Assembly (NCBI GenBank): GCA_037139415.1
Contig: JBAXGN010000027.1
Location: forward strand, 1-51,064
DNA from: Verrucomicrobiota bacterium
GTDB lineage: Bacteria > Verrucomicrobiota > Verrucomicrobiia > Limisphaerales > Fontisphaeraceae
DNA length: 51,064 nucleotides
Reading direction: 5' to 3'
Numbering within the stretch: position 1 is the stretch's first letter; each line of letters begins with the position of its first letter. The notes under the pieces are model-generated. The model saw only the letters and a program-made list of their open reading frames with translations. It searched no databases and had not been told where the DNA came from. A program made the position numbers and the translations under genes. Shown here in pieces: positions 1-51,064 of this stretch.

Positions 1-79
1 CCCGGAAATCCTCCCAGATAGCCTCCATGATCTGAAGCTTTCGGTCAATCGGCAGAGCTTTAACTTCTTCCGCTATCAT
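1..79 (-). CDS. Addiction-module antitoxin, N-terminal fragment (cut by window edge)
   Basis: Reading the minus strand from an ATG at 79 gives 26 codons that run off the window. They include ALPIDRKLQIMEAIWEDF, which matches the start of the small 'putative addiction module component' family (PF09720 type; these typically read L-P-x-x-E/K-K-L-x-x-M/V-E-A-L/I-W). Family members are about 70-80 residues, usually sit next to a RelE/ParE-like toxin and act as the labile antitoxin. The partner would lie outside the window. A -10-like TATTGT (86-91) ends exactly 6 nt before the ATG, so a leaderless mRNA is possible. Identification rests on a short N-terminal match only. Confidence 0.6.
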   Translation of the reverse strand, partial: MIAEEVKALPIDRKLQIMEAIWEDFR

Positions 80-300
80 GCGGTAACAATACCTTGCTCC
101 CGGCAAATCTGCCAGCTAAAAGAAATTTTTACCGTTCCTGACGTGGATTCAACGGAACACGGTTTTGTTTTGGGAAACCGCAACTCCGTTGGAGCTGAGG
201 ATCACTACCTCCAATATCTGGGGCAGCCCCGTGAGAAAAAAGTCAAATGCGTAACAGCACACCCGGGGTCTTCCTTGATAAACTGAAGGACAACCTAGCA

Positions 301-1578
301 TCACTTCCCCGGCTCGGCGTTCGGGCTTTCGGCATTCTTCCCTGATTCTTCACAGATTCGCTTGCGGGACCCGATCAGGACGGGAATGGAAACCGCCGCG
401 TAAAGGCCCGCCGCAATCAGCAGCGATTCCCGCATGCCCACCCAATCCGCCAGGCTGGTGATGCCCAGGCTGGCAAAGGGCATCAGCCCGAAGAAGCTCA
501 GCCCCACGAGGGCGGAGACCCGTCCGCGCAACGCGTTGGGCGCGCGTTCCTGAACAATGGTGTTGGCGATGCCAATCAAGGTGGATACGCCGAGCGATTG
601 CAGGATCAACGCGGCTCCCGCAACCGCGAAACGGTGAGCCAGAGCCAAACTGATCATGGCCACCACCACCCCAACCACCGCCACCATCATTAATCGGCAA
701 CGCGTGTGCCTCGGCACCGTCAGCAAGGTGATCGAGCCGGCAAACGATCCAAACGCCGAGACGCCCATCAGCAAGCCCATGTGATGCGCCCCCAGATGCA
801 GCACGTTGCGGGCATACAACGGCAGCATGACCACCATGACCGGAAAGACAAATACGGTGATGGACCCGATCAAGGCGATCATGGCCAGGGTGGGCTTGTC
901 CGAGCGGGCATATTGAATGCCTTCCTTGATGCCGCCACGGCGGCGCGATTCTTCCTCGGCGGTTCCCGGCAGGCGCGGCGGCAGGCTGAACAGCGCGGCC
1001 ATCAGGGCCACGAATGAAAAGGCATTCAGATAAAACGCCGACGCCGTCCCCCACAGGCCAATCACATAACCGGCCACCGCCGGGCCAATCAGGCGCGTGC
1101 CATGAAAAACGGACCGGTCAATGGCAATGGCCGTGGCCAGGTGTTCCTTGGGGACCAGTTCGGGAACCAGCGCGGACGCGGCGGGCATTTCAAAGGAATT
1201 CGAGACCCCGATGATGGCGGCAATCACCACCACGTGCCAGATTTGAATCCGCCCGCTGGCCACCAGCCAACCCGCCAGCAGCGCCAGGATGATTTGCACA
1301 ACCTGGGTTGCCAGCAAAATGCCCCGCCGATCGTAGCGATCCGCACAGACCCCGCCGATCATGGAAAAGGCGATCATGGGAATGCCGGCGGCGAAATTGA
1401 CCATGCCGAGCACCATGGCGCTGGTGGTGAGGTAGGTCATCACCCAGTTCTGGGCCATCACCTGCATCCAGGTGCCGGTCATGGATACGGCTTCCCCCGC
1501 CATGTACCGCATGAAGGGGCCATGGCTCAGGGCGATCCGGATTTTTCCCGGCACAGAATGGGTGGGCTCGTCGGTCAC
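301..1578 (-). CDS. MFS transporter, EntS/MFS_3-like exporter
   Basis: A 425-residue integral membrane protein with about 12 hydrophobic segments. The loop between segments 2 and 3 carries GGVCADRYDRRG, which is the MFS motif A (G-x-x-x-D-R-x-x-R-R). Length and the N-terminal pattern (YMAGEAVSMTGTWMQ) fit the MFS_3/EntS group of drug or siderophore exporters. These act as proton-coupled efflux pumps in the cytoplasmic membrane; the substrate cannot be told from sequence. The start is a GTG at 1578, because no upstream ATG is in frame; an internal ATG at codon 23 would cut into the first membrane segment. No Shine-Dalgarno is visible. It lies downstream of the AbiE-like pair with a gap of about 100 bp. 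The charged C-terminal tail after the last membrane segment is not conserved in the family. Confidence 0.88.
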   Translation of the reverse strand: MTDEPTHSVPGKIRIALSHGPFMRYMAGEAVSMTGTWMQVMAQNWVMTYLTTSAMVLGMVNFAAGIPMIAFSMIGGVCADRYDRRGILLATQVVQIILALLAGWLVASGRIQIWHVVVIAAIIGVSNSFEMPAASALVPELVPKEHLATAIAIDRSVFHGTRLIGPAVAGYVIGLWGTASAFYLNAFSFVALMAALFSLPPRLPGTAEEESRRRGGIKEGIQYARSDKPTLAMIALIGSITVFVFPVMVVMLPLYARNVLHLGAHHMGLLMGVSAFGSFAGSITLLTVPRHTRCRLMMVAVVGVVVAMISLALAHRFAVAGAALILQSLGVSTLIGIANTIVQERAPNALRGRVSALVGLSFFGLMPFASLGITSLADWVGMRESLLIAAGLYAAVSIPVLIGSRKRICEESGKNAESPNAEPGK

Positions 1579-1678
1579 CGCTTTAACTTCAACATGACAT
1601 CGCCATCAGAGCAAAGCAAATACGTGCAGAAGCAAGACGCTGCCACCCGATGACTTCCGCAATGCCGGAACTGGGTTT

Positions 1679-2524
1679 TCATGGGCTGCAATCCTGAAGG
1701 ATTTGGCGAACGAAACCAACGGCATCTGCTTGGATTTCCGGATCGGGACGCCCGTACAGAAATTCGGCAACGCGCCTTGGACCAATGGCATCGGGATCAA
1801 GGAAATCAGCCTGCAAGTGTTTCAGGGCTTTTACGACGCTGCCGTCTGCAAGCAACGGACGCAGTTGCGCCGACACATCCGAAACACCACGACCGTAATT
1901 CCGGAGTACATAAAACAAATCATAGGCATCCTTGTTCTCACCGCGAATGTGGAACGCAAGGGCTTTGAGCGCGACAAACGCCCCTGCCCCGCACACACGA
2001 AGAACCCGAGTGGCAGTTTCCCCGGCAATGGTTCGTCCAGCCAGCGTCACGGACTGATGGTTCTTAAACGCCAGATGCAATCCGGGCGCAATGATCGCCG
2101 CCCAATCTTTCGTGAGAGGAAACAACCGTCCCGCCTGCGCTTCAGCGCTCTGCTCCGGCTCGATCAGAAAATCCACCGTCACCGGCGGATCGCTAATGCG
2201 CCAGCGCTGCCGGGTGGGTTGCCCGTTTTCATTGACATCCACAGTGAACTTGGCATTCCGCAGGCGCTCAGCGACCTCCTGATACCGTTGTTCACCCACC
2301 AGCGCGAACGCCAGCCCCAAGTCCAAATCCAGTGTGCCAACGTGAGGGGGCACATTCTCCGGCAAATTCTGTTGGTCAATCAGCAGTGACGGCACAAGCC
2401 CACCCACAACCACCAGTTCCGGCATCAAATCGCCGAGCTTCGTAGCAAGATACAGGCAGGTGGATTTTACGCGTGCCATCTGGGCGGGCGGATAACCGGC
2501 GGCAGTCGTTGGTTTCTCAGGCAT
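1679..2524 (-). CDS. AbiEii/AbiGII-type nucleotidyltransferase (toxin-like)
   Basis: A 281-residue protein with the features of the AbiEii/AbiGII nucleotidyltransferase family. VVVGGLVPSLLID (residues 38-50) stands where the family has its G-G/S substrate loop. TLDLDLG follows with Asp66 and Asp68 as the metal-binding pair, and a TVDFL strand near residue 115 supplies the third acidic residue. KDAYDLFYVLRNYG near residue 198 is the typical C-terminal family motif. Known members act as toxins in type IV TA/abortive-infection systems, modifying RNA targets such as tRNA with nucleotides. The ATG at 2524 overlaps the stop of the upstream AbiEi-like gene by 8 bp, so the two are translationally coupled. 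The antitoxin-first order is that of abiE operons. A role in phage defence is inferred from family and context. Confidence 0.78.
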   Translation of the reverse strand: MPEKPTTAAGYPPAQMARVKSTCLYLATKLGDLMPELVVVGGLVPSLLIDQQNLPENVPPHVGTLDLDLGLAFALVGEQRYQEVAERLRNAKFTVDVNENGQPTRQRWRISDPPVTVDFLIEPEQSAEAQAGRLFPLTKDWAAIIAPGLHLAFKNHQSVTLAGRTIAGETATRVLRVCGAGAFVALKALAFHIRGENKDAYDLFYVLRNYGRGVSDVSAQLRPLLADGSVVKALKHLQADFLDPDAIGPRRVAEFLYGRPDPEIQADAVGFVRQILQDCSP

Positions 2525-3587
2525 GGCCGCCCTTCCTCAAGAGTTTCTGCCACAACTGATCCGCTGCTTCCACCGACCGCTCGGGATGATTTTTCAAATC
2601 CAGATACACCTGCACCGGATGAACACAGCGGATGCCATTGCGCGCTTCCGCCCCATGAAACACACCTTCATCATTCGGCACGACGAACCACACATTTTCG
2701 CCACGTTGTTCCTCATGGAAGCCCATCGCCTGACGTGCTGCGGCAGATGGGATTTGTGCGACGTAGAAGACGACGAGTCGGAAGCCGGCGAATTGGTTCA
2801 GCAGCCACGCTCCCGCCAAGCCGGTGACCGCGTACTCGCATTTACCTTGCTTCAACTGCCCGGCCAATTGGCGCAGCACCTCATCGCCGGAGCGCGCCGC
2901 GATGTGACCACGCACAATGCGATGCCTGGAAAAATCGTAAACCTCGCGCCAGGCAGCCAGCAGCGCGTCATAGTCCGCGACTTTAACCGCACCATTTGAA
3001 TCGCGCACCACCAATTGCTGCGCTTCCAGTTGCCGGACAATGCGGCTGGTAAAACCTTCATCCAAACCACACGTCCTCGCCAGTTCCCGCTGCGTGAACG
3101 CACGCTCCGGTTCTAGCAGCAGCCAACGGGAAATCCGCGCACTCTTTGGGGCGAACAAGCTACGTGGCCGCCCCGCACGCTTAAACTGGTTCGGCTTACC
3201 TTCGATCCTCACTCGCAAACCCGGCCCGGCCAGATAGGCGTTGCCCGACAAATCCAACCAGCACACCTCCGCTTCCTCGCACAGTTTTCGCCCGACTTCG
3301 CCAATGAAAGGCACAGCCACCAATGGGATGAATTTTTGGGGGGATTTTTCGACAAACCGGCAGATGGATCGGATCGCCATCGCCACCGCGGAAGCCTGAC
3401 CGGACGCCTTCCACTCCACGGCGAAGTGCAAGTTCCCCGCCGACATCAGCAAATCCGCCCGGTTATTTTCGTCTCCAGGTACTACCGGTTCGAGTTTGAC
3501 GTTGACGCGGCCCGGCGGCACAGCCAGCAACTCCGCCAGCCGGCGCGGGATTTCTTCTACCATTCTTGGGGCCAATGACCGACTCAT
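2517..3587 (-). CDS. AbiEi-like winged-helix protein with nuclease-like N-terminus
   Basis: A 356-residue protein when started at the ATG at 3587; the longest frame begins with TTG three codons earlier. The N-terminal third reads ADLLMSAGNLHFAVEWKASG, in which Asp45 and Glu58-x-Lys60 match the spacing of a PD-(D/E)XK nuclease-type core. A winged-helix segment follows at about residues 150-212 (FTQRELARTCGLDEGFTSRI is the helix-turn-helix). The C-terminal third, with AVTGLAGAWLL and a late VHPVQVYLDL strand, resembles AbiEi-type antitoxin/transcriptional regulators. It is coupled by an 8-bp overlap to the nucleotidyltransferase gene. AbiEi proteins repress their own promoter by binding inverted repeats, and a perfect palindrome sits just upstream here. 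The nuclease-like fold assignment is my pattern reading and is less certain than the winged helix. Confidence 0.65.
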   Translation of the reverse strand: MSRSLAPRMVEEIPRRLAELLAVPPGRVNVKLEPVVPGDENNRADLLMSAGNLHFAVEWKASGQASAVAMAIRSICRFVEKSPQKFIPLVAVPFIGEVGRKLCEEAEVCWLDLSGNAYLAGPGLRVRIEGKPNQFKRAGRPRSLFAPKSARISRWLLLEPERAFTQRELARTCGLDEGFTSRIVRQLEAQQLVVRDSNGAVKVADYDALLAAWREVYDFSRHRIVRGHIAARSGDEVLRQLAGQLKQGKCEYAVTGLAGAWLLNQFAGFRLVVFYVAQIPSAAARQAMGFHEEQRGENVWFVVPNDEGVFHGAEARNGIRCVHPVQVYLDLKNHPERSVEAADQLWQKLLRKGGHA

Positions 3588-3593
3588 ATTGCT

Positions 3594-3622
3594 CAAATAC
3601 TATTGTTTGACCGCGCGGTCAA
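3594..3622 (-). promoter_or_regulatory. Promoter with overlapping 16-bp palindromic operator
   Basis: TTGACCGCGCGGTCAA at 3607-3622 is a perfect palindrome. Its first six bases on the minus strand (TTGACC, 3617-3622) form a -35-like box. A TATTTG hexamer (3594-3599) lies 17 bp further on and ends 6 nt before the ATG at 3587. A dyad covering the -35 box is the expected place for an autorepressor, here presumably the AbiEi-like protein. The palindrome is certain; its function is inferred. Confidence 0.6.
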
Positions 3623-3741
3623 GTACCATAATTTAAGCAAGTAACTAAACCCATATCTTCCCGGCCATCATTGCTCACGCAGCCAGCCTGATACAATGGT
3701 CAGTTATTCGTTGAACCTGCTCCCGGTCCTCGCCCGCGCAC

Positions 3742-4341
3742 TTACAACGGTTGCCCATCCGCTTCCTGGCGGGCGGCCTGCAGGAAATCCATCAGGATTC
3801 TGATGCGGGGCTGGGCCAAAGTGCGGGCGTTTTCCAAGCGTAATTGCGGAGGCAAGGTATTCAGGCACTTTTGCAATACCGCCAGCGCATCGCTGAAGGT
3901 CTGGTACCGCGTATCGCGTCCCACCTTGGCAAACATGCGCATGATATTCACCGCGCCCAACTGCTCCAGGATGTCGGCATCGCGCAGAATCAATCCCTCC
4001 TGGGTTTTGGGTTCCGCCTGGGGTTGATGCGTGCGAATCGCCTCCACTACGGCGGCAATTTTGGCATGGGGAAAACCCAACTTGGCCAGGATTTCCGGCG
4101 TCATGTGCATGGCATACGCCACGCAATCCCAATGGGCCAATTCCACGGGATCTTCCGGACGGTGTCCGATAAACACCCCCAAGTCATGCATCCACGCCGC
4201 CGCAAAGACGATGTCGTCATCATACGTCAACCCTTCACCGATTTTGCGGGTCAAATGATACAGGCGCGCCTGGTGACTGAACTTATCCGGCGGCTGGGCC
4301 TGTTCATGAATATAGGCAACAATATGGTCGCGCCAACTCAT
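3742..4341 (-). CDS. HD-domain phosphohydrolase-like protein
   Basis: A 199-residue soluble protein with the HD superfamily metal-site pattern: an early His (FSHQARLYHL), the paired AAAWMHDLGVF around residue 51, later His residues (THQPQ) and an LRDADILEQLGA segment supplying the final Asp. HD proteins of this size, related to the YfbR/YedJ type, hydrolyse phosphomonoesters or nucleotides; the substrate cannot be assigned. The ATG at 4341 lies only 7 bp after the ileS stop on the same strand, so it is probably co-transcribed with ileS. No signal peptide or membrane segment is seen, so it should be cytoplasmic. The following AbiE-like pair has its own promoter and is probably a separate unit. 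Confidence 0.75.
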   Translation of the reverse strand: MSWRDHIVAYIHEQAQPPDKFSHQARLYHLTRKIGEGLTYDDDIVFAAAWMHDLGVFIGHRPEDPVELAHWDCVAYAMHMTPEILAKLGFPHAKIAAVVEAIRTHQPQAEPKTQEGLILRDADILEQLGAVNIMRMFAKVGRDTRYQTFSDALAVLQKCLNTLPPQLRLENARTLAQPRIRILMDFLQAARQEADGQPL

Positions 4342-4348
4342 AGGCAGC

Positions 4349-7177
4349 TTACGCGAGCTTCACCGCCGGCAAACAGCGCGCACAGAGCGTGGGATGGGCC
4401 GGGTTGCCGCCCACATTGGTCTCCCAATGCCAGCAGCGTTCGCATTTCTCGCCTTCCGCCTTGGTAACCGTTACCGCAAGGGTCTCCCCGGTTTGCACCG
4501 CCAACTGGGAAACATTCAGCAGTTCCTGCAGCGCGGGACCGTGCGCTTGCGCCAGCGCGGCATCCGCGGCGGGCAAGGTAAAGGACACTTTGGCCTCCAG
4601 TGATTTGCCAATGTGCTTGGATTGCCGGGCTTTTTCCAATTCCGGCAGAGCCGCTTCGCGCAAGGCAAACAGACGCTGCCAGACGGAATTATCTTCCTCA
4701 GATTGGGTGAGCCCCACCGGTTTCCAATCGCTGGCATGTACGGACGGCGTGGGACGGCCCGGGATGTGCTCCCAGGCTTCATCCGACGTGAACGCCAGGA
4801 TGGGAGAAAGCAACTGGCTCAAGCCAGTGACCAGACGATAGAGAGCGGTTTGGGTGGAACGCCGCCGCGCGGACTGCGCAGGATCGGTGTACAGCCGGTC
4901 TTTCACGAGGTCATGGTACATGGCGGAAAGTTCCACCGCCGCAAACTGGCTGATCCGCTGATAGACCACATGGAATTCAAACGTCTCATAGGCAGCCGTG
5001 ACCGCCTGTTCCAGCTTGCCGAACTCGCCCAGAATCCAGCGGTCAAGCCCAGTCAATTCGGCATCCGGCACGGCGTGCTTGGCCGGATCGAAATCAAACA
5101 GGTTGGAAAGCTGGTAACGCAGCGCATTGCGGATGACACGATAGGTTTCGCCCACTTTGCGCACACGCTCCTCGCTGACGACAATGTCGTTGCGATAATC
5201 CTGCGAGGCCACCCAGAGCCGCACCACATCGCCACCGAAATCCTTGATGTACTGCTCGGACGTCTGTGGTTTGACATAGCCCCCCTGCCCTTGCTTGCTC
5301 TTGGAAATTTTTTCGCGGTCCGCGTCCACCATGAACCCATGGGTCAGGACGGTCTTGAACGGAGCGGCACCATTGCCCGCCAGGGATAGCAGCAAGGAGG
5401 ATTGGAACCAGCCGCGATGCTGGTCCGAGCCTTCCAGATAGACATCCGCCTGCCATTGATCCTTGCCGGTTTTACCGGGGTGCTGCAATTCCGGGCGCTG
5501 CATCAGGACGGCGCGGGAACTGGTGCCGGAATCAATCCACACATCCAGGGTATCGCCGGATTTGGCGACGGCTTCCGGGCCGTTCCAATCTGTCGGCTTG
5601 AGCAGTGTCCATAATTCCGCCGCTGTCTTTTCAAACCAGGCATTGCTCCCGTGCTTCTCGAACAAATCGGCCGCCGCCCGCACCACGCGCGCATCCAGGA
5701 TGGGATTGGATTGCGCGTCGTAAAACGCCGGGATGGGCACGCCCCACGAACGCTGGCGCGAGATGCACCAGTCAGGGCGGGTTTCCACTGCGCCCTTGAT
5801 ACGGTTGACACCCCACTCGGGCACCCAGGTGACGTTGTCAATTTCCGCCAGGGCCTGCTGCCGGAATTGCTGATGATCCACCCGAATGAACCACTGGTCC
5901 ATGGCGCGGAAGATCACCGGCGATTTGCTGCGCCAGCAATGCGGATAGCTGTGGTGATAATTCTCCTGATGCACCAGCGCATGCCGCGTGCGCAATTCAT
6001 GGAGCACCGCTTCGTTGGCATCGCTCTTGCCGTGCTTTTCCAGGATGGACTTGCCCAAGAGCGCCTCGGGCATCTGCTGTTCGCGCGGCAGATCGGTGGT
6101 GATCGCCAATCGTCCGTCGTCATCCACCGGAGAATAGATGGGCAAGCCGTTGCGCCGCCCAAGTTGATAATCTTCCAAACCGTGACCGGGCGCGATATGC
6201 ACAAAGCCGGTGCCAGTGGTGTTATCCACAAAGTCGTCCCCGGCAAAAAGCTTGCCGGTGCGCTCGCAGAACGGATGCTGGAACTCCAGCAACTTCAGGT
6301 GATCGCCATCGAGGCTGCGAATGATGCTGTATTCCCAGCCGCACTTTTCAGCGATCGTCCCCAGCAACATGGTGGAGACAATGTAATCCTCGGAAAGCTC
6401 CGGATTATCCTGGCGCGGCACGCGCACGAGCGAATAGGTGAAGGTGGAATTATACGCCACCGCCAGATTGGCGGGCAGCGTCCACGGCGTGGTGGTCCAG
6501 ATGATGATATAGGTGTTATCGTGTCCGACCACCGGGAATTTTACATACACGCTGGGGCTGACATGGTCGCCGTATTCCACTTCCGCCTCGGCCAAGGCCG
6601 TACGACAGGGGATGCTCCAATACACCGGCTTCTTGCCGCGATACACGAACCCTTTTTCCACCAGGTCGGCGAACAAGCGCAGTTCCTGCGCCTCGTATTC
6701 CTTGTTCAGCGTCAGGTATGGATTCTCCCAGTCGCCCAGCACGCCTAGGCGCTTGAACTGAACGCGCTGGGTATCAATGAACCGGCGGGCATAGACCTCG
6801 CAGGCTTTGCGGATGGCCACAGGATCAGCCGTGGTGTCGCCCGCCTTGCGCATGTCCTGGGTGACCTTGAATTCGATGGGCAGTCCGTGACAATCCCAGC
6901 CGGGCACATACGGGGCGTTAAAGCCACGCAGCGTTTTATACCGGATGATGATGTCCTTGAGAATTTTGTTCAGCGCGGTGCCGATGTGGACGTCGCCGTT
7001 GGCGAAGGGCGGGCCGTCATGCAGCACGAACTTGGGAGCATGGGCGCGCGCGGCTTGGATTTCCCAATACAAGTTTCGAGCCTCCCACTGGGCAAGGCGC
7101 TGGGGTTCACGCGTCACCAGGTCCGCCTTCATGGCGAAATCCGTGCGCGGCAGATTCAATGTGTCTTTGTATTCCAT
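4349..7177 (-). CDS. ileS: Isoleucyl-tRNA synthetase
   Basis: Class I aminoacyl-tRNA synthetase that charges tRNA-Ile with isoleucine in the cytoplasm. The 942 residues are close to the usual bacterial length. The HIGH-type signature appears as GDVHIGTALNK (HIGT at residues 64-67) after DGPPFANG, and the KMSKS loop as KISKSKQG near residue 620. The CP1 editing domain lies between them, with the TTTPWTLPANLAV segment. The C-terminus has two CxxC pairs (CERC near 918 and CARC near 935), the zinc-binding tail of bacterial-type IleRS. The longest frame starts 17 codons upstream at 7228, but those codons are not family-like. The ATG at 7177 gives MEYKDTLNLPRTDF, the standard N-terminus. I see no T-box-like leader. 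Confidence 0.97.
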   Translation of the reverse strand: MEYKDTLNLPRTDFAMKADLVTREPQRLAQWEARNLYWEIQAARAHAPKFVLHDGPPFANGDVHIGTALNKILKDIIIRYKTLRGFNAPYVPGWDCHGLPIEFKVTQDMRKAGDTTADPVAIRKACEVYARRFIDTQRVQFKRLGVLGDWENPYLTLNKEYEAQELRLFADLVEKGFVYRGKKPVYWSIPCRTALAEAEVEYGDHVSPSVYVKFPVVGHDNTYIIIWTTTPWTLPANLAVAYNSTFTYSLVRVPRQDNPELSEDYIVSTMLLGTIAEKCGWEYSIIRSLDGDHLKLLEFQHPFCERTGKLFAGDDFVDNTTGTGFVHIAPGHGLEDYQLGRRNGLPIYSPVDDDGRLAITTDLPREQQMPEALLGKSILEKHGKSDANEAVLHELRTRHALVHQENYHHSYPHCWRSKSPVIFRAMDQWFIRVDHQQFRQQALAEIDNVTWVPEWGVNRIKGAVETRPDWCISRQRSWGVPIPAFYDAQSNPILDARVVRAAADLFEKHGSNAWFEKTAAELWTLLKPTDWNGPEAVAKSGDTLDVWIDSGTSSRAVLMQRPELQHPGKTGKDQWQADVYLEGSDQHRGWFQSSLLLSLAGNGAAPFKTVLTHGFMVDADREKISKSKQGQGGYVKPQTSEQYIKDFGGDVVRLWVASQDYRNDIVVSEERVRKVGETYRVIRNALRYQLSNLFDFDPAKHAVPDAELTGLDRWILGEFGKLEQAVTAAYETFEFHVVYQRISQFAAVELSAMYHDLVKDRLYTDPAQSARRRSTQTALYRLVTGLSQLLSPILAFTSDEAWEHIPGRPTPSVHASDWKPVGLTQSEEDNSVWQRLFALREAALPELEKARQSKHIGKSLEAKVSFTLPAADAALAQAHGPALQELLNVSQLAVQTGETLAVTVTKAEGEKCERCWHWETNVGGNPAHPTLCARCLPAVKLA

Positions 7178-7277
7178 TTGAACAACAATTAAGGGGGCGG
7201 AACCTACCACCCCACCCACCATTTTCAAAGCCTAAAAGATGCGTGGGGTAAAACTCGATCTGCTTCCCCTCCCTAGA

Positions 7278-7640
7278 AACCCCCACTTTCACAAAGAGCG
7301 AAATTCTTTGGTTCGTGGGGAGGGGGCCGCGACGCCGCTTTGGATGGGCGCACAAGCCATCCTGTGATTATTCCGTCCCGCTGGGCGGCGGCATGCCGCC
7401 TGACGTAATTGGGAAGCCGCAGTGGACTCCCGCGCTCACGCAACTGGACCGAGTAAATCCAAAGCGGTGTCGCCATCCGCCCCGTTCTCCCCCCGGCTGT
7501 TGTCACCGCACTCCAAAATTTCCCGCGCCACCATATTTGAGACTCGTTACATCGTCACCTACGTTTGCGGTTGGGCTTCCCCAGGAACCCCCACTTTCAG
7601 GTTCATGGATTCAAAAAGCGAAATCTGGTTCCAGGGAATT
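7278..7640. repeat. Cluster of inverted and direct repeats in a 0.5-kb gene-free stretch
   Basis: No convincing gene lies between ileS (start 7177) and the isomerase stop (7681). The stretch carries several repeats. A hairpin spans 7281-7320 with two perfect 6-bp stems (CCCCAC/GTGGGG and CAAAGA/TCTTTG). An inverted pair of 17-mers, GCGACGCCGCTTTGGAT at 7329-7345 and its complement at 7457-7473, has one mismatch. Between them GGCGGCATGCCGCC (7387-7400) is a perfect palindrome. The 14-mer AACCCCCACTTTCA occurs at 7278-7291 and again at 7586-7599, each time followed by an AAAxxGCGAAAT stretch. The second copy lies inside another near-palindrome (7581-7589 with 7627-7635). This looks like one or two miniature palindromic repeat elements. 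7178-7277 shows nothing I can name. Confidence 0.55.
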
Positions 7641-7680
7641 CTCCCCTTTCGCTTCCTGGCAGGAACAAGCTTCAGGCGCG

Positions 7681-8718
7681 TCACTTGCCCATCAAATGCT
7701 CCAGCACCATTTGGTCAAGGGCCTGATAATCACGATTGGCCACCAACGCTTTGGCTGCCTTTTCGTCGAAACTGCGCGCTTTTTGAACCAATCGCAGGAA
7801 GGTGCTCCGGCTGTTGACCAAATGCGCCATCCAATGCTCCGCTTTGGTGGCGCGGAACGGATGCACATCGAAACAGACATATTCGCCATGATTTCCGTAC
7901 TCGTTGCGTTCGAGGGCGCGCACCTGATTGAACGCCACACGCAGGTTGGCGCTGCCAAACGGTTTGTCCTGATCGAATTTTAAACCGTTCTGATCATTCA
8001 GATGCAAGGACCACAATTTGCCGAACGCCATGGCAAAATCAATTTCGTCTGCAGGGTCCAACCCGGCGAGGATGGCGTGGGCACTCTCGATCAAACAGCC
8101 GACCCGTTTGGCATCGCACGTTAGTTGTGCAATCGCCAGGGCATGGCCAATCGTGGGTACGTAGGCGTGATCCATCGGTTCATTGGGCTTGGGCTCGATG
8201 ACGATGCGAATCTGCTTGTCGTATGACAACATCGCATCCACCGCCTCGACCAACTGATCCACCGCGCGCCGGGCGTTTTTCGATTCCCGAATATAAGACC
8301 CTTCGCGCGCCAGCCACAAGACGATCAAATCAGTGCCGAGATAACGCGCCACATCAATGCAGCGCAACGACCGTTCAATGGCATACTGACGGCACTTGGC
8401 GTCATTGCTGGTATAGGCGCCATCAATGGTGTTGGGACTAAACCATAAGCGGGGGGCCACCATTTCCGCCGCGATGCCCGCGTCGTCCAGGCGCTTCTTC
8501 AACTGCTTGGATTCCTGGCGGAGCTGGGCGTCATTCTTGTTATCAATGTCCGGGACGGCATCATCGTCATGGAACATCATCGCATCAAATCCATGCTTTT
8601 TGAGTTGTTCGAGCTTCCAATCGAAGGATTGAGCGATACGCGTGGGCGGACCGTAGGGATCCTGGCCTTCACTGAGGTTCCACGGGCCGAAACAGAATTT
8701 ATAATTTTTCTTTGGCAT
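7681..8718 (-). CDS. Xylose isomerase-like TIM-barrel sugar isomerase
   Basis: A 345-residue protein of the AP-endonuclease-2/xylose isomerase-like TIM-barrel group. IEPKPNEP contains the Glu that binds metal in xylose isomerases. VGCLIESAHAILAGLDP and LWSLHLNDQNG follow the strand order and ligand positions of xylose isomerase (Glu/His, then His-x-Asn-Asp), and CFDVHPFRATK supplies the late Asp. The expected reaction is aldose-ketose interconversion of a pentose, hexose or deoxysugar with divalent metal; which sugar is open. The listed frame can start at a GTG (8733), but the ATG at 8718 (MPKKNYKFCFGPWN) fits better. No sugar kinase lies next to it. It is downstream of the giant gene on the same strand, separated by 211 bp that contain a short hairpin at 8875-8890 but no T-tract. 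Confidence 0.8.
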   Translation of the reverse strand: MPKKNYKFCFGPWNLSEGQDPYGPPTRIAQSFDWKLEQLKKHGFDAMMFHDDDAVPDIDNKNDAQLRQESKQLKKRLDDAGIAAEMVAPRLWFSPNTIDGAYTSNDAKCRQYAIERSLRCIDVARYLGTDLIVLWLAREGSYIRESKNARRAVDQLVEAVDAMLSYDKQIRIVIEPKPNEPMDHAYVPTIGHALAIAQLTCDAKRVGCLIESAHAILAGLDPADEIDFAMAFGKLWSLHLNDQNGLKFDQDKPFGSANLRVAFNQVRALERNEYGNHGEYVCFDVHPFRATKAEHWMAHLVNSRSTFLRLVQKARSFDEKAAKALVANRDYQALDQMVLEHLMGK

Positions 8719-8929
8719 AGGTCTGGAGGGCACTCTGCCTAAAATTCTTCCGGGTGGAAAGTTAAAAAAACGAGGTCACGAACTCAAGCAACAACAGCTT
8801 GACCGGTATCTCCGTCTGGCATGTTCAACGGGATCAAAACGGCCCTACCTGAAATGAAGCACCACCCAAAGGACGCTGGGCACACCCAGCAAATCCCCTG
8901 CTCTGCCTGATGCATTTTTGCCAACCGCC

Positions 8930-11900
8930 TTAAGGCACCACAATGCGGAAGAATCCTTTCTGGCCAGTAAGCCATTTCGGATCAATCGCGATATTGGTGG
9001 AGGAACCGGTCATGACATTGGTGGCGATGCGGGTCCAGTTGGTCAAGGTCGTAGTGTTATCAATGTAGAACATCATGCCTGGCGAGCCGCTGAAACCTAA
9101 TTGCAGACCACCACTTCTGATGTTGCCACTACTGAGCAATGTTCGCAACACCGGCGGCAAGGATTTGACCAGCGTGAGAGTCGTCGCCACATTGTTATCC
9201 AATACCGGGTCATTCAGACTGCCAGAAACCACAATGGTATTGGTCGCCACACCGGCGAACGGCACTTGCACAACCAACAGCATCTGAGCACCACCGCCAA
9301 TCGCCAGATTACCCACGTTAGCAACCACTTGGCCGGCATTGACAGAAAAACTACCGGTCGTGAGGTTCGAGGATATCAGCACCGCACCAACCGGCAACGT
9401 ATTGGTGAGTTTAACGCCCGACGCGGCAGATGGTCCGTTATTGGTCACGGTAATGTAGTAAGTGAGGTTACTCGTCGCCACAACCGGGGCGGGACTACTA
9501 TACGCCTTGACCTCCAAATCGGCATTGGCGACAAGTTTTTGCTGATATTGGACGTTGATCGCCCAGCCTTTGGCCATCAGGCCGTCATCATATTGCATGT
9601 CGTCCTGCACATACAACAACCAGGTCCCATTCGGATCAGTGCCGTTAAAGACCGCCAGATTCGTGACCGCTCCAGACGGCGCAGGCGCGGCAAAACCGAT
9701 GGAACCATAGCTGGTAGGACGATAGGTGCCACCTGGCACGTAACCAGATTGAGGCAATGCTCCCGCCGCATCGTCAAAGGTCAGCGTTGCGTTCGTCAAC
9801 CCGGTAAGATTGCCAATGGTCTGTGACATCAGCACCGACCGCTGCCCTTGCGGACCCACGAGCATGATTTCCATGTCTCGCGGAGAGGTATGACTCAGAT
9901 TACTCAGCGTTACCGTCACCTTGGTGATAATACCTGAGATACCGGAAACGGAGATGGGCGACGGATATGGATTGGCGGGGCTTTGAGCGGTGCCAATGGC
10001 GGGGCTAGTGATGGTAATAGGATTGCTGTTTACGAACCGAACGGAACCCTCGCCGACAATGAAGGTGAACGTAACCGTACCGAAGTTCGTGGAACCATTG
10101 GTCAAACTCAGCGTGATTGGCAACAACGTCCCCTTGGCCGCCGTGACAGTAAAGGTAAACGGACGCGAGGCGGTGGCGAGGTAACCAAGTGTCCCATAGG
10201 CCTGCATCGTGTTAGTCGTACCGAGGCTTATCCCGTTGGTCGCCAAGAGGGTGGCTACTAAATTCGTCGCTGGCAGCCTGCCCAGATTGCGCAATGACAG
10301 GTTGAGCGTCACAGTTTCACCCGGATCAATCACCCCATTGGTGATCAGGTTCTCAGAAACCAGCGCGGCGCTCACGGGCACCAAGATGGGCACGTAATCA
10401 TCCAGAATCATGATACTTGCGCCGCCAGAACCGGACGCCACAGTCGTACCCGCCGAAGGCTGCGTCAGGTTGATCCCGAACGTCCGGTTGCCTTGGCTCA
10501 CCTTATTGTCAATAATTTGCAGATAGGCCACTTTCAAGGTTTCGCCGGCGGCGAAGAACACCGTCTGGTTGGTGCCCACGAAATGCACACCCGCCAAGGC
10601 GGTGCCATTGGTCGTCACGACATTCACGGAAGCCGGACCGTTGACACTGCCGGTACGTGTAATGGTTACCGGCAGTTGCCCGCCGCTTTCCCGCACCGTG
10701 TAATTGGTGGAATCCAGGGAAACCACGCTGTCATCATCCAGAATGGTAATCATCGAGTTGGCCTGGCTGCCAGGCATCGCCGAGCCGACGATCTTACTCA
10801 GACTTAAATTGATGGTTTTGTTGGCATTGGTGTAGCTGTTGTCAATGATGGGAACCGTGAAACTTTTAATGGTTTCGCCATAGTTAAAGACCAGCGTGCC
10901 ATTGACCGGGGTGTAATCGGTACCGCTATTGGCCGTGCCACCACCCGTACTATAGTCCACACTGACCGTACCGAACGTGCTGTTGCTGCGAATCACCGTA
11001 ACCGTCACTGACCCGCCACCCTCGAGTACGGAATAATTACTCTGGCTGAAGTTCAGGACAGCTTGGTTTTCCAGGATATACAAAACCGCATCCGACGGTG
11101 TGCCCAAAGTGGCCCCGCCGACCGGGTTGAACAGCCGCAAGAGCACCGTCTTGGTGGGATCCACGGCGGGATTATCCATGATGGGGATATAGAGGTCTTT
11201 GGACATTTCTTTGTTGGTGAACACCAGCGTGGCGCTACTCCCCACATAATCCACCCCATCCACCGCCGTGCCGCCCGGTATCGTGGCAAAATTCACGGAC
11301 ACCGTGCCGCTCCCTCCGTTGGTGCGCAAGACCGAGATCAGCGCATACGTGTATCCCTCCACCACATAATAGCCATTGGTGGTGAAAACAAAGGAACCCG
11401 GCATGACATCATCATCAATAATGGTCAATACAGCCGTACTGAGTGACGGATTCAAAGTTGCTCCGCCAGATGGGTTGGCAAGGGTCAAAACCACCGTCTT
11501 GTCTCCCGCCGCCATATTGTCATTCATTACTGGCACAGTGAAAGTCTTGACCGTTTCGCCGTCCGCAAACCGCAGGGTGCCATTGGTCATCTGATAATCC
11601 AACCCCACGGTAGCGTTGCCAGCCGCCACATTAATGCCGAAATCCACTGAAACATTACCCAGGCTGCCACCCAGACGTTGCACCGTAATGTTGGCGAATC
11701 CGCTATTTTCGTGAGTGCTGTAATTGGCGACACTAAAGCCAATGCTCCCCGGCCCCGGATTACGGTCCACAATCGTCAGTGTGGCATTGGATATACTTAA
11801 ACTGGCATTAGTTGGATTAAACAGACTCAAATTGATGGTACGATCCCCCGCAACCGGATTGTTGATCAATAAAATGTACACGGTCACATTGGTTTCTCCG

Positions 11901-14900
11901 GGCAGGAAGGTAATGGTACCGCTCACCGGCCAATAATCCTGCATGGCCACCGCCGAACCATCGGTGGTGGTAAAGTCCACCGTGGCGAGTCCAATGGAAC
12001 TGGCAGCGCGCACCACGTTAATCGTGGTAAAGGACGCGCCACTCGTCACACTATAAGTGGCCCGGTCAAATCCAATGACCCCCATGCTTTCAATAATCGT
12101 CAGCACCGCCGTGGACTGAGTCGCGAGTTGGGCACCACCGGTCGGATTGGCCAGGAACAGATTGATCGTCCGATTACTGGTTGACGTGTGATCATCCAGA
12201 ATGGGAACCGTAAAGGTTTTGATGGTTTCTCCATCCGCGAAGGTCAACGTGCCAGAAACAGCCAGATAATTGACACCCGCCACTGCGGTGCCGTTACTCA
12301 TTCCATAAGCCACGGTGGTTAGACCTGATACCCCCAACGTGCGCACCACGGTAATCGTGGCATTGGAGCCATTTTCGTTCACCACATAATTGGTGGCTGC
12401 AAACTCAAAGGCACCCGTCCCCAGATTGGTTCCACCATTCAAACGGGCCAAGTACGGAGCCGCCACCCGGTCAAAACTGGTGAAGCCACCGCCAATCAGC
12501 ACCTTCTGGTCGGGCTGCAAGGCCACCACATTGATATAATTATCGGCCCCCGTACCAACATTGTACGTCGTATCAATCGCGCCATTGGACATCAGGCGGG
12601 CCAGATTGTTCCGCGGATAACCATTGATTGCGGTAAACCCGCCACCCACCAAAATTTTGCCGTCCACTTGCAACGCAAGCGAGAGCACATATTCATTCGC
12701 GCCACTGCCCGGGTTGAAACTGGCATCTGATGAGCCATCCGCATTCAGCCGGGCGATACGCGCGCGACTGTTTCCCGACACACTCAGGAATAGTCCACCG
12801 AGCAGAATCTTGCCGTCCGGCTGCGCCAACACTACCCGCACGGAATCGTCAGCACCCGCCCCCGGATCAAACGAAGCATCCAAGCTGCCGTCCGGATACA
12901 GACGGGCAATCCGGTTACGAGCGACCCCGTTGACCAGCACGAAGTCACCACCAATAAGGATGCGTCCATCCGGCTGCACCTGGATCGCCCGCACCGCGCC
13001 AGCCGCTACACTGCCACTAATGTTGCAGGTAAACGTATTGTCTAGTGTGCCATCCGGATTCAACCGGGCCAGATAGTTTTGGGACTGGCCATTCACCGAC
13101 GCAAACAAACCACCAATTAGAATCTGGCCATCTGCTTGCAACGCCACTGCATTGACGACGCTATCGGGTCCGGTGACCGACGCCATGAAATTGGTATCCA
13201 GAGAGCCATTATTCAGCAGCCGCGCGAGATAATTACGCGACGTTCCACTGATATGAGTAAACGCACCACCGATCATTACGCGTCCATCCCCATACGTAGC
13301 CAACGCTCGCACTTGCCCACCCGGCCCATTCCCGCCACCCCCCGCTTGGAAGGTGGCATTAAGTGTTCCGTCCGGGAACAGCCGGGCCACCCGGTTCATC
13401 GGCTGCCCATTGACCATCGTGAAATCGCCCACAATGGTGATTTGATTGCCCACGCTCGGCATCACCGTCAACCGGTTGACCGGGCCGTCCAACGAAACTT
13501 GAAAGTTGTTGTCCACCGATCCTGCCGCTGGATCACCATCCAAAATGGTCAAGGTGGCATTCGTGATCAAGCCCGGCGTAGCATTGGTAAAGTTAGACAG
13601 CCGCAAATTGAGGTTTTTGCTCACGTCCGTCCCCGGCCGACTTATCAGCGGCACCAAGAAACCGTTCGAGGTTTGTCCATTGGTAAAGGTCAGCGTGCCA
13701 GATACCGCCAGATAATTCACCCCGTTGGTGGCCGTACCATCGGAAGTTGCATAATTCGCTGAAACTGTCCCCACCGTTCCATTGGTCCGCAACACGGCAA
13801 TCACCGCATTGATGTTTGTCTCCGTGGTCACATAATTGATGGCAGCAAACGTCACCTTGCCGATACCGGTGCTTTCATCATGCACGATCAGCCACGAATT
13901 GGACAAGGCCCCCAACAACGCTCCCCCTTGCACATTGGACAGTGTCAGGCCGACCGAGACATCGCCATCCACGGTGGGACTGTTGATTAACGGCACGAGG
14001 AAAGTTTTAACGGCCACATCGCCCGCCGCCCAGGAAACCACACCATTGGTTGGCCAGTAATTGCCCCCTGGCACAGCATTGCCATTGGTAGTCGTCGCAT
14101 AGTTGACGCTGACGGGCCCAACGCTTCCCTGAAAACGATTCACTGAGATGATGGCAAAGCCATTGGTTTCACTAAACAGGTTGGTCGTAGCGCCAAAGGC
14201 GATGGAACCTGGCGACAAATCAATATCCAAAATCGTCACCAGTGAAGTACTCGCACTCCGACTCAAGGAAGCGCCACCCGTGGCGTTGGAAAGCACCAAC
14301 TGTAACGTCACATTACCTTCCGGTATGTAGTTATGGATCACTTGGAATTGGATCGTTTTGGAAACCTCGCCATCCGCGAAGATGAGCAAGCCATTGGTCG
14401 GCACATAGTCTTGATTCGGCGTGGCCGAAAGCGACACCGTGCTGTAATTCACGGTGGCATTACCCAACGCTCCTGACCGGCGCAACACCGCCACACTCAC
14501 CGTGCCGGTCGCTTCGTCCACATTCATATTGGTATAGGCAAAACTAAACACGCCCGGGCCGATAGAGCGCTCGACCAGCGTCAACGTGGCATTCGAAATG
14601 CCCATGGTCGCATTAACCGGGTTTGACAAGGCCAATAACACTGTGAGATCTCCAGTGACGTTGGTATTATTGAGCAGGCGCACGTTCGCCACGGCATTGG
14701 CTTGCCCATTGGTAAACGTCACCACGATGTTAGTGGGCACATAGTCCACGCCAGCCGCCGCCGTGCCGCCCATGGTGCTAAAGAGCACCGAGGCCACTCC
14801 TTGATACCCGGCCTTGCGTTGAATTTGAATCGCCACGTTGGTGTTACCCTTGGTAATGCCGTACCCAGTCGTGGTAAATTCCACCAAACTGCGGTTCTCA

Positions 14901-17900
14901 ATGACCGTCAACACCGCGTTGGACTGAGCCTTCAATTCAGCACCCCCGGTGGGGCCATACAAGAATAAATTAACGGTATGGTCGCCATCCGGTAACCCGT
15001 CGTCCAGAACCGGTACCGTAAAGGTTTTAATCAATTCTCCTGAGGCAAAATTCAGCACCCCTGAAACCGGCGAATAATTGACCCCCGCCACCCCTGTGCC
15101 ATCACGCACCCCGTACGACACCGAGGCGGTTCCTGATACGCCGGTGAACCGCAACACCGTAATCGTCGCATTGGTGCCACCTTCGCCAATCGCGTAATTG
15201 GGCGAGGCGAAGCCAAAACCACCGGTCCCCACATTCGTGCCATTGTTCAGTTGCGCCAGATACGCCACCGGCGTTTGATTGAAATTGGTAAAGCCACCAC
15301 CAATCACGACTTTCAATCCGGGGGGCAACGCCACAGTGTTGATGTAGTTATCCGCACCCAAACCGATATTGAAACTCGGATCCACCGAGCCATTCGCCAT
15401 GAGCCTGGTCAACCGGCTGCGGGGAATCCCGTTGACGGTGACAAATGTGCCAGCCGCAAAAATCCGACCATCCGACTGCAGCGCCAGGGAAGCAACCGGT
15501 TGGTCCATCCCCAAACCCGGATCGAAGGAATAATCCAATGCGCCGGTCGCAGTTAACCGGGCAATCCGTGATCGGCTGACTCCATTGACATTCAAGAAAA
15601 GTCCACCCAGCAAAATACTGCTGTCCGGCTGAATAACGATGGTACGCACCGACCCATCAGCCCCGCTTCCCGTGTTAAAGTTGGCAACCAACGTTCCATC
15701 CCTGTTCAAACAGGCAATTCCACTGTTCGTGACATTATTGACGGTGGTAAAGTCACCACCAATAATAATCCGGCCATTGTTGTTATTATCCACCGCAATG
15801 ACATGAACAGTACCCGCAGCGCCATTGGCACCGATGAGCGGAGCAAAACTGGCATCCAAGGTTCCATCCGTATTCAACCGGGCCAAGTAATTGCGTGTTT
15901 GCCCATAGATCGTGGTAAAGGCGCCGCCGATCAGTATTTTACCATCCATTTGCAAGGCGATGGCATTCACAACGTTATCCAAGGCGTTGGTTGGGATAAA
16001 CGCGGCATCCACCAAACCGCTGGCCGTCAACTTGGCCAAATAGTATCTTGGCATACGCCCGACGACCGTCCTAATAGGCCCGACTACATTGGTTATCAAG
16101 CCGCCCATGTTCGTAAACGTTCCGCCGATAAGCACGCTCCCATCATCCAGAGCCGCCATCGCGCGTACTCCGCCATTGGGAGTGTTGGTGACACTAAAGG
16201 TGGTATCCACGTCCCCACTGTTTCGTGCAATCCGGGCGACCTTGGCGCTCGGCACTCCGTTGACGGTCGTAAACTCACCGGCGATGAGCAACTCAATATT
16301 CGTGGTAACGCCCGTGACGTTGGTGCTTACCAACACCACATTGATCGGACCGTCCACCGCAGCTTGGAAGTAACTATCCACTGAACCAGCAACGGAGCCG
16401 ACTTCCTGGATAACCAAGGTGGCGTTGCTCAGACCGACCAGGGTGGCGTTGGTCGGATTGGAGAGATGCAAATTCACCAATTTATCCAAATCCGTCCCGC
16501 TTGGGAATAACAATGGAACGGCAAAGGTATTGGAAACCTGACCGTTGGTGAGCACCAACGTACCGGAGACACTTTGATAATGCGTGCCGTTCAATGCCGA
16601 ACCATCTGTCGTAGCGTAATTCACCGAAACCGTCCCGAGATTACCGTTGGTACGCGTCACCGTAATGACGGCGTTACTAGCACTTTTGAGAGCGGAGAAC
16701 TGTGCTTTTGCAAAAGACAGCATCCCCGGTCCATTGCTTTCATCGTGAACCACCAGGGTGGCGTTGGAATATAGCCCAAGCGAGGCACCGCCCGTCGGCA
16801 ATGCAATCTGCAACCAGACGGTTTTGTCACCTTCGACGAGGTTGTTGCTAATGACCTGCACCTGGAAGCTTTTCACGGCAACTTCGCCATTCGTCCAATG
16901 CAACAGACCATTCGTCGGCCAGTAATTACTTCCTACAATGGCGCTTCCGTTCGTGCCCGTCGAATAAGCCACCGAGATATTGCCCAAATTGCCAAACTGC
17001 CGTTTCACCGTGATCGTGGCAAATCCATTGGTGTTGGTTTCGCTTACCGTATAACTCGGGGCATCGAAGGTCAAACTACCATTGATGAGATCGCTTTGGA
17101 TAATGGTCAGTTTGGCTTGATCATCACCCAAGGCTATTCCCGTCGGGCCGGTGGGATTCTTCAAGCGCAGGCTGACCGTTGTGTTCGTGCCCATCTGATA
17201 GTTCTGTTTAATGGGAATATTAAATGATTTCACCGTTTCACCGTCCCCAAAGGCCAGCGTGCCGCTTACGGGCGTATAGTCCAAACCAACGGCGGCGGTG
17301 CCTCCCTCGGTACTAAAATCCACGGTGGCAAAACCGCTGCTGCCGTTGGTGCGAATCACATACACCGTAGTGTTGGTCTCGTACTGAAACACACTGAGTT
17401 GATTCGTGGCAAAATTAAATGTCCCAGGGGCGGTATCCACATCCACAATGGTCAACTGGGCCGTGGCTTGTCCGAAAAACACCGTCGTGCCCGGCGTGGA
17501 ACTCAGGCTTAACGTGACGGTCCGGTTGCCAGTCACCCCATAATTACGGATTATTTTCACCAAAAACAGCGCATTCGTCTGCCCAGGGGCAAACGCCACC
17601 GCACGGTTGGTGCTCAGATAGTCGAGCCCTGAAGTGGCAGTTCCGTTGGTCGTGAACGCCTGCACCTGCACGTCCGTATTGGTTCCGCTCATTCGCCAAA
17701 TCGGGATGACCGCGTAACCGCTGACGTCATTTTCGTTGACGGTATAGACCGGACTCGAAAAACCAATCACCGCGTGATCATCCACAATTACCAGGTTGGC
17801 GCTGCTCTGCAAGTCAAGCGCACCACCACCCGGCACGTTGGTGGACAACTGTAAAGTCAAGGCCTTGGTGGGTGCCGGAACGTTGTGACTGATGAGTAAC

Positions 17901-20900
17901 ACCGTAAAGGTTTGCAAGGTTTCGCCCTGCGGGAAAACCAGCACGCCATTGGTGTCGATATAATCCACATTGGAGACGGCCGGAGTATAATTGGCGAACA
18001 CGTTCGTCAAGGTTGAAAAGCCCATCGCGACGGTATTCGAGGTGCCACCATTGCGCCTAACCGTAATCACTGCGTTCGTCTGGCTTTCGTAGAAAGTGAA
18101 CTCAGGTTTCAGAAACTCCAACTGTCCGGAACCAAGGTTCTGATAACCGATCAAACGGGCCAAGTAATTGCGATGCGACTCATTGAAGGAGGTAAAGCCA
18201 CCGCCAATAATGATCTGATCATCGGTTTGATTGGCCACTGCGGCGATGAAGGCATTGGCACCGGTCCCAAAATTGATGGTGGGATCGGTGGTTCCATCAT
18301 CAAAAAGCCGGGTGATACGGTTGCGGCTGACATTATTAAACCGGGTAAAATCTCCCGTGACCACCACTTTGCCATCGGATTGCAGCGAAATCGCAAACAC
18401 CGCGCCATTGGCGCCAATCTCCGCTGCGGTGGGCAGGAAGCTCGTATCCAACGTGCCATCCGAATTCAACCGGGCCAGATTGTTGCGTCGGACCCCATTG
18501 ACCGAAGTAAACAAGCCACCGATGATAATGCGTCCATTGTAATCAATATCGAGAGCATAAATCGTCCCATCAGTGCCAACCCCGCCAGCATTAAACGAAG
18601 TATCCAGCGACCCATCGTCATTCAAGCGCGCCACATGCCCCACCGGTTGGTTCTTATAGTACGTGAAATCACCGGCGATCAACAACTTGCCATCCGGCTG
18701 AAACGCCAAGGCCCGAACCACCGCATTGGGCCCCTGCCCATCCGCGTTGAAAAGCAACCGCACTGATCCATTGGTATTTAGCACCGCGACCGCCGGACGG
18801 GTGAACCCTCTGAAGTTCACAAACGACCCGCCCACGGCAATCCGACCATCCTTCCAGACATCCAACGCATAAACTGGATTATCAGCGCCGGCACCAGGGT
18901 CGAAGCTCGGGTCCATGCGACCATCCGCGTTGAGGCGGACAATCCGGTTACGGTTGGTGGAAGCAAACGTGGTGAAACGTCCACCGAGCAGAATGCGGCC
19001 ATCCGTCTGGACGGCAATGGCCTGCACGGAATCATTGGCACCATCCAGCGGGTCAAACGTGCCATCCAACACCCCGTTGACCGCCATGCGCGCAATCCGG
19101 CTGCGCCCGATGCCATTGACGCTCGTGAAACTGCCGCCCACGAGTATCTTGCCGTCGTTTTGCAGCGTGATAGCCTGCACATATCCATCCATTCCGGGAT
19201 CGGGATTGAAAGAGGTGTCTACGCTGCCAGCCGGCACATTTTGCGACTCCGCATCCACGATCAACACGCTGGCATTCGTAATATCCCCCAGCGTGGCGTT
19301 GGTCAGATTAAGCATCAGCACACTGAGGGTCTTGTTGCCATCCACCGAATTGGTGTACAGGATGGGGAGGTAGAAGGTCTTGACCGAGGTATCCCCCTGG
19401 GTCCACACCAGATTGGTGAACACCGGCAGAAAGTTCACGCCCGGAATTGCGCTGAACGGTTGATAGTCAGTAAACGGCGCAATCGTCACCGCTACGTTGC
19501 TATAACTCCCGCCTGATCGGACCACATCAATGCCCAGTGACACCTGTTTTTCATTCACCGCATACCTCGGACGGCTGAACGAAAGCTGACCATATCGGTC
19601 GGTATCCTTGATCAGCAAGGTCGTATTGTTTTGGAATCCCAAGTAAGAACCACCTCCCGGGGCTGACAGGAACAAGGTCAGGGTTCGATCTCCCTGAATA
19701 CCCAGGCGATTCGAGATGACGATGCTGATATTGGTGTTCACCGTCACGCCGTTCGAGAACCACAATACCCCACTGGCCAAGGGGTTCAAATAATCCAACC
19801 CTTGTTGGGCTGGATTCAGCCCGGTACCAATCATGGCATAGGCCACCGATACCAACCCGGTGGCACCGCCCGTACGCATTACCGGAATCGTGAGCGCGCC
19901 ATCCGATTCCAACGCTTGGAACGAATCGCTGACAAAACTCAAACTACCAGGGGAATTATCATTATCAACGATCACCAAGGTGGCATTGGTACGACCGAGA
20001 CCCGCCCCGCCGGAAGCGCCAAACAGACTCAACTTCAACGTATGCTCAGGTTGCTTGATCAGATTATCAATAATCCGAACGCTGAAGAATTGGGTCGTTA
20101 CGTTAGGGCTGAAGGTTAACTTGTAGGGGGAGGCCCAAGTATAATTCCACTGATAATCCACCCCATTGGTGGCAGTACCGCTGGTCGCCATGACGTTCAC
20201 ATCCACCCGTTTATCGGCCCCGTTGGTGCGCACCACCATGATGCTGGCATAGTTGGTGCCTTCATTCACATAATACACCGGATTGGCAAACGTAATGGTA
20301 CCCGGCAACGCATCATCATCCAAAATCGTCACCCGCGACGTGGAGCGGAAACCCAAGGCTGGATTGGGAATACCGGAGGAGACGTAACCAGCCGTACCAG
20401 GGGGAATAGCGGTTAGCTGAAGGATCGGTGCCGTACTTGGATCAGGCCAATACCAAGCGGGCTGGCCCAAAACAATTTCAAATTCACGATTCCCATCCCG
20501 ATTGGTGTTATTGAGGATGGGAATTTGAATTTCCTGAATATCATTGGCGCTGATCGGCCAAGTAACCGTGGTGGCGAATTGGACGTAATCCCGTCCTGCG
20601 ATACCACTGCTATCGCGTGTATAAACCGGCACTTGCGCCGTGCCCAAGCGTCCGTTAATACGATGTAAAGTGATTGTCACATACGCAGCGTTTTCCATGA
20701 CGGAATAGGCGTCGTCCACAAGTTCAATATTACCCGGCGCGTTGGTTTGCCCGCCACCCACCAGCATGTCCCCACCAATAATCCGGGTAAAATTCCGATT
20801 GGTGTGCATGCTGTTGACGTCATTCAGCAGATTGGTATTATACGTATTCGGACCACCTTCGACCGGGGCGTAGCCGACAATGGTGGCACCCCCACCACCG

Positions 20901-23629
20901 AAATCAAAACGTCCGCCGACCATCAAATGACCATTGGTTTGCAAGCTTAACGCATTGACATATCCTGGTACGATATTGTTGTTATCATCCAGATAATAGA
21001 GGCCGGGTAGCCACTGGTTATAGTACGTGTCCAGGAACGTGGTGTCCAAGGTGCCATCGTTGAATAACCGCGCAATATTCGTGCGCCCAGTGCCGTTATA
21101 GAACCGGAAATCGCCCGCAATGATCGCCTGGCCGTTGTTTTGCACAACCATGGCATACACCGATCCATCCACGCCCTGTCCGGGATCAAAGGCCGGATCC
21201 ACATTCCCATAATTGTCCAACCGCGCAATGCTGCGGCGGGGCGTCACTCCCATGGAGGCGAAATTCCCGGCGACGAGGATTTGTCCGGGCGACGGAACCT
21301 TGATGGCATACACGGGACCATCGGCGCCTTTGCCCGGAGTAAATAATGTATCCACCGTGCCATTGCCATTCAAACGCGCAACCCCGGGCCGGGAATACGT
21401 GCCGACATTCAAGAATTCGCCACCCAGCAACACCTTTTTAGACCCGCCAGCCGTCACAATGGTCGCCGAAAAATCCCAGACCGTAAACGGATCACCGCCA
21501 CCCTCGTTCATCACAAAATCAAGGGACGTTGAACTTCCCGGCCCGTAGGGGATGACGACATGGTTGGTGCCACCAACCAGACCGCTATCATAAATAAGAG
21601 TCCCGTCGTAATAGATGTGGATCGTATCCGGGACAGTATAAAAATCATAATCCAGAGTGATGGTGCCGGAACTGGCGCCCGTGTTAAGGTTCGTGCGCCA
21701 TTCCATTGGACCCGCCCCTGATTGGCTGCCGTTCAGCAGGATGGGCACGGTGTCTTCCTGCGCCACGGTCCATACCGGACCATCCGCGCCGCTGCCGGGA
21801 TCAAAAGTCTCATCCAGACTGCCATCGGCTTTCAAACGGGCCACGCCATTACGTGAAAAATTATTGAATAAACTAAAATCACCGCCGATGACAGCGGTGT
21901 CGTTATTCATAATCGTAATCGAATGGACTGCGGCGCGCCGGTTCGGATCGCCGTATATATTGCCCTGAATACCGTTCCCGGGCGCGAATGTGGTATCCAA
22001 CGAGCCGTCTTTATTTAGGCGCGCAATGCCATTACGAGGAACGCCGTTGATGGAGGAGAATTCGCCACCGACCAGGATTTTCCCGGCATTATTTGTCGAA
22101 GTGGTGGGATAAATCGCGAGGGCATACACGTTGCCATCCGCGCCCGATCCGGCAGCAAAGGTTGTATCCAACGTGCCATCCACCAACAAGCGGGAGATGC
22201 CATTAATCGGACTGGAATTGACGTTTTGAAATTCGCCGCCAATCACCGTCCTTCCCTGATCGTCCACCGCCACCGCGCAGACCGGTTGATCCGCGCCGGG
22301 CTGGTTCTGGTTCAACCGCCGGTCGAACGGATTATAGCGGCGATCAAACGCCCCGGCCGGCTGATCGTCAAAATGAATGGTGAACAAAAACTCGCCCCAC
22401 GCGCCATAGACGCCCGGCGCCCTGACCGTACCGTACGTACGCACGCCCACCACATCAGCGGGCTGGCCCGGCTTCGGACCGGTGTCATAAATCAAAATTT
22501 CCGCCACTTTATCCAGTTCCACAAACCGATCATTGTTAATCGGAATTGGGATGTTGATATACCTGACATTAGCGCCAAAGTTCAAAATCCCATCGGCTAA
22601 TTGATAATCCGCGTCGCCGATGGTATTCTGCGCATTCGTCAATCCAGGCTTGTGATAATTCAAACAATCATACGTGATCGTTGTGTAATACGCGTCATAG
22701 CCGCCCGCCATATCCCCCATGCGCTCCACCGCCACGTTTACGGTGCCGGCATCTTCCTCGACCCGGGTGAAATTGGTCCAATTCCAGTTGATATTACCGC
22801 CAATCACGTTGGGTCCCGTTGCAAACCGGAACCAAGCGGCTCCGAGCGGCACATAATCCGCCAGCGTCACCACCACACTCGCGGCCGCCGGATCAATCCG
22901 GCTACCGGCATCAGGAGTGGTTAATGCCAGCGTAAACGTCCGATTCCCAGTCGCGGCACTCCAAAAGATGGGAATTGAAATCGTGTAGTTGGAACAGCCT
23001 GGCTTCCACACGAACATGTTGGTGGTGAAACGCCAGTTCAGGCTCCAGTTGGGGCCCGGCGGCGTCGCCGTTACTGTAACCGAATTCGTCGCGTTCAGGT
23101 TGCCGGTTCGGGACAGCCGGAAGAGCACGTACTGTTCCTGCTCGGAAACCGAAACCGTTCCGGCCCCATTCACTTGGGCCATGCCATTGGGATCCCCCAT
23201 CAAGCGCCAAACCACATCGGTGTCGGTGATATTAACCCACGCCACATTACTTTGCACGGTCAGGATGCCGTTGATAACATTGGTCAGAAAGAATTTTAGA
23301 ATCATGGTTCCCTGGTCGCGCGCGTTGTAAATCGTGCTCAGGGGGATGGTCCACGTGTTGTTACTGGCAAAGGTGTAAGTCAGCCCGCCGGCAGGCGGCC
23401 AGCTCGAAACCTGATTGAGGCCGTTGGCCGTGAGCTGCTGCACGCCCAGCGTTACGCTGGCGTTGGTCACGTATTGACACATCACCACCAAGGCGTTCGA
23501 GCTGCCCTCGACGATGGTGATATTGGTTTGGGCAAATTGGATGGTGGGCTTCACCTGCCCAGTGGCGAGGAAAGGGACACCCCACAGGGCCAGCAGCACC
23601 CCAAGGCGGCACAAAGTTTTTACAAACAT
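8930..23629 (-). CDS. Giant secreted protein: four 7-repeat delta-60 propellers alternating with Calx-beta domains
   Basis: About 4,899 residues. Order: signal peptide (VKTLCRLGVLLALWGVPFLA); three Calx-beta-like domains; delta-60 block 1 (nt about 22360-20870); four Calx-beta; block 2 (19230-18140); five Calx-beta; block 3 (16385-15250); five Calx-beta; block 4 (13515-12440); six Calx-beta; a spacer; a proprotein-convertase P-like domain (about 10040-9545); a DUF11-type domain (9530-9160, with VTNNGPSAASGVKLTNTLP); and a short C-terminal module ending FFRIVVP. Every delta-60 block has seven copies of the (L/I)-x-G-G-x-F core, which fits a seven-bladed propeller (PF17164). Calx-beta domains bind Ca2+ in adhesins. 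No anchor, LPXTG or membrane helix is seen at the C-terminus. An in-frame ATG 54 bp upstream (23683) would add a non-signal-like, AT-rich extension. Likely an extracellular matrix or adhesin protein; function is inferred. It is last in a four-gene run. Confidence 0.85.
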   Translation of the reverse strand: MFVKTLCRLGVLLALWGVPFLATGQVKPTIQFAQTNITIVEGSSNALVVMCQYVTNASVTLGVQQLTANGLNQVSSWPPAGGLTYTFASNNTWTIPLSTIYNARDQGTMILKFFLTNVINGILTVQSNVAWVNITDTDVVWRLMGDPNGMAQVNGAGTVSVSEQEQYVLFRLSRTGNLNATNSVTVTATPPGPNWSLNWRFTTNMFVWKPGCSNYTISIPIFWSAATGNRTFTLALTTPDAGSRIDPAAASVVVTLADYVPLGAAWFRFATGPNVIGGNINWNWTNFTRVEEDAGTVNVAVERMGDMAGGYDAYYTTITYDCLNYHKPGLTNAQNTIGDADYQLADGILNFGANVRYINIPIPINNDRFVELDKVAEILIYDTGPKPGQPADVVGVRTYGTVRAPGVYGAWGEFLFTIHFDDQPAGAFDRRYNPFDRRLNQNQPGADQPVCAVAVDDQGRTVIGGEFQNVNSSPINGISRLLVDGTLDTTFAAGSGADGNVYALAIYPTTSTNNAGKILVGGEFSSINGVPRNGIARLNKDGSLDTTFAPGNGIQGNIYGDPNRRAAVHSITIMNNDTAVIGGDFSLFNNFSRNGVARLKADGSLDETFDPGSGADGPVWTVAQEDTVPILLNGSQSGAGPMEWRTNLNTGASSGTITLDYDFYTVPDTIHIYYDGTLIYDSGLVGGTNHVVIPYGPGSSTSLDFVMNEGGGDPFTVWDFSATIVTAGGSKKVLLGGEFLNVGTYSRPGVARLNGNGTVDTLFTPGKGADGPVYAIKVPSPGQILVAGNFASMGVTPRRSIARLDNYGNVDPAFDPGQGVDGSVYAMVVQNNGQAIIAGDFRFYNGTGRTNIARLFNDGTLDTTFLDTYYNQWLPGLYYLDDNNNIVPGYVNALSLQTNGHLMVGGRFDFGGGGATIVGYAPVEGGPNTYNTNLLNDVNSMHTNRNFTRIIGGDMLVGGGQTNAPGNIELVDDAYSVMENAAYVTITLHRINGRLGTAQVPVYTRDSSGIAGRDYVQFATTVTWPISANDIQEIQIPILNNTNRDGNREFEIVLGQPAWYWPDPSTAPILQLTAIPPGTAGYVSSGIPNPALGFRSTSRVTILDDDALPGTITFANPVYYVNEGTNYASIMVVRTNGADKRVDVNVMATSGTATNGVDYQWNYTWASPYKLTFSPNVTTQFFSVRIIDNLIKQPEHTLKLSLFGASGGAGLGRTNATLVIVDNDNSPGSLSFVSDSFQALESDGALTIPVMRTGGATGLVSVAYAMIGTGLNPAQQGLDYLNPLASGVLWFSNGVTVNTNISIVISNRLGIQGDRTLTLFLSAPGGGSYLGFQNNTTLLIKDTDRYGQLSFSRPRYAVNEKQVSLGIDVVRSGGSYSNVAVTIAPFTDYQPFSAIPGVNFLPVFTNLVWTQGDTSVKTFYLPILYTNSVDGNKTLSVLMLNLTNATLGDITNASVLIVDAESQNVPAGSVDTSFNPDPGMDGYVQAITLQNDGKILVGGSFTSVNGIGRSRIARMAVNGVLDGTFDPLDGANDSVQAIAVQTDGRILLGGRFTTFASTNRNRIVRLNADGRMDPSFDPGAGADNPVYALDVWKDGRIAVGGSFVNFRGFTRPAVAVLNTNGSVRLLFNADGQGPNAVVRALAFQPDGKLLIAGDFTYYKNQPVGHVARLNDDGSLDTSFNAGGVGTDGTIYALDIDYNGRIIIGGLFTSVNGVRRNNLARLNSDGTLDTSFLPTAAEIGANGAVFAISLQSDGKVVVTGDFTRFNNVSRNRITRLFDDGTTDPTINFGTGANAFIAAVANQTDDQIIIGGGFTSFNESHRNYLARLIGYQNLGSGQLEFLKPEFTFYESQTNAVITVRRNGGTSNTVAMGFSTLTNVFANYTPAVSNVDYIDTNGVLVFPQGETLQTFTVLLISHNVPAPTKALTLQLSTNVPGGGALDLQSSANLVIVDDHAVIGFSSPVYTVNENDVSGYAVIPIWRMSGTNTDVQVQAFTTNGTATSGLDYLSTNRAVAFAPGQTNALFLVKIIRNYGVTGNRTVTLSLSSTPGTTVFFGQATAQLTIVDVDTAPGTFNFATNQLSVFQYETNTTVYVIRTNGSSGFATVDFSTEGGTAAVGLDYTPVSGTLAFGDGETVKSFNIPIKQNYQMGTNTTVSLRLKNPTGPTGIALGDDQAKLTIIQSDLINGSLTFDAPSYTVSETNTNGFATITVKRQFGNLGNISVAYSTGTNGSAIVGSNYWPTNGLLHWTNGEVAVKSFQVQVISNNLVEGDKTVWLQIALPTGGASLGLYSNATLVVHDESNGPGMLSFAKAQFSALKSASNAVITVTRTNGNLGTVSVNYATTDGSALNGTHYQSVSGTLVLTNGQVSNTFAVPLLFPSGTDLDKLVNLHLSNPTNATLVGLSNATLVIQEVGSVAGSVDSYFQAAVDGPINVVLVSTNVTGVTTNIELLIAGEFTTVNGVPSAKVARIARNSGDVDTTFSVTNTPNGGVRAMAALDDGSVLIGGTFTNMGGLITNVVGPIRTVVGRMPRYYLAKLTASGLVDAAFIPTNALDNVVNAIALQMDGKILIGGAFTTIYGQTRNYLARLNTDGTLDASFAPLIGANGAAGTVHVIAVDNNNNGRIIIGGDFTTVNNVTNSGIACLNRDGTLVANFNTGSGADGSVRTIVIQPDSSILLGGLFLNVNGVSRSRIARLTATGALDYSFDPGLGMDQPVASLALQSDGRIFAAGTFVTVNGIPRSRLTRLMANGSVDPSFNIGLGADNYINTVALPPGLKVVIGGGFTNFNQTPVAYLAQLNNGTNVGTGGFGFASPNYAIGEGGTNATITVLRFTGVSGTASVSYGVRDGTGVAGVNYSPVSGVLNFASGELIKTFTVPVLDDGLPDGDHTVNLFLYGPTGGAELKAQSNAVLTVIENRSLVEFTTTGYGITKGNTNVAIQIQRKAGYQGVASVLFSTMGGTAAAGVDYVPTNIVVTFTNGQANAVANVRLLNNTNVTGDLTVLLALSNPVNATMGISNATLTLVERSIGPGVFSFAYTNMNVDEATGTVSVAVLRRSGALGNATVNYSTVSLSATPNQDYVPTNGLLIFADGEVSKTIQFQVIHNYIPEGNVTLQLVLSNATGGASLSRSASTSLVTILDIDLSPGSIAFGATTNLFSETNGFAIISVNRFQGSVGPVSVNYATTTNGNAVPGGNYWPTNGVVSWAAGDVAVKTFLVPLINSPTVDGDVSVGLTLSNVQGGALLGALSNSWLIVHDESTGIGKVTFAAINYVTTETNINAVIAVLRTNGTVGTVSANYATSDGTATNGVNYLAVSGTLTFTNGQTSNGFLVPLISRPGTDVSKNLNLRLSNFTNATPGLITNATLTILDGDPAAGSVDNNFQVSLDGPVNRLTVMPSVGNQITIVGDFTMVNGQPMNRVARLFPDGTLNATFQAGGGGNGPGGQVRALATYGDGRVMIGGAFTHISGTSRNYLARLLNNGSLDTNFMASVTGPDSVVNAVALQADGQILIGGLFASVNGQSQNYLARLNPDGTLDNTFTCNISGSVAAGAVRAIQVQPDGRILIGGDFVLVNGVARNRIARLYPDGSLDASFDPGAGADDSVRVVLAQPDGKILLGGLFLSVSGNSRARIARLNADGSSDASFNPGSGANEYVLSLALQVDGKILVGGGFTAINGYPRNNLARLMSNGAIDTTYNVGTGADNYINVVALQPDQKVLIGGGFTSFDRVAAPYLARLNGGTNLGTGAFEFAATNYVVNENGSNATITVVRTLGVSGLTTVAYGMSNGTAVAGVNYLAVSGTLTFADGETIKTFTVPILDDHTSTSNRTINLFLANPTGGAQLATQSTAVLTIIESMGVIGFDRATYSVTSGASFTTINVVRAASSIGLATVDFTTTDGSAVAMQDYWPVSGTITFLPGETNVTVYILLINNPVAGDRTINLSLFNPTNASLSISNATLTIVDRNPGPGSIGFSVANYSTHENSGFANITVQRLGGSLGNVSVDFGINVAAGNATVGLDYQMTNGTLRFADGETVKTFTVPVMNDNMAAGDKTVVLTLANPSGGATLNPSLSTAVLTIIDDDVMPGSFVFTTNGYYVVEGYTYALISVLRTNGGSGTVSVNFATIPGGTAVDGVDYVGSSATLVFTNKEMSKDLYIPIMDNPAVDPTKTVLLRLFNPVGGATLGTPSDAVLYILENQAVLNFSQSNYSVLEGGGSVTVTVIRSNSTFGTVSVDYSTGGGTANSGTDYTPVNGTLVFNYGETIKSFTVPIIDNSYTNANKTINLSLSKIVGSAMPGSQANSMITILDDDSVVSLDSTNYTVRESGGQLPVTITRTGSVNGPASVNVVTTNGTALAGVHFVGTNQTVFFAAGETLKVAYLQIIDNKVSQGNRTFGINLTQPSAGTTVASGSGGASIMILDDYVPILVPVSAALVSENLITNGVIDPGETVTLNLSLRNLGRLPATNLVATLLATNGISLGTTNTMQAYGTLGYLATASRPFTFTVTAAKGTLLPITLSLTNGSTNFGTVTFTFIVGEGSVRFVNSNPITITSPAIGTAQSPANPYPSPISVSGISGIITKVTVTLSNLSHTSPRDMEIMLVGPQGQRSVLMSQTIGNLTGLTNATLTFDDAAGALPQSGYVPGGTYRPTSYGSIGFAAPAPSGAVTNLAVFNGTDPNGTWLLYVQDDMQYDDGLMAKGWAINVQYQQKLVANADLEVKAYSSPAPVVATSNLTYYITVTNNGPSAASGVKLTNTLPVGAVLISSNLTTGSFSVNAGQVVANVGNLAIGGGAQMLLVVQVPFAGVATNTIVVSGSLNDPVLDNNVATTLTLVKSLPPVLRTLLSSGNIRSGGLQLGFSGSPGMMFYIDNTTTLTNWTRIATNVMTGSSTNIAIDPKWLTGQKGFFRIVVP

Positions 23630-23703
23630 AAACTTGTTTAAAACATTACACATAACAATTCGAGGCATACGCACACGGTTCATTCTCAGCCAAAGCCATC
23701 CAT

Positions 23704-26682
23704 TTATGGCAATGGCGCCACCACGTTGATTTGATAATACCGGGGCGGCGTGTGGACCGCATCCACCACCGATTGCCGCCCGCTAACTGTGGCCGTGAAA
23801 TTGGTCAAGGCCGGCCAAGTGCCAGTCGTCAAGTTAGTGGTATATAACACCTGACAGACCGCGTTGGAAGCGGCGGTCCATGAAAGCGTCACCGTGGTCC
23901 CACTATAAACGATGTTGCGCTGAATGTCCCACGGGTCTTTGCCGGCTTGCAACTCCAGAAAATTGGGAATCCCGTTGCCGTTGGAATCAAAATACGGATC
24001 GGTGGCCACGTAATAATTTCGCAACGTGCCGAAGATGTTCGTACCACTAGCCGGACCCGCGTACGCCGAAGCCCACTTCAGCCGTCCGCCCAGTTTTCCA
24101 TTGAGCTTGGTCGGCGGCACATTGGCCGTGGCAAAATAGATGGTCAGGTTTGGATCAATGGCCAAGTTGGCCAGCGCGCCAGGCGTCATCCAATTTGTGG
24201 CACCATTGACAAATTCGAGGTTATCCACATAAAGCGCGTTGCGGACGTTCAGCCCGCGGAACGTGAACCGTCCCCGCAGCCCGCCGTCGAGCACCAAATG
24301 CCCCAGCGCAACGTTGTTGGAATATCCCGCTGCCGTATTGCCACGGTCTTGGCCCGCCCAGATATGGACCGCCTCCGAATCCTGCCTGGCTTGGGTGAGA
24401 ATCTTTGTCCCCAACAAATCCCCGAGCACCGGCTTGACGTACATGCGGAAGCCATCCGAGCACTGCCATGAATTATTCGCGGCTGGCCCGGTATCCGATA
24501 ACTGATTGGTAACACTGAATACCAAGGCCCCTCTCAGTCCTTGGCCCGCCTGCACCGTGGAATTATACAACTGCCAGACGCGACCGCGATATTGAATATC
24601 CGAGCTGGCCCACAACAGGCCGCCGGTAAACAACGCATTTTGAGCGTTGAAATCAATCGTCCCCGCCGCCGCCGTCCAGTTGCCGGAGTTGAAAAGGTTG
24701 CTGGCATAGACCAGATGGGTACCCCCAATAATCGTGCCACGATTAATCAAATCCAGATACGGCACAGTCACTTGGTTGGTGAGCAAGCCACGGTTGACGG
24801 TGGGCCGCCGGGCCGCCAACTGCAGGAAGGCGCTGTTCGTATTGGTCATGACCTGGGAATAGAAAAAGGCGGTCGTATTGGTGGAGAGCAGAATGTTTCC
24901 CTCGTTGGTCAAGTGGAACAAGCGTGGAAAATTGGTCGGAGCCCAACTCAATTGGGTGGGCAGCGTCAGCGAGGCGTTCACCGGCAGATTGCTGGAAAAG
25001 CGCAGGCCATCCGCATCCAGCAACAAAGAGGTATTCACATTCAACGTGTCATGAATATCAATATTCTTCGCATGAAGCTTCAGTCGGTCGATCTTGATTT
25101 GCTGGTTCAGAAGCATGCTGACATCCACAATCAACACATGAATCATTTCATTGGTGGCGACGGCAGGTGCGATCATCGAGGCGTTGGTCCAGACGGTGCT
25201 ATACATCCAAACCTGACCTGCCAAGCGGCTAATGGAGGGCCGCACGAAATTGGAAACCAGCAACAACGAATTGGTCGTAGTGATGTCAAAATTTATGACC
25301 GGCGCATCCATGTCCGGCAATACGTTACTCACCAAATTGGTGGTGGTTAGGCTGATAAACTGCTCCGCGCGCATACGGGTCTGGTTGGCATTGAGCTGGT
25401 CGGCGACGATTTCAATGCGCCCGGGGGAATTGCTCACGTTCGATCCAATCGTACCCGTATCACCGATCAAGGCTGAATACGCATTATAGGTGGTATTTAT
25501 CACATTTGAGGCACCGCGCGGAAACAGAATGCGACTATCAAAATTCGCGCCGGACAACGCGGCATCCGCCGGATCAAAGAAATCAAAGACTTGGCCATAG
25601 TAATAGGTGGCATCAGTAAGTTCAAATGCCTGCGGCCGGCGGGTGGTGCCCTGCCAATTGCGATAGGTCGCAGAATTGGTCATGACGGTGGAATGGTCCA
25701 TCAAAAAGAGCGAATTGGTCACTACGCGTTGCAGTACATTATCATAATTGGTAACGCCAATGCGCACAATTGGCATGGTTCCACCGACACCCCCAGCCAG
25801 ATAATCCTGGGCAAAACGGACATCCACCACCAACTCCGGCGGTAAATTCGTGGGCAAATAGACCACATGCGTGACCGGTTGGTCCCCCACCCCGAGATAA
25901 TTCTGATATACGTAGGCCGTGTAACCACCATAGTTTACGGCCGGTACCGTGGCCCAAAGGGGAATGCCACGGTTACTGTAGAGCACTTGATGCTGGGGAG
26001 ACATGGTGTACGGCGTATCGAAATTATTAATGATGGCCTGCCCCAAGCGCAACTGTCGGGCGGCGTTGGTGATTTGCGCGTTGTTGGTACCGGACGCCCA
26101 GTAATAGTCCGTCACGCCGTTCACGTTGAAGTAGCTTCGAACATAATCCATATTCAGTCCGTCCCCGCCACTTGTGATTGCGGCGGCGGGGTTAAGCCCG
26201 GCACGCAGTCCGCTGAAACTCAAATCCACATTCTTCCCGAGCAACTGCAACATTCCCGCCTGGCCGACACTCAGGATGCCACGGTTCACCACATTCGTGG
26301 CATTGATAAAAAAATGGGTCGAACTATAAATATCCCCGCGATTGACCACCCAACTCGCCGGCAACCGCACATTATTGAGGGCTTTGGGATTATACGGCTT
26401 GTACATGAAATTAAAACCAGGATAGCCAAACATGAGGCCGCTGGCCTCATTGGTATAAAAGCGCGTGTTTTGCGTCTCGTACACCAAGCTGTCGCTGACA
26501 CTGAACAGCGCCTGGTTCACAAACACGGTGGCGTCCACCTGCGGCGGCACGGTCGCACCGATGCCGACCGTGGTGTCCAGGTTCGCTTGGTTCACATAAA
26601 TGGCCGCCGGCTGATACTTGGTTGCCGCCACCAGCGAAACCGTCGCTGTCATCGTCCAGAGCCAGGAGAGAATGCGTTTCAT
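23704..26682 (-). CDS. Large secreted protein of unknown function with shared C-terminal module
   Basis: 992 residues, starting with a signal peptide (MKRILSWLWTMTATVSLVAA). The body has no family I can name. It is rich in Asn, Thr and Val and contains many short beta-strand-like phrases of the form VNRGxxxxG and LxNxGxxxxx (for example SWVVNRGDIYSS, NVVNRGILSVG, LINRGTIIGG, LFNSGNWTAAAG), which suggests a beta-helix or similar repeat fold. Near the C-terminus DSNGNGIPNFLELQAGKDP is a thrombospondin-type-3-like Ca2+ loop. It is followed by a final module of about 75 residues (VCQVLYTTNLTTGTWPAL, ending YYQINVV) that resembles the ends of two neighbouring proteins. It lies 36 bp after the 471-residue gene and 74 bp before the giant gene, so it is probably co-transcribed with both. 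Confidence 0.7.
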   Translation of the reverse strand: MKRILSWLWTMTATVSLVAATKYQPAAIYVNQANLDTTVGIGATVPPQVDATVFVNQALFSVSDSLVYETQNTRFYTNEASGLMFGYPGFNFMYKPYNPKALNNVRLPASWVVNRGDIYSSTHFFINATNVVNRGILSVGQAGMLQLLGKNVDLSFSGLRAGLNPAAAITSGGDGLNMDYVRSYFNVNGVTDYYWASGTNNAQITNAARQLRLGQAIINNFDTPYTMSPQHQVLYSNRGIPLWATVPAVNYGGYTAYVYQNYLGVGDQPVTHVVYLPTNLPPELVVDVRFAQDYLAGGVGGTMPIVRIGVTNYDNVLQRVVTNSLFLMDHSTVMTNSATYRNWQGTTRRPQAFELTDATYYYGQVFDFFDPADAALSGANFDSRILFPRGASNVINTTYNAYSALIGDTGTIGSNVSNSPGRIEIVADQLNANQTRMRAEQFISLTTTNLVSNVLPDMDAPVINFDITTTNSLLLVSNFVRPSISRLAGQVWMYSTVWTNASMIAPAVATNEMIHVLIVDVSMLLNQQIKIDRLKLHAKNIDIHDTLNVNTSLLLDADGLRFSSNLPVNASLTLPTQLSWAPTNFPRLFHLTNEGNILLSTNTTAFFYSQVMTNTNSAFLQLAARRPTVNRGLLTNQVTVPYLDLINRGTIIGGTHLVYASNLFNSGNWTAAAGTIDFNAQNALFTGGLLWASSDIQYRGRVWQLYNSTVQAGQGLRGALVFSVTNQLSDTGPAANNSWQCSDGFRMYVKPVLGDLLGTKILTQARQDSEAVHIWAGQDRGNTAAGYSNNVALGHLVLDGGLRGRFTFRGLNVRNALYVDNLEFVNGATNWMTPGALANLAIDPNLTIYFATANVPPTKLNGKLGGRLKWASAYAGPASGTNIFGTLRNYYVATDPYFDSNGNGIPNFLELQAGKDPWDIQRNIVYSGTTVTLSWTAASNAVCQVLYTTNLTTGTWPALTNFTATVSGRQSVVDAVHTPPRYYQINVVAPLP

Positions 26683-26718
26683 AAAATTACTTATTATTGC
26701 TGCGATAAAAGTTAACCA

Positions 26719-28134
26719 CTACGGATTATATACTCTCCGCACCAAATCCTGAACGGAGATGATCCGAGGCATGATAATGGGCGCGTTGGTGGTGCCGTCG
26801 AACGTGCCCCACACCAGACTTTTAAACGCGTCCGCCTCCGTGTTAAAATAGGAAGTGCTTTCATACCCAGGGTACAATACCGAATATTGGATGACAAGGG
26901 GCGGCACGACTACTCCAGGGCCGGCCCGCACGGTCACTCCATTCATGGCGTGATTGTCCTGAAACCGCGCTTCATCCGTGCGCTGCATGGTGACGGGCAC
27001 GGCGCCATTCGCCATCATCCCCAAATCCGTCGCCGTGAAGAGAATATCCGGCGTCCCCAAGCGGCGCCGGCATTGCTGGCTGATCATGCGACTGTAGGCA
27101 TTGCTGGCCACGCGGTCCGTCCAGATTGGCGAGATATTGGTGCCCGCATTCCAATTGAATTTTATAAAGTTGATTTTTTCCAGCCCGGCGCGGTATCCAT
27201 TGGGCATGAAAACACTGCCGCCCCACCACGAATTGGTGGTCGATTGATTGACATTATTTGTCACATTGCCAAAATACATCGTATAGCCGCCATTGCCTTC
27301 GGCAAAGGCCAGCGCATTGGACGCGCCGGCAATCAAACCTTCGCCCACGACGTTCTGGCGGCTGTACAAATGCCGCAGCCCGCCGGCATCATCCCGAGTA
27401 ATGCCGCTATAAAACTGCCCGAGCCCCAACCCTCCGCCATTAGCGCTGTTGCCGCTGTACCATGTGAAGTTGGCCACCGATCCCTTCTCAATGTCCAGCG
27501 GTTCCACCATGTATTCGTCGGCATCCGCATACACGATGGGCAAAATGTACTCATTCACCGCATAGCTGTACAAAACGCCATTTACATACTTGGACGGCTC
27601 CCAAGTGACCGGATCATAATTGCGCATGATGACGTAATAGTCGTAGGCTGTCGGATTGGAGCCGGCGATCGTCTTGCGATCACGCAAACAAAACGTGTAG
27701 CGCACCGATTCCGCCAAACCCATCGCCTCGATCAGCATACCCAAAGTCGCCGACTTAAGATCATACACCCCCAGCGATTGCGCCTGGTAATTGACATGCG
27801 TGGAGGAAAGCGGAAACTCGCTCAAATCCGCGCTCCACTTGGAAACCGGCGGCAGAGCGTTCAGGATTCGGAACGCTTCATCCACCGCCTTGACCCCGTC
27901 CGTGCCAAAGTACATCATAAACGACGGATCAAAGCCGTAGTACACATACGGCACGCTCCAGCGGTACCCTTCGTACAGCACCTTGGGCCCGCCGATATCG
28001 GTGTTCAAATAGTTATACCCGATGAGCGGCACCTGCCAGGTTTCCAGCAGGCCCAGCAGCGAAAACGCCCGCGCTGGCCGCGCGGACCCCAACAGCAGTG
28101 CCAAAGTCAAACTCAGAGAAAAAAATCGTAACAT
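26719..28134 (-). CDS. Secreted protein, possibly a metzincin-related pseudoenzyme
   Basis: 471 residues with a signal peptide (MLRFFSLSLTLALLLGSARPARA). The N-terminal part resembles the start of a matrixin/metzincin domain: YRWSVPYVYYGFDPSF, then GVKAVDEAFRIL. A later segment, TRDDAGGLRHLYS, resembles the 'DD-x-x-G-I/L-x-x-L-Y' end of that domain. Where the zinc helix HExxHxxGxxH would be, I read TLGMLIEAMGLAES: the Gly-Leu and hydrophobic spacing are kept but all three His ligands are missing. If the alignment is right, this is a non-catalytic relative; it may instead be an unrelated fold. It lacks the C-terminal module of its neighbours. The gap is 9 bp from the upstream gene and 36 bp to the next, so it is part of the four-gene run. 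Confidence 0.6.
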   Translation of the reverse strand: MLRFFSLSLTLALLLGSARPARAFSLLGLLETWQVPLIGYNYLNTDIGGPKVLYEGYRWSVPYVYYGFDPSFMMYFGTDGVKAVDEAFRILNALPPVSKWSADLSEFPLSSTHVNYQAQSLGVYDLKSATLGMLIEAMGLAESVRYTFCLRDRKTIAGSNPTAYDYYVIMRNYDPVTWEPSKYVNGVLYSYAVNEYILPIVYADADEYMVEPLDIEKGSVANFTWYSGNSANGGGLGLGQFYSGITRDDAGGLRHLYSRQNVVGEGLIAGASNALAFAEGNGGYTMYFGNVTNNVNQSTTNSWWGGSVFMPNGYRAGLEKINFIKFNWNAGTNISPIWTDRVASNAYSRMISQQCRRRLGTPDILFTATDLGMMANGAVPVTMQRTDEARFQDNHAMNGVTVRAGPGVVVPPLVIQYSVLYPGYESTSYFNTEADAFKSLVWGTFDGTTNAPIIMPRIISVQDLVRRVYNP

Positions 28135-28143
28135 ATTAATTCC

Positions 28144-29691
28144 TTAAGGTAACCGGATGATTCGGAAGAACATTTGCCCGGCGGGTTTCTCCACCAAAAC
28201 CGCGTCATTGGCTCCCGCCGCCACACGCGCATCGCCCATGGCCAGCCAGGTTTTCATGTCCCGGCTGCATTGTAGCTGGTAGCGGGTGCCCGGGATGGCC
28301 GGCCACGCCAATTGCAGACTGTTCGCCGATGGTTGCACGATATCCATGCCCACGGTTTCAGGCTGGCTGGCCGCCGGCGTGGAAGCCGCCGCCAAAGCGG
28401 GCGCACGCAATGGCACACCGGCAAGCTGGTACGTTTGGGCGAACAAATCAAAACTGGTGTTCAAGCCGGTGAAACTGGACCACACCGCCAAAAAGCGGGA
28501 TTGCCCATCCGAGGTGGCCACAGGCTGGATTTGCGAGGCCACCGTCGTGGTATTGACACGAAATTCATCGCTATCCGGCGCCGCGACGGGATTGAGCAAG
28601 CGGCCAAACACACCCTCGCGCGAACCATCCTGCCCCTGACTGGTCCAGAGCACCAACGCCTCGTTGCCCAACGTGGAAACCCGGGGAAAATATTGATCCC
28701 CATACACAAACGTATTTACCAAGGACGCGGGGCCCACCGGCGCCGCCGTGGCGGAGAACCCGCGGGCGAAGATATCCCAGCTATTTTCCGCAACCACAAT
28801 TGCGCTATTGGTGACCACCTTGGCTTTTTGGCTCCACGCCACCAACAGGCCACCATTAGCCAGCGCGCCGACGCTGGGGTTGGCACAAAGATTCGTGCCG
28901 GAATTTACCAGGAATTCCGCGCTCAACCGCACCCCGTTGGTGCCCATAATGCAGCCATAAATATCCACACTGGTGGTAGTCGCTGTGTTCCAGCGCCTCC
29001 CTTCGGCAACCCACACCACCACAAACTGTCCATTGGGCAAGGCCGCCACTGCGGCGGAGCGCTGGTTACAATCCGTCGCGCCATTGACGCGAAATTCCTT
29101 GCCGATTTTCCGTCCCGTGGGGGACAGCAACTGGCCATAGACGCCGTACAGCCGGCCATCCTGCTTGAAGCTTCTCCAAAGGATCACCACGTTGCCATCC
29201 GCGAGGCAGGCCGCCACCGGCTCCCGCTGGTCGTCGGCAGCGTAGGTGTTTACTTGGATTTCCGCCGTCACAAAGGTGCGGTTCGTGGAAAAAACGCGGG
29301 CGTAAATGTCCCAATTCTTTTTGCGGTTATTCTGCCAAACCACCATCGCGTTCCCGTTCTTAAGCAACACCACCTGCGGTTTGCCATTCTCCCCGCCTGC
29401 CGCTTTGTTATTGACTAAATAATTGGTGTAGGTTGCGGCAAAATTCGCGTCCAGCGGACGAATCAGGATGGCCCGCAAGGCGCCACCGGTGCCATTGTCT
29501 TCCCAAACCAGGTAGCCACCTTGACTGCGAAGCGCCACGCTTGGAGAGGTTTGATCACCCAACTTGCTGCCCACGATGGAATACTCCTGGCCCGATGGCA
29601 CAAAAGTTGGCTGCGCCTCCACAAGGAAGGCGTAGCCCATCGCCAGGCTCGTTATCACAAGCCGTTTACAGACGGTTATTAGCGCTGACAT
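28144..29691 (-). CDS. Secreted seven-repeat (beta-propeller-like) protein
   Basis: 515 residues from the ATG at 29691; the longest frame starts with TTG three codons earlier, which falls at about the predicted transcription start. A signal peptide (ITSLAMGYAFLVEAQ) is followed by seven repeats of about 55 residues, each with a hydrophobic-hydrophobic-W core: LVWEDN, VVWQNN, ILWRSF, VVWVAE, VAWSQK, VLWTSQ, AVWSSF. Most are followed by a D-I-Y-A/G-x-x-F/L strand and an E-F-x-V-N strand. Seven such units suggest one seven-bladed propeller. The C-terminal segment (LQLAWPAIPGTRYQLQCS, ending FFRIIRLP) is the module also found in the 992-residue and giant proteins. First gene of the four-gene run, directly behind a good promoter. 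No catalytic residues are apparent; binding or scaffolding in the envelope is a guess. Confidence 0.7.
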   Translation of the reverse strand: MSALITVCKRLVITSLAMGYAFLVEAQPTFVPSGQEYSIVGSKLGDQTSPSVALRSQGGYLVWEDNGTGGALRAILIRPLDANFAATYTNYLVNNKAAGGENGKPQVVLLKNGNAMVVWQNNRKKNWDIYARVFSTNRTFVTAEIQVNTYAADDQREPVAACLADGNVVILWRSFKQDGRLYGVYGQLLSPTGRKIGKEFRVNGATDCNQRSAAVAALPNGQFVVVWVAEGRRWNTATTTSVDIYGCIMGTNGVRLSAEFLVNSGTNLCANPSVGALANGGLLVAWSQKAKVVTNSAIVVAENSWDIFARGFSATAAPVGPASLVNTFVYGDQYFPRVSTLGNEALVLWTSQGQDGSREGVFGRLLNPVAAPDSDEFRVNTTTVASQIQPVATSDGQSRFLAVWSSFTGLNTSFDLFAQTYQLAGVPLRAPALAAASTPAASQPETVGMDIVQPSANSLQLAWPAIPGTRYQLQCSRDMKTWLAMGDARVAAGANDAVLVEKPAGQMFFRIIRLP

Positions 29692-29703
29692 ATTGTTCAA
29701 GCC

Positions 29704-29732
29704 AATCTACCAAAACATTGTTGGTTTGTAAA
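29704..29732 (-). promoter_or_regulatory. Sigma70-type promoter of the secreted-protein operon
   Basis: On the minus strand TTTACA (29727-29732, 5 of 6 to consensus), an exact 17-bp spacer and TAGATT (29704-29709, 4 of 6) stand just ahead of the first secreted-protein gene. The predicted start of transcription is about 6 nt before the ATG at 29691, so there is almost no leader and no room for a Shine-Dalgarno. The next three genes have gaps of 9, 36 and 74 bp, so this promoter probably drives all four, a transcript of roughly 20.8 kb. Confidence 0.6.
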
Positions 29733-29764
29733 ACGGTTTCTTAAAAAAAATGCCCAGGTGCCGA

Positions 29765-30670
29765 TTATCCTGAAAAAAGTTCCGCCTGGGTTGCCTGAAG
29801 CGGCTTCGGCGGTCCGCTCATGCTCTTAAAATCCCAACGCTCAAATAACCTCTGCAACGCCTCGGTATCAGGCGGATGCACCATACATTTCCGCCAATCC
29901 ACCTCCCCGGGTAAATCCTGGTTTAGGCGCACCAATTGGCGGTTGCGGAAAACCAACTCTCGGGAGGATGACAAGGACGCCCGCAGTTTGTCCGGAAAGG
30001 CTCCGCCGCCGGTGGCATAAAGTGCCTCCAGTTTCCCGTATTGACACAGTAACTCGGCAGCGGTTTTTGGCCCCACCCCCGGCACTCCCGGGATGTTATC
30101 CACCGCATCCCCAACCAAGCTCAGCCAATCCACGATTTGCTCGGGCGGAACCCCGGTTTTGTGAACCACCTGTTCCCGGCCCCAGACCACGCCTGATTTA
30201 TCATTCGGACTCCACACGCCCACCTGGTCCGCGACCAATTGCAGGAAGTCCTTATCCGGGCTGGCAATGACCACTGCCAGCCCTGCCTCTCCCGCCAGCC
30301 GCGTCACCGTCGCAATCCGATCATCCGCTTCCTCGCCAGCCTCACAATGATGCACAATCCCAGCCGCATCCAAATACTCGTTGATGCCATCCAATTGCTG
30401 GCGTAAATCGTCAGGCATTGGCGGGCGCTGGGCTTTGTACTCCGGCAAGGCGGCAAGGCGTTCAGCCGCGAGGCCGCCATCCCAAATCACCATCCAATGA
30501 GTGGGCGACAAGGCTGCCCGCATCCGGTCTAACGCCTTGATAAATCCGTAGATCGCATTGGTGGGCATGCCACCGGCGGACTTGAGGTTGCGAATGCCAT
30601 AAAACGACCGGTATGCCAGCGCATGGGCGTCCACCAATAGCAAGCGACCGGAAGTAGTTGGAATACTCAT
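29765..30670 (-). CDS. Stand-alone 5'-3' exonuclease (Pol I N-terminal/flap-endonuclease type)
   Basis: 301 residues from the ATG at 30670. The frame is open for 52 more codons upstream, but that part crosses the terminator of the preceding operon and is not family-like. RLLLVDAHALAYRSFYGI at the N-terminus, GEEADDRIATV and VVIASPDKDFLQLV supply the metal-binding acidic residues. LVGDAVDNIPGVPGVGPKTA is the helix-hairpin-helix/H3TH DNA-binding element with its Asp residues. This is the 5' nuclease domain found at the front of DNA polymerase I, but here there is no polymerase domain; such free-standing copies trim RNA primers or 5' flaps. It is not near polA. Its start codon lies only 6 bp past the T-tract of the secretin-operon terminator, so expression may depend on read-through or on a promoter inside that sequence. 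Confidence 0.9.
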   Translation of the reverse strand: MSIPTTSGRLLLVDAHALAYRSFYGIRNLKSAGGMPTNAIYGFIKALDRMRAALSPTHWMVIWDGGLAAERLAALPEYKAQRPPMPDDLRQQLDGINEYLDAAGIVHHCEAGEEADDRIATVTRLAGEAGLAVVIASPDKDFLQLVADQVGVWSPNDKSGVVWGREQVVHKTGVPPEQIVDWLSLVGDAVDNIPGVPGVGPKTAAELLCQYGKLEALYATGGGAFPDKLRASLSSSRELVFRNRQLVRLNQDLPGEVDWRKCMVHPPDTEALQRLFERWDFKSMSGPPKPLQATQAELFSG

Positions 30671-30676
30671 GGGAGG

Positions 30677-30711
30677 AAAAGAAAACGCCCCGCAGGGTTG
30701 GGTGCGGGGCG
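30677..30711 (-). terminator. Rho-independent terminator of the secretin/pilus operon
   Basis: A perfect 9-bp stem, CGCCCCGCA (30686-30694) with TGCGGGGCG (30703-30711), encloses an 8-nt loop. Read on the minus strand it is followed directly by TTTTCTTTT (30677-30685). It lies 18 bp after the secretin stop codon. GC-rich stem plus T-tract is the classic intrinsic terminator. Confidence 0.9.
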
Positions 30712-30728
30712 TGAATAAGATTTCCCGT

Positions 30729-33533
30729 TTATGGCGTGGCTGGAGTGACCGGTTTTTGAACCGGCACGGTCGAGACGGCAAACGGCATCTCATCCTCGCT
30801 ATGCAGGCGATTCCCCGCCGGATCAATCAAGGTTGGGGTGACAAATATGGCCAGATTCTTCTTTGTACTCCTAGTGGATTCATTGCGGAACAAACGACCT
30901 AAGAGCGGCAAGTCACCGATGACGGGCACTTTATCTTTGACCTTCGTCACGTCTTCAGAAATCAGTCCGCCGAGTACGACGGTCTGCCCGTCCCAGACGA
31001 CCACGCTGGTCGCCAATTGGCGCAGGCGGAACTTGGGCAACGGCGTGGGCGAAATCAACGGCGAGGAAGAGCCTCCCGAAGTGGCCGACTGAATCTGGGC
31101 AACAAAGGCGCCCGGATCATCGTAACCAAGAAACTCTTTCAAGGTAGGAATCAACGTGAGTTGAATGGTGTAACCATCGGCAGAAACATAGGGAACAACG
31201 TCCAATACCGGACCGAATTCCATGGGCTCCGTGGTCGGCTGGGATAAGGAGCCAATTGCGCCGCCTCCACCGTTGCCACCAAGACCCCCACCGTTGCCAC
31301 CGCCACCCGTGGCCGTTTGGTCCAAGGACAAATCGGTCACCACGTACTTGATGTCCACTGCTTTGATTTGCGCCTGCCGTCCACTCAGCGTGGTAATTTT
31401 TGGACAAGCCAGCAAATCCACGCCGCCACGATTTTCAATGGCACGAATCACCATCCGAAATTGGGGATCCGTCATAATCCCGGTAATGGTGGCCAAGGGG
31501 GTTCCCACGGGAGTTAACGCGCTGGTCAAGTAATTGTCGGTGGACGCTGGCGATTGCGCGCCCGGGCCACCAGTACTGGTACCTGCTGGACCAGGGCCGG
31601 GGAAAAGTCCATTGCCCCCGGCAACCCCGGCGGAACTACCCGCCGCTGGAAGTAAGGAAGCCATCGAGCCCCCCGAGACATCCATTTTGCCATGTTGCAA
31701 ACTCATGTTGCCAAGCCACCAATCAAAACCCAAGGCACGACTGTCTTCCTGGGTGAATTCCGCGATCCGCGCCTCAATGGTAAGCTGTTGCGGCGCACGA
31801 TTTAACACCTCAATCGCCTGCTCAACAATCTCCAAGTCCTGCAAGCTGGCCCGGACCATTAATAACCCGCTACGATCATTCCAAAAAAAGGCCTTCGGCT
31901 CGGCAATAACCACACCATGGGCTTGGAAGAAAGCGCGAACCCCTTCGCCCTGCGCCATCGAATTGGTTTGGGTCAACCAGCGAATGCCACCACCTTGGCC
32001 ACCGCCACCGCCACCCTGACCACCTTGGCCACCGCGACCACCACCGCCACCACCACGGTTACCGCCACCGCCTGCGATGGAAACCTCAGCGTAAGTGGTG
32101 CCACCACCACCACCACCACCACCACCCTGATTACCGCCCTGCCCACCACCACCGCCACGGTTGCCACCACCACCACCACGGTTGCCACCACCACCACCAT
32201 TACCACCACCGCCACCACTGCTACCGCCCGACCCGAAATCTGCGGACTCCACATTTTGCAACCCTTGCATGAAGGTATTGGCGTCCACTTTGAACACGCG
32301 GGTGTACAACGTTTCCGGCTCGGGCGACTGCAGCGAGAAAACCACCGCATAATCTTCGATCGAAAACTTGAGACGCGGTTTGGAAACCTTGACGATGACA
32401 TCCAGCACATCCGCCAAACGCATATCCGACATGGCGGGGTCCACTTTGATCTGGATTTCGTTGATATTCACATCCTCCCCGGCCGGGGCCGCCGGTGCTG
32501 CCACGGGTTGGCCGGTATTGGGATCAATTGCCGCTGCCGCCGGACGGCCACCCGCCCCCACTGGGTCCACGTTGGCATTTAACAGGAAGTTGATACCACG
32601 CTTGTCCGGATCCCGCTTTTTGGCTTCCTCAGAAAGGGTTTTCACCACATCCACCAGCGTAACACCCGGAAAAAACACCTCATTCATGGTAATGCGATCC
32701 AACTTGTCCTTGATCGCCTGACGGCCCTTGCTCGTATGCACCAGCGTGCTGCGCGCATACGCGTTAGGCTGCGGGAGGGTTTCATTTTTGACCGGGCGCA
32801 ACCATCTTTCTTCGACGTCCACAAATCCGCGGGCACTATCGTTTTCCCGGTTGCGGGAAGCCCGGGCGAACTTCGCCTCGGAGACCAATCGTAAATAATA
32901 GAATGCCGCTTTGTTTTCCGGATCATCTTTGGTGGCCTGCTTTAATTTGATTTCGGCCTCGTCCATGCGCCCCATTTCATAGAGATATTTGCCATCCTGG
33001 ACCAATCCATCCACTTTTTCGCGCATCTTAAGATAACGCGGCGTTTCGACTTCCAGTGTCTCCGCCGTGGGGGAAAACCGCTTGTTTTCCGCGACGACGC
33101 GGTCCAGGTCTTTCTTGAATGCCACCGCTTGGGGATGCTTGGGGGCAACCACCAGCGCGTTGCTCACCTGGATCTGGGCGTCATTGTAACGCGCATACTC
33201 GAGGAAATTGCGCGCCAATTTGATGCGCGCCTGAACCAACCCGTCCACGATGCGCTGATACTCCAAATCCGCCGAAGGCCCGATTTCCCGGGCCAGAGTC
33301 AGGGCGTTCAGGTAAATTTTCGCCGCTTCGCTATAATCGTTCTTGGCGGCCGCCGCTTGGGCATCTGCCAAATGTTTGCGCATCAGAATATTTTTTTCCT
33401 GAACGCGCAGGGCCTGTTCCTCGGCAATCGGAACCGGATTTTGTTGAGCCAATATCGGCCACGCGCCAGCCAGCCCAATCAGGCAACCCAGAACCACGGT
33501 AGATAATGTTTTTTTCATGCAACTCAAATTCAT
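30729..33533 (-). CDS. Secretin (type II/IV pilus outer-membrane channel, Amuc_1098-like) with Gly-rich insert
   Basis: 934 residues. The ATG at 33533 is chosen because it has an AAGGA Shine-Dalgarno 5 nt upstream, one of the few clear ones in the window; an ATG 21 bp further up lacks it. Order: signal peptide ending near LAQQ; TPR-like helices to about residue 200 (NDYSEAAKIYLNALTLA, RYNDAQIQVSNALVVAP); secretin N domains; a Gly-rich low-complexity segment at about residues 437-517; and the C-terminal secretin core with VPVIGDLPLLGRLFR, the diagnostic V-P-x-x-G-D-x-P-x-x-G-x-L-F motif. It forms the outer-membrane ring through which a pilus or pseudopilus passes. It is the last gene of the PilMN/PilO-like/anchored-protein/secretin operon and is followed by a strong terminator. 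The TPR front and operon order match the Akkermansia Amuc_1098 arrangement as I remember it. Confidence 0.92.
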   Translation of the reverse strand: MNLSCMKKTLSTVVLGCLIGLAGAWPILAQQNPVPIAEEQALRVQEKNILMRKHLADAQAAAAKNDYSEAAKIYLNALTLAREIGPSADLEYQRIVDGLVQARIKLARNFLEYARYNDAQIQVSNALVVAPKHPQAVAFKKDLDRVVAENKRFSPTAETLEVETPRYLKMREKVDGLVQDGKYLYEMGRMDEAEIKLKQATKDDPENKAAFYYLRLVSEAKFARASRNRENDSARGFVDVEERWLRPVKNETLPQPNAYARSTLVHTSKGRQAIKDKLDRITMNEVFFPGVTLVDVVKTLSEEAKKRDPDKRGINFLLNANVDPVGAGGRPAAAAIDPNTGQPVAAPAAPAGEDVNINEIQIKVDPAMSDMRLADVLDVIVKVSKPRLKFSIEDYAVVFSLQSPEPETLYTRVFKVDANTFMQGLQNVESADFGSGGSSGGGGGNGGGGGNRGGGGGNRGGGGGQGGNQGGGGGGGGGTTYAEVSIAGGGGNRGGGGGGRGGQGGQGGGGGGQGGGIRWLTQTNSMAQGEGVRAFFQAHGVVIAEPKAFFWNDRSGLLMVRASLQDLEIVEQAIEVLNRAPQQLTIEARIAEFTQEDSRALGFDWWLGNMSLQHGKMDVSGGSMASLLPAAGSSAGVAGGNGLFPGPGPAGTSTGGPGAQSPASTDNYLTSALTPVGTPLATITGIMTDPQFRMVIRAIENRGGVDLLACPKITTLSGRQAQIKAVDIKYVVTDLSLDQTATGGGGNGGGLGGNGGGGAIGSLSQPTTEPMEFGPVLDVVPYVSADGYTIQLTLIPTLKEFLGYDDPGAFVAQIQSATSGGSSSPLISPTPLPKFRLRQLATSVVVWDGQTVVLGGLISEDVTKVKDKVPVIGDLPLLGRLFRNESTRSTKKNLAIFVTPTLIDPAGNRLHSEDEMPFAVSTVPVQKPVTPATP

Positions 33534-33573
33534 TTTTCCTTCATCCACTGACATAAAACAAAAATCGGCCGCG

Positions 33574-34368
33574 TCATTGCGCCGCCGCTTTCAACTTCAC
33601 ACTCACAGTTTTACCAGATGATTCGGCGAAGAATACCACTTCATCGGCCTTGATGTCCACAATTTTAAATATATCCCCCGCGAAACCGATTTTATCGCCT
33701 TTTTTCTGCTGTTTGAACTCCCTTTTCTCCAAGTCGTATCGCATATCCGCGACATACATTTCCACGCGTTTAAACGGCTGGTTGGTGGTGATGGTGGCCT
33801 GCTCTTTGGTATCAGCCATCTCGATCACCAGCGCCTCCGGATTCTGGGATTCTCCCTTGACCTCCACCAGCGAGAACATTCCGGTGACCTTGGGCGACGC
33901 CTTGGAGAGGTAACACGTGCGTTTGGAAATCTTCGGTTTGGCCTCATTAAACACGGTCATCACATAGGAGAACCCGGAGACTTTTTCAAACGCGACCACG
34001 TAGTTCAACGGTTTAATACTCACCAATTCAAGCTTCTTCAAACCAATGCTTTCCTCCGGCGAGACAATTTTGATCAAGGTGCCATCCTCCTTGACCTGCC
34101 ACAGCACCGGGTTGAAGGTGTTATGACCGGAAACGCCGCCGTTCAACACCACCGGCGTATTATTCGTGGCACGTGCCAGAGCTTTGTCATACGAAGAATG
34201 ATCCAGTGGCACATACTTGATGGGCTTGTCCGAGATCGTGGATTTCTTCTGGGTCAAATACTCTTTCTCCTCGCGAATCTTCATGGGCAGCATCGCCACA
34301 GCGGCCGCCAAGCCGATCAGCACCACGCTGAGGATGATTTTCTCGTAATGTCGTTTGAGAAATTCCAT
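33574..34368 (-). CDS. Inner-membrane-anchored pilus/secretion component (Amuc_1099/PilP-GspC position)
   Basis: 264 residues with a single N-terminal membrane anchor (YEKIILSVVLIGLAAAVAML) and a periplasmic remainder rich in beta strands. No motif is diagnostic. Place in the operon is the main clue: between the PilO-like gene (gap 3 bp) and the secretin (gap 40 bp), where other pilus and type II systems encode the secretin-connecting PilP or GspC protein and where Akkermansia has Amuc_1099. The final domain (KGDKIGFAGDIFKIVDIKADEVVF) has the look of the small beta domain of PilP/GspC HR proteins: 'phi-G-D-x-x-x-phi-x-x-I-x-x-D-x-V'. Probable role: linking the inner-membrane platform to the secretin. 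Function is inferred from context and general architecture. Confidence 0.6.
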   Translation of the reverse strand: MEFLKRHYEKIILSVVLIGLAAAVAMLPMKIREEKEYLTQKKSTISDKPIKYVPLDHSSYDKALARATNNTPVVLNGGVSGHNTFNPVLWQVKEDGTLIKIVSPEESIGLKKLELVSIKPLNYVVAFEKVSGFSYVMTVFNEAKPKISKRTCYLSKASPKVTGMFSLVEVKGESQNPEALVIEMADTKEQATITTNQPFKRVEMYVADMRYDLEKREFKQQKKGDKIGFAGDIFKIVDIKADEVVFFAESSGKTVSVKLKAAAQ

Positions 34369-34371
34369 GCG

Positions 34372-35433
34372 CTATTTGCTTCCTTGCCGCATCGAGACCA
34401 CGTTCAACAGAATTGAAACGCGGAAGGCTCTTTCATTTAACAACGTTTTCAAGCCGCCGGCATCCACCTTGCCCGGCACCGCTGTCACAGGTGCTGTGGG
34501 AGCCGCGCCGGGAGTCGGCGGAGCAACTACCGGTGGCGTTGGAAAACGGCTGGCCCGACCGCCACCAGGCGTCCGGCGATACGGTTGCAAACGCACCGGC
34601 GGCAACACTGGAGCAGGCGCCGGCTGGCCGGGGTCCATCGCTGCCGGAGGCGCGGGCTGGCCAGGGTCCATCGCGCCTGGCGGTGGAGTACTGGGCGCCG
34701 GCATTTGCGGCACGCCCTCCGATCCCGGTATCAAATCAATGGTTTTAATGACAAAACCGTTTGGTGAATTGACCAGGCCATCCACCACGGCCGCCAGCTC
34801 GCTGCTAAAACACCTGAAATTGACGCGGTACGGCGTCACCACCGCCACCGCATTGGTCTGGATGGTTTGCTGGATAAGATCGCCCGCTTCAGTATCATCA
34901 TCGGATATCCGGGCGCGCTGGACGGACTCCAATTGTTGGATTTTGGCATCATACAGGATGGCACAAATGCGCTGAATATGCGCCATTTGCCGGGATATTG
35001 GCTCCAGACTTCCCGGCGCGAATTTAATCAACGTACGCTGCGCCTGGAAGGAATAGTAATAGTTGGTTGGCAGGGCGATTTTATTCGATTTGGCAATCGC
35101 GTTAAGCTGGTACACCAACCGTTCCAATTCAGTCTTGAAACCTTGCTGGCTGGCATAATGGATTGGCGGTATGGGCTGATAACAATCCCGGGCCTGTTGC
35201 ACAAACTGCCGCAGCCGCTTTTGATCTTGCCGCACCAAACCGATATTGGCGGTATCCGGAAAAGGATTTTCCCGATACAAATTGGCCAACTGCCCCCACT
35301 CCTCCTCCAGTCCGTCGCGCACCTGCTTATCCTGATCCATGGTGCCCAACAGCCGCACGATGGCAAACGCGAGCAAACCCACGGCGACCAGCAAGCCAAC
35401 GACAAACAGGAGATTGCGTTTGATCCACAACAT
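34372..35433 (-). CDS. PilO-like membrane protein, Amuc_1100-like
   Basis: 353 residues. One N-terminal membrane helix (LLFVVGLLVAVGLLAFAIV) is followed by a coiled-coil-like stretch and an alpha/beta periplasmic domain of the PilO type (VNFRCFSSELAAVVDGLVNSPNGFVIKTIDL). A Pro/Ala/Gly-rich linker of about 75 residues then holds two tandem copies of AMDPGQPAP. A short final strand region (FRVSILLNVVSMRQG) matches the closing beta strand of PilO/Amuc_1100 domains, so the linker is an insertion within the last ferredoxin-like subdomain. Its place between PilM and the anchored protein matches Amuc_1100, the Akkermansia outer-surface pilus-locus protein known for effects on the host. The ATG is 4 bp after the PilM-PilN stop. 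Homology to Amuc_1100 is judged from architecture and synteny, not an alignment. Confidence 0.75.
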   Translation of the reverse strand: MLWIKRNLLFVVGLLVAVGLLAFAIVRLLGTMDQDKQVRDGLEEEWGQLANLYRENPFPDTANIGLVRQDQKRLRQFVQQARDCYQPIPPIHYASQQGFKTELERLVYQLNAIAKSNKIALPTNYYYSFQAQRTLIKFAPGSLEPISRQMAHIQRICAILYDAKIQQLESVQRARISDDDTEAGDLIQQTIQTNAVAVVTPYRVNFRCFSSELAAVVDGLVNSPNGFVIKTIDLIPGSEGVPQMPAPSTPPPGAMDPGQPAPPAAMDPGQPAPAPVLPPVRLQPYRRTPGGGRASRFPTPPVVAPPTPGAAPTAPVTAVPGKVDAGGLKTLLNERAFRVSILLNVVSMRQGSK

Positions 35434-35437
35434 AGGG

Positions 35438-37270
35438 CTATAAGGTTATGGGGGTTTTCAGTTTCACGACAATCTCAGCGGTAAAGGTTGGCCCTTCGAG
35501 ATTAATGCTGCCCTTGAATCCGGTGGCGTTGGGTTCATTGGTATCAAACAACCAGGGATGCGATTGCAACTGCTTGAGCAACTCAAAGGCCATGGTGTTG
35601 TTACCCTCCGGCTTGATGCTGGTCATGTCAATCGAACGCACTTTCAGCGTCAAATGGGTGATGAGTTGGTCGGAGGCTGCCGCCGTGACCGCCGGATCCA
35701 CCGCAGCTTGGCCGCGTCGTTTCTTGGTCGGACGCAAATCCCCCGGGTCAGTCGCCACCGCCCCTTCTGCCGCCACTGCCGCCGCCGCTGCTGCATGGTC
35801 AGAAGGCAGTTCGGTGGTCAGGGTATCAATCCAAATGCCGGTATCCACTTCCAATTCCTTGCGCGCTTCTTCCTCAGTGGCCATCAGGCACTCGCGCAAC
35901 ACGGGCAAAATTTCATGCCAGATTCGCCGTTCACTAAGCACCACGCGCATGGCGTCCGCGTCGGACATGATTTCCTTCAGGCGCCGCAGCTCGTTTTGGA
36001 GGGTCGTTTTGCTAGCCTCCAGCGGCGAACGGGTGGCCTGTAAATCATCAAGCGAACGGCGCTTTTCCTCGACCAGTTTCTGCTGCAAAAAACCGTACGC
36101 GAACACCACCAACACCAAGCTGAAAATCGTGGATAAGAAAAACGGTTTCTTTTGGTTGAATTCTTGAAACTTGACCGAAGTCTTTGGCATCAAGTTCAAC
36201 TCCACCGGGCAATGCGCCAGCGTGCGCAACCCCAAACCAACCAGTTCCCCCATGGAATGCGCCACTTTGGCCAACTCCTCCAAATTCAATCCCGGATCGC
36301 GATCCACGTTGCGCAACGGATTGAAATATTCGACCGGAATATTCAGTTTTTCGGCAAAAAACTGGGCCGTAAACGGCATGATGGACGCCCCGCCGGAAAG
36401 GAACAAGCGCAACGGGGGCGAACCGGCCTGTTGGCCGCGATAGTTTTGAATCGTCGCGTTCACCTGGATGTGCAAGCGGGTCATGATCTGGCGGGCGATC
36501 TTGGAAATCGCCGCCGCCTGCGCATCATCCGGCTCTTCATAAGCGCCACCCAGACTTACAAACCCCTTCTCCGCTTTGATCCGTTCAGCGTCGTCAAAGG
36601 AAAGTCTGAATTCCGTCGCAAAATCCTGGGTGATGGTGTTGGCGCCAATATTGATGCTGCGCGAAAAGACTTTTCCTTTCTCGAAGAACAGCAGACTGCT
36701 GGTTCTGGCCCCAATGTCCAGCAGCATGGTACAGCCTTCCAGATCCCCGTAATTAAAGCGAAACGCATTGCATAGCGCCGCCGCCGACACTTCCACAAGG
36801 TTGAGCCGCAGGCCGGAGCTTTCCGTGCTGCGAAACAATCCCTCAACGACATCCGTTTTAATGGCGACCAGCAACACTTCCAGATCGCCCGAATTGGTAG
36901 CCCCCAGAATCTGGTAATCCCACACCACTTCCTCGAGCGGGAACGGGACATTCTGTTGGGCTTCGTATTGAATAATCTGGGTGACCTTGGCTTCGTCCAC
37001 CGGGGGCAGCTTGACAAACTTGGAAAATACGTGGAAGCCCGGCGCGCAAACATTCACCATTTTGGAGCTGAATGGCTTCTCCCCCAAGACCGCTTGCAGT
37101 GCCTTGACCGTGGCGGATTCGCGCGTCGCCTCTTGGGCTCCCTCTTGTCCCAAAGAACGAAAAGCATACTGCTTGAGCCGCAGTCCACCGGACTCGTTCG
37201 GCTCAAATTCAGCGACCTTCAGGGTGTTCGCCCCGCAGTCAACCGCCAAAAATGACTTTGCCTTAAGCAT
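35438..37270 (-). CDS. Type IV pilus assembly PilM-PilN fusion protein
   Basis: 610 residues. Residues 1-360 form a PilM/FtsA-like actin-fold ATPase: FLAVDCGANTLKVAEF is phosphate loop 1, CTMLLDIGARTSSLLFFEKG is phosphate loop 2, and LFLSGGASIMPFTAQF is the adenosine motif. After VELNLMPKTSVKFQEFN, the standard PilN N-terminal motif (N-L-x-P) that binds PilM, a membrane helix follows (FFLSTIFSLVLVVFAYGFL), then a coiled coil and a periplasmic ferredoxin-like PilN domain. In most type IV pilus operons PilM and PilN are separate genes; here they are one chain. It should recruit the inner-membrane PilO-like platform. First gene of the four-gene operon; a TATGTT hexamer lies 5 nt before the ATG. 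An Ala-rich/basic insert lies at about residues 498-530. Confidence 0.88.
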   Translation of the reverse strand: MLKAKSFLAVDCGANTLKVAEFEPNESGGLRLKQYAFRSLGQEGAQEATRESATVKALQAVLGEKPFSSKMVNVCAPGFHVFSKFVKLPPVDEAKVTQIIQYEAQQNVPFPLEEVVWDYQILGATNSGDLEVLLVAIKTDVVEGLFRSTESSGLRLNLVEVSAAALCNAFRFNYGDLEGCTMLLDIGARTSSLLFFEKGKVFSRSINIGANTITQDFATEFRLSFDDAERIKAEKGFVSLGGAYEEPDDAQAAAISKIARQIMTRLHIQVNATIQNYRGQQAGSPPLRLFLSGGASIMPFTAQFFAEKLNIPVEYFNPLRNVDRDPGLNLEELAKVAHSMGELVGLGLRTLAHCPVELNLMPKTSVKFQEFNQKKPFFLSTIFSLVLVVFAYGFLQQKLVEEKRRSLDDLQATRSPLEASKTTLQNELRRLKEIMSDADAMRVVLSERRIWHEILPVLRECLMATEEEARKELEVDTGIWIDTLTTELPSDHAAAAAAVAAEGAVATDPGDLRPTKKRRGQAAVDPAVTAAASDQLITHLTLKVRSIDMTSIKPEGNNTMAFELLKQLQSHPWLFDTNEPNATGFKGSINLEGPTFTAEIVVKLKTPITL

Positions 37271-37401
37271 TTAACAACATACCACCGGCCGCGCAACGAA
37301 ACTACTCCATTGGCGACTCAACAAGCGCAATTGCGTTAATTGATATGAGAGTTGGTTACTGAAAAAAAACACCTTGGTCAAACAAAAAACCATAAAAAGT
37401 G

Positions 37402-37504
37402 AAAATACGGTTTTCCCGCATTACCAAAATACGGAAAAATTCTACTGGCATAAGCCCGATAAATGGGCTTTAGTAAGCGCACGTTTGCTAAGATAACATG
37501 TAAT
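37402..37504. promoter_or_regulatory. Divergent intergenic region with direct repeats and a -10-like box
   Basis: The 240 bp between the pilus operon and the plus-strand secreted-protein gene is AT-rich. AAAATACGG occurs twice in direct orientation (37402-37410 and 37426-37434). A 6-bp stem AAGCCC/GGGCTT (37452-37470) follows. TGTAAT (37499-37504, plus strand) is 5 of 6 to a -10 box and ends 6 nt before the ATG at 37511, but I see no matching -35. Assignment as promoter/operator DNA is tentative. Confidence 0.35.
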
Positions 37505-37510
37505 TCCACT

Positions 37511-39424
37511 ATGAAAACACTACTCATCTTAACCGGTCTGCTGGCCTGTGCCGCTGGCCTGCCTGCTGCCCAAACGCCCGCGCCGGAGAACCTGCTGCCG
37601 GAGGACACCATGGCGGTCTTTGCCATACCCGACTATGCCCGCACCGCCCATCACTTCTCCAACGCCCCCCAAGCCGCCCTCTGGCAAGACGCGGCCATGA
37701 GGCCCTTTCTGGACCACTTTACCGCCGCGTTCCAAAAAAATGTGACCACCCCATTGGAAAAAGAACTGGGGATCAAGTTTTCAGATTACACCGGCCTGGC
37801 CCAAGGGCAGTTCTCCTTGGCGGTCACCCGCGGCACCTGGGTGCCCGGCAAAACCGGCCCGGAATCAGGCGACCCCGGTTTCCTAATGGTCATGGATACC
37901 GGCAGTAAGAGCGACCAGCTCAAGAAAATTTTGGCCGATCTGAAGAAGAAGTGGGTGGATTCCGGCAAGCAAATTAAAACCGACAAAATCCGCGATGCCG
38001 AATTCGTCACCTTCATCATTGCCGGCGAGGATGTCAAAAATCTGTTTGAAAAAGTGTTTCCCGACCCCAGCGAAGGCTGGGAGTCCACCGACAACAAACC
38101 GGCCAAGAAACCTCGCAAGCCAGCCGCAGAGAAGGACAAAGGCAAAGAAAAAGTGGAATTGATCGTCGGCCAATCCGATTCCCTGCTGCTGGTGGGCACC
38201 AACGCCAAAGACATTGAGAAGTTGATGATCCGGCAAACCGGGGGTGCCGCGCCGGCCCTCACGGAAAATGCCGCCTTCGGCGCCCCCGACCGCGCCATGC
38301 TCCGCAACTCGCTTTTCTTTGGCTGGGTCAACCTGAAAACCCTGATCGAAGCGGGTGCCGCTGCGGCCGATAACCAGCCCAACCGGCGCGGTAAGCCAGA
38401 CCCCAAAGCGCAGTTGGAAATGATGGGCTTGACCGGATTAAAGTCGTTGGCTTTCAATCTCAAGGATGAGGGTGACGGCGGCCAGATGGTCTGGCACTTG
38501 GGCATTCCGGAGGCCGACCGCAAGGGCCTGTTCAAAATCCTGTCCCCTGCTCCCAAGGACTGCAGTCCGCCCGCGTTTATCTCCGCAGACATCGTTAATT
38601 TTGTGCGGTATCGCTTGGATTTTCAGAGAATCAAAGAGTTTGTGGATGCCGTGACGCCTCCCCCGCAAGGGCAGGGCCAACCGCAAAACCCCATCGGCGA
38701 CATGATCAAAGCGATCCTCAACCAACTGGGCGATGACGTAATCTATTACTCGCGCAAAGATGCTGCGGCCACCCTCGAGGGGCTGGGCATGCCGCCGTTT
38801 GTCCTGCTGTTGGGTTCCCCCAGTAGTGAGCAACTGGTGTCCAATCTGCAATTCCTCCTGATGCTGGGCAAAGGCAACCGTGGGCAGGTGAAAGAACGCG
38901 AATTTTTGGGCCGGAAGGTCTATACAGTACCAGCCCCGGCTCCGCGCAACAAGAACGGCAAGGCGGATGCTCCGGCGGGCGACGGTTTCAGCCTGAGCAG
39001 CAGCAAGGAATACCTCGCGTTGGGCAACAACAACGCCATGTTCGAAGAATTCCTGCGCGGCCCCGGTGACCGCAAAGCCTGGCGGGAAAACCCGCGCCTG
39101 GCGGAAGCGGCGCAAAAAGTCGGCGGCATGAATTCCGGCCTGTTTGGTTTCGAAAACCAGAAGGAAAGCATGAAGATGCTCTTTGGCACCCTGACCAAAA
39201 ATCCGAAAGCCATCGAAGATGCCGTAAGTAATTCGCCCATTGGCGGGCGATTGGGCATGCAGGACGACAGCAAGAAGTTCAAGGAATGGCTGGATCTTTC
39301 CTTGCTGCCGGATTTCTCCAAAGTGGAGAAATATTTCGACCTGAGCGTTTATGCGTTCAGTTCCACGCCGGAGGGCATGGCCATTAAATTCTACGCCCCA
39401 GTGCCGCCCGGACTGCGGAAGTAA
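37511..39424 (+). CDS. Secreted DUF3352-like protein of unknown function
   Basis: 637 residues from the ATG at 37511, which directly precedes a signal peptide (MKTLLILTGLLACAAGLPAA). The frame is open 16 codons further up, but that part is intergenic DNA. The start of the mature protein (NLLPEDTMAVFAIPDYA, then LGIKFSDYTGLAQGQFSLAV) resembles DUF3352-type proteins, which are large periplasmic or secreted proteins of unknown role found in Planctomycetes, Verrucomicrobia and cyanobacteria. A Lys-rich low-complexity stretch lies near residues 195-220 and a Pro/Gln/Gly stretch near 382-395. No catalytic motif is visible. It is the only plus-strand gene between 1 and 46.8 kb, divergent from the pilus operon, so co-regulation is possible. 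A -10-like box lies exactly 6 nt upstream of the ATG. Confidence 0.7.
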   Translation: MKTLLILTGLLACAAGLPAAQTPAPENLLPEDTMAVFAIPDYARTAHHFSNAPQAALWQDAAMRPFLDHFTAAFQKNVTTPLEKELGIKFSDYTGLAQGQFSLAVTRGTWVPGKTGPESGDPGFLMVMDTGSKSDQLKKILADLKKKWVDSGKQIKTDKIRDAEFVTFIIAGEDVKNLFEKVFPDPSEGWESTDNKPAKKPRKPAAEKDKGKEKVELIVGQSDSLLLVGTNAKDIEKLMIRQTGGAAPALTENAAFGAPDRAMLRNSLFFGWVNLKTLIEAGAAAADNQPNRRGKPDPKAQLEMMGLTGLKSLAFNLKDEGDGGQMVWHLGIPEADRKGLFKILSPAPKDCSPPAFISADIVNFVRYRLDFQRIKEFVDAVTPPPQGQGQPQNPIGDMIKAILNQLGDDVIYYSRKDAAATLEGLGMPPFVLLLGSPSSEQLVSNLQFLLMLGKGNRGQVKEREFLGRKVYTVPAPAPRNKNGKADAPAGDGFSLSSSKEYLALGNNNAMFEEFLRGPGDRKAWRENPRLAEAAQKVGGMNSGLFGFENQKESMKMLFGTLTKNPKAIEDAVSNSPIGGRLGMQDDSKKFKEWLDLSLLPDFSKVEKYFDLSVYAFSSTPEGMAIKFYAPVPPGLRK

Positions 39425-39460
39425 CTGGCGAGGTTCCAATCTCCGTGCCCTCTGTGTGCT

Positions 39461-39740
39461 TCAGCGCCAGAGCGGCACGCGGCATTTACTGGCGGCTTCC
39501 CGAAGCGGGCCGTCCTTGCAGCCCAAAGTAATTCCAATGAGCTTTCAAGATGAGACTAAGGCGCGCAGGATTTTGAGCGGCTGGCGAGACGCGAGCGAGG
39601 CGCATACCCGCAGCGGTCTGTAACGAGCGAGCAACGAAGCCAGCAGCTCAAAAGACCAGCGAATTAGTCTCATCTTGATAGCGATTTGGAATAAGCTTGC
39701 GGCGAAGCGCCAGCTCAAGGTAGGCAGCGTCATAGACGCC
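39461..39740 (-). pseudogene. vapC (PIN toxin) remnant, split by a palindromic element and 5'-deleted
   Basis: Two short minus-strand stretches read as the end of a VapC-type PIN ribonuclease. At 39740-39693 the frame gives GVYDAAYLELALRRKL, the conserved PIN block around the third acidic residue (V-Y-D-A-A-Y-L-x-L-A). At 39529-39461 the frame gives TLGCKDGPLREAA and runs to a stop after PLWR, the usual PIN ending with the last acidic residue. The 162-bp element at 39531-39692 separates the two; PIN homology stops exactly at its outer repeat. Roughly the first two thirds of vapC are missing: the upstream remnant begins right at the antitoxin's stop codon. So the toxin is dead, with about 38 of an expected 130 residues left. 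Confidence 0.8.
39531..39692. repeat. 162-bp palindromic (MITE/REP-like) element inserted in vapC
   Basis: Terminal inverted repeats of 29 bp start with ATTCCAA (39531-39537) and end with TTGGAAT (39686-39692). After a 7-bp imperfect stretch the perfect 15-mer TCAAGATGAGACTAA (39545-39559) pairs with its complement at 39664-39678. Further in, TTTTGAGCGGCTGGC (39571-39585) pairs with 39639-39653 with one mismatch. The inner part is GC-rich with repeated GCGAGC motifs. No coding frame is convincing, so this is a non-autonomous element. A clear target-site duplication is not visible, perhaps because of later deletion. Confidence 0.75.
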
Positions 39741-39993
39741 CTTCCTCGGTGGCCGAGCGAACTTCCGCATCAGACAGTTTTGTTCTTCCCTTGGCCCGGG
39801 TGCGGATCAATTCTTGCAGTGCTTGGAGGCCAGCCACCGTCTTGCGAATATCTTCCAGGCTTTGCCCTCCTTCTGGGATCATCCGGGCAACCGTTTTTTC
39901 ATAACGGGTAATGACGACCGCCTCACCTTTGGCAACGCGATTCAACAACTCACCAAAGCGAGTCTTGGCCTCAGATGCGGTTACAGTTGACAT
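39730..39993 (-). CDS. Phd/YefM-type antitoxin (orphaned)
   Basis: 87 residues starting MSTVTASEAKTRFGELLNRV, the standard N-terminus of the Phd/YefM antitoxin family (S-x-x-E-A-K-x-x-F-x-x-L-L). KGEAVVITRYEKTVARMIP is the second family motif. The N-terminal half should dimerise and bind operator DNA, and the C-terminal half (DAEVRSATEEGRL) should wrap around the toxin. The cognate VapC gene next to it is broken, so only the DNA-binding role or cross-neutralisation of another toxin could remain. The stop codon TGA appears to come from the deletion junction with vapC, although the protein ends where the family normally ends (E-E-G-R). A -10-like TAGAAA (40000-40005) lies 6 nt before the ATG. 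Confidence 0.88.
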   Translation of the reverse strand: MSTVTASEAKTRFGELLNRVAKGEAVVITRYEKTVARMIPEGGQSLEDIRKTVAGLQALQELIRTRAKGRTKLSDAEVRSATEEGRL

Positions 39994-40093
39994 ACGTAAT
40001 TTCTAATTAACCAGACAACGACTAGGCTAACGTCTAACATGCATGGATATCCCGTGCAACCATTGCTTATGACTCGCCCGTGGCTTCGTGGCT

Positions 40094-41101
40094 TCAACTT
40101 TTCCCGGCGCCTTTGCCCAAGCGCTGCCGGTATTGGTCCAGGATCACTGCCGCCACGATCACCACCCCGGTGATCAGCCGTTTTGTTTCATCCTTCACCC
40201 CCACCGATGCCAAGCCGTTATTGAGCACAGCAATGATCAGCACCCCGAAAAAGGTCCGCACCACCGACCCGCGTCCGCCCATCAGGCTGGTGCCACCAAT
40301 CACCGCCGCCGCAATGGCCTGCAGCTCAAAACCTGCTCCGGCATTCGGATTGGCGGATTGGAATCGCGACGTGTCAATGATCGCTGCCACGGCCACCAGA
40401 ACGCCGCTGATCAGGAAGACGGCCAATTTGACCGGGCGAGGGTCAATGCCCGATAACCGCACCGCTTCTTCGTTGGTCCCGATGGCAATCATGTAGCGCC
40501 CAAAGACGGTCCGCGACAACACCAACTGCCCCGCGATGACAATGGCCGTCGCCAGCAGGAACGGCAGGGATAGCCCCAGGACATGCGTTCCGGCGATGCC
40601 TTCAATGGCCGACCCGATGTATTGTGTTTGCGAATGCGTGACCAGGTGAGCCCCGCCCCGCGCGATCTCCAGCATGCCCAAGGTAACAATAAACGATGGC
40701 AGGCCCCAGCGGATGGACACCAGCCCGTTGAATGCGCCGCAAGCCAGCCCGGTCCCCAGGGCAGCGAGAATGGCCGCGCCCAACGGCCAGTTATATTGTT
40801 TCATGCACACGCCCAACACCGCGCCGCTGAAACCGAGCACGGAACCGATGGATAAATCCACCCCGGCAATGATCAACACGAAGGTCGTCCCGGTGGCCAT
40901 GATAATCGCGGCGGGTATTTGGTTCGCGATGGTCTGAAAAGTGGTCGCGCTGAAAAAATGTTGGGCCTGAAGACTGAATACCAGAATCAGCGCCCCCAGA
41001 GCCAGTAACATGCCCAGATAATCCGCCATCACCCGCCGCAAATCGGCGGCGCGCGACGGGCGCGTGGGCGTGGGTGCCATAGTGGAAAGCTTCTCGTTCA
41101 T
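40094..41101 (-). CDS. rbsC: Ribose-type ABC transporter permease
   Basis: 335 residues from the ATG at 41101, which shares an ATGA overlap with the stop of the ATPase gene; the frame is open further upstream only inside that gene. Multiple hydrophobic segments (for example LLALGALILVFSL, AAIIMATGTTFVLIIAGVDL) and the permease motif VDLSIGSVLGFSGAVLG mark the BPD_transp_2/RbsC family. It forms the membrane channel of a sugar importer with the RbsA-like ATPase and the RbsB-like binding protein. The exact sugar (ribose, xylose, galactose, an inositol or AI-2 type) cannot be read from sequence; the symbol denotes the family. It is the last gene of the transporter set, and no sugar kinase or repressor lies alongside. 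Confidence 0.9.
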   Translation of the reverse strand: MNEKLSTMAPTPTRPSRAADLRRVMADYLGMLLALGALILVFSLQAQHFFSATTFQTIANQIPAAIIMATGTTFVLIIAGVDLSIGSVLGFSGAVLGVCMKQYNWPLGAAILAALGTGLACGAFNGLVSIRWGLPSFIVTLGMLEIARGGAHLVTHSQTQYIGSAIEGIAGTHVLGLSLPFLLATAIVIAGQLVLSRTVFGRYMIAIGTNEEAVRLSGIDPRPVKLAVFLISGVLVAVAAIIDTSRFQSANPNAGAGFELQAIAAAVIGGTSLMGGRGSVVRTFFGVLIIAVLNNGLASVGVKDETKRLITGVVIVAAVILDQYRQRLGKGAGKS

Positions 41102-42618
41102 AGTCGTTGTTTGTCCAGATGACCGCTCAGGGCGGCGGCCATGATCTTGTCCTGCGTCCATTCGCCGCGCGTGAAACCGGCGGCAATTTTTCCGGCGGAC
41201 ATGACCAGCAACCGGTCGCACAAGGCCAGCAATTCCTTGAGATCAGACGATACCACGATCACCGCCTTGCCGTTGCGGGCCAATTCAATCAGCAGTTGGT
41301 ATATTTCAAACCGGGCTCCCACATCAATACCCCGGGTGGGCTCGTCGAAAATCAGAATATCGCAGTTGCGGAACAGCCATTTTCCAATGATCACCTTTTG
41401 CTGGTTGCCGCCGCTCAATTCGACAATGCGCTGTTCCACGGAATGACAGCGCACCCGCAGTTTTTCACTCCACTCCACGGCTGCGCCATGTTCGCGGCTG
41501 GGCTCAATCCAGCATCGCAGCCGGCTGACGAGGTCCAGCGCCGTGATGCTGAGATTGGCGCGGATGGGCAACGGCAGAAATGCCCCCTGCTCTTTGCGAT
41601 CCTCCGTGAGCAGCGCGATACCCTGCCGCACGGCATCCTGGGGTGACCGGATGCGGGCGGGTGTATCAGAACCATGCAAAAATATTTCCCCCGCATCCGC
41701 TTGGTCAGCGCCAAAAATAAGGCGCATGGTTTCGGTGCGTCCCGCACCCATCAAGCCGGCAAAGCCCAGGATTTCCCCTTGGCGCGCTTCAAAGGAAACC
41801 TCCCGCACTTTGTTGCCGCGACACAGCCCCTGGACTCGCAACGCCACGGGACCGGGTTTTGACTCAGCCGGTTGAATAACCTCCCCCAATTCGCGTCCCA
41901 CCATGAGACGCACCAGCTCATCCAGCGAAACAGCGCCGGTCTGGTGCGTGCCCACCATCCGGCCATCGCGCAGCACCGTGATGCGGTCGGCGATCAGCCG
42001 CAGTTCCTCCAGGCGATGGGAGATATAAATGATGCCGGCTCCTTGCGCCTTCAAACGATTGATCTGCGCGAACAGCCGCTCCACTTCCGGGTCCGTCAAC
42101 GCCGCCGTCGGCTCGTCCAGGATCAACACCTCGCAGCGCCGGGAAATCCCGGCGGCAATCTCCACCAACTGCTGCTGGCCGATGCCCAACCGCCCGACCG
42201 GCTCGCCGGGGTCCACGTGGGAAAGGCCAACCGTCTGCAACAATTCAGCAGTCCGGGAATTCATCCGGCCATAATCAATCCACCCGAACCGGTTGGGCAT
42301 CTCCTCCAAAAAAATATTCTCGGCGACCGTCAGCGTGCCCACCAGGTTCAACTCCTGCATGACCATGCGCACCCCCTGCTGCTCGGCCTCATGACGGCTG
42401 CGCGGCGCATGCGGCCGCCCGTTTACCTGCATGGTTCCGGCATCCGGTTGGGTCAGCCCGGCAAGGATGCGGGCCAGCGTGCTTTTGCCCGCCCCGTTCT
42501 CGCCGATCAACGCATGCACCTCGCCCCGGCGCAGCGCGAAATTCACCCCCGTCAACACCGGCGTGGCATAGGCCTTTTCAATACCGGTAACGTGGAGCAA
42601 TGCCGGAGATTCGGGCAT
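41098..42618 (-). CDS. rbsA: Ribose-type ABC transporter, double ATP-binding protein
   Basis: 506 residues with two tandem ATPase domains, the layout of RbsA/MglA/XylG. The N-terminal domain has Walker A GENGAGKST, signature LGIGQQQLVEIA and Walker B VLILDEPTAAL. The C-terminal domain has the degenerate Walker A expected in this family (GLMGAGRTETM), signature LSGGNQQKVIIGKWL and Walker B ILIFDEPTRGID. The protein powers sugar uptake from the cytoplasmic face. It starts 24 bp after the binding-protein gene and overlaps the permease gene by 4 bp, so the three are one translational unit. Length and order (B-A-C on the coding strand) are normal, except that classical E. coli rbs has A-C-B. Confidence 0.93.
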   Translation of the reverse strand: MPESPALLHVTGIEKAYATPVLTGVNFALRRGEVHALIGENGAGKSTLARILAGLTQPDAGTMQVNGRPHAPRSRHEAEQQGVRMVMQELNLVGTLTVAENIFLEEMPNRFGWIDYGRMNSRTAELLQTVGLSHVDPGEPVGRLGIGQQQLVEIAAGISRRCEVLILDEPTAALTDPEVERLFAQINRLKAQGAGIIYISHRLEELRLIADRITVLRDGRMVGTHQTGAVSLDELVRLMVGRELGEVIQPAESKPGPVALRVQGLCRGNKVREVSFEARQGEILGFAGLMGAGRTETMRLIFGADQADAGEIFLHGSDTPARIRSPQDAVRQGIALLTEDRKEQGAFLPLPIRANLSITALDLVSRLRCWIEPSREHGAAVEWSEKLRVRCHSVEQRIVELSGGNQQKVIIGKWLFRNCDILIFDEPTRGIDVGARFEIYQLLIELARNGKAVIVVSSDLKELLALCDRLLVMSAGKIAAGFTRGEWTQDKIMAAALSGHLDKQRL

Positions 42619-42642
42619 TCGGGTTGGCGCAGTGATGGCGGG

Positions 42643-43602
42643 TTACTTCTTCAGCGGTTCCAGCGTGACCAAATCCACCGGCGTCTCGCGATCCTGCGGC
42701 GCGCCTTTGGTCTTGATCATGTCCAACGCGTATTGAATGCCGAAGACCGCAAGTTGATCCGCGTGCTGATCGGCAGTCGCCAGAATTTTTCCTTCCTTCA
42801 ACAATTGCTGCACGGCGGAAATATTGTCATAGCCGATCACCAGCACTTTATCCAGCTTGTTGGCCGAGCGCAGCGCCGCCACCGCGCCCAGCGCCATGCT
42901 GTCATTGGCGCACAGGATGGCTTTGATGTCCGGATGCTCCGTGATCACCGCCGCCGCAATTGCATTGGCTTTGTCCGTTTCCCAAAAGCCGGATTGCGAA
43001 CTCACGATGTTCACCTTGGCCGCTTTCATGGCATCTTCCAATCCCTGCTTGCGCGTGACGGCATTATACGCGCTCGGCATGCCTTCGATGATGGCCACCT
43101 TGTCCCCGGCCTGCAGCCGCTTGGCCAAATAATCGCCCACCTGCCGGGCGCCCTTGCGGTTATCCGGCCCCACAAATGGCACCTTCACGCCCTTATCCGC
43201 CAGCACCCCGGGGTCCAGCTTGTTATCAATGTTCACCACCGGGATGCCGGCGGCCTGCGCTTTCTGGCAGGTCATCACCAGCGCCTTGGAATCCGCCGGC
43301 GCAATCACGATGGCATCCACGCGCTGGGCAATCATCTGCTCCACAATGTCAATCTGACGGGCCACATCCATGTCATCCTTGATGCCGTTGGCAATCAGCT
43401 CGTATTCCGCGTCGTGCTGTTTCTGATGCGCCCGCGCGCCGTTTTCCATCGTCATGAAAAACTCGTTGGAAAGAGATTTCATGATCAGGGCAATCCGTGG
43501 TTTGGCAGGGCCCTTCGATTGAGAGCATCCGAAAGTCAGGCAGCCGAGACCGGCTGCCGCCGCGAGCAGAAACAGAAAGCGTCCAGTGGAAATGTTTTTC
43601 AT
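42643..43602 (-). CDS. rbsB: Ribose-type ABC transporter, sugar-binding lipoprotein
   Basis: 319 residues from the ATG at 43602, which directly precedes a lipoprotein signal (FLFLLAAAAGLGCLTFGC, with the lipid-modified Cys followed by SQSKG). The frame is open for 13 more codons upstream, but these give no signal sequence. The mature part is a type I periplasmic-binding protein: RIALIMKSLSNEFF, DAIVIAPADSKAL, VVNIDNKLDP, VPFVGPDNRKGARQVGDYL, ILCANDSMALGAVAAL and VIGYDN all match the RbsB/LacI-like fold. It binds the sugar outside the cytoplasmic membrane and delivers it to the permease. A 35-bp gap separates it from the upstream pseudouridine synthase gene; I see no convincing promoter there, so transcription may enter from upstream. 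Confidence 0.92.
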   Translation of the reverse strand: MKNISTGRFLFLLAAAAGLGCLTFGCSQSKGPAKPRIALIMKSLSNEFFMTMENGARAHQKQHDAEYELIANGIKDDMDVARQIDIVEQMIAQRVDAIVIAPADSKALVMTCQKAQAAGIPVVNIDNKLDPGVLADKGVKVPFVGPDNRKGARQVGDYLAKRLQAGDKVAIIEGMPSAYNAVTRKQGLEDAMKAAKVNIVSSQSGFWETDKANAIAAAVITEHPDIKAILCANDSMALGAVAALRSANKLDKVLVIGYDNISAVQQLLKEGKILATADQHADQLAVFGIQYALDMIKTKGAPQDRETPVDLVTLEPLKK

Positions 43603-43637
43603 ATTCTTGAAGAATTGTGCCTGGAATCGCGCCAAAC

Positions 43638-44372
43638 TCAAGCCGGAATATTTCCCGACTCAAATCCATATTGCCGCAAAAACTCCGCCGCTGGCGCTTC
43701 AATGCGCACCAAACGTCGCGTGAACGGATTGGTGAACATCAACTCCACCGCCCGCAATCCCAATGGCACGGCAGATGATCCGGCCCCGTAAATCGGGTCG
43801 CCCACCACCGGCAGCCCGCCACTCATCAAATGCACGCGGATTTGGTGCGTGCGACCAGTCACCGGGCGGGCCTCAACCAAAGCAGTGGGGGCCGAACCGG
43901 GTTTCGCTTGCAACACCCGGAAATGCGTCTCCGCCGATTTACCGCCCGCATCAATTTTCATGCGCCCTACTTCAGCGGGATCCGGCGCCAGCGCCTGACG
44001 GCAGATCCACTCCGCCTCGCGCGGGACGCCGCACACCACGGCAAGATAACGCTTCTCCATGCGCCGCGATTCAAACATATCGCTAAACGTTTCCAGCGCC
44101 CCTTGGCTCTTGGCAAACAAGAGGATGCCGGTCGTATCCGCGTCGAGCCGGTGAATGTGACGGAGGAATTTCAGGTTGCGGGAGCGTGCCCAGAAATGCC
44201 CGGCCGCGATGGAGGAAGCAATCGCGGCCTGCAAATTGCGGTTCGTGCGCTGCCAGGTGAACGGCACCAGCATCCAGCCGCGCGGTTTATCCACCGCCAT
44301 TACGGCGCGATCCTCGTAAAGAATCGGCAGACGATCCGTACGGCTTAATTCAATGAAAGGTGGTTTGGCCAT
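43638..44372 (-). CDS. RluA-family pseudouridine synthase
   Basis: 244 residues from the ATG at 44372 (MAKPPFIELS); 16 further codons upstream lie within the neighbouring gene. LRHIHRLDADTTGILLFAK is the RluA-family catalytic motif H-R-L-D, with the Asp as nucleophile. The family also shows here in LYEDRAVMAVDKPRGW and in the RPVTGRTHQIRVHL segment near the C-terminus. It should isomerise a uridine in rRNA or tRNA to pseudouridine. It lacks an S4 domain at the N-terminus, so it is of the short RluA/TruC-like type; the RNA target is unknown. Spacing of 5 bp after the glycosyltransferase gene suggests co-transcription. Confidence 0.9.
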   Translation of the reverse strand: MAKPPFIELSRTDRLPILYEDRAVMAVDKPRGWMLVPFTWQRTNRNLQAAIASSIAAGHFWARSRNLKFLRHIHRLDADTTGILLFAKSQGALETFSDMFESRRMEKRYLAVVCGVPREAEWICRQALAPDPAEVGRMKIDAGGKSAETHFRVLQAKPGSAPTALVEARPVTGRTHQIRVHLMSGGLPVVGDPIYGAGSSAVPLGLRAVELMFTNPFTRRLVRIEAPAAEFLRQYGFESGNIPA

Positions 44373-44377
44373 ATAAT

Positions 44378-45982
44378 TTAACGTGAGCGTTGCGGCACTT
44401 GAAACACCATCACCGGGCATTGGTTGGCCTCGGTCTGGGAGGCAAACAGTTCGTTGTCCAGATTGCGGAAGCCCGCCGCGCGTGACAACTCCGTCACCAG
44501 CGGATTCTGCCGCAAAACAAGATAGAGTTTCGCCCCGGATTTCCTGATGGATTCCACAGTGGGCCGGACCTCATCGCCATACCACGGCTGGCCGAGAAAG
44601 AACGCGGTGTAGAGGCCCGTCCGCCCGCCGGGCAGCGTCGCGGCTCCCGCGAGTGGAACCACGAATTGATGCTGGCGCAGTCGTATCGCCAAATCTTGGG
44701 CGCACCGACTGGCGGTATCTTTATTCGGCAACTGATAAACGCCCCACGCCAGCGCCGGTAGCAGGAAAGCCAGTGCCACCGCCACCATCCCAAGCTGCTG
44801 GCTGACGCGTCCGGTGCTGCGAACTTCGAGCCAAGCCACGGTCTCCACCGCCATCACCATCAGGAGGGGAAACACCACAAACATGAACCGCAACTCGCGC
44901 ACCTCCAGATAACCGGGCAACAACGCCAACATCAGGGCGGCCAGCGGCATCACCGCCCACCACCAGCGCTGCCGCCAAAATGCGTCATCCCGGTCCGGAC
45001 GGGCGCACCGCACAACACACACCACCAGCAACACCGGCCAGAGCAGACAAATCCCTGTCAGCATCAACTGGAGTTTCCCGAAGTTCACCGCTGACAATTT
45101 GATCTGATGCCACAAATAACTCCCGCTGTCCCACGGTGCCCAATAGGCGTAGTTCATTCGGGACGGTTCTTCCCAGGCCGTGATTCGGTTGGCTTCCGGC
45201 ACATGAAACTGGCGCACAAAGGGATGATACCGCTCCTGATCCACCGGCCCCGCCACCGCGTGCGCAATCGCGGCGGTCGTGGAAAAGACCGGCTTATTAT
45301 AATGAACACTGAGCGCGCCAATCCACGGCGTAGCCAGCAGCAGAAAAACACCCATGATCAGGCTGCACTGTTTCACGATGCCGGGCCAATCCTTCCGCGC
45401 GCGCCACCGCCAGACCACACCATAAGCCGGAATGGTAAGCAGGGCCAGCGGCAGAGCGATGGCCTTGGTATAATAGGCCATCCCCCAACACACCCCGGCG
45501 ACAACTATGAAAAAACTGGAAGCATGGTAAACGTCGCGTTTCACCGCCTGTATCTGCCCGGCCAGCGCCAGTGCAACCCAACCGGCCAGCAGCAAATCCG
45601 GAGTGATGTTGGCCACCGACCACGGGATACTCACCGCCGCCGCCAGCCATATTCCCAACTTCAACCAGCGCGGCGGCAGCTCCAGACTGTGAAACAGCGC
45701 CAGACAACCCCACCAGAAAATCATCGCCGACCCGGCCATCACCACCCGGACGGCCACCAGCTTGGCCAGCCCCAGTGATAACAGCGGCGCGATCAGCCAA
45801 CTGAGCAACGGTCCCCAATAGCCGGTGAGCGCCAGTTCATTTTGGCCGGCGAGGTAATACCCGGCAATGCGCAGATAGGCGATGGCATCGGTGTTCAGTG
45901 CCTGCCGCATCCACCAACCCGCCACCGCCAGTCCACCCGCCTGCAATAGCGCGGCTGCCAGTATGGTCCGCCACAAGTTCAT
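44378..45982 (-). CDS. Polytopic membrane glycosyltransferase, GT39/GT83 (ArnT/PMT)-like
   Basis: 534 residues, with about 10-12 hydrophobic segments and a large hydrophilic loop in the middle and at the C-terminus. The first extracytoplasmic loop has LNTDAIAYLRIAGYYLAG; the acidic residue here (N-T-D) corresponds to the D/E pair of GT-C enzymes that use lipid-linked sugars. Later loops (SVANITPDLLLAGWVALAL, GMAYYTKAIALPLALL) have the pattern of ArnT/PMT-2-type glycosyltransferases (YYTKA/G). Likely role: transfer of a sugar from polyprenyl phosphate to a cell-surface acceptor on the outer face of the cytoplasmic membrane. Acceptor and donor are unknown. It heads a closely spaced run with the pseudouridine synthase and the transporter genes; this may be only accidental proximity. 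Confidence 0.75.
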   Translation of the reverse strand: MNLWRTILAAALLQAGGLAVAGWWMRQALNTDAIAYLRIAGYYLAGQNELALTGYWGPLLSWLIAPLLSLGLAKLVAVRVVMAGSAMIFWWGCLALFHSLELPPRWLKLGIWLAAAVSIPWSVANITPDLLLAGWVALALAGQIQAVKRDVYHASSFFIVVAGVCWGMAYYTKAIALPLALLTIPAYGVVWRWRARKDWPGIVKQCSLIMGVFLLLATPWIGALSVHYNKPVFSTTAAIAHAVAGPVDQERYHPFVRQFHVPEANRITAWEEPSRMNYAYWAPWDSGSYLWHQIKLSAVNFGKLQLMLTGICLLWPVLLVVCVVRCARPDRDDAFWRQRWWWAVMPLAALMLALLPGYLEVRELRFMFVVFPLLMVMAVETVAWLEVRSTGRVSQQLGMVAVALAFLLPALAWGVYQLPNKDTASRCAQDLAIRLRQHQFVVPLAGAATLPGGRTGLYTAFFLGQPWYGDEVRPTVESIRKSGAKLYLVLRQNPLVTELSRAAGFRNLDNELFASQTEANQCPVMVFQVPQRSR

Positions 45983-46095
45983 CGGTGCGTTAACTGAAAC
46001 AATAGGAAAACCAGAATGCGATCATGGCCTAGTCAAAGATGGACGGCCACTCCCTCAGCCGGGAGTCCAAAACGCATGTCCGGTGTGTAACCGGA

Positions 46096-46689
46096 TCAGC
46101 GGGCCTGGACCTCAATGGCATTGATCAACGGATTCTGGACCCCCGCCGTGAAGAGGATGTCCAACTTGCCATCCGTAATGGTCACCGGCACGGTTTCCAC
46201 AAACGCGGTCTTGGCTGCACCCGCTCGGGCCACGATATCCAGATCCTTGATCTCCACCCCGGCCACCTTCAGGCCGAATACACGTTGCCCCTTTTCAGTG
46301 ATGCGCGCGTAGGTCTCGGCGAAGTGTAGTTTCACCGTGTACGTTCCATTCGGCACCGGTAGCGTGAAGGCAGTCATTCCGTAATGTTCCGTCCGGTATA
46401 GGTCTGGCAACTTGGTGCCGGCAATTTCAATAGTGCCACGGTCGGCGATCTTGCCGCCAGTAAAGCCCTGGTCGGGCAGCCAGATGCTGCCATCGGGGGC
46501 AACATAAGGCTTCTCCGCTCCGGCATTGATGCGGATGGGTTGGAACGCCGGCGTCTTTTGTCCGGCAAAGGGGCACTTGCACGCCGTCATCCCCAACAAA
46601 CCGGCCAGCAACGCGCCCGCCAGCAGAGCAGAGGACAAACGTTTACTTGAAGTGATGCGGGTTGATACATTCATTTGATTCGATTTCAT
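46096..46689 (-). CDS. Malectin-domain lipoprotein
   Basis: 197 residues from the ATG at 46689 (an ATG five codons later is also possible). A lipoprotein signal peptide ends at LLGMTAC, where the Cys would be acylated. The rest is one malectin-type carbohydrate-binding domain: IRINAGAEKPYVAPDGSIWL, then GMTAFTLPVPNGTYTVKLHFAETY, which is the hallmark G-x-Y-x-V-x-L-x-F-A-E of malectins, and a closing NPLINAIEVQ. Malectin domains bind glucose oligosaccharides and related sugars; in bacteria they are attached to glycoside hydrolases or membrane proteins. Here the domain stands alone as an envelope lipoprotein. It diverges from the agmatine deiminase gene. Role in surface sugar binding is inferred. 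Confidence 0.82.
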   Translation of the reverse strand: MKSNQMNVSTRITSSKRLSSALLAGALLAGLLGMTACKCPFAGQKTPAFQPIRINAGAEKPYVAPDGSIWLPDQGFTGGKIADRGTIEIAGTKLPDLYRTEHYGMTAFTLPVPNGTYTVKLHFAETYARITEKGQRVFGLKVAGVEIKDLDIVARAGAAKTAFVETVPVTITDGKLDILFTAGVQNPLINAIEVQAR

Positions 46690-46777
46690 ATCGGCCAAAT
46701 TGCGCTACTCCTGCCAACCCGTCAAGATGGAAAAATCGCGCGCCAGAGTGGTATGGCTGGCCGCAACCATTCCGGGT

Positions 46778-46805
46778 TAGACAATCGCGGAAAAATCGCT
46801 ATGCT
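46778..46805 (+). promoter_or_regulatory. Promoter of the agmatine deiminase gene
   Basis: TAGACA (46778-46783, 5 of 6) and TATGCT (46800-46805, 4 of 6) with a 16-bp spacer. The predicted start of transcription is about 7 nt before the ATG at 46819. The 11-mer GGAAAAATCGC fills most of the spacer (46789-46799) and also occurs 60 bp upstream (46729-46739), which might be a regulator site. Confidence 0.5.
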
Positions 46806-46818
46806 CAGACGCATTATT

Positions 46819-47898
46819 ATGGCAACGAAAACGATTATCATTGAACCGACGCCCGCTCGCTTGGGTTTCTCCATGCCGGCGGAATGGGACCAACACGAAG
46901 CCACTTGGCTCGGCTGGCCACATGAAAAAACCGATTGGCCCGGCAAGCTCGACGCCATTTACTGGGTCTATGGCGAAATGATCCGCAAGATTGGCGCGGG
47001 TGAGAAGGTTCGTTTGTGCGTCAACTCCAAGGCGGATGAAGCGCGGGCGCGCCGGATCATCAAGCTCTCCGGCGGCGATTTCAAGCGCGTGGATTTCATC
47101 CCCTATCCGACCAACCGTGGCTGGATGCGCGACAGCGGCCCCATTCATGTTCGCAAAGCGGCGAACGGCGAAAAAGCCATTGTCCATTTTCATTTCAATG
47201 CCTGGGCGAAATATGACAACTGGCAGAAAGACCGGCGCGTGCCGGAGATGGCTGCCAAGCGCCAGCGCCGCCCGCTATTCAATGCCGAATATGACGGCAA
47301 GGATTTCGTGCTCGAAGGCGGCGGCATTGACGTCAACGGGCGCGGCACCGTGCTGACCACCGAAGAGTGTTATCTGGACCCCAAGGTGCAGGTGCGCAAT
47401 CCCGGTCTGGGTCGCAAGGAGATTGACGAAACCCTGAAGAAATACCTGGGCGTGACCAATGTCTGCTGGCTCGTCGCCGGCCCGGTGGGTGATGATACCC
47501 ACGGTCACATTGATGATATTTGCCGTTTTGTGAACCCCAAGACCGTGGTGCTTATCAAGGAGACCAACCGGAAGGACATCAATTACCACCCGCTCTCCGA
47601 GAATTGGGACCGCATCCAGGATTTGCGGTTGGAGGACGGCTCCAAGCCGGAAGTGGTGCCCCTGCCCATGCCCGCGCCGCTCTACTTCGACGGCTACCGG
47701 TTGCCCGCCAGTTACGCAAATTTCTACATCAGCAACGCGGCTGTAATCGTACCCACATTCAACGATCCAAATGATCGCATCGCGTTAGGCACCCTGGGCG
47801 AACTGTTTAAAGACCGTCCGGTCATTGGCATTCACGCGGTGGACTTGGTGCTGGGCTTTGGCACCCTGCATTGCCTGACGCAACAGGAACCCGCATAA
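46819..47898 (+). CDS. Agmatine deiminase / peptidyl-arginine-deiminase-type enzyme
   Basis: 359 residues. MPAEWDQHEATWLGWPH is the family N-terminus. DFVLEGGGIDVNGRGT, GDDTHGHIDDICRFV and the final TLHCLTQQEPA (catalytic Cys352, preceded by His) are the core of the guanidine-modifying agmatine deiminase/PPAD family. The expected reaction is agmatine + water to N-carbamoylputrescine + ammonia, a step of putrescine synthesis. An N-carbamoylputrescine amidase gene, its usual partner, is not in this window. Start choice: an ATG at 46801 lies inside the likely -10 box and the longer frame (46675) has no family match, so 46819 is best. It diverges from the malectin gene. Confidence 0.9.
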   Translation: MATKTIIIEPTPARLGFSMPAEWDQHEATWLGWPHEKTDWPGKLDAIYWVYGEMIRKIGAGEKVRLCVNSKADEARARRIIKLSGGDFKRVDFIPYPTNRGWMRDSGPIHVRKAANGEKAIVHFHFNAWAKYDNWQKDRRVPEMAAKRQRRPLFNAEYDGKDFVLEGGGIDVNGRGTVLTTEECYLDPKVQVRNPGLGRKEIDETLKKYLGVTNVCWLVAGPVGDDTHGHIDDICRFVNPKTVVLIKETNRKDINYHPLSENWDRIQDLRLEDGSKPEVVPLPMPAPLYFDGYRLPASYANFYISNAAVIVPTFNDPNDRIALGTLGELFKDRPVIGIHAVDLVLGFGTLHCLTQQEPA

Positions 47899-47912
47899 CC
47901 CGGTATCCAGTA

Positions 47913-48107
47913 TTAGGGGCGCGGTGACGTTGGGGCATCCTCTCTGGCACCGCGTTGGCCACCCTCTCCTTGCCCACCACGGTCGCCGCCACCTTGACCA
48001 CGACCGCCGCCTTTGCCTTTTTTCTGACCGCCCTGGCCGGATGGGCGATTCTTGGCGCGAGGATCCGGTTGCCGTGGGAACCCGTCTATGATGGTTCCAA
48101 AGGGTTC
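47913..48107 (-). pseudogene. Gly/Arg-rich reading-frame tail without a start (possible gene remnant)
   Basis: In the 333-bp gap between agmatine deiminase and the sulfatase the minus strand has a 64-codon open frame ending in TAA at 47913. It begins right after an in-frame stop and has no ATG. It reads EPFGTIIDGFPRQP, then a Gly/Arg/Gln/Lys-rich stretch (KKGKGGGRGQGGGDRGGQ) and ends TSPRP. Such tails end bacterial RNA-binding proteins and DEAD-box helicases, so this could be the 3' end of a lost gene. GGAACC/GGTTCC (6 bp) brackets its start. No family can be named; a chance frame in GC-rich DNA is possible. Confidence 0.3.
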
Positions 48108-48196
48108 TTACGCGTACTAGTTTTATCCTAGTTTTGGACCGGGATAAACAATCAACCCCAGTGTCCAAGGCGATCCCAAAATGTTAAATCTGCCGC

Positions 48197-48225
48197 TTGA
48201 ATCTAACCCGGGCATCCGCTATCAA
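48197..48225 (+). promoter_or_regulatory. Promoter of the first sulfatase gene
   Basis: TTGAAT (48197-48202), an exact 17-bp spacer and TATCAA (48220-48225). The -10 box ends 6 nt before the ATG at 48232, so transcription should begin at or next to the A of the start codon, that is, a leaderless mRNA. Confidence 0.5.
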
Positions 48226-48231
48226 TAACCC

Positions 48232-49671
48232 ATGAAAACGACATCCAATCTCTGGCTGGCTTGCATTATCGCTTTGCCATGGAATATGCTGGCCGCAACC
48301 CAGCCAGCCATGAAACCCAATGTACTTTTCATTGCGGTGGATGATTTGAACCATTGGGTGGGTTATCTGGGACGCAATCGGCAGACGATGACGCCCAATA
48401 TAGACCGCCTCGCGGCAAGGGGGACTTGGTTCACCCGCAGCTACTGTGCCGCCCCGGTTTGCAACCCCTCCCGTGCCGCACTCATGTCTGGTCTGCGGCC
48501 CGGCACCACCGGCGTCTATGACAACGGGGAAAATTTTCAACCGGTCATCCCGGTGGATATCACACTCACTACCCAATTCCGCAAGGCCGGTTACCATGTT
48601 TGCGGCGCGGGAAAAATTTACCATGCCAGCGTGTATCGCCCTGGAGAATGGGATGATTGGCTGAAAGGCGGCAAAGGTGGCGAGCGAGAAGAAGACGGTT
48701 CACCGCAGGCGGCTGTTCTCGCCGGAAAGCTCCCCATCACCCCCATGAATTGTCGCGACGAGGATATGCCGGATTACCGGTTTGTGGACTACGCCATTGC
48801 GCAGTTAAAACAGAAACATGACCGTCCATTTTTCATCGCCTGTGGGCTGACTAAACCCCATCTTCCCTGGAGCGTGCCCAAAAAATATTACGAGAAATTT
48901 CCGCTCGAAACCATCGAACTGCCGCCGTACAAGGAAGACGACCTGGATGATTTGCCACCGATTGCCTTGCAGCTGGCCCTGCGTTCAGGCGATCACGAGG
49001 CCATTCTCAAACAAGGCGGCACCAACACTTGGAAACAGGCCATCCGTGCTTATCTTGCCACCATCAATTTCTGTGATGCCATGGTGGGGCGATTGCTGGA
49101 TGCTTATGAAAAATCGCCCGAGCGCGACAATACCATTCTTTGTTTCTGGAGCGACCACGGGTGGCACTTGGGTGAAAAACAGCATTGGCGTAAATTTGCG
49201 TTATGGGAGGAAACCACCCGGTCCCCCCACATCTGGGTCGTACCCGGCTTGACCAAACCCAACAGCCGTTGCGATCGTACCGTGGATTACATGAGCATGT
49301 ACCCGACCTTGATGGATCTCTGTGGACTGCCAACGCCCGCGCATGTTCAAGGCCGCAGTATTCGCTCGCTGCTGGCGGATGCGCAGGCGCCTTGGGAACA
49401 ACCGGCCATTACCACTTACAAGCAAAACAACCATACTGTCCGCAGCGAATCCTGGCGGTACACCCATTACTCTGATGGCGGCGAAGAACTCTATAACGAG
49501 ACTAGCGATCCGTACGAATGGACCAATCTGGCGCGCAAAGGTGCAGAATATAACCCCGTTAAAACCGAGTTGGGAAAATTTCTACCATCCGACAACAAAC
49601 CGCCGGCAAAAGAGGAAAAGCAAACCGGCGAAAATAACCGTAAAAACCGAAAGAATAAAAAAGCTGAATAA
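48232..49671 (+). CDS. Secreted sulfatase (iduronate-2-sulfatase-like)
   Basis: 479 residues with a signal peptide (LWLACIIALPWNMLAA). VLFIAVDDLNHW provides the two metal-binding Asp residues (37-38). APVCNPSRAALMSG carries the sulfatase signature C-x-P-S-R, with Cys77 as the residue converted to formylglycine by an anaerobic or aerobic maturase encoded elsewhere. LRPGTTGVYDN, KPHLPWSVPKKYYEKF and SDHGWHLGEKQHWRKFALWE are typical of the iduronate-2-sulfatase (S1_7-like) subgroup. It should remove sulfate esters from polysaccharides in the periplasm or outside. The C-terminus is a Lys/Asn-rich charged tail. A second sulfatase gene follows after 33 bp on the same strand. Confidence 0.92.
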   Translation: MKTTSNLWLACIIALPWNMLAATQPAMKPNVLFIAVDDLNHWVGYLGRNRQTMTPNIDRLAARGTWFTRSYCAAPVCNPSRAALMSGLRPGTTGVYDNGENFQPVIPVDITLTTQFRKAGYHVCGAGKIYHASVYRPGEWDDWLKGGKGGEREEDGSPQAAVLAGKLPITPMNCRDEDMPDYRFVDYAIAQLKQKHDRPFFIACGLTKPHLPWSVPKKYYEKFPLETIELPPYKEDDLDDLPPIALQLALRSGDHEAILKQGGTNTWKQAIRAYLATINFCDAMVGRLLDAYEKSPERDNTILCFWSDHGWHLGEKQHWRKFALWEETTRSPHIWVVPGLTKPNSRCDRTVDYMSMYPTLMDLCGLPTPAHVQGRSIRSLLADAQAPWEQPAITTYKQNNHTVRSESWRYTHYSDGGEELYNETSDPYEWTNLARKGAEYNPVKTELGKFLPSDNKPPAKEEKQTGENNRKNRKNKKAE

Positions 49672-49704
49672 CCGGCCGATCCACCATCAACCAGCAACTG
49701 ACTT

Positions 49705-51064
49705 ATGAACCCAACCAATACCGTTTTACGCTTGAGCCTTGGCCTTTTGGTGTTACTTGCCCTTTCGGGCAGCCAAGCCCGGGCGGCCGCCAAACCCAAC
49801 CTCCTCTTCATTTTCTCGGACGATCACTCCGTCCAGAGTATTGGGGCATACCGGAGCTGGTTATCCGGGTTTGTCCGCGAACAAAAAATCACGCCGAACA
49901 TTGATCGGCTGGCGGATCAGGGCGTGATCTTCGAGCAGAGTTTTTGCGGCAACTCCATTTGTTCACCCAGCCGCGCCACGGTGCTTTCGGGCGTGCATAC
50001 GCACATTAGTGGGGTCACCCATTTGGGTGGCAGCATTCGTGAAGGGGTATGGACGTTTCCTCCGGCCATGCAAGCCGCAGGTTACCAAACGGCGATCTTC
50101 GGCAAGTGGCATTTGGGCAATGATCCCCTCGGATTCGATGTCTGGCGCATTTTACCCGGCCAGGGCACCTACTGGCAGCCGGCCTTCAAGGGGGCGAATG
50201 ATTTCAAGGAATCCGTCGAGGGTTATGCCACCGATGTCATTACTGGAAAATCCCTGGCTTGGTTGAAGGGGCGTGATAAATCCAAACCATTCCTGCTGAT
50301 GTGTCATCACAAGGCGCCACATCGTCCCTGGTCGCCGCCGGACCGGTATTATCACTTGCTTGACGGCGTAAAGGTTCCAGAACCTGCTTCACTGTTTGAT
50401 GATTATTCCGGCCGCACCTCATCTGCGAAAAATCAGAAAATGGAAATCGGCCGGGACATGACCCTGCCCAGCGATCTCAAAGTGCTGGCCTCGGGCAAGC
50501 GCCCAGGGGGAATTCCCGCCGGGCCGGCGGCGGAATGGGAAAAAGCCTATGGCCCGCGCAACGAGGCATTCCAAAAAGCGAATCTCGAAGGGCGCGAATT
50601 AACCCGGTGGAAATATCAGGAGTACATGAAGGACTATCTGCGCTGTGTAAAGGGCGTAGACGACAGTGTGGGGCAGTTGCTCGAGTACCTGAAGCAGGAG
50701 GGATTGGAGGAAAACACCGTGGTAATTTACGCCTCCGACCAAAGTTTCTTCAACGGCGAACACGGCTGGTTCGACAAACGCTGGATTTATGAGGAATCGC
50801 TGCGCATGCCGCTCATCATCCGCTGGCCGGGGGTCGTTAAACCCGGCTTGCGGGTTCCGCAAATGGTGCAAAATATTGATTATGCGCCGACCTTTGTGGA
50901 AATCGCTGGCGGTGTAGTGCCAGCCGGCCTGCACGGGCGCTCGCTCCTGCCGTTGTTACGCGGTGAAGTCCCGGCCGATTGGCGACACAGCATTTATTAC
51001 CACTATTATGATCCCGGCCACAGCGTGCAAAAACATTACGGCCGGCGCACGGAGCGCTATACCC
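49705..51064 (+). CDS. Secreted sulfatase (second type), C-terminus beyond window
   Basis: An open frame from the ATG at 49705 runs off the window after 453 codons. Signal peptide: LGLLVLLALSGSQARA. LLFIFSDDHS gives the metal Asp pair, and SICSPSRATVLSG is the C-x-P-S-R formylglycine motif (Cys86). HKAPHRPWSPPDRYY and SDQSFFNGEHGWFDKRW are the downstream active-site segments. The subgroup differs from the preceding sulfatase: it keeps WPGVVKPG and the long VDDSVGQLLEYL helix typical of N-acetylglucosamine-6/arylsulfatase-like (S1_8/S1_11-like) enzymes. Only 33 bp separate the two sulfatases, so they are probably co-transcribed. The missing end would be about 40-60 residues judging by the family. 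Substrate unknown. Confidence 0.9.
   Translation, partial: MNPTNTVLRLSLGLLVLLALSGSQARAAAKPNLLFIFSDDHSVQSIGAYRSWLSGFVREQKITPNIDRLADQGVIFEQSFCGNSICSPSRATVLSGVHTHISGVTHLGGSIREGVWTFPPAMQAAGYQTAIFGKWHLGNDPLGFDVWRILPGQGTYWQPAFKGANDFKESVEGYATDVITGKSLAWLKGRDKSKPFLLMCHHKAPHRPWSPPDRYYHLLDGVKVPEPASLFDDYSGRTSSAKNQKMEIGRDMTLPSDLKVLASGKRPGGIPAGPAAEWEKAYGPRNEAFQKANLEGRELTRWKYQEYMKDYLRCVKGVDDSVGQLLEYLKQEGLEENTVVIYASDQSFFNGEHGWFDKRWIYEESLRMPLIIRWPGVVKPGLRVPQMVQNIDYAPTFVEIAGGVVPAGLHGRSLLPLLRGEVPADWRHSIYYHYYDPGHSVQKHYGRRTERYT

What the first reader, a model, noticed from the sequence alone, without database searches (positions are those of the whole stretch)
8930..23629. Giant protein with four blocks of exactly seven delta-60 repeats
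Counting the (L/I/V)-x-G-G-x-F cores gives seven in each of the four delta-60 blocks (nt about 22360-20870, 19230-18140, 16385-15250, 13515-12440). Seven is a standard blade number, so I predict four complete seven-bladed propellers strung between runs of three to six Calx-beta-like domains. A single chain of about 4,900 residues with this alternation is unusual and could be a long extracellular fibre or adhesin.
Basis: partly seen in the sequence, partly recalled or inferred. Interest (0 to 1): 0.75.

Follow-up and report, generated by a model that had tools for sequence, protein, structure and literature searches.

The report
Giant four-propeller surface protein, secretin-linked
This is a real protein of about 4,900 residues, apparently exported, with four predicted seven-bladed ring domains spaced by rod-like domains; it belongs to a family found beside a pilus-like secretion locus in a group of environmental bacteria, and its most likely role, not yet tested, is a long surface fibre that grips polysaccharides or other cells.

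Summary
AlphaFold models of block 4 (pLDDT 93) and of the irregular block 1 (pLDDT 83) match whole WD40 propellers (Z about 28-31). Seven is the usual count of this repeat: of 167 complete blocks in 78 loci, 127 have 7 and 19 have 14. In a sample chosen with the single-repeat profile, 15 of 26 have 7 and 1 has 14. Blocks 3 and 4 are a duplication, so they are not independent. The chain is not unique: one relative has a 5,587-codon frame, another an open frame of 7,180 codons. New here: the gene ends a locus of Amuc_1098-1101-like secretin/PilM genes plus three exported-looking proteins, one of them (P0003) order-restricted. Three proteins of the locus share a C-terminal domain absent from Pfam and NCBIfam, with 35 matches in this genome; 20 of 20 checked lie at the very C-terminus. 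Most likely function, inferred: a secreted adhesive fibre.

The parts
8930..23683 (-). Giant gene, 4,917 aa (alternative start 23629, 4,899 aa); N-terminal segment looks like a signal peptide
22868..23155 (-). N-terminal Calx-beta domain (aa 177-272); weak Calx-like stretches lie on either side (aa 48-154 and 307-397)
20753..22360 (-). Block 1: seven delta-60 blades (aa about 442-977); blade 7 degenerate; predicted ring
21440..21754 (-). About 105-aa insert (aa about 644-748) between the first two strands of blade 4 of block 1; a related insert lies between units 3 and 4 in L045, L081, L094, L104, L117 (in L041 between counted units 4 and 5)
19253..20728 (-). Run of 4 Calx-beta domains
18137..19231 (-). 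Block 2: seven delta-60 blades, begins with the half-blade GSVDTSF
16403..18121 (-). Run of 5 Calx-beta domains
15236..16387 (-). Block 3: seven delta-60 blades
13538..15217 (-). Run of 5 Calx-beta domains
12428..13528 (-). Block 4: seven delta-60 blades (aa about 3386-3752), predicted ring
10400..12409 (-). Run of 6 Calx-beta domains
9575..9922 (-). Proprotein-convertase P-domain (PF01483)
9179..9520 (-). DUF11 domain (PF01345)
8933..9127 (-). C-terminal about 65-aa domain shared with the products of 23704-26682 and 28144-29700
23704..26682 (-). P0002, 992 aa, no Pfam or NCBIfam match, exported by its look; directly upstream of the giant gene
26719..28134 (-). P0003, 471 aa, no family match, exported by its look, order-restricted
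28144..29700 (-). P0004, 518 aa, exported by its look; weak match to a beta-propeller repeat model (TIGR04275, 26.1 bits, cut-off 85)
30729..33554 (-). Secretin; best NCBIfam model Amuc_1098 family (350.7 bits, cut-off 750)
33574..34368 (-). Protein in the Amuc_1099 position, no family match
34372..35433 (-). Amuc_1100-family-like protein (51.5 bits, cut-off 180)
35438..37270 (-). PilM; NCBIfam Amuc_1101 family (471.5 bits, cut-off 650) and TIGR01175 pilM (136.6, cut-off 133)

Best explanation
The protein is an exported, elongated surface fibre: four closed seven-bladed delta-60 propellers as heads or nodes, spaced by rods of 4-6 Calx-beta domains, with a P-domain/DUF11 region and a C-terminal domain shared within the locus at the end. 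SHOWN: the domain order, seven units per block, predicted rings for two blocks, and linkage to a PilM/Amuc_1100-like/secretin locus. INFERRED: it passes the inner membrane by Sec, is handed to the outer membrane with the help of the linked secretin complex and the three companion proteins, the Calx-beta rods stiffen it (perhaps with Ca2+), and the propeller faces bind polysaccharide or partner cells so that the cell sticks to particles.
For: Domains. Rings: models with pLDDT 93.1/pTM 0.85 and 82.7/0.76, matching RACK1- and PRL1-type WD40 chains (seven-bladed, as recalled) at Z 27.9-31.1 over 279-318 residues in the 50 rows shown of each search. Usual count: 127 of 167 blocks have 7 and 19 have 14; in 15 loci that I picked for non-verrucomicrobial titles, 19 blocks are 7 (8), 14 (10) or 8 (1). 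Locus: in 15 upstream regions, chosen from the better P0003 matches, secretin and P0004 are in 15 of 15 and PilM in 12, the other 3 being cut short. P0003 lies 6.2-10.8 kb downstream of PilM on the same strand in 55 of 55 genomes with both best hits on one contig, out of 78 with both. Precedent: BapP, N-terminal five-bladed propeller plus Calx-beta repeats, whose deletion impairs biofilm formation and whose action depends on Ca2+ (PMC12153261, passages read). The Akkermansia MUL2 locus (amuc_1099-1102) is proposed to mediate attachment (PMC13174399, first of two parts read).
Against: No binding, localisation or secretion data. Structure prediction may favour closing repeat proteins into rings; blocks 2 and 3 were not modelled. 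Acidic positions that could bind Ca2+ are only partly kept: the 7 most acidic columns hold D/E in 9 to 19 of the 20-21 domains. The giant is not obligatory to the locus: of 20 P0003-chosen loci, 3 have a delta-60 protein right after P0002 and 2 more one gene further on (one of these scoring weakly), several loci being cut by contig ends; others carry an M36 peptidase or another large protein there. No T2SSE ATPase or T2SSF match lies on the window contig, and no pilin was recognised in the proteins scanned.
Confidence: 0.55

Rival explanations
1. The giant is not an adhesin but a scaffold of the secretin locus: a stalk or outer-surface lattice protein that holds the companion exported proteins or hydrolases at the cell surface.
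For: It is encoded at the end of the same locus and shares its C-terminal domain with two other proteins of the locus. The slot after P0002 can instead hold an M36 peptidase (L044, L052) or a nine-DUF11 protein (L040), as expected of interchangeable surface cargo.
Against: Many loci with P0002 show no giant nearby (15 of 33, some cut short); four propellers and 21 clear Calx-beta domains are more than a simple tether needs.
Confidence: 0.25
2. Ordinary neutral expansion: a repeat-rich exported protein whose size drifts by duplication, with no special role for four propellers.
For: Blocks 3 and 4, with Calx-beta domains on either side, are a segmental duplication of about 950 aa: the aligned-blade score is reached by 0.0002 of permutations, and the paired flanking Calx domains are 50, 55 and 62% identical. 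Relatives have 2, 3 or 4 blocks.
Against: The usual ring size of seven is kept through this change and in records of several phyla, so the blocks are under fold constraint.
Confidence: 0.15
3. The delta-60 blocks are open solenoids or rings of another size, the number seven being shared ancestry only.
For: Some blocks have other counts (5, 6, 10, 24); two 6-unit blocks in this genome look genuine by eye (L153, L155); prediction bias is possible.
Against: Both models match whole propellers including the half-blade at the start; counts peak at 7 and 14, with none of 10-12 among the 167.
Confidence: 0.05

Closest known systems
Delta-60 repeat (TIGR02608) / DUF5122 beta-propeller (PF17164)
   Same: Repeats match both families; Pfam's description already says beta-propeller, and PMC8078820 modelled it on template 2ymu (passages read).
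   Different: Neither text that I saw gives a blade number; here 7 and 14 are shown as the usual counts, with a half-blade at the start and, in some relatives, an insert domain in one blade.
BapP of Pseudoalteromonas tunicata (PMC12153261, passages read)
   Same: Exported protein with a predicted propeller plus Calx-beta-type repeats; Ca2+-dependent adhesin.
   Different: BapP has one five-bladed propeller, 12 sandwiches and a neighbouring putative type 1 secretion system; here four seven-bladed rings alternate with the rods, beside a secretin/PilM locus.
Akkermansia MUL2 / Amuc_1098-1101 pilus-like locus (PMC13174399; NCBIfam Amuc_1098, 1100, 1101 families)
   Same: Homologous PilM, Amuc_1100-like protein and secretin in one gene neighbourhood.
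   Different: All three score below the equivalog cut-offs; no Amuc_1102 pilin was recognised nearby; three further exported-looking proteins and the giant are added.
2ymu, 'highly repetitive propeller structure' (PDB)
   Same: Among the best fold matches of block 1 (Z 30.3); that it is a 14-blade WD40 protein forming two rings is recalled.
   Different: WD40-type repeats (recalled); no Calx-beta domains in the entry title.

Membership tests
Delta-60 / DUF5122 repeat | Profile matches above curated cut-off | tested here: met
   PF17164 812 bits (cut-off 27); TIGR02608 411 bits (cut-off 76.5)
Seven-bladed beta-propeller | Seven blades per block | tested here: met
   seven units per block by own profile (Pfam alone 6/7/5/7); seven strand sets in the model of block 4
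Seven-bladed beta-propeller | Ring closes | tested here: met
   predicted models of blocks 1 and 4 match whole propeller chains; blocks 2 and 3 only by alignment
Calx-beta domain | PF03160 match above cut-off and fold | tested here: met
   938.6 bits, 19 stretches; Foldseek to Calx CBD1 with TM (target) up to 0.95
Calx-beta domain | Ca2+ binding | tested here: inconclusive
   acidic columns only partly kept
Akkermansia MUL2 locus | Amuc_1098, 1100 and 1101 equivalogs | tested here: not met
   homologous but 350.7/750, 51.5/180 and 471.5/650 bits
Akkermansia MUL2 locus | Amuc_1102 (MUL2A) pilin next to PilM | tested here: inconclusive
   no match in the window proteins scanned; ORFs under 150 aa not scanned
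Bap/RTX adhesins (BapP kind) | Type 1 secretion genes adjacent | tested here: not met
   none among the adjacent genes; 20 window proteins besides the giant were scanned, not every ORF
Bap/RTX adhesins (BapP kind) | Adhesion phenotype | not testable with these tools
   needs a cultured relative

The most novel reading that the evidence does not exclude
The locus is an undescribed protein secretion/display system of this verrucomicrobial order: a MUL2-like secretin/PilM core plus three exported proteins (at least one order-restricted), which recognises a new about 65-aa C-terminal sorting domain (typically ending in F-[FY]-R-L) on dozens of exported proteins, the four-propeller giant being its flagship cargo.
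Probability: 0.15. Interest if true: 0.85.

Novelty: new variant of a known kind. Interest (0 to 1): 0.5.

Why it matters
It turns an uncharacterised repeat family into a clear structural tendency (rings of seven, often doubled to fourteen). It also ties giant propeller/Calx-beta proteins to a pilus-like secretin locus related to the one Akkermansia uses on mucin. If the linkage is functional, it suggests how a group of mostly uncultured Verrucomicrobiota attach to polysaccharides, and it offers a candidate C-terminal sorting domain that can be tested directly.

Tried and rejected
Counting by the literal motif was rejected as too strict (18 of 28). 'Four independent sevens' was rejected: blocks 3 and 4 are positional paralogues, while for the other pairs the matched blades are not clearly better than permuted ones (fractions 1-2 0.47, 1-3 0.57, 1-4 0.20, 2-4 0.14, 2-3 0.045). 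'A unique giant' was rejected. Foldseek's E-ranked list of the block 4 model is led by Calx-beta entries (50 rows shown), so the propeller was judged from VIA-align. The viral library gave a phage protein named delta-60 repeat and other repeat proteins, a side note only. PDB sequence search of the Amuc_1100-like protein gave nothing at E <= 1. tRNA and Rfam (gathering) searches of the window were empty. The first 'propeller' paper search was swamped by engineering papers (15 of 14,670 listed) and supports no claim.

Census limits: loci L060-L137 were found with a three-block, seven-unit query and are capped at the best 80 of at least 514, and the counting profile was iterated on the same loci, so the peak at 7 could be inflated. 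The check sample was chosen with the single-unit PF17164 profile (11 of the 12 genomes with a match; the twelfth, G052, was in the first set; one added stretch, L177, has no block) and counted with the same iterated profile: 26 strong complete blocks, 15 with 7, 1 with 14, 4 with 6, 2 with 5, 1 with 10, 1 with 24, 2 with 27; four of its loci are from this genome. Before counting I dropped 30 truncated and 6 weak blocks (mean under 25 bits), and 2 truncated and 9 weak. Blocks interrupted by inserts were joined if no Calx-beta domain lay between. Some odd counts have wide gaps with degenerate blades by eye, but the 6s in L153 and L155 look genuine. By title: 52 verrucomicrobial-titled loci, 113 blocks, 90 with 7 and 8 with 14; 15 loci picked for other phyla, 19 blocks, 8 with 7, 10 with 14, 1 with 8; 9 further loci titled Proteobacteria (WB4/WB5 isolates), which I set apart because their proteins have the verrucomicrobial architecture, 23 blocks, 18 with 7, 1 with 14, 2 with 15, 1 with 6, 1 with 8; 2 loci titled only 'bacterium', 4 blocks, all 7; the 20 P0003-chosen loci, 8 blocks, 7 with 7 and 1 with 8.

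The signal-peptide score is crude: it passes 17 of 20 C-terminal-domain proteins, but also two likely cytosolic window genes, and it fails P0002 and P0004, which read like signal peptides by eye.

Full report
THE OBSERVATION. The window holds one open frame from 23683 down to 8930 on the minus strand, 4,917 aa. Pfam finds Calx-beta (PF03160, E 1.4e-288), DUF5122 beta-propeller (PF17164, E 2.1e-251), DUF11 and a P-domain above their cut-offs; NCBIfam finds the delta-60 repeat. A profile built from 25 of the protein's own units recovers 28 units in four groups of seven. So seven per block is right, but not by the literal motif. Calx-beta counts are 1 clear plus 2 weak at the N-terminus, then 4, 5, 5 and 6.

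RING CLOSURE. Each of blocks 2-4 begins with a half-unit (GSVDxxF) and ends with a unit lacking that half, the arrangement expected if the first strand completes the last blade. Block 4 with one Calx-beta domain on each side was modelled from 49 sequences: pLDDT 93.1, pTM 0.85. Its residues 115 to about 481 align with whole WD40 chains such as RACK1 and PRL1 (seven-bladed, as recalled) at Z 28.8-29.8 in the 50 rows shown, rmsd mostly 2.2-2.8 A, 9-16% identity. Block 1 was chosen as the hard case: its blade 4 holds an insert of about 105 aa and its blade 7 is degenerate. It was modelled from 29 sequences (pLDDT 82.7, pTM 0.76) and also matches whole propellers at Z 27.9-31.1. Blocks 2 and 3 were not modelled.

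SEVEN AS THE USUAL COUNT. In 98 loci (20 chosen by the neighbour protein P0003, 78 from one capped genome-collection scan with three window blocks) I counted 173 complete blocks, of which 167 have a mean unit score of 25 bits or more: 127 with 7, 19 with 14, 7 with 8, 5 with 13, 3 with 15, 2 with 6, and one each with 5, 9, 27 and 29; 30 truncated blocks were dropped. The 167 blocks lie in 78 of the 98 loci, and 146 of 167 are exact multiples of seven. In 15 loci that I picked because their titles name other phyla (Bacteroidota, Planctomycetota, Acidobacteriota, Actinomycetota, Cyanobacteria, Proteobacteria, Omnitrophota), the 19 blocks are 8 of 7, 10 of 14 and 1 of 8; the cyanobacterial one gave no complete block. 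Nine further loci titled Proteobacteria but with the verrucomicrobial architecture were set apart: 23 blocks, 18 of 7, 1 of 14 and 4 others. Because the query had seven units, a second sample was drawn with the single-unit profile: of 26 strong blocks, 15 are 7, 1 is 14, and 10 are other values. Several of those have wide gaps that hold degenerate blades by eye, but two 6s, both in this genome, look real (L153, L155).

EVOLUTION. Blade-by-blade comparison shows blocks 3 and 4 to be copies in register (0.0002 of blade permutations score as well). Calx-beta 4 and 5 before each, and Calx-beta 1 after each, are also paired (50, 55 and 62% identity), so a segment of about 950 aa was duplicated. Block 1 resembles the first block of relatives with the order C1-d7-C3-d7-C6, including the enlarged last blade. 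The insert in its blade 4 recurs between units 3 and 4 in L045, L081, L094, L104 and L117, in L041 between counted units 4 and 5, and similar inserts sit at other blades in L061, L065, L079, L085 and L114.

CONTEXT. Upstream on the same strand lie PilM (NCBIfam Amuc_1101 family, 471.5 bits, cut-off 650), an Amuc_1100-like protein (51.5/180), a protein in the Amuc_1099 position, a secretin (Amuc_1098 family, 350.7/750), a 5'-3' exonuclease, and P0004, P0003 and P0002, which begin like exported proteins. In 15 upstream regions from relatives, taken from the better P0003 matches, secretin and P0004 are present in 15 and PilM in 12, the other three being cut short. P0003 occurs in 82 of 97 genomes of the relatives sample, this genome included, all marked as same family or order. 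In a class-wide sample it occurs in all 8 order members and, weakly, in 1 of 49 others; P0002 and P0004 were not tested that way. PilM and P0003 are both found in 78 genomes; in 55 of these the best hits share a contig, always same strand, P0003 6.2-10.8 kb downstream. Of 33 loci with a P0002 match, 16 have a delta-60 protein within 1.4 kb downstream and 2 more have one gene between. But 13 of the 16 were chosen for having delta-60 repeats, so the fairer figure is 3 adjacent plus 2 near (one weak) of the 20 P0003-chosen loci, several of them cut by contig ends. Other occupants of the slot include M36 peptidases and a nine-DUF11 protein (7 proteins scanned). Of the 13 named loci with this gene order, 11 are titled Verrucomicrobia subdivision 3, Pedosphaera or Limisphaerales, one Verrucomicrobiales and one only 'bacterium', so the window's order is probably Limisphaerales (inference). 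The genome has 11 T2SSE and 18 T2SSF matches, none on the window contig.

C-TERMINAL DOMAIN. The giant, P0002 and P0004 end in a related stretch of about 65 aa. A profile of 14 such ends has 35 matches in this genome, 3 of them in the window. Of 20 of the 32 others examined, all 20 end within 4 residues of the stop codon. The 14 members match no Pfam or NCBIfam family significantly. At E <= 1e-7 it is found in 5 of 39 genomes of a class sample: 4 of 5 order members and 1 of 34 others. Most carriers look exported (17 of 20 by a crude score).

MECHANISM. Shown: domain order, counts, predicted rings, linkage. Inferred: export, surface location, Ca2+ stiffening, glycan or cell binding. BapP (one predicted five-bladed propeller plus Calx-beta repeats) is an experimentally tested Ca2+-dependent adhesin (PMC12153261, passages read). 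The Akkermansia MUL2 locus is proposed to mediate attachment (PMC13174399, first of two parts read). These are works-like arguments, not membership.

NOVELTY. In the held library only one paper names DUF5122 or PF17164 (19 papers listed for four terms, the others unrelated by title): PMC8078820, which modelled the family on 2ymu and in which the word 'blade' does not occur (passages read). I found no description of the C-terminal domain in the two family libraries; one literature search listed 10 of 832 papers, none with such a title, so absence from print is not established. I judge the protein a new variant of a known kind: a giant propeller/Calx-beta surface protein in a genomic setting that I did not find described.

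Noticed in passing
8933-9127, 23707-23901, 28147-28341 and 32 further places in the genome: A C-terminal domain of about 65 aa (typically L-x-W, then Y-x-L-[EQ], W, ending F-[FY]-R-L) shared by exported-looking proteins, without a Pfam or NCBIfam family; 20 of 20 checked end within 4 residues of the stop. A candidate sorting signal.
   Followed up: partly
21440-21754; L041, L045, L081, L094, L104, L117; also L061, L065, L079, L085, L114: A recurrent beta-sandwich-like insert inside delta-60 blocks, in five relatives between units 3 and 4 as in the window, in others at other blades.
   Followed up: partly
L120:2-21541: A frame of 7,180 codons, open at both ends, in a record titled Opitutaceae, with delta-60 blocks of 13-14.
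   Followed up: no
G000:C124, C166, C60, C120 (L153-L156): Other delta-60 proteins of the same genome, with blocks of 6, 7+7, 6 and 7; the two 6s look genuine by eye.
   Followed up: partly
28144-29700: P0004 reads like another beta-propeller type (TIGR04275, weak), and is present in 15 of 15 upstream regions examined.
   Followed up: no
29765-30826: A 5'-3' exonuclease frame sits inside the secretin locus and overlaps the end of the secretin frame; no match to it was found in 7 of 15 relatives' regions.
   Followed up: no
G004:C37 and G004:C2: One genome carries two PilM-P0003 pairs, each on one contig.
   Followed up: no
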